From NCBI RefSeq assembly GCF_019459305.1, contig NZ_JAIBES010000138.1:1-52080 (forward strand): a stretch of 52,080 nt of DNA, given 5' to 3'. Origin of the DNA: Sphingopyxis sp. (GTDB taxonomy: Bacteria > Pseudomonadota > Alphaproteobacteria > Sphingomonadales > Sphingomonadaceae). Below the pieces are notes generated by a model. It was not told the DNA's origin, did no database searches, and was given only the letters and a program-made list of their open reading frames with translations. Numbering within the stretch: position 1 is the first letter of the stretch; each line of letters starts with the position of its first letter. Positions 1 through 52,080 of this stretch are shown here, piece after piece. A program made the translations under genes and the position numbers.

Positions 1-114
1 TATTCGCTGATCGCCGCAGGATCGATGGGAACACTCTCCGAAGTGTGGGGCGAGCTTTCCCAGGCATCGGGTGCTGCGGAACGGCTGGGCGAACTGCTGC
101 AGGAGGTTTCGCAG
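1..114 (+). pseudogene. fragment of an ABC exporter (membrane domain to ATPase linker)
   Basis: Read in frame 1 on the plus strand, the first ~38 codons give GTLSEVWGELSQASGAAERL followed by GELL. This resembles the segment of fused ABC exporters that joins the last transmembrane helix to the ATPase domain (pattern: ALSEVWGELQRAAGA-ERL-ELL). The similarity fades after about base 110; no Walker A, signature or Walker B motif follows, and the frame stops at 226-228. It lies opposite the place where the end of aroB should be. The family match is from memory of the motif only. The right boundary is approximate. It could be a rearrangement scar or a contig-end assembly artefact. Confidence 0.45.
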
Positions 115-131
115 GTCGCCACCCCCGCGGT

Positions 132-1061
132 GGCCAGAGCGTGCGCCACGCCGCCCGCGGCGAGAGCCGCCCCGACGCGGGGGGCGTCGGCGCTCGGGCA
201 CAGACCTTGCAATGCCGAAAAACGGTGAGCGAGCGCCATGCCGGCGGCCACGGCCTCGCCGTGCAGCAGCTTGTCGGAATAGCCTGTCGCGGCCTCGAGC
301 GCATGACCGAAGCTGTGGCCAAGGTTGAGCAATGCCCTGATGTCCTGCGTCTCGCGTTCGTCGGCGGCAACGATGCGGGCCTTCGCTGCGACGCTATGGG
401 CGATCGCCTTGTGCCGGGCGGCGCTGTCGCCCGCGAGCAGCGCCGCACCATGCGCTTCGCACCAGGCGAAGAAAGCGGCATCGTCGATCAAGCCATATTT
501 GATCACTTCGGCATATCCTGCGGCCAGATCGCGGCGCGGCAGAGTCTCGAGTGTCGTCGGATCGATCACGACCAGCGCGGGCTGGTGAAAAGCGCCGATC
601 ATATTCTTGCCCGCGGCGACGTTGATCGCGGTCTTGCCGCCGACACTGCTGTCGACCTGCGCCAGCAATGTGGTCGGCACCTGGATGAAGTGGCAGCCGC
701 GCTTGACGATACTGCATGCGAAGCCGACAAGGTCGCCGATCACGCCGCCGCCAAGCGCGATGACATGGTCGCTGCGTTCAATCCCTTCGCCGATCAGCCA
801 TTCGGTCAGGCGAGCGAGCCCGGCCCAGCTTTTCGTCGCTTCGCCGGGGTCGAGGACGAAGGACGAAAAGGAGATATTCTCCATCGCCAGCGCGGTGCCG
901 AGGGGGGCCAGATAATGATCGGCGACATGGGCATCGGTGACGATCATCGTCCGCGGGCGTTTCAATAATGGCGCGACATGTTCGCCGATGCTGCGGATCA
1001 GCCCGTCGCCGATCAGGATCGGATAACTGCGGGCGCCAAGGTCAACGGTCAGCTGTTCCAT
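132..1061 (-). CDS. aroB: 3-dehydroquinate synthase, C-terminus missing
   Basis: Second enzyme of the shikimate pathway; converts DAHP to 3-dehydroquinate using NAD and a metal ion. The protein starts MEQLTVDLGARSYPI at 1061. It shows the NAD-binding GGGVIGDLVGF, the conserved PTTLLAQVDSSVGGKTAIN, GKNMIGAFHQP, the AEVIKYG segment, metal-ligand GHSFGHA and the following HGEAVAAGMALAHRFS, all in one frame. After about residue 300 the sequence stops looking like AroB and becomes Ser-rich; the conserved DKK...G block near residue 320 is absent although the window still covers that distance. The frame remains open to the window edge. The start overlaps the 3' end of aroK by 13 bp, so the two are co-transcribed and probably translationally coupled. 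The end coordinate is where recognisable similarity ends, not a stop codon. Confidence 0.75.
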
Positions 1062-1627
1062 TGCGGATCTTCCCACTTTGACAGGGCCTCCAGTATCGCG
1101 CGCACGGTGTGATCGTGCGGGGTGCTCGCCGAACTGACGCGCAGATGCGCCTCGGCATAGATCGGGTTGCGGACCGCCGCCAGTTCGCGCAGCACCTCGG
1201 CAGGGTCGCGGTTCTTGAGCAGGGGGCGGTGGCTGCGACGCCCGACGCGCTCGACCAATGTCGCGATGTCGGCATCGAGCCAGATGCACAGACTGTCCCG
1301 CAGGATCAGCGCACGCGTATCGGGGTTGATGAAGGCGCCGCCGCCGGTCGCCAGCACCATCGGTTTGCCCGCGAGCATGCGCGCGATCACCCGCCGCTCG
1401 CCGTCGCGAAAATGCGCTTCGCCAAAGCGTTCGAAAATGTCGGCGATCGTCATCCCGGCGGCGCGCTCGATTTCGTCGTCGGCGTCGGCGAAACGCATGC
1501 CGAGCCGTCCCGCAAGGCGGCGGCCTACGGTGGATTTTCCTGACCCCATCAATCCGACAAGCACGATCGACCGGTCGCGGATCGATGTGGGATTGGCAGC
1601 AGCCGGGCTTTTCGGGTTTCGCGACAT
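1049..1627 (-). CDS. aroK: shikimate kinase
   Basis: Phosphorylates shikimate to shikimate-3-phosphate with ATP in aromatic amino-acid synthesis, in the cytoplasm. The 192-residue protein has the P-loop GLMGSGKST (residues ~25-33), the shikimate-binding DADDEIE, an RDGERRVI segment, the GGGAF substrate loop and the lid motif RPLL (HRPLLKNRDP). Length fits the family, with a short extra N-terminal tail usual in alphaproteobacteria. It is the first gene of the aroK-aroB pair. A TATAGC-like -10 box lies only a few bases upstream of the ATG on the minus strand, so the leader must be very short. Confidence 0.95.
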   Translation of the reverse strand: MSRNPKSPAAANPTSIRDRSIVLVGLMGSGKSTVGRRLAGRLGMRFADADDEIERAAGMTIADIFERFGEAHFRDGERRVIARMLAGKPMVLATGGGAFINPDTRALILRDSLCIWLDADIATLVERVGRRSHRPLLKNRDPAEVLRELAAVRNPIYAEAHLRVSSASTPHDHTVRAILEALSKWEDPQWNS

Positions 1628-1754
1628 GGTGCGCGGGGCTATACCGCCCGGGACGCGCGGAACAACGGTTTTCGCCGATCAACGAAGGCCCGGCCAATCG
1701 GGCGCGAAGGATTGAGGTGGACGTGGCCGACAAGATTGGCGAAAGCGCAGCGCA

Positions 1755-3581
1755 ATGACGAAAAAACTGCTGACGCTGACCGTCGCCCTGTCGGGTACTG
1801 CGCTGGCCGCCGCGCTGGTGCTGCCCGCGCTCGCGCAGGAATCGCTGCTGCCCGAAGGCTTTGGCAATCCTGCCGACACCCCGGCGCCGCGCCCCACGCC
1901 AACGCCGTCGCAAACCCCCGCGCCGACATCGGCACCGAAAAACGGCACGACCCCACCGCCTGTCACCTCCTCGGTGGGCGCCACCGACACTGCCGGAACG
2001 CCCGCCGACGCCGCTGACGAAAAAGGCGAAGACGGCGAAGACGGCGAAGAGGTCACCCCCGGCACGCTGAAATACGACCTACCGCCGGGCGCCCGCCGCC
2101 TGCTCACCCGCATCGGGCCGCTGACGCCCGAAACCGGCGGACTCGCTCCCGATGCCTTTGGCGTGCGTGGCCAATATGCCGCGGCGATCATGCGCCGCAC
2201 CAACGGCCAGTTTGCGTCGCGCTGGGGCCAGATCCTGCTGCGCCGCGCGCTGGTATCGGCGATCGATACCCCCGATACGATTAACGGCGCTGATCTGGCC
2301 GCCGATCGTGCATCGCTGCTGTTGCGCATGGGCGAATCACTCGCGGCCCGCTGGATCGTTCAGGCTGTTGATTATGATCGCGCGAGCCCGCGCCTCGTGG
2401 CCACGGCGCAGCAGACTTATCTGGCCAACGCCGATCCGGCAGGCATGTGTCCCTATGTTCCCGCGGGTTTGGCCCATGGCGACGAGCAGGCATGGCGACT
2501 GGCTTCGGCGATCTGTTCGGGCTTGTCGGGCGAGGCGGGGCCAGCGGGCTGGGCGATCGGGCGCGTCCGGTCGAGCGGCAAGATTTCGAATTTCGACATA
2601 TTGCTTACCGAACGTGTGCTCGGCGCAACCGGCAGCGGGCGCCGCTCGACGACGATCGAATGGGATAATGTCGACCGGCTGACCAGCTGGCGGTTCGGGA
2701 TGGCGACCGCGACGGCGGTCCCCGTCCCCGAACCCCTTCGCACGTCGGCCCCGGCCAATATGAAGGGCTGGACGGTGCTCGCGCCGATGACCGAAATGGC
2801 GAATCGCGTCGCTGCGGCGCCCGAGGCGGCGGCGCGCGGCGTGCTGTCGAGCGAAGCCTATGTATCGTTGCTGAGCGCGGCGGCGGGCGAGGAAGAACCC
2901 GCGGAGGCACTTGCGGCGCAGACCGAACAGTTGCGGGCGGCCTTTGGCGCCGCCGATGGCGGTGAACGCTATACCGCGATGCAAAGGCTTTGGGGTGCTG
3001 GAACAACACCCGTGCAGAGCTACGCCGCGATCGTTTCGACCGCGCGCGCCGCCGCCGCGTTGCCAGTGAGCACCGATGTCGGGAGCGATCCCTGGCAGTT
3101 GCTGGGGTCGATGCTGGCCGGCGGTTACGACGCCAACGCCATCGCTTGGGTGCCGAAGGTGACGGTGGGCAGCCGCGCGTGGGGCCTGCTGGCGGTCGGG
3201 TCGCCGCGGCCGCTGAACGGCACGACGGCTGGCACCGTCGGGCAGTTTTCGGGCGATGACGATAGCGCCGGCTTTCTGCGCTCGAAATTCCTGCTCGCCG
3301 GACTGGCAGGCCTCGGGCGGATCGAAACGGGCGTTGTGGCGTCGGCGGCGAGCGATCTCGAAGTCGATCTGGGCAAGCAGACGCGCTGGTCGCGCGCGAT
3401 CATGGCGGCCGCCGAGCGGCGCGAGCCCGGCATGGTGGCATTGCTCGCCGCCGCCGGGATGCAGGGCGAATGGTCGAAAGTGCCGCCCTATCATCTTTAT
3501 TATATCGTCCGCGCGCTGCGCGAGGTGGGGCTGGCGTCCGAAGCGCGGATGATCGCCGCCGAAGCGCTGGTGCGTGTCTGA
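1755..3581 (+). CDS. exported protein of unknown function, 608 aa
   Basis: The product begins with a clear Sec signal peptide (MTKKLLTLTVALSGTALAAA then VLPALAQ, cleavage probably after AQ). A low-complexity Pro/Thr linker follows (residues ~38-85), then an acidic GEDGEDGEE run, and a long alanine-rich, probably helical body. The repeated small helical stretches and the lack of enzyme motifs suggest an envelope-associated solenoid-like protein, but I recognise no family. It sits between aroK (divergent) and xerD, only 29 bp ahead of xerD, so it likely shares a transcript with xerD-accA. No strong Shine-Dalgarno sequence is visible before the chosen ATG. The gene looks intact. Confidence 0.8.
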   Translation: MTKKLLTLTVALSGTALAAALVLPALAQESLLPEGFGNPADTPAPRPTPTPSQTPAPTSAPKNGTTPPPVTSSVGATDTAGTPADAADEKGEDGEDGEEVTPGTLKYDLPPGARRLLTRIGPLTPETGGLAPDAFGVRGQYAAAIMRRTNGQFASRWGQILLRRALVSAIDTPDTINGADLAADRASLLLRMGESLAARWIVQAVDYDRASPRLVATAQQTYLANADPAGMCPYVPAGLAHGDEQAWRLASAICSGLSGEAGPAGWAIGRVRSSGKISNFDILLTERVLGATGSGRRSTTIEWDNVDRLTSWRFGMATATAVPVPEPLRTSAPANMKGWTVLAPMTEMANRVAAAPEAAARGVLSSEAYVSLLSAAAGEEEPAEALAAQTEQLRAAFGAADGGERYTAMQRLWGAGTTPVQSYAAIVSTARAAAALPVSTDVGSDPWQLLGSMLAGGYDANAIAWVPKVTVGSRAWGLLAVGSPRPLNGTTAGTVGQFSGDDDSAGFLRSKFLLAGLAGLGRIETGVVASAASDLEVDLGKQTRWSRAIMAAAERREPGMVALLAAAGMQGEWSKVPPYHLYYIVRALREVGLASEARMIAAEALVRV

Positions 3582-3610
3582 GTCTGAGCGTTTGATGGCG
3601 CAGTCAGACG

Positions 3611-4540
3611 ATGTCTGACGGAGCAGCGATCGACCGTTTTCTGGAGATGATGGCCGCCGAGCGCGGCGCGGCGCGGAACACGCTCGCCGCCTATCGCCGC
3701 GATCTGGAGCAAGCGGCCGAATGGATCAAAGGCCCGCTCGCCGACGCGGACGTCGCGGCGCTGCGCCGATTGATGGCAGATTATCAGTCGCTTGCGGCTA
3801 GCAGCGCGGCGCGCAAACTGTCGGCGCTGCGGCAGTTCTTTGCCTTCCTGCTCGACGAAGGCGACCGTGCCGACAATCCCGCGCTCGATATTGCACGGCC
3901 GACGACGCGCCGCCCGCTGCCACGCATTTTGACCCATGAGCATGTCGAGCGGCTGTTCGCGCAGGCCGAAGAGGACGCCGCAGGCGAAGCGCCGCCAGCG
4001 CGCGCGGTGCGGATGCTGTTGCTGCTCGAACTTCTCTATGGTTCGGGGCTGCGCGCGAGCGAGTTGGTGGCACTGCCGCGGCGCGCAATCGCCGGCGAGC
4101 GCGAATATCTGATCGTGCGGGGAAAAGGCGACAAGGAGCGGCTGGTGCCGTTGTCGGATCGCGCGCGCGGCGCGCTCGACCGCTGGGTTCCGCTGCTGGC
4201 CGACGGTTCGCCCTGGCTGTTCCCGTCGGGCAAAAGCCATGTCTCGCGCGTTCGGTTGTTCCAGATGCTGCGCGATCTGGCGGGCCGCGCGGGGATTGAT
4301 CCGACCGCGGTCAGCCCGCATGTGCTGCGCCACGCCTTTGCCACCCATTTGCTCGAGGGCGGGGCGGACCTTCGTGCATTGCAGCTGATGCTGGGCCATG
4401 CCGACATCGCGACGACCGAGATCTATACCCATGTCGACAGCCGGCGCCTCGTCGAACTGGTCAATCGCCGCCACCCGCTCGCGCACATCGACGCCGGACC
4501 GGAGTCGCCAGACGTTGACGTTGCGGCGCCATCGGCTTAG
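3611..4540 (+). CDS. xerD: tyrosine recombinase XerD
   Basis: Site-specific recombinase that, with XerC, resolves chromosome dimers at dif. The 309-residue protein has an N-terminal SAM-like core-binding domain (residues ~1-95) and a C-terminal catalytic domain. The catalytic set is visible: Arg in YGSGLRASEL, Lys in VRGKGDKERLVP, His and Arg in HVLRHAFATHLLEGG, His in MLGHADIATTEIYTHV with the Tyr nucleophile in IYTHV. Length is typical of a housekeeping XerD and no integrase-type extension is present. It precedes accA by 10 bp. Assignment to XerD rather than XerC rests on overall pattern and the accA neighbourhood common in sphingomonads. Confidence 0.88.
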   Translation: MSDGAAIDRFLEMMAAERGAARNTLAAYRRDLEQAAEWIKGPLADADVAALRRLMADYQSLAASSAARKLSALRQFFAFLLDEGDRADNPALDIARPTTRRPLPRILTHEHVERLFAQAEEDAAGEAPPARAVRMLLLLELLYGSGLRASELVALPRRAIAGEREYLIVRGKGDKERLVPLSDRARGALDRWVPLLADGSPWLFPSGKSHVSRVRLFQMLRDLAGRAGIDPTAVSPHVLRHAFATHLLEGGADLRALQLMLGHADIATTEIYTHVDSRRLVELVNRRHPLAHIDAGPESPDVDVAAPSA

Positions 4541-4550
4541 CGGTCCGACG

Positions 4551-5498
4551 ATGACAGCCTTTCTGGACTTCGAAAAACAGGTCGCCGCGCTCGATCGGCA
4601 GATCGCCGAATTGCGCGAGATGGGGGACGACCCGACGCTCAATATCGACAATGACATCGCGCGGCTGGAGGATAAGTCCTCGAAATTGCTGCGCGATATC
4701 TACACCAAGCTGACGCCGTGGCAAAAGACGCAGGTCGCGCGCCACCCCGACCGCCCGCATTTCAAACATTATGTCGCCGAGATGTTCGACGACTGGATGC
4801 CGCTCGCCGGCGACCGCAACTTCGGCGACGATCAGGCGATTTTGGGCGGGCTGGCGCGCTTTCGCGGCCGCCGCGTGATGGTGATCGGCCATGAAAAGGG
4901 CGACGATATCCCGTCGCGGATGAAGCATAATTTCGGGATGGCCAAGCCCGAGGGCTATCGCAAGGCGATCCGCCTGATGCAGCTCGCGGACCGTTTTGGC
5001 CTGCCGGTGATCACGCTGGTTGATACCTCGGGCGCCTTTCCGGGCATCCAGGCCGAAGAACGCGGTCAAGCCGAAGCGATCGCGCGCTCGACCGAACAAT
5101 GTCTGGCGCTCGGCGTGCCGATGGTTGCGGCGATCGTCGGCGAGGGCGGATCGGGCGGCGCAATCGCGCTCGCTGCCGCGAACCGCGTGCTGATGTTCGA
5201 ACACGCCGTTTATTCGGTGATTTCACCCGAAGGTTGCGCGTCGATCCTGTGGCGGACGTCGGACAAGGCGGCCGATGCTGCGGCGGCGATGAAGATGTCG
5301 GCGCAGGATCTGCTCGGGCTGAAGATCATCGATCGCATCGTTCCCGAACCCGTCGGCGGGGCGCATCGCGATCCCGACATGGCGATTGCCGCGCTCGGCG
5401 ATGCGATCGCACAGGAACTCGACAGCCTGTCGGGTATGCCGCGCGACGCAGTCCTTGCCGCGCGTGAGGAGAAATTCCTCGCGATGGGGCGCGCCTGA
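4551..5498 (+). CDS. accA: acetyl-CoA carboxylase carboxyltransferase subunit alpha
   Basis: Transfers the carboxyl group from biotin carboxyl carrier protein to acetyl-CoA in the first step of fatty-acid synthesis, in complex with AccD. The ATG at 4551 gives a 315-residue protein starting MTAFLDFEKQVAALDRQIAE, the usual alphaproteobacterial AccA start. The carboxyltransferase fold motifs GHEKGDDIPSRMKHNFGMAKPEGYRKA, TLVDTSGAFPGI, EGGSGGAIALA and YSVISPEGCASILW are all present (parts quoted). A longer in-frame extension would run back into xerD and is not supported. It follows xerD by 10 bp, suggesting one transcript. Confidence 0.97.
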   Translation: MTAFLDFEKQVAALDRQIAELREMGDDPTLNIDNDIARLEDKSSKLLRDIYTKLTPWQKTQVARHPDRPHFKHYVAEMFDDWMPLAGDRNFGDDQAILGGLARFRGRRVMVIGHEKGDDIPSRMKHNFGMAKPEGYRKAIRLMQLADRFGLPVITLVDTSGAFPGIQAEERGQAEAIARSTEQCLALGVPMVAAIVGEGGSGGAIALAAANRVLMFEHAVYSVISPEGCASILWRTSDKAADAAAAMKMSAQDLLGLKIIDRIVPEPVGGAHRDPDMAIAALGDAIAQELDSLSGMPRDAVLAAREEKFLAMGRA

Positions 5499-5650
5499 CG
5501 CGCCGCAATAGCGGAACCCGATCGCGGGGATTAGCGTTCATCGTCAAGATATTGGCCGCGTCTCTGGCAAGCCGCGGTTGCGCCACGGCTTGCCTCGTGG
5601 CGAATAGGGGATATTCCTTGGGCAACGAACGGCATGTGGGAGGCGCAGCG

Positions 5651-7162
5651 ATGAGCAAGATCAAAAAAAACAGCCTGGCGATCAAGCTGGCGGCGACGGC
5701 GGCGCTCGGCAGTCTCGCTTTCACTGGGGTTGCCGACGCTCAGCTCAAGGCGATCAAGACGGCGACCAACATTTCGCCTTCCGAGCGCAAGCAGGGCGAT
5801 GAAGCGCATCCGCAGCTGATGGCCGAATTCGGCGGTGCGTATAACGGCCCGCAAGCGGCCTACGCCGTCCGCGTCGGACAGAATATCGCGCTGCAATCGG
5901 GGCTGTCGAATGCGCGCAGCGATTTTACCGTCACTTTGCTCAATTCGCCCGTGAACAACGCCTTCGCGATCCCCGGCGGCTATGTCTATGTCACCCGCCA
6001 GCTGATGGCGCTGATGAACGACGAGGCCGAACTCGCCGGGGTGCTGGGGCATGAGGTCGGCCATGTCGCGGCGCAGCACAGCAAAAGGCGCCAGTCGGCG
6101 GCGACGCGTAATCAGATTCTGGGTGTGCTGGGCGCGGTGCTCGGCGGCGCGATCGGCGACAGCGGCGGCGTGCTCGGCGGACTCGGCGGCCTGCTCCAGA
6201 ATAATGCGATGCGGGTCGCACAGTTTGCAACGCTGGGCTTTTCGCGCAGCCAGGAATTGCAGGCCGACCAGCTCGGCGTTCAATATCTGCGCAGCGCGGG
6301 GTACGACCCGCTCGCGCTTTCGACGATGCTCGCGAGCCTCGCCAACCAGACCAATCTCGACGCGCGGCTGTCTGGCGGTGACGCGCGGTCGCTGCCGGCA
6401 TGGGCGAGCACACACCCCGATCCGGCCTCACGCGTCCGCAACGCTCAAACGCTGGCGAGCCGCGTTGGCGGCACCGGCGGGGTGCGGAATGTCGACGCCT
6501 TCCTCGCCGCCATCGACAATGTCCTTTACGGTGACGATCCGGCGCAGGGCGTCGTCGAAGGCAACCAGTTTCTGCACCCCGATCTGCGTCTGCGTTTTGA
6601 AGTGCCGCGCGGATACGGCATGCAAAATGGTGCCACCGCGGTGTCGGTCAGCGGCAATGGCGGGCAGGCGCAGTTCACCACCGGACCCTACAGCGGCGAC
6701 ATGAATGCCTATATCGCCGCCGCGTTCAAATCGGTCGCGGGCAATTCGGCAATCAGCCCCAGTGCGGTCCAGCGGACGACGGTGAATGGGCTTCCTGCCT
6801 TTTATTCGACGGCGCGCGTCGCCAGCCAGTCGGGGCAGGTCGATGTGACGGTTTTCGCGTATGAGTTTTCGCGGAGCAGTGCGTTTCACTTTATTACGTT
6901 GACGAAGGCGGGCGGCACGGGCGTGTTCAACCCGATGTTCAACAGCGTCCGGCGGCTGAATGCGGCCGAAGCGGCGGCGATCAGGCCGCGGCGGATCGAT
7001 GTGGTGACGGTGGGGCGCGGCGATACGATGGCCAGCCTGGCGCGGCGCATGGCCTACAGCAATTATCAGGCCGAGCGGTTTCAGGTGCTTAACCGGCTGA
7101 CCGCATCGAGCCGGTTGACGCCGGGGCAGAGGGTGAAAGTCGTGGTTTATGCCAATCGTTGA
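5651..7162 (+). CDS. periplasmic M48 metalloprotease with C-terminal LysM-like domain
   Basis: A BepA/YfgC-like zinc metalloprotease, expected to act in the periplasm on outer-membrane protein assembly or turnover. From the ATG at 5651 (preceded by GGGAGG) the 503-residue product has a signal peptide ending GVADAQ, the zinc motif HEVGH at residues 134-138, and the third ligand Glu202 in ELQADQLG. The C-terminal ~50 residues (VVTVGRGDTMASLARRM ... LTPGQRVKVVVY) look like a LysM-type fold, which would allow peptidoglycan binding. A start ~100 bp upstream would add a non-signal leader and is less likely. A strong palindromic terminator follows directly. Confidence 0.88.
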   Translation: MSKIKKNSLAIKLAATAALGSLAFTGVADAQLKAIKTATNISPSERKQGDEAHPQLMAEFGGAYNGPQAAYAVRVGQNIALQSGLSNARSDFTVTLLNSPVNNAFAIPGGYVYVTRQLMALMNDEAELAGVLGHEVGHVAAQHSKRRQSAATRNQILGVLGAVLGGAIGDSGGVLGGLGGLLQNNAMRVAQFATLGFSRSQELQADQLGVQYLRSAGYDPLALSTMLASLANQTNLDARLSGGDARSLPAWASTHPDPASRVRNAQTLASRVGGTGGVRNVDAFLAAIDNVLYGDDPAQGVVEGNQFLHPDLRLRFEVPRGYGMQNGATAVSVSGNGGQAQFTTGPYSGDMNAYIAAAFKSVAGNSAISPSAVQRTTVNGLPAFYSTARVASQSGQVDVTVFAYEFSRSSAFHFITLTKAGGTGVFNPMFNSVRRLNAAEAAAIRPRRIDVVTVGRGDTMASLARRMAYSNYQAERFQVLNRLTASSRLTPGQRVKVVVYANR

Positions 7163-7182
7163 GGCGATTAGGACAAAAAATA

Positions 7183-7216
7183 AGGGGCGGCCCTGCAGGG
7201 CCGCCCCTCTTTTTTA
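7183..7216. terminator. bidirectional rho-independent terminator
   Basis: Bases 7183-7208 form a 26-bp perfect palindrome (centre CTGCAG) rich in GC, followed by CTTTTTTATTT on the plus strand and preceded by ACAAAAAATAA, which reads as a T-rich tail on the minus strand. It lies between the convergent M48 protease gene and the flp pilin gene, so it can end both transcripts. Confidence 0.9.
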
Positions 7217-7247
7217 TTTCCCCGGCAAGCCGGGAAATTTCGGTCGA

Positions 7248-7415
7248 TTACGCGTCGGTCAGACCGTTATCGACCTTCTCGAAAGTGCTGGTGACGCTGT
7301 TGCCAACCGCGCCCATGGCGGTGATGCCAGCGACGGCGATCAGAGCCGCGATGAGGCCATATTCAATGGCGGTAGCGGCCTTGGTATCGCGGACGAACTT
7401 TTTGATGAACTTCAT
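7248..7415 (-). CDS. Flp-type pilin, 55 aa
   Basis: Small type IVb pilin subunit for Tad/Flp pili. The start at 7415 is set by the Shine-Dalgarno AGGAGA just upstream. The protein MKFIKKFVRDTKAATAIEYG has the basic leader and the conserved (T)AIEYGLIAALIAV helix; the prepilin peptidase would cut before the hydrophobic segment, around the Gly/Glu-Tyr motif. C-terminal tail is short and polar. No tad/cpa assembly genes occur in this window. A second pilin-like gene lies 140 bp upstream on the same strand. Confidence 0.9.
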   Translation of the reverse strand: MKFIKKFVRDTKAATAIEYGLIAALIAVAGITAMGAVGNSVTSTFEKVDNGLTDA

Positions 7416-7555
7416 GACTGGTCTCCTGATTTCACTTACCCTGTTGACGGTCTGGTCTGGGTCAACACGGGTTGGTTTAAGGCGAATAGGTTTTGAAAAT
7501 CTTAATGACGGACCCTGAACAAAAAACCTACCGAGTCCCATAAACGGACACTCTA

Positions 7556-7726
7556 TTACATTGCGTTGGTGGCGGCCGACGAAACACCGGTCCACATATT
7601 CGACGTTGATCTGCCGACGTTGGTTATTGTGCTCATCGCAGCAAGAAAGATGAGGGCCAGTATCAGCCCATATTCGACGGCTGTGGCGGCCCTGGTCGAC
7701 CGCATCAGCCTGTAAAGATTGCGCAT
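7556..7726 (-). CDS. second Flp-type pilin, 56 aa
   Basis: Starts MRNLYRLMRSTRAATAVEYG at 7726, preceded by a GGGGTGG ribosome-binding site. It keeps the ATAVEYGLILALIFLAAM pilin helix but differs in its C-terminal half from the neighbour at 7248-7415 (NVGRSTSNMWTGVSSAATNAM). A longer start at 7768 would add 14 residues without a better ribosome site and would break the normal short leader, so I rejected it. The two may be a major pilin and a variant or minor pilin. Divergent from mutT. Confidence 0.8.
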   Translation of the reverse strand: MRNLYRLMRSTRAATAVEYGLILALIFLAAMSTITNVGRSTSNMWTGVSSAATNAM

Positions 7727-7791
7727 TGTTCCACCCCTGACTGAAATATAGTTCCCGAGGATGCCCATGTTCGCACAGGAAGGTTAACAAT

Positions 7792-8220
7792 TTGTCCGTC
7801 GCCAACCCCGGAAAACCGCCAAAAAGTGACCTGGTCGTAGTCGCCGCCGCGCTTGTCGATCGCGACGGTCGCCTGCTTGTCCAACAGCGACCCGACGGAT
7901 TGCCAATGGCCGGCCTATGGGAGTTTCCGGGCGGCAAGATCGAGCCGGGCGAGACGCCAGAACAGGCGCTGATCCGCGAACTCGCCGAAGAATTGGGCAT
8001 TGATGTCGAACAAGCCTGCCTGGCGCCAGCCTGCTTCGCCAGCGATATACTGGGGGATCGGCACCTGCTCTTGTTGCTATTTGTTTGTCGCAAATGGCGC
8101 GGTACGCCCGTCGCACGACATGCGAGCGCGCTTCGCTGGGTGCGCCCGGTCGACCTTTATGGGCTGGCCATGCCGCCAGCGGATAAGCCGCTGATCGGTC
8201 TGCTCGAAGCGTTGATTTAG
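7792..8220 (+). CDS. mutT: NUDIX hydrolase, 8-oxo-dGTP diphosphatase type
   Basis: Removes oxidised nucleotides (8-oxo-dGTP) from the pool. The 142-residue protein contains a full NUDIX box, GGKIEPGETPEQALIRELAE followed by ELGI, and the usual MutT core (VVVAAALVDRDGRLLVQQRP). The start is a TTG at 7792 with AGGAAGG nine bases upstream. Its 3' end overlaps the convergent methyltransferase gene by 4 bp. Other NUDIX substrates are possible, but size and sequence fit MutT. Confidence 0.88.
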   Translation: MSVANPGKPPKSDLVVVAAALVDRDGRLLVQQRPDGLPMAGLWEFPGGKIEPGETPEQALIRELAEELGIDVEQACLAPACFASDILGDRHLLLLLFVCRKWRGTPVARHASALRWVRPVDLYGLAMPPADKPLIGLLEALI

Positions 8221-9068
8221 GCTTTCGGCTTCAGCGCCGCGGCGAGCGAGGCTTTGCCGCTGCCGCGCCGGGCCGGCTGTGGCTGGTCCGGATGGGGCGC
8301 CCAGCCGCTGAAATGGACGAGGCGAAAGCTTTCGGCGACGCGGCCGTCGGCGTCGGCCTGTGCGGCAAAGGCAGCAGTGATGCTGGCAATTTCCGTACGG
8401 GTCAGCGGTGGCGGCGCCGGGTCGAGCCGACTCGCCATGCCGCCTGCCCTGAGATCGCGGACCAATGCCAACCAGTCGCCATAGCGAACGGCCAACGCCT
8501 CGACATCGACGACGGGCAGGGTAAAGCCGACGCGCTGGAGCAGATTGCCGATCGCCGAAAGGTCGATCTGCGGGTGCATTCGGGCGATGGGGCGTACGCC
8601 GTCGGCCATGACCGCGCGGCGCAATCGCGGCAGGCTGCCGTCCCCCACAAAAGCGCCGAGGAGAAGTCCGTCCGGAGCGAGCAAGGCACGCAGTCGGACA
8701 AGCGCACCGGGAACATCATTGAGGCTGTCGAGCCCGCCCGGCCAGACGACAAGGTCGAAGCTGGCGAAAGGCAGGTCGATGCTGTCCGCTTCGCAAACCA
8801 TTGCGCCGGTAAGGGCTGCCAGACGCGGTCCGGCTTCGACAATCGTCAGCTCATGGGCGATGCCGCGCAAATGCGCCGTCAGCGCCGGATCATGCGCGCC
8901 GATCAACAGGATACGCGAAAACGCGCGCGTCACCATCGCTAGCCGGTCAACGATCGCCTCGGCGATGACCGGCGCCAGAAAATTGGCCGAAGCTGGTACG
9001 TTCGCCATCCGGTCGCGCTGGGCAAGATGGCGCGCGGACGAAAAGAGCGGGCGGGGCAAATGCGACAT
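8217..9068 (-). CDS. SAM-dependent methyltransferase (BioC/NDUFAF5-like)
   Basis: From the ATG at 9068 the 283-residue product begins MSHLPRPLFSSARHLAQRDR. It carries a class I methyltransferase core: motif I region ILLIGAHDPALTAHL, an acidic residue in TIVEAGPRL, and the post-motif segment DLVVWPGGLDSLNDVPGAL, then LAPDGLLLGAFVGDGSL. This layout, including the LNDVPGAL segment, matches the NDUFAF5/BioC-like group found next to comF in many alphaproteobacteria. The substrate is unknown. It is divergent from comF with about 40 bp between the starts, and convergent with mutT. Confidence 0.8.
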   Translation of the reverse strand: MSHLPRPLFSSARHLAQRDRMANVPASANFLAPVIAEAIVDRLAMVTRAFSRILLIGAHDPALTAHLRGIAHELTIVEAGPRLAALTGAMVCEADSIDLPFASFDLVVWPGGLDSLNDVPGALVRLRALLAPDGLLLGAFVGDGSLPRLRRAVMADGVRPIARMHPQIDLSAIGNLLQRVGFTLPVVDVEALAVRYGDWLALVRDLRAGGMASRLDPAPPPLTRTEIASITAAFAAQADADGRVAESFRLVHFSGWAPHPDQPQPARRGSGKASLAAALKPKA

Positions 9069-9110
9069 GCGCCGCTTGTGCCGCCGCAGAGGATGCGGCA
9101 CAAGTCGTCG

Positions 9111-9970
9111 ATGGCGGCAATAACCGGTGATGCCGAAGAAAATGCGGCGGCGACGGCGCGATGGTCGTACCACTTGCGCGCCTTAGTGCGGACCATCGCC
9201 GGCGATGCGCTACCCCCACGCTGCCCCGGATGCGGCGTCATTGTCGGCGAGGACCGGCAGTTTTGCCTGTCCTGCTGGACATCGCTCGATTTTCTCGATG
9301 GCCCGGCCTGCTCGCATTGCTCGGTCCCATTGCCCAGGGCGCTGCCCGTGGGGCCAATCGCTTGCGGCGCCTGGCTGGCGGCAGCACCACCCTTTGAGGG
9401 CGCGCCTGCCGCCCTCGCCTGTAGCCCTGTCGCGCACTGTGGTGTTGCGGCCGAAATATGGCGGCGAACCGGTCACGCGCGGTTGATGGCGCAATTGATG
9501 ACACGCCCGTTGATGGCGTTCGGCGATCCGCAGGAGATGCTGCTGGTGCCGATCCCGTTGCATCGCTGGCGCCTCTGGTCGCGCGGTTTCAATCGGGCAG
9601 CGCTGATTGCCCATGCGCCGACGCGGGTAACCGGCACGCCGCACGATCACCACCTGTTGCGGCGCGTCAAATCGACCGCATCGCTCCGCGACAAGAATCG
9701 CCGCGAACGGGAAAAAGAGGTTTCCGGCGCCTTTGCGCTGGCGCGCGATTCCGGGGTGCGCGCGTCGGGTCGTCATGTGTTGCTGATCGACGACGTTCAC
9801 GCCAGCGGCGCGACTTTGCGCGCGGCGGCCCGGGCGTTGCAGCGCAGCGGAGCGAACGGGTGTCGGCTCTCACATGGGCGCGCGCGGTTCCCGACGCGCT
9901 GATGACAAGCAACATATTTGACTTTGCATCGTTGGATTCCGATATGTCCGACCACATCATGACAGGATAG
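9111..9970 (+). pseudogene. comF: ComF family phosphoribosyltransferase, frame disrupted at three points
   Basis: ComF-like proteins carry an N-terminal zinc ribbon and a C-terminal phosphoribosyltransferase domain; roles in DNA uptake or nucleotide salvage are debated. Seen here: the ribbon (CPGC ... CLSCW ... CSHC), LVPIPLHRWRLWSRGFNRAAL, and the PRPP loop VLLIDDVHASGATLRAA. The frame is broken near 9433 (conserved RTVVLRPKYGG continues in the +1 frame), restored near 9470 (RTGHARLMAQL), and broken again near 9858, after which VSALTWARAVPDALMTSNIF continues in another frame to a TAG at 9970. The first two shifts compensate, equivalent to loss of 2 bp then 1 bp. Either a decaying gene or base-calling errors. 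Confidence 0.75.
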
Positions 9971-9974
9971 CCGC

Positions 9975-10235
9975 ATGGCGAAGATCGAAGTATTTACAAA
10001 ATTCCTCTGCCCCTATTGCTCGCGCGCGAAAGCGCTGCTCGATCGCAAAGGCGCCGAATATCAGGAAATCGACGTGACGATGGATCGCGCCGGGTTTGAT
10101 GCGATGGTCGAGCGTGCGGGGGGAGCACGCACGGTTCCGCAAATCTTTATCGACGGCAAACATATCGGCGGCAGCGACGACATGGCGGCGCTCGACGCGC
10201 GCGGCGGGCTCGACCCGCTGTTGGGGATTGCCTGA
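9975..10235 (+). CDS. grxC: glutaredoxin 3
   Basis: Small dithiol glutaredoxin reducing disulfides and protein-glutathione adducts with glutathione. The 86-residue protein has the CPYC active site (FLCPYCSRAK, residues ~10-19), the cis-Pro in RTVPQIFIDGKHIGG and the GSDDMAALDARGGLDPLL C-terminus, all typical of GrxC. It begins 4 bp after the comF remnant and is followed 2 bp later by the DUF1178 gene, an arrangement common in alphaproteobacteria. Confidence 0.95.
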   Translation: MAKIEVFTKFLCPYCSRAKALLDRKGAEYQEIDVTMDRAGFDAMVERAGGARTVPQIFIDGKHIGGSDDMAALDARGGLDPLLGIA

Positions 10236-10237
10236 CC

Positions 10238-10711
10238 TTGATCGTTTTCGATCTTTGCTGCGCTGCCGGAGATCACCGTTTCGAAGCGTGGTTCGCGAGC
10301 AGCGACGCCTTTGCCGACCAGCAGGCGCGCGGGCTGATCGGCTGTCCGGTGTGTGGCGACAGCGATGTGAAGAAAGCTGTGATGGCTCCACGGGTGGGGG
10401 CCAAGTCGAACCAGTTGACAGTCAAAGCGCCGACCAATCCGAACAATGCCGCGACAGCGGGCGAAATTTCGCCCGAACTGGTACGCAAAGTCATAGCCGA
10501 AATTGCAGCGAAACAGGCCGAGATGCTACCCCGATCGCGCTGGGTCGGGCGCGATTTTGCGGACGCGGCGCGCGCGATGCACGAAGGCCGCACAGCAGAG
10601 GATCTGATCCACGGCCAGGCCTCGCCGCAGGAGGCGCAGGCGCTGCGCGACGACGGCATTGCGGCGATGCCGCTGCTCGTGCCGATCGTCCCGCCCGACG
10701 CGGTAAATTGA
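10238..10711 (+). CDS. DUF1178 family protein
   Basis: A 157-residue protein starting at a TTG codon 2 bp after grxC (MIVFDLCCAAGDHRFEAWFA). It shows the family signature: a rubredoxin-like N-terminus with RFEAWFASSDAFADQQARGL, the CPVCGDSDVKKAVMAP knuckle, and the C-terminal region GRDFADAARAMHEGRTAEDL. Function is not established; the cysteine pair and coupling with glutaredoxin hint at metal binding or redox, which is inference. Confidence 0.88.
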   Translation: MIVFDLCCAAGDHRFEAWFASSDAFADQQARGLIGCPVCGDSDVKKAVMAPRVGAKSNQLTVKAPTNPNNAATAGEISPELVRKVIAEIAAKQAEMLPRSRWVGRDFADAARAMHEGRTAEDLIHGQASPQEAQALRDDGIAAMPLLVPIVPPDAVN

Positions 10712-10721
10712 CCCGGCCCAA

Positions 10722-10749
10722 TTGACGCTGCGCGTGCGGCGCCGCTACA
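10722..10749 (+). promoter_or_regulatory. sigma-70-type promoter for tRNA-Arg
   Basis: TTGACG at 10722-10727 and GCTACA at 10744-10749, spaced 16 bp, ending 11 bp before the tRNA. This fits the alphaproteobacterial housekeeping promoter pattern. Confidence 0.5.
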
Positions 10750-10760
10750 CGAGCCGCGGC

Positions 10761-10837
10761 GCACCCGTAGCTCAGCAGGATAGAGCATCAGATTCCTAAT
10801 CTGGGGGCCACAGGTTCGAATCCTGTCGGGTGCACCA
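10761..10837 (+). tRNA. tRNA-Arg(CCT)
   Basis: A complete 77-nt cloverleaf: acceptor arm GCACCCG pairing with CGGGTGC, anticodon stem TCAGA/TCTGG around the loop TTCCTAA (anticodon CCT, reading AGG), T-arm with GGTTCGAATCC, and an encoded CCA end. Confidence 0.96.
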
Positions 10838-10927
10838 CCTCCAGTCCTCGACGATCGCCACCTTCGCGACCGTTCCCGCGCCCCTGGTACTCCGCGCGCG
10901 AACGGCCGCTCTTGGGGGCTAAGCGCG

Positions 10928-11926
10928 TCAGGGTTGCTGGCCGGGGAACAGCAGCAACCAGTCGGCCTCGGCCTGGACCCGGGCAAAATAGCTCCAGCTG
11001 TCGACGTTGATCGACCGCTGGAGCCAAGGTTTCGCCTTTTCGGCCTCGCCCATCAGGATGTAATAATTGGCGAGGCTGTAGGCGGTCGATGCGGCGACGC
11101 CGTCGGCGGTGGCGAAAGCGCGGCCGGTGTCTTCGGCGCTGAAGAAGGATTTGGGCGACCGATGGCCCTTGAACAGCTGGAGTCCGTCGAAATAGGTGTC
11201 CGGGCTGCCGTCGGGTTGCACCTCGAACAGGGTCAGGTCGTAATCGTCGAGCACCTTCTGCGCCGCGCGCAGATTGCCGCCGCGCGCGAGCGACAGATAT
11301 TCCCAATAGCTGTTCGCGGTGCGCGCTTCGACATCATGGTTGAACGCGGCCGATTCGCTCGATTTGGCGAACCATTTGGCGGCGTTATCGAAATCATGCT
11401 TGGCGAAATAGGCCTGGCCGAGGTGATAATAGAGATAATATTGCACGACGTCGGGGGTGCCGGGGAAATAGTCGGGGCCTGGCTTTTCGCGTTCGAGCGG
11501 CTGACCTTCGTAAATCTTCGCGGCCTTCAGACCGACCTCGACCGACTTGTCGAACTGGCGCAGCGAGAAATGGCGGTGCGCGAGGTGGCGCATCAGCTTG
11601 CCCGAATTGGGAAAGCGTTTGAGCGCGGTTTCATAGACCGCGGCCGATTCTCTGACATAGCCCTGATAGAACAGGATGCGCCCGTACCAGGTCGCAGTGT
11701 CGACGTTCATGTTGCTTTCGAACGCCGCCTTGGCGTCTTTCGCGGCGCGTTCGAGCGTGGCGACCGCGGCGACGCCGACGTTGCGGTCGGGGTTGGTCAC
11801 CATCGGCTGGCCGAGCAGCGAGGTGCCCTGGAAGCTGCCTTCCTGCGCGGCTGCGAGCGACGGGGTCGCGAGCATCAGCAGACTTGCCGACGCCAATAGT
11901 TTCAGGGTGCGGGGGATCATATTCAC
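10928..11926 (-). CDS. periplasmic TPR protein A of the two-winged cluster
   Basis: A 332-residue exported protein: signal peptide MNMIPRTLKLLASASLLMLA ending SLAAAQ, then tetratricopeptide-like helical repeats (WYGRILFYQGYVRESAAVYE, ALKRFPNSGKLMRHLAHRHF, YYLYYHLGQAYFAKHDFDNA). It is clearly related to the protein at 19526-20473: both have TSL(L/I)G-P near the mature N-terminus, W-GR-L-Y-G, LK-FPNS-KL-R, a RQFD repeat, a YY segment and a YW-Y segment in the same order. It is the last gene of the minus-strand wing, 31 bp after the aldehyde dehydrogenase. Function unknown; a periplasmic scaffold or binding role alongside the hydrolases is inference. Confidence 0.85.
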   Translation of the reverse strand: MNMIPRTLKLLASASLLMLATPSLAAAQEGSFQGTSLLGQPMVTNPDRNVGVAAVATLERAAKDAKAAFESNMNVDTATWYGRILFYQGYVRESAAVYETALKRFPNSGKLMRHLAHRHFSLRQFDKSVEVGLKAAKIYEGQPLEREKPGPDYFPGTPDVVQYYLYYHLGQAYFAKHDFDNAAKWFAKSSESAAFNHDVEARTANSYWEYLSLARGGNLRAAQKVLDDYDLTLFEVQPDGSPDTYFDGLQLFKGHRSPKSFFSAEDTGRAFATADGVAASTAYSLANYYILMGEAEKAKPWLQRSINVDSWSYFARVQAEADWLLLFPGQQP

Positions 11927-11957
11927 TCTCCTTGGATCTTGTTTCTTGTGCGTAGTT

Positions 11958-13532
11958 TCACGGATCGATGTCGAGGTCGAACTTCACGCCCTGCGCCAGC
12001 GGCAGCGACGCCGAGTAATTCACCGTCGCGGTGGCGCGGCGCATGTAATTTTTCCAGCTATCGGACCCCGACACACGCCCGCCGCCGGTGACTTTTTCGC
12101 CGCCGAAGGCGCCGCCGATTTCGGCGCCGCTGGTGCCGATGTTGACGTTGACGATGCCGCAGTCGCTGCCCTGCGCCGACTGGAAGCGCTCGGCCTCGCG
12201 GACGTCGTTGGTGAAGATGCTCGACGACAGGCCTTGCGACACGCCGTTCTGCAGCGCGATCGCTTCGTCGAGGGTGTCATAGCCCATCACATAGAGGATC
12301 GGCGCGAAGGTTTCTTCGCACACGATCGCGCTTTGCTGCGGCATTTCGACGATTGCCGGGCGGACATAATAGCCGTCGGCGGCGCCCGCGAGGTCGAGGC
12401 GCTCGCCGCCATGGACGATGCCGCCCTCGCGCCGTGCCTGTTCGAGCGCGCCCTGCATGCCGTCAAAGGCGATCTGGTCGATCAGCGGCCCGACATGCGT
12501 GGCATCGTCGAGCGGCGATCCGATACGCAGGGTGGCGAAAGTTGCGATCAGGCGCTGGACAAAGGCGTCGCGGATGCTGTGGTGAACGATCAGGCGGCGC
12601 AGCGTGGTGCAACGCTGGCCGCAGGTGCCCGTCGCTGCGAACACCGCGCCGCGCAGCGCGAGGTCAGGGTCGGCGCTGGGCGCGATGATCGCGGCGTTGT
12701 TGCCGCCGAGTTCGAGGACCGATCGGCCGAACCGCCCGGCGACGCGCACCGCGACATCCTGTCCCATCCGCACGCTGCCCGTCGCGCTGACGATCGCGAC
12801 GCCGGGGTGATCTGCGATCGCGGTGCCGCAGCGCGCGTCGCCAATCGCGACTTGCACCAGATGATTGGGCGCCAGATCATAATCGTCCGCGGCTTTCGCC
12901 AGCAGCCCGGCAAAGGCGAGCGCGGTGAGCGGAGTTTTCTCCGACGGCTTCCAGATCGCGCTGTCGCCGCAGACCAGTGCCACCGTCGTCCCCCACGCCC
13001 ACACCGCGGCGGGGAAATTGAACGCCGAGATCAGGCCGAGCACCCCCATCGGGTGCCAATATTCGGTCAGACGATGCTCGGGGCGTTCGGACGCGATGGT
13101 CAGTCCGAACAGCTGGCGCGACAGGCCGACGGCATATTCACAGATGTCGATGACTTCCTGCACCTCGCCGCGCGCTTCGGTCAGGATCTTGCCATTCTCG
13201 ATCGACAGCAGCAGCGACAGCGCCTCCTTATGCTCGCGCACCTGTGCGCCATAGCGGCGGACCAGTTCGCCGCGATGCGGGGCCGGAACGAGCTTCCAGG
13301 CGGCAAAGGCGGTGCGCGCGTTCGCAACCATGGCATCGACGTCGCCGGGGGTATCCATGCGCAGCGCGGCGAGCGGCGACCCGTCGATCGGTGAAAAGAC
13401 CGTCAGGTCGGATCCGAGGCGATCGTCGAAAGACAGGCCGAGCTGATCAAAGGTCGATGCCGCTTGCGCCGCGAGCGGGGAGACGGGGAGCGCGGTTGAC
13501 GGGATTTTCGCAATATTTTCGGGAGCGTTCAT
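11958..13532 (-). CDS. aldehyde dehydrogenase, ALDH7 (aminoadipate-semialdehyde) type
   Basis: NAD(P)-dependent oxidation of an aldehyde to an acid; the ALDH7/AmaB group acts on 2-aminoadipate semialdehyde. The 524-residue protein has the catalytic Glu in VLELGGNNAAI and the nucleophilic Cys in GTCGQRCTTLRRL, the NAD-binding SATGSVRMGQ, and the EETFAPILYVM block. LGGNNA and GQRCTT spellings are characteristic of ALDH7. An N-terminal tail of ~35 residues precedes the domain. It lies between the amidohydrolase (47 bp upstream) and TPR protein A, so it presumably oxidises an aldehyde released by the cluster's degradation route. It has no signal peptide and should be cytoplasmic. Confidence 0.88.
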   Translation of the reverse strand: MNAPENIAKIPSTALPVSPLAAQAASTFDQLGLSFDDRLGSDLTVFSPIDGSPLAALRMDTPGDVDAMVANARTAFAAWKLVPAPHRGELVRRYGAQVREHKEALSLLLSIENGKILTEARGEVQEVIDICEYAVGLSRQLFGLTIASERPEHRLTEYWHPMGVLGLISAFNFPAAVWAWGTTVALVCGDSAIWKPSEKTPLTALAFAGLLAKAADDYDLAPNHLVQVAIGDARCGTAIADHPGVAIVSATGSVRMGQDVAVRVAGRFGRSVLELGGNNAAIIAPSADPDLALRGAVFAATGTCGQRCTTLRRLIVHHSIRDAFVQRLIATFATLRIGSPLDDATHVGPLIDQIAFDGMQGALEQARREGGIVHGGERLDLAGAADGYYVRPAIVEMPQQSAIVCEETFAPILYVMGYDTLDEAIALQNGVSQGLSSSIFTNDVREAERFQSAQGSDCGIVNVNIGTSGAEIGGAFGGEKVTGGGRVSGSDSWKNYMRRATATVNYSASLPLAQGVKFDLDIDP

Positions 13533-13579
13533 ATGTCTCTTCTGCCAGTTCTTCGGTTGTTTGTTGCGTTTATTGTGGG

Positions 13580-14929
13580 TCAGTCGGCAGGCCGGGCGAT
13601 GATCCGACCGTCCTTGATGACGACGGCGACTTTCTCCAGCACGGTGACGTCGCGATACGGATCGCCCGCGACTGCGATCATGTCGGCATATTTGCCGGGC
13701 GCGATCGTACCGAGATGGTCCGACTGGCCGAGCAACGCCGCGGCATCGACAGTGGCCGAACGCAGCGCCGCCATCGGGGTCATCGGCCCCTGTTCGACCA
13801 TCTTGCGAAACTGCCGCGCATTTTCGCCATGCGGCGACACCCCGGCGTCGGTGCCAAAGGCGATATTCACCTTATGGCGCACCGCAAGGCGGATATTGTC
13901 GCCCGATACCTTGCGCGCTTCGGCAATTTTTGCCTGCACCGCGGGGGTAAGGCGCGCGGTGTCGGCACTGTCGTGCGATTCCAGCAGGCCGAGCGTCGGC
14001 ACCAGCCAGGTGCCGCGCGCCGCCATCGTCTTTGCGGTGTCGGCGTCGAGGTACGTGCCATGCTCGATTGAATCGACCCCGGCGCGGACCGATGCGGTGA
14101 CGCCCTGTCCGCCGTGCGCGTGCGCCGCCACCTTCAGCCCCAGGCTGTGCGCGGTGGTGACGATTGCGTTCAGTTCTTCGTCGCTCAGATGCTGGCCCAG
14201 CCCGCGCGCCTGCTGCGACATGATGCCGCCGGTCGTGGTGATCTTGATCAGGTCGGCGCCAAATTTCGCGGCCTCGCGCACGCGCAGCGCGCATTCGACG
14301 GCGCCGGTGCATGCGCCGGTATAGTCATAGGGAAACAGCGCCTCGGTCGTTTTGCGGTTGAGCCCCGACATGTCGCCATGGCCGCCGACGATCGAGAGCG
14401 AGGTGCCAGACAGGAAGATGCGCGGGCCGGGGACCGTCCCGTCGGTGATCGCATCGCGCAACGCGTGGATGGCGTAGCCGTCCGACCCGACATCGCGAAC
14501 CGTCGTGAAACCCGCTTCCAACGTCTTTTTCGCATTGGAAAAGGATGCCAGCGCGACGTCTTCGGGCGTGTCGATCGCCGCCGACCAGTTGCGCGTCGCG
14601 GGTGAAAAGCTGAAGTGGACGTGGGTGTCGATCAGGCCGGGCAGCAATGTCCGGTCTTTAAGGTCGATCACCGGCGCATCGCCAACATCGACGTAGCCCG
14701 GCAGAAGCTGAACAATTTTGTCCTTGCGAACGACGATCGTCGTCGGGCCGAGCGCGCGCTCACCGGGAACCGCGATCACGGCGCCGGCATGAATAACAAG
14801 ATCTTGCTCGGCAACTGCTGGCTGCACTGCGGCGGCAGCAGACGTCAGCAGGGCGAACACCGATGCCGACAATGCGCCAAGGCGGCGGGTCGGCCGGTCG
14901 CGTGCGGGCGGGTTGGCGATGTCGACCAC
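13580..14929 (-). CDS. exported metal-dependent amidohydrolase (imidazolonepropionase/prolidase-like)
   Basis: A 449-residue amidohydrolase-superfamily enzyme with a binuclear metal site. Visible ligands: IDTHVHF (HxH), the lysine to be carboxylated in GADLIKITTTGG, His in AAHAHGGQG, His in SIEHGTYLD, and Asp in IAFGTDAGVSPHG. Relatives include secreted Xaa-Pro and other dipeptidases of sphingomonads and Caulobacter. The N-terminus carries an Ala-rich signal sequence after a basic stretch (RRLGALSASVFALLTSAAAA). Start is a GTG at 14929 with GGGGAG eight bases upstream. First gene of the minus-strand wing, divergent from the TonB receptor. Substrate unknown; N-acyl or peptide bond hydrolysis is inference. 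Confidence 0.85.
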   Translation of the reverse strand: MVDIANPPARDRPTRRLGALSASVFALLTSAAAAVQPAVAEQDLVIHAGAVIAVPGERALGPTTIVVRKDKIVQLLPGYVDVGDAPVIDLKDRTLLPGLIDTHVHFSFSPATRNWSAAIDTPEDVALASFSNAKKTLEAGFTTVRDVGSDGYAIHALRDAITDGTVPGPRIFLSGTSLSIVGGHGDMSGLNRKTTEALFPYDYTGACTGAVECALRVREAAKFGADLIKITTTGGIMSQQARGLGQHLSDEELNAIVTTAHSLGLKVAAHAHGGQGVTASVRAGVDSIEHGTYLDADTAKTMAARGTWLVPTLGLLESHDSADTARLTPAVQAKIAEARKVSGDNIRLAVRHKVNIAFGTDAGVSPHGENARQFRKMVEQGPMTPMAALRSATVDAAALLGQSDHLGTIAPGKYADMIAVAGDPYRDVTVLEKVAVVIKDGRIIARPAD

Positions 14930-15014
14930 GTAAAGGACTCCCCGGCGATCGGGCCAGTGCGATCAGCGGCAGCCCTTGAGCACCACATAGGAATATTTTG
15001 CTAGCTAGGCAATA

Positions 15015-15027
15015 AAATTTATGATAG
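15015..15027 (-). promoter_or_regulatory. cluster motif, site 1 (CTATCATAAATTT)
   Basis: In the AT-rich gap between the divergent amidohydrolase and TonB receptor genes, the minus strand reads CTATCATAAATTT. Near-identical 13-mers occur before the XRE-cupin gene (17625) and before the M19-like gene (18431). Proposed binding site for the cluster regulator; inference from shared sequence and position. Confidence 0.45.
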
Positions 15028-15105
15028 GAAAAAATTCAAGAATAAAACGAGGTCCGGAAATTTGCGGTTTTCAGGGTCAATAATGGGTTACCAAGGAGGG
15101 AAATA

Positions 15106-17547
15106 ATGTCGAAGTTCGTTTCACGTCTGCTGTTGTCGTCGGCGCTCGCATTCGCGATCACGCCGGTTGCCCAGGCGCAGACGCCACCGCCCGAAGCTGA
15201 CGGTGCCGACACCGATGAGGGCGGCAGCGATATCGTCGTCATCGGGACGCGCCGCAAGGATCGCTCGATCACCGACAGCTCGGTCGCCATCGACGTCATC
15301 TCGCCGGAGCAGATCAGCACGACCGGCTATGCCGACGTGAACGATGCGCTGCGCACCTTGGTGCCTGCGTTCAACGCGCAGCGCCTGCAGGGAAATGACG
15401 GATCCTCGTTCGTGCGCCCGGTCACGCTGCGCGGTTCGCCGGCCGATCATGTCTTATTGCTAATGAACGGAAAGCGCCGCCACCGCGCCTCGATCGTCCA
15501 GATCGGCACCGGCCACGCGTCGACCTCGGGCTCGCAGGGCCAGGATTTTAATGTCATCCCGCCGATCGCGCTGTCGAGCGTCGAAGTGCTGCGCGACGGC
15601 GCGTCGGCGCAATATGGTTCGGACGCCATCGCCGGTGTCATCAATCTGGAGCTGAAAAAGGCGCGCAGCGGCGGGTCGATCATCGGGCAGGTCGGTGAAT
15701 ATTACGGCACGGGTGGGCGTACCTATGACATTCAGGGGCATATTGCGGTTCCGGTTGGCGACAATGCTTATTTCAACCTGGCGGCGCAGTACACTGACCA
15801 GGCAAAGGCCTATGCGCGCAAAGCCAGCCATGCGGGCGCGGCGGCGCTGCGGGCGGCAGGCGTGCCGGGGGTTCCCGAGCATCCCGAAGGCAATCTTGAT
15901 CCGCGCTACATGGCGTTCAAATCGGTTTGGAACGCCGGCATTGAAATCAGCGACGAGCTGGAAGCCTATACGTTCGGCAACTATATGACCGGCAAAAGCT
16001 CGGTGACTTTCGGTCTGCGCCAGCCTTTCGCCGCGGGCGGGCTGAACGGTCATAGCACCTATGCCAATTCGGCTTTCGACCTCAGTCCGGCGCACCCGCA
16101 GCAGTTCAACCTGGCCAGCATCTATCCGGGTGGCTTCACGCCGGAATTTGGCGGCCATCTCGAAGACTTCAGCGCCCTTGTCGGGCTGCGCGATCAGAAT
16201 GGTCCGCTGACCTGGGATCTGTCGGCGCGCTATGGCACCAACACCGTCGATTATACCATCAGCGGTACGATCAACGCGTCGATGGGGGTGAATTCGCCGA
16301 CGTCGTTCAAGCCTGGTTCTTTGACCCAGCGCGAAATCCAGTTCGACGGGGAAATCGCCTATGAGCTTAACGACGACATCCTGATCTTTGCGGGTGCCAG
16401 CCACCGCAAGGAAACCTATGTCATTGGCGAGGGTGATGTCGCAAGTTACCTGACCGGTCCGTTGCAGGATTTGCCCGCCGGATCGAACGGCTTCCAGGGC
16501 TTCTCGCCTGAATTTGCAGGCAGTTTCGACTCCAATAGCTATGCGGTGTTCGCCGAAGTCGATGCCGATATTACGCCGTGGTGGAACCTGTCCGTCGCCG
16601 GTCGCTACGAAGATTATGACCAGTTCGGGACGAACTTCAGCTACAAGGCGGCGACGCGCTTTGAACTGAGCGATGCTTTTGCGCTTCGCGGGTCGGTCAG
16701 CACCGGTTTCCGCGCTCCGGCGGCGGGACAGGTGTTCGGTACCAGTCTGACCTCGCAACTCGACGGCATGGGCGGTTTCATTCTCGATGCCGTGCTTGTC
16801 CCGGGGTCGCCCGCGGCGCAGGTGTTCGGTTCGGAGACGCTGGAACCGGAAACCTCGTTCAACATGTCGGCGGGTGTCGTTTTTACCGGTCTGGACGGCT
16901 TCCTGACGACGCTGGATTTCTATCAGATCGACGTCGATGATCGCCTGTTGTTGACGCCGTCGCGCAACACCACTGCAGCCGAGCGCGCCGCGCTGGCGGC
17001 GATCGGCTTCCCCAATGGGGCCGATATCGAACAGGTACGCTACTTCCAGAACGAGATGAACACCCGCGTGCGCGGCTTTGATCTGGTCAGCACCTATCGC
17101 CATGGCTGGTCAGACAATGCGTCGACCGACTTCAGTCTGGCGGTGAATTATAACGAGCAGCACCTGCGTGGTACGCCGCCGACGGGGTTTGGTCCGTCGA
17201 TCGTCACCGAGTTCGAGCGCGGTACGCCGCGCTGGCGCGGTAACTTTTCTGCCACAACCAAGGTCGGGGATTTCGGATTCATGGCCCGCGCGATCCATTA
17301 CGGGGCGTGGCGCCGCCGCGACGGCGCCGCCTTCCTGCCGCGCAAGGCGGTGACGCTGTTCGATGCCGAGGTGACCTATTCGGGAATTCAGGACGTCGAC
17401 CTCAGCATCGGCGCGCGCAACATCTTCAATATCTTTCCGCCCGATCGTGGGCCGGGTATCGCGCGCGTCGGTCTGATCTATGACAACCACAGCGTGTTCG
17501 GGGTCGCCGGTGGTTTCTATTATCTGAACGCCAAATATAGGTTCTGA
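15106..17547 (+). CDS. TonB-dependent receptor
   Basis: Outer-membrane active transporter driven by TonB-ExbBD. The 813-residue protein has a signal peptide ending VAQAQ, a TonB-box-like DIVVIGTRR shortly after, a plug domain (residues ~55-190; RPVTLRGSPADHVLLLMNGKRRH, VEVLRDGASAQYGSDAIAGV) and a beta-barrel ending in aromatic YLNAKYRF. An AAGGAGGG ribosome site makes the ATG at 15106 certain. The plug residues GKRRHRA are typical of a large uncharacterised sphingomonad receptor group. Linked with two hydrolases, it likely imports or captures their substrate or product. Ligand unknown. Confidence 0.92.
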   Translation: MSKFVSRLLLSSALAFAITPVAQAQTPPPEADGADTDEGGSDIVVIGTRRKDRSITDSSVAIDVISPEQISTTGYADVNDALRTLVPAFNAQRLQGNDGSSFVRPVTLRGSPADHVLLLMNGKRRHRASIVQIGTGHASTSGSQGQDFNVIPPIALSSVEVLRDGASAQYGSDAIAGVINLELKKARSGGSIIGQVGEYYGTGGRTYDIQGHIAVPVGDNAYFNLAAQYTDQAKAYARKASHAGAAALRAAGVPGVPEHPEGNLDPRYMAFKSVWNAGIEISDELEAYTFGNYMTGKSSVTFGLRQPFAAGGLNGHSTYANSAFDLSPAHPQQFNLASIYPGGFTPEFGGHLEDFSALVGLRDQNGPLTWDLSARYGTNTVDYTISGTINASMGVNSPTSFKPGSLTQREIQFDGEIAYELNDDILIFAGASHRKETYVIGEGDVASYLTGPLQDLPAGSNGFQGFSPEFAGSFDSNSYAVFAEVDADITPWWNLSVAGRYEDYDQFGTNFSYKAATRFELSDAFALRGSVSTGFRAPAAGQVFGTSLTSQLDGMGGFILDAVLVPGSPAAQVFGSETLEPETSFNMSAGVVFTGLDGFLTTLDFYQIDVDDRLLLTPSRNTTAAERAALAAIGFPNGADIEQVRYFQNEMNTRVRGFDLVSTYRHGWSDNASTDFSLAVNYNEQHLRGTPPTGFGPSIVTEFERGTPRWRGNFSATTKVGDFGFMARAIHYGAWRRRDGAAFLPRKAVTLFDAEVTYSGIQDVDLSIGARNIFNIFPPDRGPGIARVGLIYDNHSVFGVAGGFYYLNAKYRF

Positions 17548-17587
17548 TCCGCGCACTCCGCGAGACAGCTTGTTTCCGGTGGGCATA

Positions 17588-17622
17588 TACGGCGCTGACA
17601 TGGGCGAATTGTCAGCGCCGTA
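17588..17622 (+). terminator. strong hairpin after the TonB receptor gene
   Basis: A 13-bp perfect stem (arms ACGGCGCTGACA and TGTCAGCGCCGT plus a closing T-A pair) with a 9-nt loop, 40 bp after the receptor stop. There is no T-run, so it may be a rho-dependent or mRNA-stabilising hairpin that lowers read-through into the regulator gene, rather than a classic terminator. Confidence 0.6.
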
Positions 17623-17624
17623 GC

Positions 17625-17637
17625 CTATCGGAAATTT
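17625..17637 (+). promoter_or_regulatory. cluster motif, site 2 (CTATCGGAAATTT)
   Basis: Immediately follows the hairpin and lies ~100 bp ahead of the XRE-cupin start codon. Matches site 1 at 11 of 13 positions and site 3 at 12 of 13. A further inverted copy of the outer CCTAT (ATAGG at 17645-17649) follows. Consistent with autoregulation; inference. Confidence 0.45.
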
Positions 17638-17739
17638 GTGCATTATAGGATTGTAACGCGGACGGGGCTGCCTGGTTTGACTTGCCATCCCGAATCCGTC
17701 GATCTTGCACTGTTTGGCCAAGGTAAGGACCGCCGATAT

Positions 17740-18363
17740 ATGCCCCCCAGAACAGCAGATGAGCCGGAAATTCTGGGCGCCGTTCGTCAATCGAAGCGGC
17801 CCCGAACCGAAGGTTTCCATCTGGGGCGGCGTCTGCACCAGCTGCGCCGCGAGCGCGGGATGACGCTCGAAGACGCGGGGCGGCTGACCTCGCTCGCTGC
17901 ATCGACGCTGTCGAAGATCGAAAATGACCAGATGTCGCCGACCTTTGATGTTGTGCAGAAACTGGCGCTGGGTTTCGACATCGACATTACCGAGCTGTTT
18001 GCCAGCAACACCGGACAGGACGCTGCCGGACGTCGCAGCATCACGCTGGCCGGAGCGGGACGCCCGATGGAAACGCCGGTCTATAATCACCGGCTGATTG
18101 CCGTCGAGCTGAAGCACAAGAAGATCCTGCCGTTCGTGACGACGATCAAGGCGCGCAGCCTGGAGGATTTCAAAACCTGGTCGCAGCACAGCGGCGAGGA
18201 ATTCCTTTATGTGCTCGAAGGCGAGATCTGTTTTCAAACCGAGCATTATGAGCCCGCGATTCTGGGGGTTGGCGACAGCGTCTATATCGACAGCAGCATG
18301 CAGCACGCCGCCTATTCGACGAGCGAGCAGGACGCGGTCGTGCTGTGGGTCAACACCGGCTGA
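17740..18363 (+). CDS. XRE-family regulator with C-terminal cupin sensor domain
   Basis: A 207-residue transcription factor: helix-turn-helix at residues ~28-87 (LGRRLHQLRRERGMTLEDAG, LTSLAASTLSKIENDQMSPTF) and a cupin_2 domain at ~125-205 (HSGEEFLYVLEGEICFQTEH, LGVGDSVYIDSSMQHAAYS). Members such as PuuR sense a small metabolite in the cupin and usually repress degradation genes. The ATG at 17740 has AAGGTAAGGA upstream; an upstream GTG at 17638 would add 34 unconvincing residues. Sits in the middle of the two-winged cluster and is the obvious candidate to bind the shared 13-bp motif. Confidence 0.88.
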   Translation: MPPRTADEPEILGAVRQSKRPRTEGFHLGRRLHQLRRERGMTLEDAGRLTSLAASTLSKIENDQMSPTFDVVQKLALGFDIDITELFASNTGQDAAGRRSITLAGAGRPMETPVYNHRLIAVELKHKKILPFVTTIKARSLEDFKTWSQHSGEEFLYVLEGEICFQTEHYEPAILGVGDSVYIDSSMQHAAYSTSEQDAVVLWVNTG

Positions 18364-18430
18364 TCGCACCGGATCTGCGCGGCGGAATCGCGCTTTTAGC
18401 ATCGCTTGCAATAATTTTCTTATCGGCTAT

Positions 18431-18443
18431 AAATTTCCAATAG
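18431..18443 (-). promoter_or_regulatory. cluster motif, site 3 (CTATTGGAAATTT)
   Basis: In the AT-rich leader of the M19-like gene, 22 bp before its ATG; the minus strand reads CTATTGGAAATTTATAG, itself an inverted repeat of CTAT/ATAG. Twelve of 13 bases match site 2. Overlap with the probable transcription start suggests repression. Confidence 0.45.
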
Positions 18444-18464
18444 AAAATATTGGGAGTCGATGCG

Positions 18465-19529
18465 ATGGATAGACGGCAATTTGTGCTTTCGGGGGCGGCA
18501 CTGTCAGCCGCCGTGGCAATGGCACCCGCTTTGGCGGCGAAGCAGACCACGCGCCCGCTGACCTTTGACGCGATGGGCGAAGTGCGGTTCGAATATGATG
18601 CGGCGCTGGTCGGCCAGATGCGTGATAGCGGGCTCGACGCGATCACGGTGACATTGTGCGATCCCAAGACCTACGAAGCCCATGCCTATGAGGACGCGAT
18701 CCAGGCGGTGCTCGACCATGACGTACATATCGCCGCCAATCCGGCGCTGTTCCTGAAAGCGACGCGCACCAGCGACATCGACGTCGCGCGCCAGAATGGC
18801 CAGATCGCCATCTATTATCTGTTCCAGAACACGACCCAGTTCGGGCGCGACCTCGACAATATCGACCTGTTCCACAAGCTGGGCGTCCGTTCGTCGCAGA
18901 TCACCTATAACGACCAGAATTGGGCGGGCGCCGGGTGCAAGGAATTGGGCGCCAATGGCTTGACCCATTTCGGCCGCGAGGTCGTGGCACGAATGAACAA
19001 GGTTGGGATGCTGATCGACCTGTCGCATGCGAATATGCAGACGATGTCCGACACGATCAACGCGTCGGCCGATCCGGTGATCATCTCACACACCGCCTGC
19101 ATGGCGATGCACAAGAATGTCCGCAATACCACCGATGACAATCTACGGCTGCTGGCGCAGAAGGGCGGGGTGGTCGGCATTTGCCAGATGCGGCCGTTCC
19201 TGACGACGAAGCGCCAGGGCGCGCTTGCGGACTATTTCCGTCATATCGACCATGCGGTGAAGGTGGCTGGCGCCGACCATGTCGCGATCGGCAGCGACCG
19301 CGACCATCGCGTCGTTGAAATGACCGATGCTTATATCGCCGAACTGAAGCGCGAAGAAGGTGCCAATTTCAACGCCGACGACTGGCCGCTGTTCATCGAC
19401 GAACTCAACGGCCCGCGCCGGATGGAAGTGGTGTGGGACGGGGTGCGCAAGCTCGGTTATGCATCAAGTGACGTCGAAAAGATCATGGGGACCAACGTGC
19501 GCCGCATCTATCAGGATGTGGTCGGATGA
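18465..19529 (+). CDS. Tat-exported M19 (membrane dipeptidase)-like protein with altered metal site
   Basis: A 354-residue member of peptidase family M19 (renal dipeptidase). It starts MDRRQFVLSGAALSAAVAMA, a Tat signal (RRQF). The body has the M19 layout: LFHKLGVRSSQITYND, LIDLSHANMQTM (His188), PVIISHTACMAMHKNVRN (His209) and HVAIGSDRD (Asp278). The usual N-terminal metal motif His-x-Asp (DGHND) is replaced by DAMGEV (Met37, Glu39), and the bridging Glu is replaced within YLFQNTTQFG (Gln121). It may therefore use one metal, a different chemistry, or be a binding protein. GGGAG lies 8 bp before the ATG. Its stop overlaps the next gene (ATGA). Confidence 0.82.
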   Translation: MDRRQFVLSGAALSAAVAMAPALAAKQTTRPLTFDAMGEVRFEYDAALVGQMRDSGLDAITVTLCDPKTYEAHAYEDAIQAVLDHDVHIAANPALFLKATRTSDIDVARQNGQIAIYYLFQNTTQFGRDLDNIDLFHKLGVRSSQITYNDQNWAGAGCKELGANGLTHFGREVVARMNKVGMLIDLSHANMQTMSDTINASADPVIISHTACMAMHKNVRNTTDDNLRLLAQKGGVVGICQMRPFLTTKRQGALADYFRHIDHAVKVAGADHVAIGSDRDHRVVEMTDAYIAELKREEGANFNADDWPLFIDELNGPRRMEVVWDGVRKLGYASSDVEKIMGTNVRRIYQDVVG

Positions 19530-20473
19530 CCGCGCGATTGATGGGCGGCGCAGGGATTGCGCTGGCGCTCCTGCTCGCTGCGGCTCCGCCATCGGTGGCG
19601 GCGCAGCCTGCCGCTACGAGCGCGGGCCAATGCACGACAAGCCTGATCGGCACCCCGCTCACGCTGCCGAAATTTTCGGAGGCGACGCAAAAGCGGCTCG
19701 ATCAGGATATCGAGATCGCCCGCGCCGCGCTGCGCATCGCGCCCGACCGCGAGGATTCGCACATCTGGCTGGGACGGCGCCTCGACTATGCCGGGCGGAT
19801 CTGCGATGCGGTCGACGCGTTCACCGACGGGCTGAAGGCCTTTCCGAACAGCTATAAGCTCTACCGCTTTCGCGCCCGCGACCTGACCCGCGCGCGTCAG
19901 TTCGACGCAGCGCTCGCCGATTACAGCAAGGCGCTCGAGTTGATGGGCGACACCCCCGACAGCTTCGAACCCGACGGGCTGCCCAATCCGATCGGGCTCA
20001 CGATCAGCACCTATCGCGGGAACATCGTCTATTATCATGCGCAGACCAGCTTCGCGACCGGCGACTATCAGACCGTTGTCGACGGGATGGCCAAGTCGCT
20101 GGCGCTGGCGGCCGAATTTGCGCGCGACGATATGCGCGTGCCGACCGCCTATTGGACCTATATCGCCTATCGCAAGATGGGCGAACACGCCAAGGCGCGC
20201 GCCGCGATCGACGCGATCGAGCCGGGGCTGAAACTGATCGAGAACGATATCTACTATCAGGCGGTCCAGATCATGCAGGGGCGGCTGAAGCCTGCCGATG
20301 TCGGCGCGACCAAGGACAGCACGATCAAGTTCGCGATCGCAATGGAGCGCCGCTTTGCGGGCGACGAAGCGGGCGCGAAGGCACTGCTGGCCGAGATCAT
20401 TGCCGAAAATGCGCAGGGTCATTGGCCGGCGGAAGCCGAGCTGGCGGCGCCGGACCGCGCGCCGCGGCGATAG
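19526..20473 (+). CDS. periplasmic TPR protein B of the two-winged cluster
   Basis: A 315-residue exported TPR-like protein: signal peptide MTARLMGGAGIALALLLAAA ending SVAAQ, then helical repeats (WLGRRLDYAGRICDAVDAFT, GLKAFPNSYKLYRFRARDLT, ARQFDAALADYSKALELMG). It is a paralogue of the protein at 10928-11926 (see there). It overlaps the M19-like gene by ATGA, so the two are translationally coupled and probably act together. It ends the plus-strand wing. Function unknown. Confidence 0.85.
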   Translation: MTARLMGGAGIALALLLAAAPPSVAAQPAATSAGQCTTSLIGTPLTLPKFSEATQKRLDQDIEIARAALRIAPDREDSHIWLGRRLDYAGRICDAVDAFTDGLKAFPNSYKLYRFRARDLTRARQFDAALADYSKALELMGDTPDSFEPDGLPNPIGLTISTYRGNIVYYHAQTSFATGDYQTVVDGMAKSLALAAEFARDDMRVPTAYWTYIAYRKMGEHAKARAAIDAIEPGLKLIENDIYYQAVQIMQGRLKPADVGATKDSTIKFAIAMERRFAGDEAGAKALLAEIIAENAQGHWPAEAELAAPDRAPRR

Positions 20474-20916
20474 AAGACCCTGCCACGCCAATCAGCTAGA
20501 CCCCGTCGGTCGGATGCCGCATCACGTTAGCGGGAGATCCGACGTGACCTGCCGCCCTCGACCTGCCGCTGCGCGACGAGCAGCAAATGCTGCGCGACAG
20601 CGTGCAGCGTTACCTCGCCGACAATGCGCGACCGGACTGCGCGGTCTGGTCGAATCGCTCGCGCGAGCACCTGAAGACCGCGCCGACCAGCCCGCGCGGC
20701 AGATGCACCGGCGCGATGATCGCCTCACCGAAATTCGGGGTATTCCTGGTCTGCTCGCAATCGACCGCGCCGATCAGCGCAGGCATCGCAGCCCAGCTTT
20801 GCGACGTGGGGCCGGTCAGACATCTCTCCGACATGATCGGCCGGGAACGGATCCGGCGCGATCATGCTGGCACAGTCGGGTGTTGCGCGACAAGCGTTAA
20901 GCCGCAGCAATCGGGC
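20474..20916. pseudogene. gene debris: acyl-CoA dehydrogenase start and possible LuxR-type sensor fragment
   Basis: No intact gene. On the plus strand 20557-20638 reads LDLPLRDEQQMLRDSVQRYL followed by ADNARPD, the typical N-terminus of an acyl-CoA dehydrogenase, then similarity stops abruptly. On the minus strand, about 20640-20830, a stretch containing GEAIIAPVHLPRGLVGAVF resembles the autoinducer-binding domain of LuxR-type regulators, without a DNA-binding domain. The second match is weak. Together they look like remnants left by deletions between the two-winged cluster and the hut locus. Confidence 0.4.
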
Positions 20917-22581
20917 TTACCGCAGGCTGGGGAGGTCCAGCCCCCTCTCACGCGCACAGTCGATGGCGATGTCGTATCCCGCGTCGGCGTGGCGCATGAC
21001 GCCGGTGCCGGGATCGTTCCACAGCACGCGCTCCAGCCGCTTGGCCGCTTCGGGGGTGCCGTCGGCGACGATCACCATGCCGCTGTGCTGCGAATAGCCC
21101 ATGCCGACGCCGCCGCCGTGGTGGAGCGATACCCAGGTTGCGCCGCTGGCGGTGTTGAGCAAGGCGTTGACCAGCGGCCAGTCCGAAACTGCATCCGACC
21201 CATCGCGCATGGCTTCGGTTTCGCGATTGGGCGAGGCGACCGAGCCCGAGTCGAGATGATCGCGGCCGATGACGATCGGGGCTTTCAGCTCGCCCGACGC
21301 GACCATCTCGTTGAACGCGAGGCCAAGCCGGTGGCGGTCGCCGAGTCCAACCCAGCAGATGCGCGCGGGAAGCCCCTGAAACTGGATCTTCTCGCGCGCC
21401 ATGTCGAGCCAGTTGTGAAGGTGCTTATTGTCGGGGAGCAGCTCCTTCACCTTGGCGTCGGTCTTGTAGATATCTTCGGGATCGCCCGACAGCGCCACCC
21501 AGCGGAAGGGGCCGACGCCGCGGCAGAACAATGGCCGGACATAGGCGGGGACGAAACCCGGGAAGTCGAAGGCGTTCTCGACGCCTTCGTCCTTCGCCAC
21601 CTGACGGATGTTATTGCCATAATCGGTCGTCGGCACGCCTGCGGCCTGCATATCGAGCATCGCCTGGACATGCACCGCCATCGACGCCTTTGCGGCTTTG
21701 GCGACCGCGGCGGGATCGCTCTCGCGCTTCGCAAACCACGCGTCGAGGGTCCAGCCCGCGGGGAGGTAGCCGTTGACCGGGTCGTGCGCCGAGGTCTGGT
21801 CGGTGAGCAGGTCGGGGCGGATGCCGCGGCGGACCATTTCGGGCAGGATGTCGGCGGCGTTGCCGAGCAGGCCGACCGAAACAGGTTTGCCCTCGGTGTG
21901 GCTGGCTTCGATCATCGCCAGCGCCTCGTCGATGCTCGCCGCCTGCTTGTCGAGATAGCCGGTGCGCAGGCGCATCTCGATGCGGCTCGGCTGGCATTCG
22001 ATTGCGAGGCACGACGCGCCCGCCATCACCGCCGCGAGCGGCTGCGCGCCGCCCATGCCGCCGAGCCCCGCCGTGAGCAACCAGCGACCCGAAAGGTCGC
22101 CGCCATAATGCTGGCGCCCCATCTCGACGAAGGTTTCGTACGTGCCCTGAACGATGCCCTGGCTGCCGATATAGATCCAGCTGCCGGCGGTCATCTGACC
22201 GTACATCATCAAGCCTTTGCGATCGAGCTCGTGGAAATGCTCCCAATTCGCCCATTCGGGGACGAGGTTGGAATTGGCGAGCAGCACGCGCGGCGCGTCG
22301 CTATGGGTGCGGAATACGCCCACCGGCTTGCCCGACTGGATGAGCAAAGTCTCGTCACCCTCGAGCCGCTTCAGCGTCTCGACGATCCGGTCATAGCTCT
22401 CCCAGTCGCGCGCGGCGCGGCCGATGCCGCCATAGACGACCAGCTCGTGCGGCGCCTCGGCAACGTCGGGATGGAGGTTGTTCATCAGCATCCGCATCGG
22501 CGCTTCGGTGAGCCAGCTCTTTGCCGTGATGTCGGGGCCGGTCGCCGGTCGGATCACGCGGCTATTGTCGAGGCGTGTCAT
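20917..22581 (-). CDS. hutU: urocanate hydratase
   Basis: Second step of histidine degradation: urocanate plus water to imidazolonepropionate, with tightly bound NAD. The 554-residue protein is full length. Recognisable blocks: [56 protein letters not shown] (NAD-binding), [32 protein letters not shown]-like [20 protein letters not shown], and [17 protein letters not shown]. Last gene of the minus-strand hut operon; its start overlaps hutG by 4 bp. Confidence 0.97.
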
Positions 22582-23381
22582 GGTCGTCCTTTCGCAAAAT
22601 CGAGGGTCGCGGCGATCACCTGCTCCAGCACGGGCCGGATCGCGGGATTGGGATCGAGAGGGGAGGGCCAGTTGGTGTGGGTGATCGTATCGGGTTCGGC
22701 CATGTAACCGCGCTGCGCGAGTTCCATCTGGACCGCGTGGATGCCATCGTCGGGGCGGCCGTAGTGGCGCGTCGTCCAGCCGCCCTTGAAGCGGCCGTTG
22801 ACGACATGACTGCGACCGCTCGCCGCACAGATGTTGGCGACGATTGTTTCAAGCTCGGGAGCTGAGGTGGCGCCACCGTTGGTGCCGATGTTGAATTGGG
22901 GCAGCTCGCCGTCGAACAGGCGCGGAACACGGCTCCGGATCGAGTGCGCGTCGTAAAGGACGACCTTGCCATGGGTCGCCCGCAAGCGTTCGAGTTCCTC
23001 GGTCAGCGCGTCGTGATAGGGCCGGTGATACAAGTGGAGCCGCTGAATGATCTCGGCCTCGTCGGGCAGATCGAAACGGTAAAGCGGCGCGCCGTCGAAG
23101 GTGGTCGTCGGGCACAGCTCGGTCGTCGCCTGCCCCGGATAGAGCGACGCGCCCGAGGGGTCGCGATTCATGTCGATGACGCTGCGCGAAATCTCGGTCG
23201 CGACGAGCGTTGCACCAAGATCGGCCGCGAAGGCGTATAGCTCGGCGATCCACCAGTCGGTGTCGATCTGCGCATGCCAGCGCGAGACGAACTGCTCGTC
23301 GAGTCCGGCGAGATCGGTGCCGCCATGCGGAAAGGCGATGACGAGCGGCGCGTCGCCGCGACGGACGCGCAGCCAATCCAT
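22578..23381 (-). CDS. hutG: N-formylglutamate deformylase
   Basis: Hydrolyses N-formyl-L-glutamate to glutamate and formate, the last step of the HutF/HutG branch. From the ATG at 23381 the 267-residue protein begins [20 protein letters not shown] and has the FGase motifs [48 protein letters not shown] and [15 protein letters not shown], then [15 protein letters not shown]. The start codon shares one base with the hutH stop (TAATG). A longer upstream reading would be entirely inside hutH. Paired with hutF, it shows the pathway uses formylglutamate, not direct formamide release. Confidence 0.95.
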
Positions 23382-24901
23382 TAGCTCAGGCCCGGCAGGT
23401 CGGCGGGAACCGCAGCAACCAGGCTGCCCGAACGGATCAGCGCGGTCGCGGCCGCCATGTCGGGGTGGAAATGGCGGTCGTCTTCGAGCGTCGGCACCGC
23501 GGCGCGCAGATGCTGGTGCGCCGCCTCCAGCGCATCGCTCGATGTCAGCGGCGCGTGGAAGTCGATGCCCTGGCACGCGGCGAGATATTCGATTCCGATC
23601 ACCGCGCTGACATTGTCGGCCATCTCGAGCAGGCGGCGAGCGCCGTGCGCGGCCATCGACACATGATCCTCCTGATTGGCGCTGGTCGGGATCGAATCGA
23701 CGCTGGCGGGATAGGCGCGCTGCTTGTTTTCGCTGACTAGCGCAGCGGCGGTGACCTGCGGGATCATGAAGCCCGAGTTGAGGCCGGGGCGCGGGGTGAG
23801 GAAGGCGGGGAGGCCCGACAAGGCGGGATCAACGAGCATCGCGATGCGGCGCTCGGCAATCGAACCAATCTCGCACAGCGCGAGACCGATCATGTCGGCG
23901 GCAAAGGCGACGGGTTCGGCGTGGAAATTGCCCCCCGACAAAGCCTCATCGGTGTCGGCAAAGATCAGCGGATTGTCCGAGACGCCATTCGCCTCGACGC
24001 CGAGTGTCGTCGCGGCCTGACGCAGCAGATCGAGCACCGCGCCCATCACCTGCGGCTGACAGCGCAGGCAATAGGGATCCTGCACGCGCGGATCGTCCAC
24101 CGCGTGCGAAGCGCGGATAGCCGACCCCGCCATCAGGCCGCGCAACGCGTCACCGACCGCGCGCTGACCAGCATGACCGCGCAGCGCGTGGATACGGGGG
24201 TCGAACGGCGCGTCGGAACCCTTGGCGGCTTCGGTCGACAGCGCGCCGGTGATCAGCGCCGACTGGAACACGGTTTCAGCGCGGAACAGACCCGCGAGCG
24301 CATTGGCCGCTGAAAATTGCGTGCCGTTGAGCAGCGCGAGGCCTTCCTTCGGCCCGAGTTCGACCGGCGCGAGGCCCGCCTGCGCGAGCGCTTCGGCGGC
24401 GGGTAGGGTCTGACCGCCGACCTCGATGGCGCCGACCCCGATCATTGCCGCCGCCATGTGCGACAGCGGCGCGAGGTCTCCGCTCGCGCCGACCGAACCC
24501 TGCGACGGAACGACAGGGGTGAGTCCCGTTGCCAGCATCGTCTCGAGCATCGCCACCGTTTCGCGCCGCACCCCCGATGCGCCGACGCCGAAGCTCGCGA
24601 GCTTGAGCGCCATCATCAGACGGACAACGGGGACGGGCGAGGGCGCGCCGGTCCCCGCGGCGTGGCTGAGCACGATGTTGCGCTGGAGCGTCGCCAGATC
24701 GTCGTTCGCAATCCGCACGCTCGCCAGCTTTCCGAACCCGGTGTTGATGCCATAGACCGGGTCGCCCCTGGCCACGATGCGCGCCACGGCAGCGGCGCTG
24801 GCATCGATGGCGTTCCACGCGTCGGCGTTCAGCGTCGCGCTCGCACCTTCATAGATGGCGCGCCAGTCGGCGAGCGTCATCGCGCCGGGGTTGATGATCA
24901 T
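23381..24901 (-). CDS. hutH: histidine ammonia-lyase
   Basis: First step of histidine degradation: non-oxidative removal of ammonia to give trans-urocanate. The 506-residue protein carries the Ala-Ser-Gly triad that forms the MIO prosthetic group in [16 protein letters not shown], plus [44 protein letters not shown], and [20 protein letters not shown]. The ATG at 24901 overlaps the hutI stop by 4 bp (ATGA). Longer upstream reading lies within hutI and is not real. Confidence 0.97.
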
Positions 24902-26082
24902 TGTCCGTCCTTGATACGTTGGTGCAGCGGGTTGAAGCCGATGCGGTAAACCAGCTCGGCGGGTTCGGTGACGTCCCAGATCGCGAGGTCGCATGCCTTG
25001 CCTGCTTCGAGCGTGCCGATCTCGGCGCCGAGCCCGAGCGCGGCAGCGGCGTTCACCGTCACCCCGCGCAGCGCTTCGATCACCGTCAGCCCGAACAAGG
25101 TCGCACCCATGTTGAGCATGAGCAGCAGCGAGGTCGTCGGCGAGGTGCCGGGGTTGTTGTCGGTCGCCAGCGCGATCCGCACCCCGTGGCGGCGCATCGC
25201 CGCGATCGGCGGCAGCTTGGTCTCGCGCATGAAATAAAAAGCGCCGGGCAGCAGCACCGCGACCGTCCCCGCCGCCGCCATCGCGGCGACATCGCCGTCG
25301 GTCGCATATTCCAGATGGTCCGCCGACAGCGCGCCGTGGCGCGCCGCGAGCGCGCTGCCGCTCAGCGACGACAATTGTTCGGCGTGCAGCTTGACCGCCA
25401 GCCCGTGCGCCTGCGCCGCTTCGATCACCTGCGTGCATTGCGCGGGCGAAAAACCGATGCCCTCGCAAAAGGCGTCGACCGCGGTGGCAAACGGCGCCGC
25501 CGCTGGGATCATTTCATTGCAGACGAGGTCGATATAGCCGTCGCTGTTGTCGCAATACTCGGGGGGCAGCGCATGCGCGCCAAGGAACGTCGGCGCGACG
25601 CGGATCCGGCGTCGTTCGCCCAACGCGCGGGCGGCACGCAGCATCTTCAGCTCGTTTTCGGTGTCGAGGCCGTAGCCCGACTTGATCTCGATCGTTGTCA
25701 CCCCCTCGGCGATCAGCGCGTCAAGGCGGGGGAGGGCCGTGTCAACCAGTTCGGCCTCGCTCGCGGCGCGGGTCGCGCGCATCGTTGACACGATGCCGCC
25801 ACCTGCGCGGGCAATATCCTCATAGCTCGCGCCTTCGAGCCGCATCGCCCATTCATTGGCGCGGTTGCCGCCGTGAACCAGATGGGTGTGGCAATCGATC
25901 AGCCCGGGGGTGATCAACCGGCCGCCGCAATCGGTGGTTTTCGCGGCCTTCATCGGCGCACCATCAGCCGGACCGGCATAGACGATCCGCCCGTCCGCTG
26001 CCGTGACGACGCCATCGTCGATCAGTCCCAGCCCGTCATCGGTCAGCGTCGCGAGTCGCGCGTTGGTCCAGCTATGCTCCAT
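24898..26082 (-). CDS. hutI: imidazolonepropionase
   Basis: Third step of histidine degradation: opens the imidazolone ring to N-formimino-L-glutamate. Amidohydrolase fold with zinc ligands in [17 protein letters not shown] (HxH), His in LHAEQLSS, and Asp in [17 protein letters not shown] chose the start at 26082 ([13 protein letters not shown], 394 aa), which matches the usual HutI N-terminus. The alternative ATG at 26109 overlaps the 18-bp operator palindrome by two bases and adds nine atypical residues. First gene of the hutI-hutH-hutG-hutU operon. Confidence 0.95.
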
Positions 26083-26107
26083 CTGGACAACATCTCGCGA
26101 TTGCGTC

Positions 26108-26125
26108 ATTATGTCTAGACATAAT
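26108..26125. promoter_or_regulatory. hut operator, 18-bp perfect palindrome
   Basis: ATTATGTCTAGACATAAT lies between divergent hutI and hutF, 13 bp before the hutF ATG and 25 bp before the chosen hutI start. Perfect dyad symmetry and position fit a GntR/HutC-type operator (core TGTCTAGACA) that controls both transcripts at once. The regulator assignment is inference. Confidence 0.75.
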
Positions 26126-26138
26126 ATGAGGGCTCAAG

Positions 26139-27488
26139 ATGATCGCTTATTGGTTTCAGCGCGCATGGATCGCCAATCAGTGGCTGCACAATGTGCGCCT
26201 GACGGTCGCGGAAGGGCGGATTTCAGCGCTTGAAACCGGTGTCGGCGCCGCGCCCGGTGATGAGCGCCACGCCGCAGCGCTGCCCGGCCTGTGCAACGTC
26301 CATAGCCACGGTTTTCAGCGCGGGATGGCGGGGCTGTCGGAACGCCGCAGCCGCCCCGACGACAATTTCTGGAGCTGGCGCGAAATCATGTACCGCTTCC
26401 TCGACCGGCTGACGCCCGAGGATGTCGCGGCGATCACCGCGCAGGCCTACGCGGAAATGCTCGAGGGTGGTTTCACCCGCGTCGGCGAGTTTCACTATCT
26501 CCACCATGATCCGGCGGGCGCGACCTTCGCCGATCCCGCCGAAATGGCAGGCGCAATCGTCGACGCCAGCTCGGTGACGGGCATTGGCCTGACCTTGCTG
26601 CCGGTCTTCTATGCCCATGGCAATTTCGGCGGCGCGTCGCCAAGCCCCGGCCAGCGGCGCTTCCTCAGCGACATCGACGGCTTTGCAACGCTACTCGACA
26701 GCGCGCGGACCAAACTAGTCGGCGACGCCAATATCGGCATCGCGCCGCACTCGCTACGCGCCGTCGCGCCCGACCAGCTGGCGGCGCTGCTCGCGATGTC
26801 GCCCACCGGGCCGGTCCATATCCACGCCGCCGAACAGGAAAAGGAAGTCGCCGACTGCATCGCATGGAGCGGCGCGCGCCCGGTCGCATGGCTGCTCGAT
26901 AACGCCGCCGTCGATGCGCGCTGGTGCCTGATCCACTCGACGCATCTGGATGCGGATGAAGTGCCGCGTCTCGCCGCCAGCGGCGCGGTTGCCGGGATCT
27001 GCCCGATTACCGAGGCGAACCTCGGCGACGGCATCTTCCCGGCGATCGATTATCTGGCGGCGGGCGGCCGCTTCGGGATCGGCACCGACAGCAATATCCT
27101 GATCGACGCCGCGGGCGAGCTGCGCGCGCTCGAATATTCGCAGCGGTTGGCACATCGCGCCCGCGCGCTGCTCGCCGGAACCGAATTGCCCTTCGTCGGC
27201 GCCAATCTTTACGCCCGTGCGCTCGCCGGCGGCGCGCAGGCGCTGGGGGTCGAAACGGGCCTTGCGGTCGGCCAGCCCGCCGACATCATCTCGCTCGACC
27301 TCGACCACCCGAGCTTCGCGGGAACCGACGACGCGACGCTCCTAGACCGCTTGATTTTTGCGGGCAGGGCAGGGACAATCGACTGCGTCTGGCGCGCCGG
27401 GGTCAAGCGCGTCGCAGGCGGGCGCCATGTCGATCGCAGCGCCATCGCTGCCGCCTATCGCAAAAGCGTCGAGCGGATCGTCGCGTGA
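26139..27488 (+). CDS. hutF: formimidoylglutamate deiminase
   Basis: Converts N-formimino-L-glutamate to N-formyl-L-glutamate and ammonia, feeding hutG. The 449-residue amidohydrolase shows the metal ligands CNVHSHGFQRGMAG (HxH), His in PVHIHAAEQEKEV, His in LIHSTHLDADEV and Asp in FGIGTDSNILID, with DNFWSWREIMYRFLDRL typical of HutF. Start ATG at 26139 with GAGGG upstream. The stop overlaps the hutC GTG start (GTGA). Confidence 0.96.
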   Translation: MIAYWFQRAWIANQWLHNVRLTVAEGRISALETGVGAAPGDERHAAALPGLCNVHSHGFQRGMAGLSERRSRPDDNFWSWREIMYRFLDRLTPEDVAAITAQAYAEMLEGGFTRVGEFHYLHHDPAGATFADPAEMAGAIVDASSVTGIGLTLLPVFYAHGNFGGASPSPGQRRFLSDIDGFATLLDSARTKLVGDANIGIAPHSLRAVAPDQLAALLAMSPTGPVHIHAAEQEKEVADCIAWSGARPVAWLLDNAAVDARWCLIHSTHLDADEVPRLAASGAVAGICPITEANLGDGIFPAIDYLAAGGRFGIGTDSNILIDAAGELRALEYSQRLAHRARALLAGTELPFVGANLYARALAGGAQALGVETGLAVGQPADIISLDLDHPSFAGTDDATLLDRLIFAGRAGTIDCVWRAGVKRVAGGRHVDRSAIAAAYRKSVERIVA

Positions 27489-28142
27489 CGCGCGCGGCGC
27501 CGAACCCGGCGCGCCGAATCCGCGAGGATATCGAGGCCCGCATCCGCTCGGGCGAGTGGAAACCGGGAACAAGGATCCCGATCGAACAGGAGCTCGCGGC
27601 GCGCTACGGCTGCGCCCGCGCGACGGTCAGCAAGGCGCTGGGCGAGCTCGTCGCCGCCGGTCTGGTCGAACGGCGGCGCAAGGCGGGCTCGTTCGTCGCA
27701 CATCCGCCGGTGCATTCGGCGGTGATGACCGTTCCCGATCTGGCCGAGCTGATCGCGGCGCGCGGCGAAACCTATCGCTGGGAAGCGCGCGCGATCGTCC
27801 GCCGCAAAAATGTGGGTGAAGCCGACACGCTGCAGATCGACGGAATCCACTTTGCCGCCGACGAACCCTTCGCGCTCGAACGCCGCACCATCGAACTCGC
27901 CGAAGTCCCTGCGGCGGCGGAGGCGGATTTTGCCGTCGAGGCGCCGGGAACATGGCTGCTCGCGCATATTCCCTGGACCTCGGGGCGCCCAGTGGTGGGG
28001 GGCGGCGGCCTGCCTCCCGCCCCACCGCGACACCGGGCGCGGCGACCGGCCCGTCACGCATGTCCGCCAGCTTTTCCGCGGCGATCGATTCGATCTGGTG
28101 GCCGAGTTTCAGGCCGGGATGCCCCGGCGCGAAGGCGAATGA
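27485..28142 (+). pseudogene. hutC: histidine-utilisation repressor HutC, internally deleted and frameshifted
   Basis: GntR-family repressor whose C-terminal UTRA domain binds urocanate. The N-terminal winged helix is intact (RRIREDIEARIRSGEWKPGT, EQELAARYGCARATVSKALG) and the UTRA domain runs normally to TWLLAHIPWTS. From about 27985 the frame is lost; the family's conserved end, PVTHVRQLFRGDRFDLVAEF, continues in a different frame and stops at 28142. About 25 residues expected between the two parts are missing, so the lesion is a deletion, not only a single-base slip. The undisturbed frame runs on to 28258 as unrelated sequence. Effector sensing is likely lost, though DNA binding might persist. 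Confidence 0.75.
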
Positions 28143-28241
28143 ATTCTGCGCGCTATCCTTGGACCTTTGCTCTCTGTCCTGCGGAGCGGTGCATAAGCCA
28201 TTTGCTTATGCTGTATTGCGATATTAATACGGTAGCTGAGC

Positions 28242-30278
28242 ATGACCTGGTTCCGTAAATCCAAAACTCCCGATCCAGCGCCCGCCGCGCCGCCGCTTTC
28301 CATGCCCGGCGCGCCCGTTTTCGACGTGCCACCGCCGGTTGTCCCGGAATCGCGGCGGCGCAAATGGCTACGCCGGATCTCGCGCGGCTTTGCCATTTTC
28401 TGTATCCTGTTTATCCTGCTCGTCGGCTGGCTGGCGCTGACCGCGCCTTTGTCGAAATCGCTCGAACCGATCGTGCCGCCGCAAATCACCTTGCTCGCCT
28501 CCGACGGCACCCCGATCGCGCGGTCGGGGGCGATCGTCGATGCGCCAGTGAAGGCCACCGCGCTGCCCAAGCATGTCACTGGCGCCTTCCTTGCGATCGA
28601 GGACCGGCGTTTCTACACCCATATGGGCGTCGATCCGCGCAGCATCGCGCGCGCGGTCTGGAGCAATGTCAGCGGCGGGCGAACGCAGGGCGGCAGCACG
28701 ATCACCCAGCAACTGGCGAAATTCACCTTCCTGACACCGAAACGCACCCTCGGTCGCAAGGCGCGCGAAGCGCTGATCGCTTTCTGGCTCGAAGCCTGGC
28801 TGACCAAGGACGAGATTCTCGAACGCTATCTGTCGAACGCCTATTTTGGCGACAACACCTACGGCCTGCGCGCGGCGTCGCTGCATTATTTCTATCGACA
28901 GCCCGAAAAACTGACCCCCGCGCAGGCGGCGATGCTTGCGGGACTGGTGCAGGCACCGTCGCGGCTGGCGCCGACCAAGAATCCCGATCTGGCGGCCAAG
29001 CGGATGAAGCTCGTCGTCAACGCGATGGCCGATGAGGGCTATATCACCGCCGCGCAGGCGAAGGCGATCCGTACCCCGAGCATCGATGTACGCTCGCGCA
29101 ATACGCTGCCGACCGGCACTTATTTTGCCGACTGGGCGCTGCCCGAGGCGCGCAAGCTCAGCGACGTCGGCTATTCGCGCCAGACGATCAAGACGACGCT
29201 CGACGCGCGTTTGCAGGCGGTGGCGCGGCGCGTGACGAGCCGCGCCGGGGTCGGCCAGGCGCAGCTCGCGCTGGTCGCGATGCGCCCGAATGGCGAGGTC
29301 GTCGCGATGATCGGCGGGCGCGATTATGCCGCATCGCCGTTCAACCGCGCGACGCAGGCGCGGCGCCAGCCGGGATCGACCTTCAAACTCTTTGTCTATC
29401 TAGCCGCGCTGCGCGCCGGGTGGGAACCCGATGATGTCATCGACAACCAGTCGATCGAAACGGGATCATACCGTCCCAAAAATTCGGGCGGCGCCTATTC
29501 GAAAACGATCACGCTGGAGGACGCCTTCGCGACGTCGAGCAATGTCGCGGCGGTGCGGCTGCTGCGCGAAGTCGGCGACGACAAGGTGATCGACATGGCG
29601 CGCGACCTGGGGGTCACTGCGCCGATGACCAGGGGCGACCCCAGCCTTGCGCTCGGCACCTCGAGCATGACCTTGCTCGAACTGACCGCGGCCTATGCCG
29701 CGGTGGCAGCGAACAGCTATCCCGTCGTCCCGCATGCGTTCGAGGGCGAGGAAAAGGGCTGGTTCGAAAATCTGATCTCGGGACCCAGCCGCTTCGGGTC
29801 GGGCGTCCATGACGACATCGAACAGATGCTGCGCGCCGCGGTCAATCGCGGCACTGGCCGCGCGGCGCGGCTGCCGCAGGCGAATTTCGGCAAGACCGGG
29901 ACCAGCCAGGACAATCGCGACGCGCTGTTCGTCGGCTATGCCAATGGGCTGGTGGTCGGGGTGTGGATCGGCAACGACGATAATTCACCGCTGCGCGGCA
30001 TTTCGGGTGGCGGATTGCCCGCGCGGATCTGGCGCGATTTCATGACCCAGGCTTCCGGCCAGAAAGCGCCGCCGCCGCGCTCGGCTGACCCGCGCGGGCC
30101 GGTCGAACCACAGGACATTCCCGACATCGGTGCGATCCCGATCGGCGACAACAGCAGCGTCGGGATTGAGGGCGGCACTGCGGTGATCTCGACCGAAATC
30201 AACGGCAGCCGGATCGATTTGCGGGTGCCGATCGCGAACGAGGGGCCGCCCCCCGAGCCTGTTCCCGCGCCGCCGTGA
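28242..30278 (+). CDS. class A penicillin-binding protein (transglycosylase/transpeptidase)
   Basis: Bifunctional peptidoglycan synthase of the inner membrane, acting in the periplasm. The 678-residue protein has a Pro-rich cytoplasmic N-terminus, one membrane helix (residues ~50-67), a GT51 glycosyltransferase domain with catalytic Glu120 in IEDRRFYTHMGVDP and QGGSTITQQLAKFTFL, and a transpeptidase domain with S379-TFK (QPGSTFKLFVYLAAL), the SSN motif at 432-434 and KTGT at 551-554. It resembles the short PBP1A-like enzymes of sphingomonads; which named class it belongs to is unclear. A Pro-rich tail ends the protein. Its ATG lies 100 bp after the true end of hutC. Confidence 0.9.
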   Translation: MTWFRKSKTPDPAPAAPPLSMPGAPVFDVPPPVVPESRRRKWLRRISRGFAIFCILFILLVGWLALTAPLSKSLEPIVPPQITLLASDGTPIARSGAIVDAPVKATALPKHVTGAFLAIEDRRFYTHMGVDPRSIARAVWSNVSGGRTQGGSTITQQLAKFTFLTPKRTLGRKAREALIAFWLEAWLTKDEILERYLSNAYFGDNTYGLRAASLHYFYRQPEKLTPAQAAMLAGLVQAPSRLAPTKNPDLAAKRMKLVVNAMADEGYITAAQAKAIRTPSIDVRSRNTLPTGTYFADWALPEARKLSDVGYSRQTIKTTLDARLQAVARRVTSRAGVGQAQLALVAMRPNGEVVAMIGGRDYAASPFNRATQARRQPGSTFKLFVYLAALRAGWEPDDVIDNQSIETGSYRPKNSGGAYSKTITLEDAFATSSNVAAVRLLREVGDDKVIDMARDLGVTAPMTRGDPSLALGTSSMTLLELTAAYAAVAANSYPVVPHAFEGEEKGWFENLISGPSRFGSGVHDDIEQMLRAAVNRGTGRAARLPQANFGKTGTSQDNRDALFVGYANGLVVGVWIGNDDNSPLRGISGGGLPARIWRDFMTQASGQKAPPPRSADPRGPVEPQDIPDIGAIPIGDNSSVGIEGGTAVISTEINGSRIDLRVPIANEGPPPEPVPAPP

Positions 30279-30308
30279 GGGATGGGCGGGTTCAGGAATG
30301 AAGCTGTG

Positions 30309-30385
30309 CTCCCGCGAAGGCGGGAGCCCATCGCCAGCCCGCGCGAGTTTGAACCGTCTGGGGATGGATCCCCGCCTTCGCGGGG
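30309..30385. repeat. REP-like pair of inverted hairpins
   Basis: CTCCCGC-GAAG-GCGGGAG at 30309-30326 and CCCCGC-CTTC-GCGGGG at 30370-30385. Each is a hairpin and the two are reverse complements of one another over 14 bases (CCCGCGAAGGCGGG). They sit between two convergent genes, the usual place for REP/BIME elements, and may also end transcription. Confidence 0.7.
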
Positions 30386-30420
30386 AAACAGGAATCTTCT
30401 TGAGCCTCGAATAAACGCAC

Positions 30421-31485
30421 TCAGCCAGCCAACAGGTCAAACCCACCCGTGGCCATCCTCGTACCGTTGACGATCAGATCAATCCTGTGCCGCCCCGGAT
30501 GATGCCGCCGCGTGCTGAAATCGCGGATCGTCTGGTTGATGCGCAGTGCGACGGCCTCGCCCCCGGCGAGGTCGAATGTCTTCCACTTAAACACCTTCGC
30601 CGCGCTTTTGCCGCCCGCCCGCGCATAGTGGACGCGATAATCGACTACCAAAGGCTGATTTTCCTTCGAATCCGAAACAATCTCTGAGGTGATCACGATC
30701 CGCTCGCCCAGCCGCACCACCGATGGTTCGACCGCGAAGCTACGCACCGTCACCGCTGCGCCATGGCCGACGCCGATCAGCGCCAGCGCGCGTGGCTCGC
30801 CCTGCTTGATCAGGGTGCGGAGTGCATGGCGGATGATCCACGCGGTGTGCGGATCATCGTTCGGCCAGTCCGCCAGTCGATCGAGCAGCCAGTCGGGGCA
30901 GTCCTTGGCAATGTCGTTGAGATGATTGGCGACCGATTTGCGCACATAGAGGCTGGGATCGGCCTTTAATGTCTCAAGAATATGCGCCGCGCGGGTCGGA
31001 TCAGCCTTCAACCCTGGAACCCGCGCCGCCCACGGCAGCCGCGGGCGGCCGCCTTCGCTCGCCAGCCTGCGGACATGCTCGTCATCGCTGCCGGTCCAGC
31101 GCGCCATCACTGCCAGCGCGCGATCGGCATCCTGCGCCAGAAAGGGCCGGATCGCGAATTCGGCGGTGCCAAAGCGTGTCAGACTTGCGAGCGCGTCCAT
31201 CGATCGGTCGAAATCGTCCAGCCCGTAGCGCGCCACATATTCGGTCACCGCTACCGCTTGAAATCCGTGCGTCAGCTGCGGCGCCATTTCGCGGATGACG
31301 CCCAGCGCCGCTGCATAATCGGCGGGCAGCGCGGGGCGTAGCGCCTCCGCAATATGGCGCACCCGCTCCATGATCGACAGCGCGTCGAGGCCGTCGGTGG
31401 CGACGCTCAGGAATGCCGATCGATCGAAGCGCGGCGAAGCAGCCACGCCCGCGTCGGCGATCGTCGTCAGCGCTTGCGGACCCAA
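30421..31485 (-). CDS. AlkC-like DNA alkylation repair protein with C-terminal Ig-like domain
   Basis: HEAT-repeat DNA glycosylase family (AlkC/AlkD). Key AlkC-type stretch: RRLASEGGRPRLPWAARVP, DPSLYVRKSVANHLNDIAKD and a repeat-rich N-terminal half (LDALSIMERVRHIAEALRPA). The last ~100 residues (VRSFAVEPSVVRLGERIVIT ... HRIDLIVNG) look like the Ig-like domain found in one AlkC subgroup. No ATG fits: in-frame ALLKDIL residues, typical of the family start, lie upstream of the TTG at 31485, so translation may begin at a TTG or a rarer codon just after the nodT-type gene's stop. Probably the last gene behind the RND efflux operon. Confidence 0.8.
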   Translation of the reverse strand: MGPQALTTIADAGVAASPRFDRSAFLSVATDGLDALSIMERVRHIAEALRPALPADYAAALGVIREMAPQLTHGFQAVAVTEYVARYGLDDFDRSMDALASLTRFGTAEFAIRPFLAQDADRALAVMARWTGSDDEHVRRLASEGGRPRLPWAARVPGLKADPTRAAHILETLKADPSLYVRKSVANHLNDIAKDCPDWLLDRLADWPNDDPHTAWIIRHALRTLIKQGEPRALALIGVGHGAAVTVRSFAVEPSVVRLGERIVITSEIVSDSKENQPLVVDYRVHYARAGGKSAAKVFKWKTFDLAGGEAVALRINQTIRDFSTRRHHPGRHRIDLIVNGTRMATGGFDLLAG

Positions 31486-31533
31486 TATGTCCTTCAGCAG
31501 GGCAGGGGCTTTGTCCGAAATCGCCTTGGTCCT

Positions 31534-32934
31534 TCAGCGCCGCTCGACCAGCCCGCCGCCGAGCGCGACGTACAGCGTCACCAGATTGTCGACCTGCGCG
31601 CGGCGCGTTTCGATCAGCGTCTGTTCGGCGGCAAACAGATTGCGTTCGGCGTCGAGCACTTCGAGATAGGTCGATACCCCCTCCCGGTACCGCTTGCGCG
31701 CCAGATCGGCGATCTGCCGCTGCGCGAGCGTCCCGCGTTCCTGCGCCTCGACCTGCTCGGCGAGATAGCGGCGTCCGGCGAGCGCATCGGCCACTTCGCG
31801 GAACGCTCCTTGGACGGTGCGCTCATAAGTCGCAACCGCGATATTTTCGCGCGCCTCGGCGACGGTGAGATTGCCCTTGTTGCGACCGAAATCGAAGATA
31901 GGCAGGCTGATCGACGGACCAAAGCTCCAGCCGAAACCGTCATTGCTGAACAGATTGTCGAGCGAGCCCGAGGCGAAGCCGAGGTTACCCGTCAGCGAGA
32001 TCGACGGGAAGAAGGCCGCGCGGGCCGCACCGATATTCGCCTGCGCGGCGCGCAGCCGTTCCTCTGCGGCGAGGATGTCGGGACGTGCGACGAGCAGGTC
32101 CGACGGCAATCCCGCGGTCAGCACCGGCGACTGTCCCTGCGCGACGAGCGGCAGCGGTGCGGGCAGGGGGCCGGCGACCGGTCCGCCGGTCAGCACGGCG
32201 AGGAAATTATCGGCCTGCGCCTTGCCGAGTTTCAGACTGGCGAGCTGCGTCTCGGCCTGCGTCAGCAGCGTTTCCGACTGGCGGTAATCGAGCGCCGAAG
32301 TCACCCCCGCGTCCAGCCGCCGCTTGGCGATCCGCAGCCCTTCCTTGCGGCTGGTTACCGTCGCTTCGGCGAGCGCGATCTGTTCCTCGGCGCCGCGCGA
32401 GGCGAAATAGGTCGACGCGACGTCGCGCACCAGCGCCAGGCGGAACGCGCGCTCGGCCTGCTGGGTCGCCAGATACTGGCTGCGCGCCGCTTCGGACAGA
32501 TTCTTGACCCGCCCCCAGAAATCGAGCTCGAACGACGTCACTCCGACCCCGACCGAATAGCGGCTGGTGGTGTCGGTCCCGGCGCCGGACAGCGACGGCC
32601 CGCGGGTGCGGGCGGCATCGGCGCTGGCACCGACCGTCGGCAGACGGTCGGCGTCCTGGATGCGGTAAAGTCCGCGCGCTTCCTCGATCTGAGCGACCGC
32701 CACCGCAAGATCGCGGTTGCGCTCGATCGCCTGCGCGATCAGCACTTCAAGCTGCGGGTCGGCGAAAAAGTCCTGCCAGGCAACATCGGTTGCGCGCTGG
32801 CCCAGCGTCACATCGCCGACAAACGCCTGCGGATAATCGGGCGCAGTGGGCAGCGCCGGGCGCTCGTGCGGCGGCGCCATATTGGCGCAGCCGGCAAGCG
32901 TCGTCGCTGCGAGCAACGCGATCCACTTACGCAT
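31534..32934 (-). CDS. RND efflux outer-membrane lipoprotein (NodT/OprM family)
   Basis: Trimeric outer-membrane channel of a tripartite efflux pump. The 466-residue product begins MRKWIALLAATTLAGCANMA, a lipoprotein signal with lipobox LAGC. TolC-type repeats follow (NRDLAVAVAQIEEARGLYRI, RYSVGVGVTSFELDFWGRVK, ARPDILAAEERLRAAQANIG, SLPIFDFGRNKGNLTVAEA). The start at 32934 has GAGGAG 7 bp upstream; a further ATG at 32949 is less well placed. It overlaps the pump gene by 8 bp, showing coupled expression. Confidence 0.93.
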   Translation of the reverse strand: MRKWIALLAATTLAGCANMAPPHERPALPTAPDYPQAFVGDVTLGQRATDVAWQDFFADPQLEVLIAQAIERNRDLAVAVAQIEEARGLYRIQDADRLPTVGASADAARTRGPSLSGAGTDTTSRYSVGVGVTSFELDFWGRVKNLSEAARSQYLATQQAERAFRLALVRDVASTYFASRGAEEQIALAEATVTSRKEGLRIAKRRLDAGVTSALDYRQSETLLTQAETQLASLKLGKAQADNFLAVLTGGPVAGPLPAPLPLVAQGQSPVLTAGLPSDLLVARPDILAAEERLRAAQANIGAARAAFFPSISLTGNLGFASGSLDNLFSNDGFGWSFGPSISLPIFDFGRNKGNLTVAEARENIAVATYERTVQGAFREVADALAGRRYLAEQVEAQERGTLAQRQIADLARKRYREGVSTYLEVLDAERNLFAAEQTLIETRRAQVDNLVTLYVALGGGLVERR

Positions 32935-35900
32935 GTCCAGGCTCCTCATGAAGGCCTTTTTCGGTGGGGGCAGGGGGCCGCTTGCGGCTGATCCACTTGC
33001 GCACCGACAGATAGAAGAGCGGGATGAAGAAGATGCCGAGCAAGGTTGCCGCGATCATCCCGCCCATCACGCCCGACCCGACCGCGATCCGGCTCGCCGC
33101 GCCCGCGCCGCTCGCGATGACGAGCGGCACCATGCCCAGGATGAACGCCAGGCTGGTCATGATGATCGGGCGCAGCCGAAGCTTCACCGCCTCCATCACC
33201 GCATCGAGGGTCGATTTGCCCTCGGCCTCCTGCTCGATCGCAAACTCGACGATCAGGATCGCATTCTTCGCCGACAGGCCGATGATCGTGATCAGCCCGA
33301 CGTTGAAATAGATGTCGGCGGACAGGCCGCGGAACATCGAAAACAGCACCGCGCCCAGCACGCCCAGCGGCACCACCAGCAGCACCGACACCGGCACCGC
33401 CCAGCTCTCGTACAGCGCCGCAAGCAGCAGGAACACGACGATCAGCGACAGCCCGAGCAGCAGCCCGATCTGCCCCGCCGACTGTTTCTCCTCATAGGAA
33501 ATGCCGGTCCATTCGAACGCGAACCCCGTCGGCAGCGTTTCGGCCAGCCGCTCCATTTCGGCCATCGCCTCGCCGGTCGATTGGCCCGGCGCGGGTTCGC
33601 CCGAGATAGTCATCGCCGGATAGCCGTTATAGCGCTGCAACTGCGGCGCCTCCGCCGACCATGCGGCCTTGCTGAACGATCCGAACGGCACCATGCCACC
33701 ATTGGCGCTCCGCACGCGCAGGTCGAGCACGTCCTGCGGCGTCATCCGGCTCGCGGCGTCGGCCTGCAGCAGGACACGCAGCACGCGGCCTTCGCGGGTA
33801 AAATCATTGGCGTAGGCGCTGCCAAAGCTGATCGCCAGCGTCGCATTGACGTCGCCGATCGACAGCCCCAGCGCGCGCGCCTGAATCCGGTCGATATCGA
33901 CCTTCAGCACCGGGGCGTCTTCCTGACCCTCGGGCCGGACGTTGGCGAGCAGCTTGCTCTGCATCGCGCTGCCCAGCATCTGGTTGCGCGCCGCGACGAG
34001 CGCCTCGCGCCCATTCGCGCCGCGGTCCTGCAATTTGAAGGTAAAGCCGCTCGACGTGCCGAGTTCGGGGATCGACGGTGGGCTCAGCGAGAAGGCGAAC
34101 GCCTCCTTGATCCCCATCAACGTCCCCATCGCCTTGCCCGCGATCGCGTCGGCGCTGTCGCCATCGCCGGTGCGCTCGTCCCAGGGTTTCAGCGGCGTGA
34201 ACATGATCGCGTTCGCCTGACCCTGCCCGAAAAAGCTGAATCCGTTGACCAGCACGATATTCGCGACCTGCGGTTGTTCGGCAAAGAAGGCTTTGACCTG
34301 CTTCGTCGCTTCGGCGGTGCGCTGCGACGTCGCGCCCGGCGGCGCCTGGACCACCGTGATCAGATAGCCCTGATCTTCCTGCGGCAGGAACGATCCCGGC
34401 AGGCGGGTGAACAGCAGGCCGGTCACCAGCACCATCGCGGCAAACACGCCCAGCCAGCGCAGCGGCGACGCCAGCATCTTGCCGACCCCGCCCTGATAGC
34501 GATCGGTGGTGCGGCCGAACCAGCTGTTGAAGCGGGCAAAGAAGCGATCAAAAAAGGCGCCGATCTTGCCCTTGCGTGCCGTGTCGTCGTGCGGCTTGAG
34601 AAGCGTCGCGCACAGCGCGGGCGTGAGCGTCAGCGCGAGCAGCGCCGAGAAAGCGATCGAGATCGCCAGCGTCATCGAGAATTGGCGATAGATGCCGCCG
34701 GTCGACCCGGGGAAAAACGCCATCGGAATGAACACCGCGATCAGCACTAGCGTGATGCCGATGATCGCGCTGGTGATCTGCCCCATCGCCTTCACCGTCG
34801 CGTCATACGGCGACAGATGCTCTTCGTTCATGATTCGCTCGACATTCTCGATCACGACGATCGCATCATCGACGAGGATGCCGATCGCCAGCACCATGCC
34901 GAAAAGGGTCAGCACGTTGATCGAAAAACCGAACATCCACAGGCCCAGGCACGCGCCCGCCAGCGCGATCGGTACGACCACGGTCGGGATCACTGTCGCG
35001 CGCCAGTTATGCAGGAACAGGAACACGACGAGGAAGACGAGCACCATCGCCTCGATCAGCGTGATCACAACCTCTTCGATCGACAGCTGGATAAAGGGCG
35101 TCGTGTCATACGGGATCGACCAGGTGATGTCGGGCGGAAAGCCCTTCTCCAGCGCGGCCATCTGGCTGCGCACACCCTCGGCGGTCGCGAGCGCGTTGGC
35201 GCCGGGGGTCAGCTGGACCGCGAGGCCCGCCATCGGTTTGCCGTTAAGCTCCGACGAGAAGAGATAGCTTGCGGACCCCAGCTCGACGCGCCCGACATCG
35301 GCCAGCGTCACCGCCGACCCGTCGGGATTGGCGCGCAGGATGATGCTTTCGAACTGCTCGGGCTTGGTAAAGCGGCCCTGCGTCGTGATCACCGCATTGA
35401 GCTGCGCGCCCTTGGCGATCGGCTGGTCGCCCAGCTGGCCGCCCGGGGTCTGGCTGTTCTGCTCCTGCACCGCGCCCAGCGCGTCAGCGGCGGACAAATT
35501 GTACGACGCCAGCTTTTGCGGATCGAGCCAGATGCGCATCGCATATTCGGGTGCGAACGCCTGAACATTGCCGACGCCGTTCACCCGTCGCAGCTCGTCG
35601 AGCACGCGCGTGTTGGCGAAGTTGTTGACCTCCATCGGGTCGGTGTTGCCGCTCTTCGACGTGATCGCGACGATCAGCAGAAACCCGGAATTGGCTTCGG
35701 TCACCGAAATGCCCTGACGCCGGACGTCTTCGGGCAGGCGCTGTTCGACGCGGCGCAGGCGGTTCTGCACCTCCATCTGCGCATTATCGATGTCGGTCCC
35801 GGCCTCGAAGGTCAGGTTGATCGACGCGGTGCCGTTCGATTCGCTGGTCGAGGCCATGTAGAGAAAGCCCTCGACCCCGTTCAGTTCCTGCTCGATGACC

Positions 35901-36091
35901 TGGGTGACATTCTGTTCGAGCGTCTTGGCATCGGCGCCCGGATAGGTGACGCCGATGGTCAGCGACGGCGGCGCGACCGACGGATATTGCTCTACCGGCA
36001 GGCTGCGCAGCGCGATTATGCCCGCGAGCAGGATGCCGATGGCGATGACCCACGAAAAAATGGGCCGGTCGATGAAGAAGCGCGGGGTCAT
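32927..36091 (-). CDS. RND multidrug efflux transporter, HAE1 family (AcrB/MexB type)
   Basis: Proton-driven inner-membrane pump of 1054 residues with twelve membrane helices in two halves. Seen: N-terminal MTPRFFIDRPIFSWVIAIGI, porter domain (VTQVIEQELNGVEGFLYMAS), the essential proton-relay region GILVDDAIVVIENVERIM in helix 4, and the second-half repeat LSAKNAILIVEFA. The sequence is a good match to drug pumps, not metal pumps (CzcA). It lies between its adaptor and outer-membrane channel and probably expels amphiphilic or aromatic toxic compounds; specificity unknown. Confidence 0.95.
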   Translation of the reverse strand: MTPRFFIDRPIFSWVIAIGILLAGIIALRSLPVEQYPSVAPPSLTIGVTYPGADAKTLEQNVTQVIEQELNGVEGFLYMASTSESNGTASINLTFEAGTDIDNAQMEVQNRLRRVEQRLPEDVRRQGISVTEANSGFLLIVAITSKSGNTDPMEVNNFANTRVLDELRRVNGVGNVQAFAPEYAMRIWLDPQKLASYNLSAADALGAVQEQNSQTPGGQLGDQPIAKGAQLNAVITTQGRFTKPEQFESIILRANPDGSAVTLADVGRVELGSASYLFSSELNGKPMAGLAVQLTPGANALATAEGVRSQMAALEKGFPPDITWSIPYDTTPFIQLSIEEVVITLIEAMVLVFLVVFLFLHNWRATVIPTVVVPIALAGACLGLWMFGFSINVLTLFGMVLAIGILVDDAIVVIENVERIMNEEHLSPYDATVKAMGQITSAIIGITLVLIAVFIPMAFFPGSTGGIYRQFSMTLAISIAFSALLALTLTPALCATLLKPHDDTARKGKIGAFFDRFFARFNSWFGRTTDRYQGGVGKMLASPLRWLGVFAAMVLVTGLLFTRLPGSFLPQEDQGYLITVVQAPPGATSQRTAEATKQVKAFFAEQPQVANIVLVNGFSFFGQGQANAIMFTPLKPWDERTGDGDSADAIAGKAMGTLMGIKEAFAFSLSPPSIPELGTSSGFTFKLQDRGANGREALVAARNQMLGSAMQSKLLANVRPEGQEDAPVLKVDIDRIQARALGLSIGDVNATLAISFGSAYANDFTREGRVLRVLLQADAASRMTPQDVLDLRVRSANGGMVPFGSFSKAAWSAEAPQLQRYNGYPAMTISGEPAPGQSTGEAMAEMERLAETLPTGFAFEWTGISYEEKQSAGQIGLLLGLSLIVVFLLLAALYESWAVPVSVLLVVPLGVLGAVLFSMFRGLSADIYFNVGLITIIGLSAKNAILIVEFAIEQEAEGKSTLDAVMEAVKLRLRPIIMTSLAFILGMVPLVIASGAGAASRIAVGSGVMGGMIAATLLGIFFIPLFYLSVRKWISRKRPPAPTEKGLHEEPGHA

Positions 36092-36097
36092 GTCAGA

Positions 36098-37252
36098 TCA
36101 GCGCTTTGCCGCGGGCGTCGACGCCGTGCCCTTGGGCGGCGCAATCCGCACCGGCTGGCCGGGCTGGACCTTTTGCAATCCGTCGACGATCACCCGGTCG
36201 CCGGGGCGCAGTCCGTCGAGGATCGCCCATTGTCCGGCGACCATCGAGCCCAGCTTTACGGGGCGCGGGGTCGCGATATTCTTGGCGTCGAGCACCATCA
36301 CGCTGGCGGCGTCGGCGGTCAATCGGACTGCGCGCTGCGGGATCAGCATACCGTCGGCGCGGTTGCCAGCAAAGATGCGGGCGCGGACAAACTGCCCGGG
36401 CAGCAGCGCAGAGGCCGGGTTGGGGAATTCGGCGCGCAGTGCCGCGGTTCCCGTCGCCTCGTCGATCGACAGGTCGAGGAAGTCGAGGTGGCCGACGACC
36501 GGATAGGCGCTGCCATCCTCCAGGAGGAGCTGCACTTCGACGCGTTCCAGCTGCGGCGAGCTCACCTTGCCCGACCCCATGTCGCGGCGCGTTGCCAGCA
36601 GGTCCGAACTCGACTGGCCGAAATTGACATAGACGCGGTCGATTTGTTCGATTGTTGTCAGCAGCGTGCCCTGCGCCGCGCTGACCAGCGCGCCTTCGGT
36701 GACCTCGGCGCGGCGGGCGCGGCCCGAAATCGGCGCCGTGACCGACGCATAGCCCAGGTTCAGGCGCGCCGATTCCAGATTGGCCTGCGCCGCCTGCACA
36801 TCGGCCTCGGCGGTGCGCTGCGCCGCAACCGCGGCGTCATATTCCTGCTTGCCGATCGCCTGATCGGCGAGCAGCGGCTGATAGCGTGCGACAACCTGCC
36901 GCGCGTTCGCCGCGGTCGCCTGCGCGCGGGCCAGCTGGGCGCGCGCCGCATTCGAGGTTGCGTTCAACTGGCGCGGGTCGATGCGAAACAGCGAGGTTCC
37001 GGCGCGGACAAAGCTGCCCTCGTTGAACAGTCGCCGTTCGACGATGCCATCGACGCGGGCGCGGACTTCGGAGGTGCGAAACGCCTGCACGCGGCCCGGC
37101 AGTTCGATGACGTTGGGCACGGGTTGCGACCGGACGGTGACGATCGTGACCTCGGGCGGCGGTGGGGCGGGGGGCGCTTCGGACGCGCACGCGGTGAGCA
37201 ACAAGGCCAACGCGGCAACGCTGACGCTGGCAAAGGAACGAGCGCGACTCAT
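36098..37252 (-). CDS. RND efflux periplasmic adaptor (AcrA/MexA type)
   Basis: Membrane-fusion lipoprotein linking pump and outer-membrane channel. From the ATG at 37252 (AGGGG upstream) the 384-residue protein has a signal ending LLLTACAS (lipobox LTAC), a Pro-rich linker, beta-barrel/lipoyl halves (VRARVDGIVERRLFNEGSFV, SVTAPISGRARRAEVTEGAL) around a coiled coil (residues ~85-160), and the C-terminal PGDRVIVDGLQKVQPGQPVR. First gene of the operon, ending 6 bp before the pump start, and divergent from a TetR gene. Confidence 0.93.
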   Translation of the reverse strand: MSRARSFASVSVAALALLLTACASEAPPAPPPPEVTIVTVRSQPVPNVIELPGRVQAFRTSEVRARVDGIVERRLFNEGSFVRAGTSLFRIDPRQLNATSNAARAQLARAQATAANARQVVARYQPLLADQAIGKQEYDAAVAAQRTAEADVQAAQANLESARLNLGYASVTAPISGRARRAEVTEGALVSAAQGTLLTTIEQIDRVYVNFGQSSSDLLATRRDMGSGKVSSPQLERVEVQLLLEDGSAYPVVGHLDFLDLSIDEATGTAALRAEFPNPASALLPGQFVRARIFAGNRADGMLIPQRAVRLTADAASVMVLDAKNIATPRPVKLGSMVAGQWAILDGLRPGDRVIVDGLQKVQPGQPVRIAPPKGTASTPAAKR

Positions 37253-37319
37253 AAGAACCCCTGAATAATGCTGTATTGTGAAACGTAGAGGGCGCAAAAA
37301 CGCCTTGCACAAATCGCCA

Positions 37320-37335
37320 TGTAATTTAGATTACA
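37320..37335. promoter_or_regulatory. probable TetR operator (TGTAATTTAGATTACA)
   Basis: A 16-bp inverted repeat with 6-bp arms TGTAAT/ATTACA lies 68 bp upstream of the efflux adaptor start and 26 bp upstream of the TetR start, in the divergent promoter region. A TetR regulator acting on both genes is the natural reading; inference. Confidence 0.6.
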
Positions 37336-37361
37336 GAAAAGCACAAGGGAGAGAATCACGG

Positions 37362-37997
37362 ATGGTACAGTCCGACTTGCTGGAATGCCCGATGGGGCCA
37401 CCAACGCTGCGCGAACGCCGCCGCGATGCGATCCTCGACGCCGCCGAAGCGCTGTTTCTCGAACAAGGCTATGAACGCACCAGCCTCGCCGAAATCGTCA
37501 AACAGTCGGGCGGATCGCTCGCCACGCTCTATGATCTGTTTGGTAACAAACAGGGACTGCTCCACGCGATTGCCTCGCGCTGGGGCAACGAAGCCCGATG
37601 CCAGCCGGCCGAATCCATGGCAGTGGCGGATCTGTCGAACGTCGAATTGCTCAGGGGCTATGCACATCGGCAATGCGACCGGATGCGCTCGCCGCGCGCC
37701 GTCGCCCTGATGCGGATGCTGATTTCAGAAAGCCTGCGCGACCGCGATTTCGCGCTGCAAATCTATCGCGATCTCCACGTCCCGGCCATTGAGGAACTGT
37801 CGGCGCTGTTTGCCGAATGGGCCGCGGCCGGTCAGGCCGAAATCGACGATCCCGAAGCGGCGGCGAAACTGCTGCTCAGCATCGTCATCGGCGATTCGAT
37901 GCTCCACACGCTCGCGGGGCTCGAGGATGAATGGCTCGACAACGACCAACTCGACTGGCGCCTCCAGCCGTTCCTGTCGCATTTCAAAATCGTCTAG
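37362..37997 (+). CDS. TetR-family regulator of the RND efflux operon
   Basis: A 211-residue repressor: N-terminal HTH (RERRRDAILDAAEALFLEQG, SLAEIVKQSGGSLATLYDLF, GNKQGLL) and an AcrR/TetR C-terminal ligand domain ending WRLQPFLSHFKIV. Start ATG at 37362 preceded by AAGGGAGAG; a longer reading from 37278 would run across the palindrome and is rejected. Divergent from the adaptor gene, so it most likely controls the pump and itself. Inducer unknown. Confidence 0.9.
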   Translation: MVQSDLLECPMGPPTLRERRRDAILDAAEALFLEQGYERTSLAEIVKQSGGSLATLYDLFGNKQGLLHAIASRWGNEARCQPAESMAVADLSNVELLRGYAHRQCDRMRSPRAVALMRMLISESLRDRDFALQIYRDLHVPAIEELSALFAEWAAAGQAEIDDPEAAAKLLLSIVIGDSMLHTLAGLEDEWLDNDQLDWRLQPFLSHFKIV

Positions 37998-38077
37998 CGG
38001 CATAGGCAACGGGCATCTGTTGACATGGCTGTCAATAACTGAAAGCCTGCTCCCTTCGGCATCGGGAGCATCGCATC

Positions 38078-39430
38078 GTGGCCAGTACCGCCCTGCCATC
38101 GGCTGGCCAGCCCGACCAAGCCGACACACTGCGCCCGCGCACCGTCGCGGCCTACGCCGCCACCGCCGGGCCGACGGTCATCCTCGGCCTGCCGTTCAGC
38201 GTCTACCTGCCACCCTATATTGCCGAGGGCGGGATGATTTCGGTGGCGCTGGTCGGGCTGCTCTTTTCGCTCACCACCATCTGGGACGGTGTGGTCGATC
38301 CGCTGATCGGGACGATGGTCGACCGCGTCCGCACCGGGCTCGGCGCGCATCGCCGCTGGATGCTGCTTGCACTCGTGCCGCTCGCCTTGCTGCTGCTGGC
38401 GCTGGTGACGATCGGCGACCGGCTGCCCTTTGCCGCGCTGTTCCTGATGATGGTGCTCTTTTACTCGAGCTACAGCCTCTATGAAGTCGCGCAACTTTCG
38501 TGGGGCTCGGCGCTGGTCCGCACCCCGCGCGACAGCGCATTGCTCTACGGCATGCGCGACTGGTTCGCGAAGATTGCGCTCATCCTGGCGTTTGCGGCAC
38601 CCGCCGCGGCGCAAATCCTGATCCCGGGGGTCAGCCTGCAAGGCCGCATCATGGCCTATGCCAGCCTGTTCATGCTGATGGTGCCGATCGCGCTTTACGC
38701 GATCCGCCTCGTCCCGCCCCGCGCGGTCGTTGCCGAACCCGGCATCGGCTGGCGCAGCGAGCTTCGCGTCTCGCTGGCGTTCCCGCCGCTGATGCTGCTG
38801 CTTGGGGTGCAGTTCCTCAACAGCTTCGCCTTCGGGTCGCTCACCTCATTATTCGTCTTTTTTGCCGCGGCGGTGCTCGATCTCGACGGGCAAAGCGCGG
38901 TGCTACTGTTCGCCAGCTTCATCGGCGGAGCGATCGCGTCGCCCGTCTGGACCTTGCTTGCGCGGCGCTACGGCAAGCCGCCGATGATGGTCATGATGGG
39001 GCTGCTCATCTCCAGCCTGCTGATCGCCACCTTGTTCCAACGGCCGGTGGGAGTAGGGCAGGCGGCGGGCTTTTCGATCATGCTCGGGACCGGGTTTGTC
39101 GGATTGCTTTTCACCCATTCGATGCTCGCCGACATCATCCCGGGCGATGCGATACGCTGCGGGCGAAATCGATCGGCGTTTCTGTTCGCGCTGCTCAACC
39201 TGATGCAGAAATTCGGCGTCGCTGCCGCCATCGCCGTCAGCTACCTGCTGCTTGATCTCGTCGGCTTCGATCCGAAAAACGGCGCGGCGGCGGCGCGCGA
39301 ACTGCATCTGGTTTTCGCACTCCAGCCGATGATCAGCTGGATGATCATGATCGCACTGCTCCTTTTGATGCGCCGGGCGCTGGCGCGCGAAGCCGACCCT
39401 GCACTTGCAATCGCCGCAGCGCGCCAGTAA
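38078..39430 (+). CDS. MFS transporter, GPH (glycoside-pentoside-hexuronide) cation symporter type
   Basis: A 450-residue membrane protein with about twelve helices. The MelB-like signature DGVVDPLIGTMVDRVRTGLG after helix 2 and RDSALLYGMRDWFAKIALIL place it in the GPH group, which moves sugars or related solutes with Na+ or H+. Start is a GTG at 38078 with GGGAG upstream. It stands alone between tetR and secE, so the substrate cannot be inferred from neighbours. Confidence 0.85.
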   Translation: MASTALPSAGQPDQADTLRPRTVAAYAATAGPTVILGLPFSVYLPPYIAEGGMISVALVGLLFSLTTIWDGVVDPLIGTMVDRVRTGLGAHRRWMLLALVPLALLLLALVTIGDRLPFAALFLMMVLFYSSYSLYEVAQLSWGSALVRTPRDSALLYGMRDWFAKIALILAFAAPAAAQILIPGVSLQGRIMAYASLFMLMVPIALYAIRLVPPRAVVAEPGIGWRSELRVSLAFPPLMLLLGVQFLNSFAFGSLTSLFVFFAAAVLDLDGQSAVLLFASFIGGAIASPVWTLLARRYGKPPMMVMMGLLISSLLIATLFQRPVGVGQAAGFSIMLGTGFVGLLFTHSMLADIIPGDAIRCGRNRSAFLFALLNLMQKFGVAAAIAVSYLLLDLVGFDPKNGAAAARELHLVFALQPMISWMIMIALLLLMRRALAREADPALAIAAARQ

Positions 39431-39589
39431 AGGCCGCTTTCATTCGGACAGATGCGCCGTTTTCCTTCCGCCTTTCGCCGACACGCTCGGGGAGGGTGGG
39501 CGGACTATTGCCCAAAAGCGCGCTTGACGCGGGGGGCGCGGCAACCCATCTGGCCCGAAGCAGAATATTATTAGGACAGGACGATCGAC

Positions 39590-39787
39590 ATGGCGAAAAC
39601 CAGCCCGGCTGAGTTCATCAATCAGGTGCGCGCCGAAGCCCGGAAGATCGTCTGGCCGACGGGGCGTGAGACGTTGCAGACGACGATCATGGTGCTCATC
39701 ATGACGACGATCCTCGCGCTGTTCTTTCTCGGCGTCGACACAGTTTTCAACGCGATCGTCAGCTGGCTGACGTCGCTCGCGCGCTAA
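39590..39787 (+). CDS. secE: preprotein translocase subunit SecE
   Basis: Essential single-helix subunit of the SecYEG channel. The 65-residue protein (MAKTSPAEFINQVRAEARKI) has the conserved VRAEARKIVWPTGRET amphipathic segment followed by one transmembrane helix (IMVLIMTTILALFFLGV). The upstream 159 bp hold no gene; a TTGACG at 39524 could be a -35 box but no clear -10 follows. nusG starts 34 bp downstream. Confidence 0.97.
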   Translation: MAKTSPAEFINQVRAEARKIVWPTGRETLQTTIMVLIMTTILALFFLGVDTVFNAIVSWLTSLAR

Positions 39788-39821
39788 TCGCCGCAGTTAC
39801 AGGGACAGGATACGGACACAC

Positions 39822-40358
39822 ATGGCGCGCTGGTACATCATTCACGCCTATTCGGGTTTCGAAAACAAGGTGCGCGATTCCGTGCTTTCCGAAGCCGAAC
39901 GCATGGGCCTTACCGAATTTGTCGAAGCGGTCGAAGTGCCGGTGGAAACCGTCACCGAGGTGAAGCGCGGCAAAAAGGTTCAGGCTGAACGCAAGTTCTT
40001 CCCCGGCTATGTCCTCGCCAAGCTGACGATGACCGACGATGTCTATCACCTCGTGAAAAACACCCCGAAGGTCACGGGCTTTCTGGGGTCGATGGGCAAA
40101 CCGCAGGCGATCAGCGAATCCGAAGCCGCGCGCATCCTGAACAGCAAGGAAGAGGCTGCGGCCCGTCCGAAGCAGGAAATTCGTGTCGATTACGAAATCG
40201 GCGATCAGGTCAAGGTGCTCGACGGTCCCTTCGCCAGCTTCAACGGGCTGGTCGAGGAACTCGATTTCGAAAAGGCGCGCGTCAAGGTGTCGGTGTCGAT
40301 CTTCGGTCGCGCCACCCCGGTCGAACTCGACTTCGAACAGGTCGAACGCATGAAGTGA
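39822..40358 (+). CDS. nusG: transcription termination/antitermination factor NusG
   Basis: Binds RNA polymerase and couples it to ribosomes or Rho. The 178-residue protein has the NGN domain (MARWYIIHAYSGFENKVRDS, FFPGYVLAKLTM, VTGFLGSMGKP) and the C-terminal KOW domain (GDQVKVLDGPFASFNGLVEE, VKVSVSIFGRATPVELDF). Follows secE, as in most bacteria. Confidence 0.98.
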   Translation: MARWYIIHAYSGFENKVRDSVLSEAERMGLTEFVEAVEVPVETVTEVKRGKKVQAERKFFPGYVLAKLTMTDDVYHLVKNTPKVTGFLGSMGKPQAISESEAARILNSKEEAAARPKQEIRVDYEIGDQVKVLDGPFASFNGLVEELDFEKARVKVSVSIFGRATPVELDFEQVERMK

Positions 40359-40398
40359 TGGCCGTTGGCTGTCGCTACCTCAAGGAACGGATGACGAT

Positions 40399-41328
40399 AT
40401 GAGCCTGACTCCCGCCGAGATTCAGGCTCGCATCGATCGCGTCCGCGAAATTCAGTCCGCTTTCTCGCCGGAAAAAGTCGTCAGTGCAGTCACGCAACTG
40501 TTCGATCTCGTCCCCGCCGAAGAGCCCGACGAATATAGCTTCCCCGCCTTCGACAAGCCGACCCGCGACCGCATTTTCGGCGGACAGGTGATTGCGCAGG
40601 CGCTGGTTGCTGCGGCGCGCACCGTCGATCCGCGCAAATCGGCGCATTCGCTCCACGCCTATTTCCTGCGCGGCGGCGATGAAGCCAAGCCGCTGCATTT
40701 TCGCGTTCACCGCGATTTCGACGGGCGCAGCTTCGCCAACCGCCGCGTCGTCGTGCGTCAGGATGGCAAGGTGATCTTCAACCTCACCGCATCCTTTCAC
40801 GCCCCCGAACCCGGCGCCGCGCATCAGGTGCCGATGCCCGACCTGCTGCCGCCCGATCAATGCGTCGAATTCACCGAAAATCTTGCTGCCGATCCCAATG
40901 TCAGCGACGCCCAGCTCGACCGCATGGCGTGCCTGCGCCCGTTCGAGATGCGCAGTTTTCGGCCGCCCTCAACCGAAAAGGCATCGGCGCATTATCAATG
41001 GTACCGCCTCGCGGCGCCGATCGGCGACGACCCGCTGCTCCACCGCGCCTTCCTTTCCTATGCGTCCGACATGGGGCTGCTTTCCTCATCGCTGATGCCA
41101 CACGGCTTCACCTGGTCGACCCCCGGGCTGTTTTCGACCAGCCTCGATCACGCGATGTGGTTCCATGACGATATTCGCGTCGATGAGTGGTTCGCCTATG
41201 TGATGGACAGCGACTGGACCGGCGCCGCGCGCGGCATCAACCGCGGCCTCGTCTATCGCCAGGATGGGACGCTGATCGCATCGGTGATGCAGGAAGGCTT
41301 GCTGCGGCTGGTGCCGCCCGCCGCCTGA
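40399..41328 (+). CDS. tesB: acyl-CoA thioesterase II
   Basis: Double hot-dog enzyme hydrolysing acyl-CoA to free acid and CoA. The 309-residue protein shows the N-terminal hot-dog (RIFGGQVIAQALVAAARTVD, HSLHAYFLRGGDEAKPLHFR), and the C-terminal half with FLSYASDMGLLSSSLMPHG and SLDHAMWFHDDIRVDEW containing the catalytic region, ending RGLVYRQDGTLIASVMQEGL, all typical of TesB. AAGGAACGG precedes the ATG. It lies 40 bp after nusG and 164 bp before rplK, in the same direction. Confidence 0.93.
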   Translation: MSLTPAEIQARIDRVREIQSAFSPEKVVSAVTQLFDLVPAEEPDEYSFPAFDKPTRDRIFGGQVIAQALVAAARTVDPRKSAHSLHAYFLRGGDEAKPLHFRVHRDFDGRSFANRRVVVRQDGKVIFNLTASFHAPEPGAAHQVPMPDLLPPDQCVEFTENLAADPNVSDAQLDRMACLRPFEMRSFRPPSTEKASAHYQWYRLAAPIGDDPLLHRAFLSYASDMGLLSSSLMPHGFTWSTPGLFSTSLDHAMWFHDDIRVDEWFAYVMDSDWTGAARGINRGLVYRQDGTLIASVMQEGLLRLVPPAA

Positions 41329-41492
41329 GCCGCTTCAGGCTTGTTTTCCGCAGCATTTGCGCTTATGCGCGCCGCTTCGCGTCAGATAAGGGCGTGATTC
41401 CGCGCGGGAGGAAGGGGTGATGCCCTTCTGTTCGACCGCTTATTTTGAGGTCTCGCTGCACGGCGGGACCGACAGAAAGATAGGAGGCCATC

Positions 41493-41924
41493 ATGGCTAA
41501 GAAGATCAGCGGCTATATCAAGCTGCAAGTTCCGGCAGGGACCGCAAACCCATCGCCGCCGCTCGGGCCGGCACTCGGCCAGCGCGGTGTCAACATCATG
41601 GAATTCTGCAAGGCGTTCAACGCCGTGACCGATTCCCTGGAAAAGGGCACCCCGACCCCGACCATCATCACCGTGTTCGCGGACAAGAGCTTTTCGTTCG
41701 TCACGAAAACGCCCCCCGCGACCTATCTGATCAAGAAGGCCGCAAACCTGAAGTCGGGTTCGAAAGAGCCTGGCAAGATCAGCGGCGGCAAGATCGCCCG
41801 CTCGAAATTGACCGAAATCGCCGAGATCAAGATGAAGGATCTCAACGCGAACGATCTGGAACAAGCGACGAAGATCATCGAGGGCAGCGCGCGCTCGATG
41901 GGCCTCGAAGTGACGGAGGGCTGA
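41493..41924 (+). CDS. rplK: 50S ribosomal protein L11
   Basis: Part of the GTPase-associated centre; binds 23S rRNA with L10/L12. The 143-residue protein is full length: [53 protein letters not shown], and the C-terminal RNA-binding domain. An AGGAGG ribosome site precedes the ATG. The 164-bp gap before it could hold a promoter. rplA follows 4 bp later. Confidence 0.98.
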
Positions 41925-41928
41925 TCCG

Positions 41929-42627
41929 ATGGCAAAGCTGACCAAGAAGCAGAAGTCCCTCGAGGGCAAGGTTGACAGCCTCAAGCTGCACACCGTTGAC
42001 GAAGCGCTCAAGACCGTGCGCGAGCTGGCCTCGGCCAAGTTCGACGAAACGCTCGAAGTCGCTCTGAACCTGGGCGTCGATCCGCGCCACGCCGACCAGA
42101 TGGTCCGCGGCGTCGTGACGCTTCCCGCCGGGACCGGCAAGGACGTCAAGGTCGCCGTGTTCGCGCGCGGCGACAACGCCGACAAGGCGCTGGCCGCCGG
42201 TGCCGACAAGGTCGGTGCCGAAGACCTGATGGAAGACATGCTCGCGGGCAACCTCGACTATGGCCGCGTCATCGCGACGCCGGACATGATGGGCATCGTC
42301 GGCCGCCTCGGTAAGACGCTGGGTCCGAAGGGCCTGATGCCGAACCCGAAGCTGGGCACCGTCACCCCGAACGTCGCCGAAGCCGTGAAGGCCGCCAAAG
42401 GCGGTCAGATCGAATTCCGCGTCGAAAAGGCCGGCATCATCCACGCTGGTCTGGGCAAGCTGTCGTTCGGCGAGGAAAAGCTCCGCCAGAACTTCGACGC
42501 CTTCGTCGACGCGATCGTCAAGGCGAAGCCGGCTGGCGCCAAGGGCAAGTACGTTCGCAAGATCGCGCTGTCGTCGTCGATGGGTCCGGGCGTGAAGGTC
42601 GATACGGCCGACGTGACCGGCGCCTGA
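41929..42627 (+). CDS. rplA: 50S ribosomal protein L1
   Basis: L1-stalk protein and, in many bacteria, translational repressor of its own rplK-rplA mRNA. The 232-residue protein has [24 protein letters not shown] sequence, [20 protein letters not shown], and [19 protein letters not shown]. It ends the string; a clear terminator follows, so rplJ-rplL are not in this transcript. Confidence 0.98.
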
Positions 42628-42648
42628 GCGGCACCAACTGATTTAGCG

Positions 42649-42682
42649 AAGGGCCGGGGGAAACTCCGGCCCTTTTCTTTTT
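42649..42682 (+). terminator. rho-independent terminator after rplA
   Basis: Stem AAGGGCCGG / CCGGCCCTT around a GGGGAAACT-like loop, followed by TTCTTTTT. Placed 22 bp after the rplA stop. Confidence 0.88.
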
Positions 42683-42775
42683 GGGTATCCCGACCGTCAG
42701 GAGGCCCGAGGGACCAACCGGAAATGTCGTGGCGCGTGCAAAGCCGCGCCTCCCCGAAGGCAGGCCGCAAAAAGG

Positions 42776-43282
42776 CTAAGCTTCGCCGCGCGTTTCGATC
42801 AGCGATGCTGCCAGCGCTTCGGCGGGGGACTTGCCGCCCCACAGCACGAACTGGAACACCGGGTAAAAGCGCTCGCATTCGTCGATCGCGCTTTCGATCA
42901 GCGTTTCGGTCATGTCGAGCGACAGCGATGCGTCGCTACCGATCAGCATGCCGTGGCGGAACAGGATCGTGCCGCTGTTCGACCACAGCTCGAAATGGCC
43001 AAGCCACAATTGTTCGTTGATCAGCGCCAGCGCCTCATGCGCGACAGCGCGCTTGTCTTCGACCACGCGGATGTCGGGAAAAGCGAGCAGTTGGATGACG
43101 CCGTCGTCGGCGCGCCATACCGCGCGCAGCTCATAAGTTGTCCAGCTACCCTGCGCCGTCGCGACGATCTCGTCCTCGCCGACCATCTCGTGCGGCCAGT
43201 CGTGCGCGGCGAAATAGGAGGACAGCATGTCCATCGGCGCGGCGTCCTGACCGTCTTCGTCGTCGTAAATATCTTCGCTCAT
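42776..43282 (-). CDS. YbjN domain-containing protein
   Basis: A 168-residue cytoplasmic protein with an acidic N-terminus (MSEDIYDDEDGQDAAP) and a YbjN-type fold: LSSYFAAHDWPHEMVGEDEI, AQGSWTTYELRAVWRADDGV, LINEQLWLGHFELWSNSGTI and a C-terminal ETLIESAIDECERFYPVFQF. In sphingomonads this gene often lies beside proC; here proC is ~6 kb away. Fold resembles type III chaperone-like proteins; the biochemical role is not known. Confidence 0.8.
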   Translation of the reverse strand: MSEDIYDDEDGQDAAPMDMLSSYFAAHDWPHEMVGEDEIVATAQGSWTTYELRAVWRADDGVIQLLAFPDIRVVEDKRAVAHEALALINEQLWLGHFELWSNSGTILFRHGMLIGSDASLSLDMTETLIESAIDECERFYPVFQFVLWGGKSPAEALAASLIETRGEA

Positions 43283-43330
43283 GGGGGCGCTTTAGCGGGG
43301 TTTGGCGGGAGTGGCGAGTCCGGGAATATC

Positions 43331-43429
43331 CGTCGCCCCCGCGATGGGTGGCCAGAGTCACGCGCCGCCTGACACGGCCATTGGCAACCTCATGCTACGC
43401 CGCTGGCGGCCCCCATCGCGGGGGCGACG
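43331..43429. repeat. REP-like element with 18-bp inverted arms
   Basis: CGTCGCCCCCGCGATGGG at 43331-43348 is repeated exactly in inverted form at 43412-43429, separated by 63 bp. It fills most of the gap between the YbjN-like and UbiK-like genes. Extragenic location and GC-rich palindromic arms suggest a REP/BIME-type repeat. Confidence 0.7.
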
Positions 43430-43438
43430 CTTCTTTCG

Positions 43439-43771
43439 CTATTTCGCTTTCGGCTTTGCTGCGGGCTTGGCAGTCACAGGCTTCGCGGCAGCAGGCTTTG
43501 CCGCCGCGGCCTTCGGCGCCGCCGCAGGCTTCGCTCCGCCTTCCAGCTTGTCGAGCCGCGCCTTCAGCGCTTCGGTCTCGGCGCGCGCCGTCGCCGCCAT
43601 CTGCTTCACCGCTTCAAATTCTTCGCGGCTGACGAAATCCATCCGGCCGACCCATTCCTTGGCGCGTTCGCGCATCGCGGCCTCGGCCTCGCGGCCGGCA
43701 CCAGCAACGGTTCCGGCAACGCCGTTCACCATCTTGGCCAGATCGTCGAAAAAGCGGTTCTCGCTCTGCAT
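43439..43771 (-). CDS. UbiK-like accessory factor (BMFP family) with Ala/Lys-rich tail
   Basis: Small coiled-coil protein; the family (BMFP/UbiK) assists ubiquinone biosynthesis and can fuse membranes. From the ATG at 43771 (AAAGGAA seven bases upstream) the 110-residue protein starts MQSENRFFDDLAKMVNGVAG, with the conserved VSREEFEAVKQMAATARAET then LKARLDKLE coiled coil. The last ~30 residues are a Lys-Pro-Ala repeat (AAAKPAAAKPVTAKPAAKPK), longer than in enterobacterial UbiK; a polymorphic low-complexity tail. Confidence 0.82.
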   Translation of the reverse strand: MQSENRFFDDLAKMVNGVAGTVAGAGREAEAAMRERAKEWVGRMDFVSREEFEAVKQMAATARAETEALKARLDKLEGGAKPAAAPKAAAAKPAAAKPVTAKPAAKPKAK

Positions 43772-43808
43772 CTTCAAATTCCTTTGTCGGACGTTCAGTC
43801 CCTTGCCG

Positions 43809-44360
43809 TCACCCTATCTGGGTGCTGGCGGCGGTTGGGACAAGGGTTTCGGCGTCGGGATTGCGCTGGTCGATCTGAAAATTCAGGATCGCGGCGAAGC
43901 TCAGCCAGACCATGTAAGGGACGAGCAGCCAAGCCGCGGCCTTGCGGATCGAGGCAAAAGCAAAGGTGGTGGCGATCGTCATCATCAGGATGAAGATGAT
44001 CAGATAAAGCGCGCTCGTCACCTGATATTGGCCAAAGAACAGGGGTGACCAAGCGAAGTTGGCGATCAGCTGAACAAAAAACAGCGTCAACGCAAAGCCG
44101 CGCCCCTTGGCGCCGCGCGCGTGCAGGATCATCGCCAGCGACAAACCGAGCATGATGTAGAGGATCGGCCAGACCACCCCGAACACCCAGCCGGGCGGGG
44201 TGATCGCGGGCAGGTCAAGCGAGGCGAACCAGCGATTGCCGTAACCGCTGTTCGACAGCACGCCCATCAGGCTGCCGATCAGGACGATGGCGGGGACGGT
44301 CACCAGCGCCCAGCGCAGATACGACATACGAAGCTGGCCCGGTGTAGCGATCTCGGTCAT
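43809..44360 (-). CDS. tspO: TspO/MBR family membrane protein
   Basis: Five-helix membrane protein related to the mitochondrial translocator protein; bacterial members bind porphyrins. Start at 44360 (MTEIATPGQLRMSYLRWALV) rests on AAGGA 8 bp upstream; the ATG at 44366 is too close to it. Seen: GNRWFASLDLPAITPPGWVF then GVVWPILYIMLGLSLAMIL (the W-P-rich signature), NFAWSPLFFGQYQ, and PYMVWLSFAAILNFQI. Length 183 residues, slightly long because of both tails. Confidence 0.9.
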   Translation of the reverse strand: MTEIATPGQLRMSYLRWALVTVPAIVLIGSLMGVLSNSGYGNRWFASLDLPAITPPGWVFGVVWPILYIMLGLSLAMILHARGAKGRGFALTLFFVQLIANFAWSPLFFGQYQVTSALYLIIFILMMTIATTFAFASIRKAAAWLLVPYMVWLSFAAILNFQIDQRNPDAETLVPTAASTQIG

Positions 44361-44421
44361 GCACATGGTCCTTTGCGCGGGAATCGGTGGATCTAGGATG
44401 TTGCGGCGGGCGGGGCTGGCG

Positions 44422-45162
44422 TCAAGCGGCAGCTTTGATCGCGGCGATCAGAAATTCGACATTACCCTCCGGCCCGGTGATCGGGCTTTCGACGGTGTCA
44501 ACGACGCGCCAGCCGCTGCGTTCCATCCAGGCGCGCACTTCTTCGCACACCCGCGCGTGGACCGCGGCATCGCGGATCACTCCCTTTTTGCCGACCTCGT
44601 GCCGCTCGGCCTCGAACTGCGGCTTGATCAGCGCGACGAGGCGGGCATCCTCTTTGGCAAAGCTCATCGGCACCGGCAGAACTTTGGACAGCGCGATGAA
44701 GCTGGCGTCGCAGACGATCAGGTCGACAGGTTCGGGGATGTGCGCGGCGGTCAGGATGCGCGCGCTCGTCTGTTCGTGGACGATGACGCGATCGTCCTGG
44801 CGCAGCTTCCACGCCAGCTGGTTGGTGCCTGAATCAACCGCATAGACGCGCGCCGCGCCGCGGCTGAGCAGCACGTCGGTGAAGCCGCCAGTGGACGACC
44901 CGACGTCGATCGCGACCGCGCCCGTCACATCCCAGCCGACGTGGGTAAGCGCATGGTCGAGCTTGACCCCGCCGCGCGACACCCACGGATGGTCGCGGCC
45001 CTTGACGCTGATCTCGGCGTCGTCGGCGACCTGTTGCCCGGCCTTGTCGATCTTGCGATCGCCCACGAAGGCGAGCCCGGCGAGGATCAGCGCCTGCGCG
45101 CGCGTCCGGCTTTCGGCGAGGCCGCGATCGACGAGCAACTGGTCAGCGCGCTGCTTGGCCAT
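44422..45162 (-). CDS. tlyA: TlyA family rRNA methyltransferase / hemolysin-like protein
   Basis: TlyA 2'-O-methylates rRNA in mycobacteria; the 'hemolysin' label is historical. The 246-residue protein has an N-terminal S4 RNA-binding domain (RADQLLVDRGLAESRTRAQA, VSRGGVKLDHAL) and an FtsJ-like methyltransferase domain (AIDVGSSTGGFTDVLLSRGA, VYAVDSGTNQLAW, LIVCDASFIALSKVLP, LIKPQFEAER). Start ATG at 45162 shares a base with the dsbD stop (TGATG), so expression is coupled. Confidence 0.92.
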   Translation of the reverse strand: MAKQRADQLLVDRGLAESRTRAQALILAGLAFVGDRKIDKAGQQVADDAEISVKGRDHPWVSRGGVKLDHALTHVGWDVTGAVAIDVGSSTGGFTDVLLSRGAARVYAVDSGTNQLAWKLRQDDRVIVHEQTSARILTAAHIPEPVDLIVCDASFIALSKVLPVPMSFAKEDARLVALIKPQFEAERHEVGKKGVIRDAAVHARVCEEVRAWMERSGWRVVDTVESPITGPEGNVEFLIAAIKAAA

Positions 45163-47201
45163 CAACCGCCCGCCTGTTCAGTCAGCATCCCCGGCGTCAA
45201 GATCTGCGGCAGGATCTCGGGCTTTGCCGCGCCCGGCGCATACCACAGATAGAGCGGGACACTGTTGCGGCCATGCTCGGTGAGGGTGCGGGTGATGACG
45301 GGGTCGCCATTGGTCCAGTCGCCGACGAGCGTGACGACACCCACCGCGTCAAACTTGTCCTGCACCGCCTCGCGGTTGATCGCCCCCGCCTCGTTCGCCT
45401 TGCACGAAAGGCACCAGTCGGCGGTGAAATAGACGAAAACGGGCTTGCCGGTGGCGCGCGCCTTTGCGAGCGCATCGGGCGAGAACGTCGAGCCGCTCGC
45501 CGCGGTCGTGCGTTCGGTGTCGGCAACTTCCGTGACGGTGCCGCCAAGGCCAACAACGAAAAGCAGTCCGGCCGCGATCAGCAGCCATGACCGCCGGTCG
45601 CCGCGCTGCATCGCGCCGTAGTGGGTCAGAAGCACGAGCGCCATGGCGACCGCAACGATCGGCCAGATCAGCTGCGACCCGCTGCCCAATTGCCGCCACA
45701 GCAGCCAGCCGAGCGCGAGCGCGGTCAGCCCCATCGGCAGCGCCATCCATTTGCGGAACCGGTCCATCCACGGCCCGGGCTTGGGCAGGCGGTTGCGCAG
45801 CGCCGGGACAAAACCGACCGCGAGGAAGGGGAGGGCAAGACCAAGGCCGAGACCGCCAAAAATCGGGAGCGCTGCCCATGCGGGCAGCACCAGCGTCGCG
45901 CCCAGCGCCGCACCGAGCAACGGGCCGCTGCATGGCGTCGCGACAAAGGCGGCGAGCGCGCCGGTCCAGAAACCGCCCGCTGCGCCGCCCTTGTCGACCA
46001 GCGCCTGCCCGCCGCCGAACGATGGCAGGTCAAAGGTGCCCAGCAGGTTAAGCGTAATCGCGAGCGCGAGGATCAGCAGCGCCAGCACGCTGACCGGATG
46101 TTGCAACTGAAACGCCCAGCCGACCTGCTCGCCCGCGGCGCGCAGCGCGAGCAGCGCGGCGCCGAGCAGCAGCGCGGTGACGATGGCGCCTGCGGTATAG
46201 GCGAGCGCCTCGACCTTCGCCGATCGCGCATCGCCGCCCGAGCGCGCAAGGCTGAGCGCCTTGAGGCTGAGGATCGGAAAGACGCAGGGCATCAGGTTCA
46301 GAATCAGCCCGCCGAGGATCGCGCCGCCAAGCGCGGCCCAGAACAGCCCAAGTTCGATGACGTCGGTCGTTCCAGCGATCGCCTCACCCGCAGCTGGCAC
46401 CGCTCCGGGCTCGAGTTGCACCGACAGCCCGCGCCCCTCGCCAAGTTTGAGCAGCGCCGCGACTGGCCCGGTGGCTTCACCTTTAGCGCGGGTCTCGACG
46501 ATGATGAAATCGCCGTTGCGGCTGAATTTCTGCGGCGCGACATAATCGACCAGATTTTGCGTTTCGATAAAAATATAGGGTGCCTCGAGCGCCGGCCCGG
46601 CGGGCAGGGGGATGGCGAAGCGCACGGTATCGCCGCGCCGCTCCCACGTCCCGCTGCGATCGAGCGGCTGCGGTAGCAACGCGCGCCAGCCATCGAAACG
46701 CGTGCGCGACGCGGCTGGCACCGCGCCATCGCCCGCTTTGAGCGCAACCGAAATCACCGCCTTTTCAGGCACGCAAACCTTGTCGGTACAGGCGAGCCAG
46801 TTGGCGACGCCCGAAAGCGTCAAATCGTTTCCCTGCGCGACACTTTCGTCAACTTCGACGTCGGCGAGCAGCGCATAGGGATGCTCGTAAACATGGTTCA
46901 TCATGCCGAACAGGATCAGCGGTTCGGGGACCGGATAACGAAACGGCGCGACCGTAACGCCCTCCGGCAAATTCCATTCGACCGACAGCCCGAATCCGGC
47001 GTCGCCGCCATTAGTCCAATAGCCGTGCCAACCCTTGTCGGGGGTCATGGTCAGCGCAAGCGTGGTCCCGCCGCCGGATGCAGGCGCGGCGGATTCGGCG
47101 ACCAGCTTCGGCTGGATATGCGTCGACTGCGCCCGTGCGGGGCTGAGCGCGAGCAAGGCGAACGCCAGCAGCGCGAGCACCGGGCGCCATAGCGCTGTCA
47201 C
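45162..47201 (-). CDS. dsbD: thiol:disulfide interchange protein DsbD/ScsB
   Basis: Carries electrons from cytoplasmic thioredoxin across the membrane to periplasmic thiol proteins. From GTG at 47201 (AAGGA upstream) the 679-residue product has a clean signal peptide (MTALWRPVLALLAFALLALS ... ARAQ), a periplasmic domain with CTDKVC, an eight-helix core with the paired cysteines LMPCVFPILSLK and VATPCSGPLL, and a C-terminal thioredoxin domain with CLSC (FTADWCLSCKANE). An upstream ATG at 47225 would add eight residues without a good ribosome site. The large N-terminal domain resembles ScsB. Confidence 0.92.
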   Translation of the reverse strand: MTALWRPVLALLAFALLALSPARAQSTHIQPKLVAESAAPASGGGTTLALTMTPDKGWHGYWTNGGDAGFGLSVEWNLPEGVTVAPFRYPVPEPLILFGMMNHVYEHPYALLADVEVDESVAQGNDLTLSGVANWLACTDKVCVPEKAVISVALKAGDGAVPAASRTRFDGWRALLPQPLDRSGTWERRGDTVRFAIPLPAGPALEAPYIFIETQNLVDYVAPQKFSRNGDFIIVETRAKGEATGPVAALLKLGEGRGLSVQLEPGAVPAAGEAIAGTTDVIELGLFWAALGGAILGGLILNLMPCVFPILSLKALSLARSGGDARSAKVEALAYTAGAIVTALLLGAALLALRAAGEQVGWAFQLQHPVSVLALLILALAITLNLLGTFDLPSFGGGQALVDKGGAAGGFWTGALAAFVATPCSGPLLGAALGATLVLPAWAALPIFGGLGLGLALPFLAVGFVPALRNRLPKPGPWMDRFRKWMALPMGLTALALGWLLWRQLGSGSQLIWPIVAVAMALVLLTHYGAMQRGDRRSWLLIAAGLLFVVGLGGTVTEVADTERTTAASGSTFSPDALAKARATGKPVFVYFTADWCLSCKANEAGAINREAVQDKFDAVGVVTLVGDWTNGDPVITRTLTEHGRNSVPLYLWYAPGAAKPEILPQILTPGMLTEQAGG

Positions 47202-47326
47202 AAAAACGTCCTTGCCGCGATCCATGCCGGTTCCGCTGTCACCTGTCTCTCGAGGCTTGCCATATAGGCGGGTTTCGCCGAGAGGACAGCCCGCGCTGAC
47301 ACCCTGTGCAACGGAGACCGCCGCTC

Positions 47327-49003
47327 GTGACGTTGAAACATCTCAAAATCGCCCTGGCCGCTACCCTCTGCGTCGGCGGCGCCAGCACCGTACTCGCGCA
47401 AAATTCAGCGCCGCCCGTCCCGAAAGTGACCGCCGCGACACCGCCACCCAAGCTGATTGTGATGGTCGCGGTCGACCAGCTGTCCGCCGACCTGTTCGCC
47501 GAATATCGCGACAAATTCACCGGCGGCTTCGCACGGCTCGCATCGGGTGTGGTATTTCCGTCTGGCTATCAGGCGCAGGCCGCCACCGAAACCTGCCCCG
47601 GCCATGCGACGATCCTGACCGGCAGTCACCCGGGGCGCGCGGGGATCGTCGCCAACAATTATTTCGACCTCTCGGTCGCCCGCGAAGACAAGCGCATCTA
47701 TTGCGCCGAAGACGAAAGTGTCCCCGGCACCGCGTCGGGCGGCGGCAAATATGCGCCGTCGGTGAACCATCTCCTCGTCCCGACCCTCGGCGACATGATG
47801 AAAGCGCGCGATCCGAAGACGCAGGTCGTATCGGTCGCGGGCAAGGACCGCGCCGCGATCATGATGGGCGGGCGTCAGGCCGACGAACTGCTGTGGCTCG
47901 CGCCCAACGGCCTCACCAGCTACCGCGGCACCACCCTGTCGCCGACCGCAACGCAGGCCGGTGCGGCAATCGCCGCCGCGATCGCGCAGCCGCGACCGGG
48001 GCTGGCGCTGCCCGCCGATTGCGCGGCGCACGACATCGCGATCCCGGTCGGCGACAAGGGCGCCACCGTCGGAACGGGCCGCATGGCGCGCGATGCCGGC
48101 GACTTCCGGCGCTTCCTCGCGTCGCCCGAGGCTGATGGCGCGGTCCTAGCAACCGCAGCGGCGCTGCGTCAGGTGCGCAAGATGGGCGAGGGCAGTGCCA
48201 CCGACCTGCTGATCGTCGGCCTGTCGGCAACCGATTATGTCGGCCATGGTGTGGGTACCGCAGGCGCGGAAATGTGTCTCCAGATGATGGGTCTCGACCG
48301 CGAACTCGGTGACTTTTTCGCGCGGCTGGATGCGACGGGCATCGACTATATTGTCGCGCTGACCGCTGATCATGGCGGCCACGACATGCCCGAACGCAAT
48401 CGTCAGAACGCCTGGCCTGCTGCCGAGCGCGTCGATCGCGCGCTCGCCCCCGACGCGCTGGGCAAGGCGGTTGCCGAAAAGCTCGGACTGCCGCAGCCCT
48501 TGCTCTATGGTGACGGTCCGTTCGGCGACATGTATCTGACGAAGGCGCTGACCCCGGCGCAACGCACGGCCGCGCAGGCCGAAATTTTGGCCCGGTTGCG
48601 CGCGCATCCGCAGATCGAGGCGGTAGTGAAGGCGGATGAGCTGGCGAACCGGCCATTTTCGAAACAGGCGCCCGACACCTGGACGCTGCACGACAAGTTG
48701 CGCGCGTCGTTCCATCCGGACCGGTCGGGCGATTTTATCGTGGTCCTGAAACCGCGCGTCACCCCGATTCCCGAATCGGGACTCGGCTATGTTGCGACGC
48801 ATGGCTCGGCGTGGGATTATGACCGGCGGGTGCCGATGCTGTTCTGGCGCAAGGGACTGGCCGGATTCGAGCAGCCCAATGCGGTGATGACGGTCGACAT
48901 CATGCCGACGCTGGCGGCGCTGATCAGCATTTCGGTCGATGCAGGTCAGATCGACGGGCGCTGCCTCGACCTGCTGTCGGGTGCCGACAGCAGCTGCCGT
49001 TAG
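47327..49003 (+). CDS. phoK: alkaline phosphatase, Sphingomonas PhoK type
   Basis: Secreted, highly alkaline phosphomonoesterase of the NPP-like superfamily. The GTG at 47327 (GGAG upstream) gives 558 residues, against 559 for Sphingomonas PhoK, and places the nucleophile in ATETCPGHATILTG at Thr89, the same number as in PhoK; Asn110 lies in GIVANNYFD, and the Lys-x-Arg pair is at 173/175 (AGKDRAA). Metal ligands are seen in VAVDQLS, SATDYVGHG, TADHGGHDMPE and ATHGSAWDYDRR. Signal peptide ends STVLAQ. Divergent from dsbD. PhoB box not seen. Confidence 0.93.
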   Translation: MTLKHLKIALAATLCVGGASTVLAQNSAPPVPKVTAATPPPKLIVMVAVDQLSADLFAEYRDKFTGGFARLASGVVFPSGYQAQAATETCPGHATILTGSHPGRAGIVANNYFDLSVAREDKRIYCAEDESVPGTASGGGKYAPSVNHLLVPTLGDMMKARDPKTQVVSVAGKDRAAIMMGGRQADELLWLAPNGLTSYRGTTLSPTATQAGAAIAAAIAQPRPGLALPADCAAHDIAIPVGDKGATVGTGRMARDAGDFRRFLASPEADGAVLATAAALRQVRKMGEGSATDLLIVGLSATDYVGHGVGTAGAEMCLQMMGLDRELGDFFARLDATGIDYIVALTADHGGHDMPERNRQNAWPAAERVDRALAPDALGKAVAEKLGLPQPLLYGDGPFGDMYLTKALTPAQRTAAQAEILARLRAHPQIEAVVKADELANRPFSKQAPDTWTLHDKLRASFHPDRSGDFIVVLKPRVTPIPESGLGYVATHGSAWDYDRRVPMLFWRKGLAGFEQPNAVMTVDIMPTLAALISISVDAGQIDGRCLDLLSGADSSCR

Positions 49004-49023
49004 GGAGTGGAAAAGAAACGAAT

Positions 49024-49854
49024 ATGACGAAGCTTTTGCGGGATTTCTCCGGTCGGTTATTGCTGGTCGGCTGTGGCAACATGGCGGGCGCGATGCTCGA
49101 TCGCTGGCTGGCGGCGGGGCTTGACCGCGTGCAGGTTGCGATTGTCGACCCCTTGGCGGCGCCGCGCGATGGCGTTGTGCAATACACATCGCTGGTGGAA
49201 TGGCAGGCCGCCGGCGGCACCGCCGACTGGATCATGCTGGGTATGAAGCCACAGCAATTGGGCGACGTCGCCGACGTGCTGGCGCCGCTTGCAACGGCCG
49301 GCGTCCATTTGATGTCGATCCTGGCGGGCGTGTCATTGGCCGACCTTGCGGCGCGTTTCCCGGGTGCGGGTGCGCAGGTTCGCATCTTGCCTAACCTCGC
49401 GGCGCGCATTGGCGCCGGGGTGACCGCGGTGGCGACGCTGGGTGACGCCGATGACGCGGCGATCGCGGCGCTGCTCGATCCGCTGGGACAGACGGTGACG
49501 CTGGCCGATGATTCGACGATGGATCTGGTTACCGCCTTTACCGGCAGCGGTCCGGCGTTCGTCTTTCGCCTGATCGAATCCTACGCTGCCGCAGGCGAAC
49601 GCCTCGGCCTGTCGGCAGAGGATTCGCTCGCACTGGCCACGGCAACTTTTGGCGGCGCCACGGCGCTGCTCGCCGACAGCGGCGAGAAGCCAGGCGTGTT
49701 GATCGCGCAGGTCGCGAGCAAGGGCGGCACGACGCAGGCGGGACTCGACGTCCTCGACAGCGACGGCCAGCTTGCGGCGCTGCTCACCAATGTGCTCCGC
49801 GCGGCGCGCGACCGCGGGCGCGAGCTGGCCGATCTGGCGCGCGGCGAGGGCTAA
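49024..49854 (+). CDS. proC: pyrroline-5-carboxylate reductase
   Basis: Last step of proline synthesis: NAD(P)H reduction of pyrroline-5-carboxylate. The 276-residue protein has the Rossmann start LLLVGCGNMAGAMLDRWL, KPQQLGDVADVLAP, AQVRILPNLAARIGAGVTAV, FTGSGPAFVFRLIES and the signature SKGGTTQAGLDVLD. It follows phoK by 20 bp, likely on one transcript. Converges with a marR-type gene, overlapping by 4 bp. Confidence 0.96.
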   Translation: MTKLLRDFSGRLLLVGCGNMAGAMLDRWLAAGLDRVQVAIVDPLAAPRDGVVQYTSLVEWQAAGGTADWIMLGMKPQQLGDVADVLAPLATAGVHLMSILAGVSLADLAARFPGAGAQVRILPNLAARIGAGVTAVATLGDADDAAIAALLDPLGQTVTLADDSTMDLVTAFTGSGPAFVFRLIESYAAAGERLGLSAEDSLALATATFGGATALLADSGEKPGVLIAQVASKGGTTQAGLDVLDSDGQLAALLTNVLRAARDRGRELADLARGEG

Positions 49855-50363
49855 GTCGGATCGCGCCCCAGCGCCGCAATGCGTTTGCGGTCGCGCGCGG
49901 GGACGAGCGCCTCGCTAACGTGCCAGAAGCCGGTCACCGCCTGTTGTCCGGCATGGGTATAGGCGCGGCTCATCGTATCGCGCAGCAGCGCAAAGGTCGC
50001 GGCTTCGATGGTGCGTCCGGCCTCGGTCAGGCGCAGTTCCTTTTGCCGCCGGTCGCGGTTTCCTGGGCGCGTTGTCAGCATGTCACGCGCTTCCAGCTCT
50101 TTCACCACCCGGCCCAGCGATTGTTTGGTGATCCCCAGCAGCGCGAGCAGGTCCGAAATCGTCAGCCCCGGCTGCCGTGCGATGAAATAGAGCGCCCGGT
50201 AATGCGCGCGCCCCAGCTCCTGCTCGGCAAGCTGCGCGTCGATCGACCGCCACAGCGACGCATGCGCGAAGAACAGAAATTCGATGCCGCGACGCACTTC
50301 GTCTTCGCGCAAGAAAAGGGCAGACGCAGCGGGTACTTGTGAAAGAAAATTTTCCTCAGCCAT
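49851..50363 (-). CDS. MarR-family transcriptional regulator
   Basis: A 170-residue winged-helix regulator starting MAEENFLSQVPAASALFLRE at 50363. HTH/wing region: LGRAHYRALYFIARQPGLTI, SDLLALLGITKQSLGRVVKE, LEARDMLTTRPGNRDRRQKEL. Divergent from ilvE with 78 bp between starts. In alphaproteobacteria this type of MarR next to a branched-chain aminotransferase is common; target unknown. Confidence 0.9.
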   Translation of the reverse strand: MAEENFLSQVPAASALFLREDEVRRGIEFLFFAHASLWRSIDAQLAEQELGRAHYRALYFIARQPGLTISDLLALLGITKQSLGRVVKELEARDMLTTRPGNRDRRQKELRLTEAGRTIEAATFALLRDTMSRAYTHAGQQAVTGFWHVSEALVPARDRKRIAALGRDPT

Positions 50364-50441
50364 GGTCACTACCGTTGCGCGCGGCGCCCGACTTTGGCAA
50401 GAGGCGCGCTCCACAGACCGCTCAGCCACAGGTGTTTTTGC

Positions 50442-51527
50442 ATGTCCGCTCCCGCTTTTACCCATCTGCCGCACCCCAATCGCGTGGCGGACGATGTGCG
50501 CGCGGCAGCGATTGCCGATCCGGCGTTCGGGCGCGTCTTTACCGACCATATGGTGTCGATCCGTTATACCGAGGGGCAGGGCTGGCACGACGCGCAGGTG
50601 ATGCCGCGCGGCCCGCTAACGCTCGACCCCGCGACCGCGGTGCTCCATTATGCGCAAGAGATTTTCGAGGGGCTGAAGGCATACCGGCTCGACGATGGGT
50701 CTATGGCGCTATTCCGGGTCGAGGCAAACGCCGCGCGCTTCAACGCCAGCGCGCGCCGCATGGCGATGGCCGAAATGCCCGAGGAGCTGTTCATCGCCGC
50801 AGTGAAGGAAGCCGTCGCCGCCGACGCCGCCTGGTTCCCGCCGGTCGATGGCGGCGCGCTGTACTTGCGCCCCTTCATGTTCGCGAGCGAAGTTTTCCTG
50901 GGGGTGAAGCCCGCCGCGGAATATCAGTTCCTCGTCATCACTTCGCCGGTGGGCAATTATTTCAAATCGGGCGCCCCGGCGATCTCGTTGTGGGTGTCGG
51001 AAGATTACACTCGCGCCGCGCCGGGCGGCACCGGCGCCGCCAAATGCGGTGGCAATTATGCCTCTAGCCTGATCGCGCAGCGCGAGGCGATCGCCAAAGG
51101 GCACGACCAGGTCGTTTTCCTCGATGCTGCCGAACATCGCTGGATCGAGGAACTGGGGGGCATGAACATGTTCTTCGTGTTCGACGACGGCAGCGTCGTC
51201 ACCCCGCCGCTGACCGGCACGATTCTGCCCGGCATCACCCGCGACACGATCATCACCTTGGCACGCGACGCCGGGCTGACGGTGCGCGAGGAACCCTATG
51301 CGATCGACCAGTGGCAGGCCGATTCAGAGAGCGGCAAGCTCACCGAAAGCTTTGCTTGCGGCACTGCTGCGGTGGTGACCCCGGTGGGCAAGGTGACGCG
51401 CGGCGACACCAGCTTTACCATCGGCGCCGGCGGTCCGGGGCAGGTGACGGGTATGTTGAAAGACAAGCTGGTCGACATCCAGCGCGGCCGCGCCGCCGAT
51501 CCGCACGGCTGGGTGACGCGGCTCTAA
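50442..51527 (+). CDS. ilvE: branched-chain amino-acid aminotransferase
   Basis: PLP enzyme making and degrading valine, leucine and isoleucine. From the ATG at 50442 the 361-residue protein shows type-II BCAT features: VLHYAQEIFEGLKAYRLDDG, LYLRPFMFASEVFLGVKPA, GAAKCGGNYASSLIAQREA (PLP lysine block lies near the AQ-EA segment), FLDAAEHRWIEELGGMNMFF and ILPGITRDTIITLARD, then ESFACGTAAVVTPVG. Overall type matches mammalian-like/long BCATs. Confidence 0.95.
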   Translation: MSAPAFTHLPHPNRVADDVRAAAIADPAFGRVFTDHMVSIRYTEGQGWHDAQVMPRGPLTLDPATAVLHYAQEIFEGLKAYRLDDGSMALFRVEANAARFNASARRMAMAEMPEELFIAAVKEAVAADAAWFPPVDGGALYLRPFMFASEVFLGVKPAAEYQFLVITSPVGNYFKSGAPAISLWVSEDYTRAAPGGTGAAKCGGNYASSLIAQREAIAKGHDQVVFLDAAEHRWIEELGGMNMFFVFDDGSVVTPPLTGTILPGITRDTIITLARDAGLTVREEPYAIDQWQADSESGKLTESFACGTAAVVTPVGKVTRGDTSFTIGAGGPGQVTGMLKDKLVDIQRGRAADPHGWVTRL

Positions 51528-51583
51528 GGGGCGCCTTGCCAACAGGGGCCGAGGCGCTATAGAGCGCCCTCGCACCGGCCCGT

Positions 51584-51658
51584 TGGGGCGTCGCCAAGTG
51601 GTAAGGCAGCGGCTTTTGATGCCGCCATTCGCAGGTTCGAATCCTGCCGCCCCAACCA
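51584..51658 (+). tRNA. tRNA-Gln(TTG)
   Basis: A 75-nt cloverleaf: acceptor TGGGGCG pairing with CGCCCCA, anticodon loop CTTTTGA (anticodon TTG), T-arm GGTTCGAATCC, encoded CCA. A GCTATAG box ~25 bp upstream may be its -10. Confidence 0.96.
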
Positions 51659-51797
51659 GCCGATGCAGGTTTGCAACTATTTGGAAACAAACGCGAATCT
51701 CTGGGCATGAAACACGGAGGCCGGTCGTTCCCATTTGATGGTGTAGGTTCGCCGGCGTAGCCTTAGCGATCTACGGCCAAGCCGGGTTGATCATGCT

Positions 51798-51944
51798 GCC
51801 ATGGCGGCCAAGGCGCAGTGGCGCAGCGTTGCCGATCAGCACAGGCCGACAGTGCCCAAGCTGGCGGTCCTTATGGACAGCGCCGAAGAAGGCGTCCTAG
51901 CCTACATGACCTTCCCCGCACAGCATCGCAGCAAGTTGCACTCA
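51798..51944 (+). mobile_element. IS256-family transposase remnant
   Basis: The plus frame through 51801 reads AAKAQWRSVADQHRPTVPKL, LAVLMDSAEEGVLAYMTFPA, QHRSKLHS. This is the segment just before the conserved TNPIERLNGEIKRR block of IS256/Mutator transposases. The match ends abruptly after KLHS, and upstream of ~51798 the frame is not recognisable. Both ends are therefore lost; no inverted repeats or target duplication are visible. Confidence 0.75.
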
Positions 51945-52080
51945 CGGATGAGATGGACAAGACCTTTCCGTGCAAAATTGTGCTATGGCCCTTGTGCGCG
52001 GGCGACTCCGTGGCGAAGAACGGAACTCCGGCTGCAAGGTCCGTCAGGCCGCCTTTTCACAGCCCTGCCGGTTTGGAGCG
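51945..52080. other. unassigned sequence at the right edge
   Basis: No gene recognised. An open plus-strand frame (for example DEMDKTFPCKIVLWPL) and an open minus-strand frame continue to the window edge but match no family I know. It abuts the broken IS256 fragment, so it may be another mobile fragment or an assembly junction. The 139 bases between the tRNA and the IS remnant (51659-51797) also hold nothing recognisable. Confidence 0.4.

Follow-up and report, generated by a model that had tools for sequence, protein, structure and literature searches.

The cluster described here is a co-inherited set of six to seven genes found in a scattered minority of sphingomonads, and with fair probability it is a locally regulated, TonB-dependent system for the utilisation of a peptide or amide that feeds the oxidation of piperideine-6-carboxylate (P6C), with NlpI-like proteins as adaptors. 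The composition of the locus, its private operator, a symporter found in part of the loci and the P6C dehydrogenase all fit this reading. The window, meaning the whole stretch of DNA that was analysed, comprises 52,080 nucleotides of contig C58 from a Sphingopyxis genome of about 4.0 Mb. The excerpts of open-licence papers returned by a literature search for the gene combination describe no system of this composition (one match is a proteomics study of P. fluorescens), and PA5396 is absent from the excerpts of the literature matches listed for PA5396 or dgcA.

Gene content and inheritance of the cluster

An earlier note had laid out the seven genes as two divergent wings, and in the ORF list of the window all seven open reading frames occur where it placed them, and their Pfam and NCBIfam matches are as expected (TPR, Aldedh, Amidohydro_1, TonB receptor, HTH with Cupin_2, and Peptidase_M19). 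The wings diverge from the region 14930-15105. The left wing lies on the reverse strand and carries, outward from the divergent promoter, an exported amidohydrolase (13580..14929), an ALDH7-type P6C/alpha-aminoadipate semialdehyde dehydrogenase (11958..13532) and TPRA, an exported TPR protein with a predicted NlpI-like fold (10928..11926). The right wing, on the forward strand, consists of a TonB-dependent outer-membrane receptor (15106..17547), an XRE-cupin transcription regulator with HTH_3 and Cupin_2 domains (17740..18363), an M19-like protein with a Tat-like start (18465..19529) and a second exported TPR protein, TPRB (19526..20473). The mechanically called frame of the regulator begins with GTG at 17638; its true start is probably the ATG at 17740, giving 207 aa, because its relatives align over about 200-240 aa. 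The M19-like protein probably starts at the ATG at 18465, which gives the Tat-like MDRRQF (judged by eye).

Scanning named genome contigs with the M19-like protein returned 20 loci, of which L017 (3,277 bases) was dropped as too short. The remaining 19, the window itself and two further loci found through TPRA (G044 and G012) make up the 22 loci compared below, which represent at least five genera, the named ones being Sphingopyxis, Erythrobacter, Pacificimonas, Pelagerythrobacter and Citromicrobium. Genes of the relatives were called with a custom codon-usage caller, so that their starts are approximate, and in one set this caller missed the M19-like gene in five of 18 loci (L192, L193, L194, L195 and L197).

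TPRA, ALDH7, the receptor, the XRE-cupin gene, the M19-like gene and TPRB are each present in all 22 loci, which rules out a chance neighbourhood. The amidohydrolase is present in 16 and absent from six. A gene for an NSS-type symporter occurs in five of those six and in none of the 16 with the amidohydrolase, one of which (L023) has only about 0.9 kb of DNA after TPRB. As the 19 contig loci had been picked by similarity to the M19-like protein, the reverse test starting from TPRA matters: a close TPRA orthologue (E ≤ 1e-190) occurs in seven of 296 genomes of the order, and these seven are also the ones that have a close M19-like orthologue (E ≤ 1e-210). The earlier note had taken the genes for one linked system and had proposed a search for their co-occurrence in Sphingomonadales; its view is borne out by these figures, the TPR genes being linked there to the other cluster genes.

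The order receptor, XRE-cupin, M19-like, TPRB is constant across loci. On the left, reading outward, Sphingopyxis has the amidohydrolase, ALDH7 and TPRA, and G012 has ALDH7 and TPRA; the order is TPRA, ALDH7 in Erythrobacter, Pacificimonas, Pelagerythrobacter, Citromicrobium and G044. Of the loci with a species name, that of Sphingopyxis bauzanensis is nearest to the window, its cluster proteins being 92-100% identical. The spread is patchy, with TPRA in five of 149 genomes of the family and 11 congeners without it among the genomes listed. Across 385 genomes of the class, a TPRA search at E ≤ 1e-30 matched the own genome alone, and a TPRB search found, besides the own genome, 26 with only 29-42-bit matches over part of the profile. 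The piece made up of the receptor, the M19-like protein and TPRB is still present, at 52-58% identity, in one distant genome (G171), where ALDH7 and the XRE-cupin gene are absent from the 20 kb read at the locus; this counts against the main reading.

Two features of the surroundings were set aside. The adjacent hut operon is incidental, since, within the stretches of flank covered, hutU occurs only in the window and in the S. bauzanensis locus L015 among the 22 loci. Integration at a tRNA-Arg gene was likewise rejected: the tRNA adjoins TPRA in the window and L033, whereas all 18 further loci scanned lack it there.

A candidate operator at three promoters

One candidate operator recurs at all three promoters of the cluster. 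In the divergent region, a sigma-70-like promoter for the right wing is predicted at 14998..15025 on the forward strand (TTGCTA-16-TATGAT, 9/12, a consensus match only), and operator site 1 lies on the reverse strand at 15015..15031. Within it, TTTATGATAGGAAA at 15018-15031 is the one match in the window when up to two mismatches are allowed, with 0.10 expected. All but one of the 21 aligned loci conserve the block TGATAGGAAA, the exception being L018, while the flanks diverge. Seven of the eight genomes searched each contain a single copy of TTTNTGATAGGAAA, and G228 contains none; a reversed control gave no match.

Conserved blocks also stand upstream of the regulator, where site 2 lies at 17621..17637 (forward strand), and upstream of the M19-like gene and TPRB, where sites 3a and 3b lie at 18413..18429 and 18431..18447 (both reverse strand). 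A matrix trained solely on the pre-regulator block of 13 relatives, with the window left out, placed 18413 second, 18431 third and 15015 fourth among its matches on both strands of the window. Among 500 column-permuted matrices, none had all of its top three matches in those two promoters, 2 had two there and 42 had one. Further support was provided by leaving out each of 11 of the 13 relatives in turn: the site 1 region ranked 2-6 in all 11, the site 3 region ranked 1-5 in ten (rank 181 in L031), and the site 2 region ranked 1-5 in ten (rank 52 in L032). By our own reading, the sites would fit an imperfect palindrome of about TTTCCnATnGGAAA. The local XRE-cupin protein is the presumed ligand of this operator, and by binding it would repress or switch all transcription units of the cluster.

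Paired TPR proteins and putative periplasmic enzymes

The resemblance between TPRA and TPRB that the earlier note had seen by eye is real. All five shared blocks it listed (TSL-G-P, W-GR-L-Y-G, LK-FPNS-KL-R, RQFD and YW-Y) are present in both proteins, which share 28% identity over 259 aa (BLASTP, E 2e-19), and their profiles, built from ten orthologues each, align over 271 columns with probability 99 and E 3.3e-18 (hhalign). The likeness exceeds generic TPR resemblance, since each profile finds only these two proteins among the 45 genes of the window at E up to 10; the TPR matches of TPRB itself fall below the Pfam cut-offs (best 20.9 against 27). By sequence, the two proteins are thus paralogues.

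The stop codon of the M19-like gene overlaps the start of TPRB in all 22 loci (ATGA in 21, GTGA in one), an arrangement that points to coupled translation and to products that work as partners. Together with the retention of the receptor, M19-like and TPRB piece in G171, this overlap makes TPRB and the M19-like protein the tightest pair in the locus. The link is not general, given that in G166 (f8) about 300 kb separate the TPRB-like genes from the M19-like pair. The proposal that each hydrolase has its own TPR partner is supported by gene overlap for TPRB and the M19-like protein and is not supported for TPRA, which is unlikely to be mainly the partner of the amidohydrolase because the latter does not belong to the core.

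In a fold search, the TPRA model matches the TPR fold of NlpI, the periplasmic adaptor of Escherichia coli (PDB 1xnf, 5wql and 8xud), over most of the chain at 14% identity, and NlpI is not among the best 60 of 166 PDB sequence matches to the TPRA profile. Unlike NlpI, which is anchored as a lipoprotein, TPRA and TPRB have no lipobox; a lipobox-like motif appears in three of 30 rows of the TPR family, some of which begin downstream of the signal peptide. The co-encoding of a TonB receptor with an exported TPR-type protein also recalls SusCD-like systems. SusD is a glycan-binding surface lipoprotein, whereas the TPR proteins here are without a lipobox and resemble NlpI; the absence of SusD from the fold-search matches listed for the TPR proteins excludes nothing.

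The M19-like protein has the Peptidase_M19 domain and fold and is highly conserved. The binuclear metal site of M19 enzymes consists of an HxD motif on strand 1, a bridging Glu, two His and an Asp. Here H193, H214 and D283 are kept and the rest of the site is missing: the HxD and Glu found in renal dipeptidases such as GliJ, Sco3058 and the human enzyme are replaced by M42xE44 and Q126 (residues counted from 18450). Hydrolysis in the periplasm by this protein, as the earlier note had supposed, is therefore not established. Sources name this M19 branch dipeptidase although the dipeptidase metal site is missing, and an FQN block is common to the M19-like protein and 2i5g from Pseudomonas aeruginosa.

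Relatives that lack the HxD motif stand beside L-amino-acid-oxidase-type genes in f8 genomes, beside relatives of pyrroline/piperideine-2-carboxylate reductase in four of the eight loci L150-L157 (a single relative was scored and falls short of the family cut-off), and beside oxoprolinase-type genes at L199. A bolder view, which we regard as doubtful, is that the cluster encodes a new kind of periplasmic machine in which NlpI-like adaptors, each dedicated to a catabolic cluster, would hold M19-fold proteins that have exchanged dipeptide hydrolysis for another reaction. Imines or cyclic imines of amino acids might then be the substrates, as such M19-like relatives adjoin oxidase, reductase and oxoprolinase-type genes and, in this locus, a P6C dehydrogenase gene.

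Judged by eye, the HxH/K/H/H/D site of the amidohydrolase is complete; its PDB relatives are 2qs8, 8ihq and 3mtw. It resembles the Xaa-Pro dipeptidases and the Arg/Lys carboxypeptidase Cc2672 over nearly its full length (2qs8, E 8.7e-83; 3mtw, Cc2672, E 5.7e-73). It differs from them in scoring below the nearest equivalog cut-off (374.9 bits against 500 for the Xaa-Pro dipeptidase family NF051886) and in being accessory in the locus.

These periplasmic proteins could instead serve the salvage of cell-wall peptides, with the M19-like protein and the amidohydrolase cleaving L,D-dipeptides and the TPR proteins organising peptidoglycan hydrolases. This alternative, which we consider unlikely, draws on the resemblance of TPRA to NlpI, whose partners in PDB titles are MepS and Prc, and on the M19 structures 3s2j and 3ly0, which by their titles hold mimics of L-D dipeptides. 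It would also suit a parallel island in the own genome that combines XRE-cupin, beta-lactamase family, MR/MLE, M19-like, receptor and DUF1611 genes, which we take to be possible D-amino-acid functions. Against it stand the altered metal ligands of the M19-like protein and the fact that the Pfam and NCBIfam matches of the seven proteins include no peptidoglycan-hydrolase family; moreover, we know of no step in wall salvage for a P6C-type ALDH7.

The P6C dehydrogenase and the likely nutrient

For the dehydrogenase, the earlier note had proposed a semialdehyde substrate. The proposal agrees with the enzyme's score of 755.5 bits against the P6C dehydrogenase family NF050084 (cut-off 730), which is also exceeded by the copies scored from other loci (L031 796.9, L014 733.1, G044 809.0 and G005 806.3). 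Its PDB relatives are 6dbb, antiquitin and 6rtr, the last being the bacterial P6C dehydrogenase Pcd (E 3.7e-185). The window's own genome encodes a paralogue of it on contig C62, likewise a P6C dehydrogenase (781 bits) and 57% identical; the idea that the locus copy is the only one there was dropped. A search of seven genomes gave two copies each for G000, G042, G278 and G012, the locus copy alone for G044 and G005, and for G171 a single copy that is not at the locus.

Two ALDH7 lineages occupy the locus, and scored copies from both exceed the cut-off. In a tree of 13 proteins, rooted at the midpoint with no outgroup, the locus copies of Sphingopyxis and G012 split off (100/100), and the other locus copies group with the non-locus copies of G000, G042, G012 and G171. 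The tree and the two gene orders suggest that a P6C dehydrogenase was brought to the locus, or replaced there, at least twice, and such repeated arrival would tie the locus to the breakdown of lysine or pipecolate. What would supply P6C is less apparent: a lysine 6-aminotransferase, considered for this step, has no protein over the cut-off in any of six genomes, which counts against the main reading, and a Sacchrp_dh_C protein of ambiguous role is present in five of the six.

Enzymes of the ALDH7 family can act broadly on aldehydes and in osmotic stress, so the gene might detoxify aldehydes or respond to stress and merely share the divergent promoter of a peptide system without P6C. The G171 locus without ALDH7 would suit this explanation, which we nevertheless judge improbable, as the gene is present in every one of the 22 loci, comes from two lineages in different gene orders, and supplies the only P6C dehydrogenase found in G044 and G005. 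Uptake of a metal or siderophore, in which the receptor would import a metallophore and the M19-like protein mature or cleave it, much as PvdM has a suggested role in pyoverdine maturation, is likewise improbable: the seven proteins match no siderophore biosynthesis family in Pfam or NCBIfam, the family matches of the receptor are weak and generic, and the symporter and the P6C dehydrogenase do not suit it.

Under the preferred reading of a utilisation locus, the receptor, whose place in the cluster the earlier note had recognised and which all 22 loci retain, would bring a small peptide or amide across the outer membrane. In the periplasm, processing would fall to the Tat-exported M19-like protein, with TPRB holding it as its cognate partner, and in Sphingopyxis also to the amidohydrolase, and the TPR proteins would act as NlpI-like adaptors that hold hydrolases or receptor together. 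The freed amino acid would reach the cytosol, in other genera presumably through the NSS symporter that the cluster encodes, and would be converted elsewhere into P6C/alpha-aminoadipate semialdehyde for oxidation by ALDH7. Given this last step, a derivative of lysine or pipecolate is the most likely nutrient. Further points that weigh against this reading are the altered metal ligands of the M19-like protein, the separated genes in G166, the amidohydrolase score below its nearest cut-off, and the operator exceptions in L031, L032, L018 and G228.

Many sphingomonad TonB receptors have no known ligand. Here one such receptor family is linked to a defined operator, to two dedicated TPR proteins and to alpha-aminoadipate as a likely end product, which opens a way to search for its ligand. 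The locus also exposes a well-conserved M19 branch that is called dipeptidase and lacks the dipeptidase metal site. If the reading is true, the idea embodied in NlpI, a TPR adaptor for periplasmic hydrolases, would reach from cell-wall housekeeping to nutrient capture.

Genes flanking the cluster in the window

On the TPRA side, a tRNA-Arg (CCT) gene occupies positions 10761-10837, its end lying 91 bases from the end of TPRA, and a tRNA-Arg gene also adjoins the cluster in locus L033, among the 19 loci scanned. On the other side the cluster is adjoined by a Hut gene set (20917-28258), in which hutU, hutG and hutH were assigned by family matches, and hutI, a formimidoylglutamate-deiminase-like gene and a HutC-like gene by eye. 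Among the loci compared, hutU beside the cluster is common to the window and the S. bauzanensis locus L015, the other relatives lacking it within the flanks covered. Further along (31534-37997), translations read by eye point to an RND-type efflux set of an outer-membrane factor, an AcrB-like pump and a fusion protein, and to a TetR-like regulator encoded divergently from that set.

Related genes in other genomes

In the f8 genomes, clusters with several TPR paralogues each recur (L095-L101, L107 and L112); named from single representatives, their other families are an amino-acid ABC transporter, SBP_bac_3, Asparaginase_2, an S58 peptidase, CutC, a GGDEF-EAL protein and a rhodanese with four matched stretches. 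The same genomes carry several L-amino-acid-oxidase-type genes in tandem (L114-L117 and L144-L149), neighboured by pairs of M19-like or TPRB-like genes. At L152 (G149, contig C13), an M19-like gene without HxD lies immediately upstream of a TonB receptor-like gene, accompanied by what appears by eye to be a metal or vitamin-type ABC importer.

A parallel island in the same genome

The source genome of the window contains an island parallel to the cluster (L187, C117:28001-41000), which encodes an XRE-cupin protein, a beta-lactamase-family protein, an MR/MLE enolase-fold enzyme, an M19-like protein, again without HxD, a TonB receptor and a DUF1611 protein. This island is possibly a locus for the utilisation of D-amino-acid peptides.
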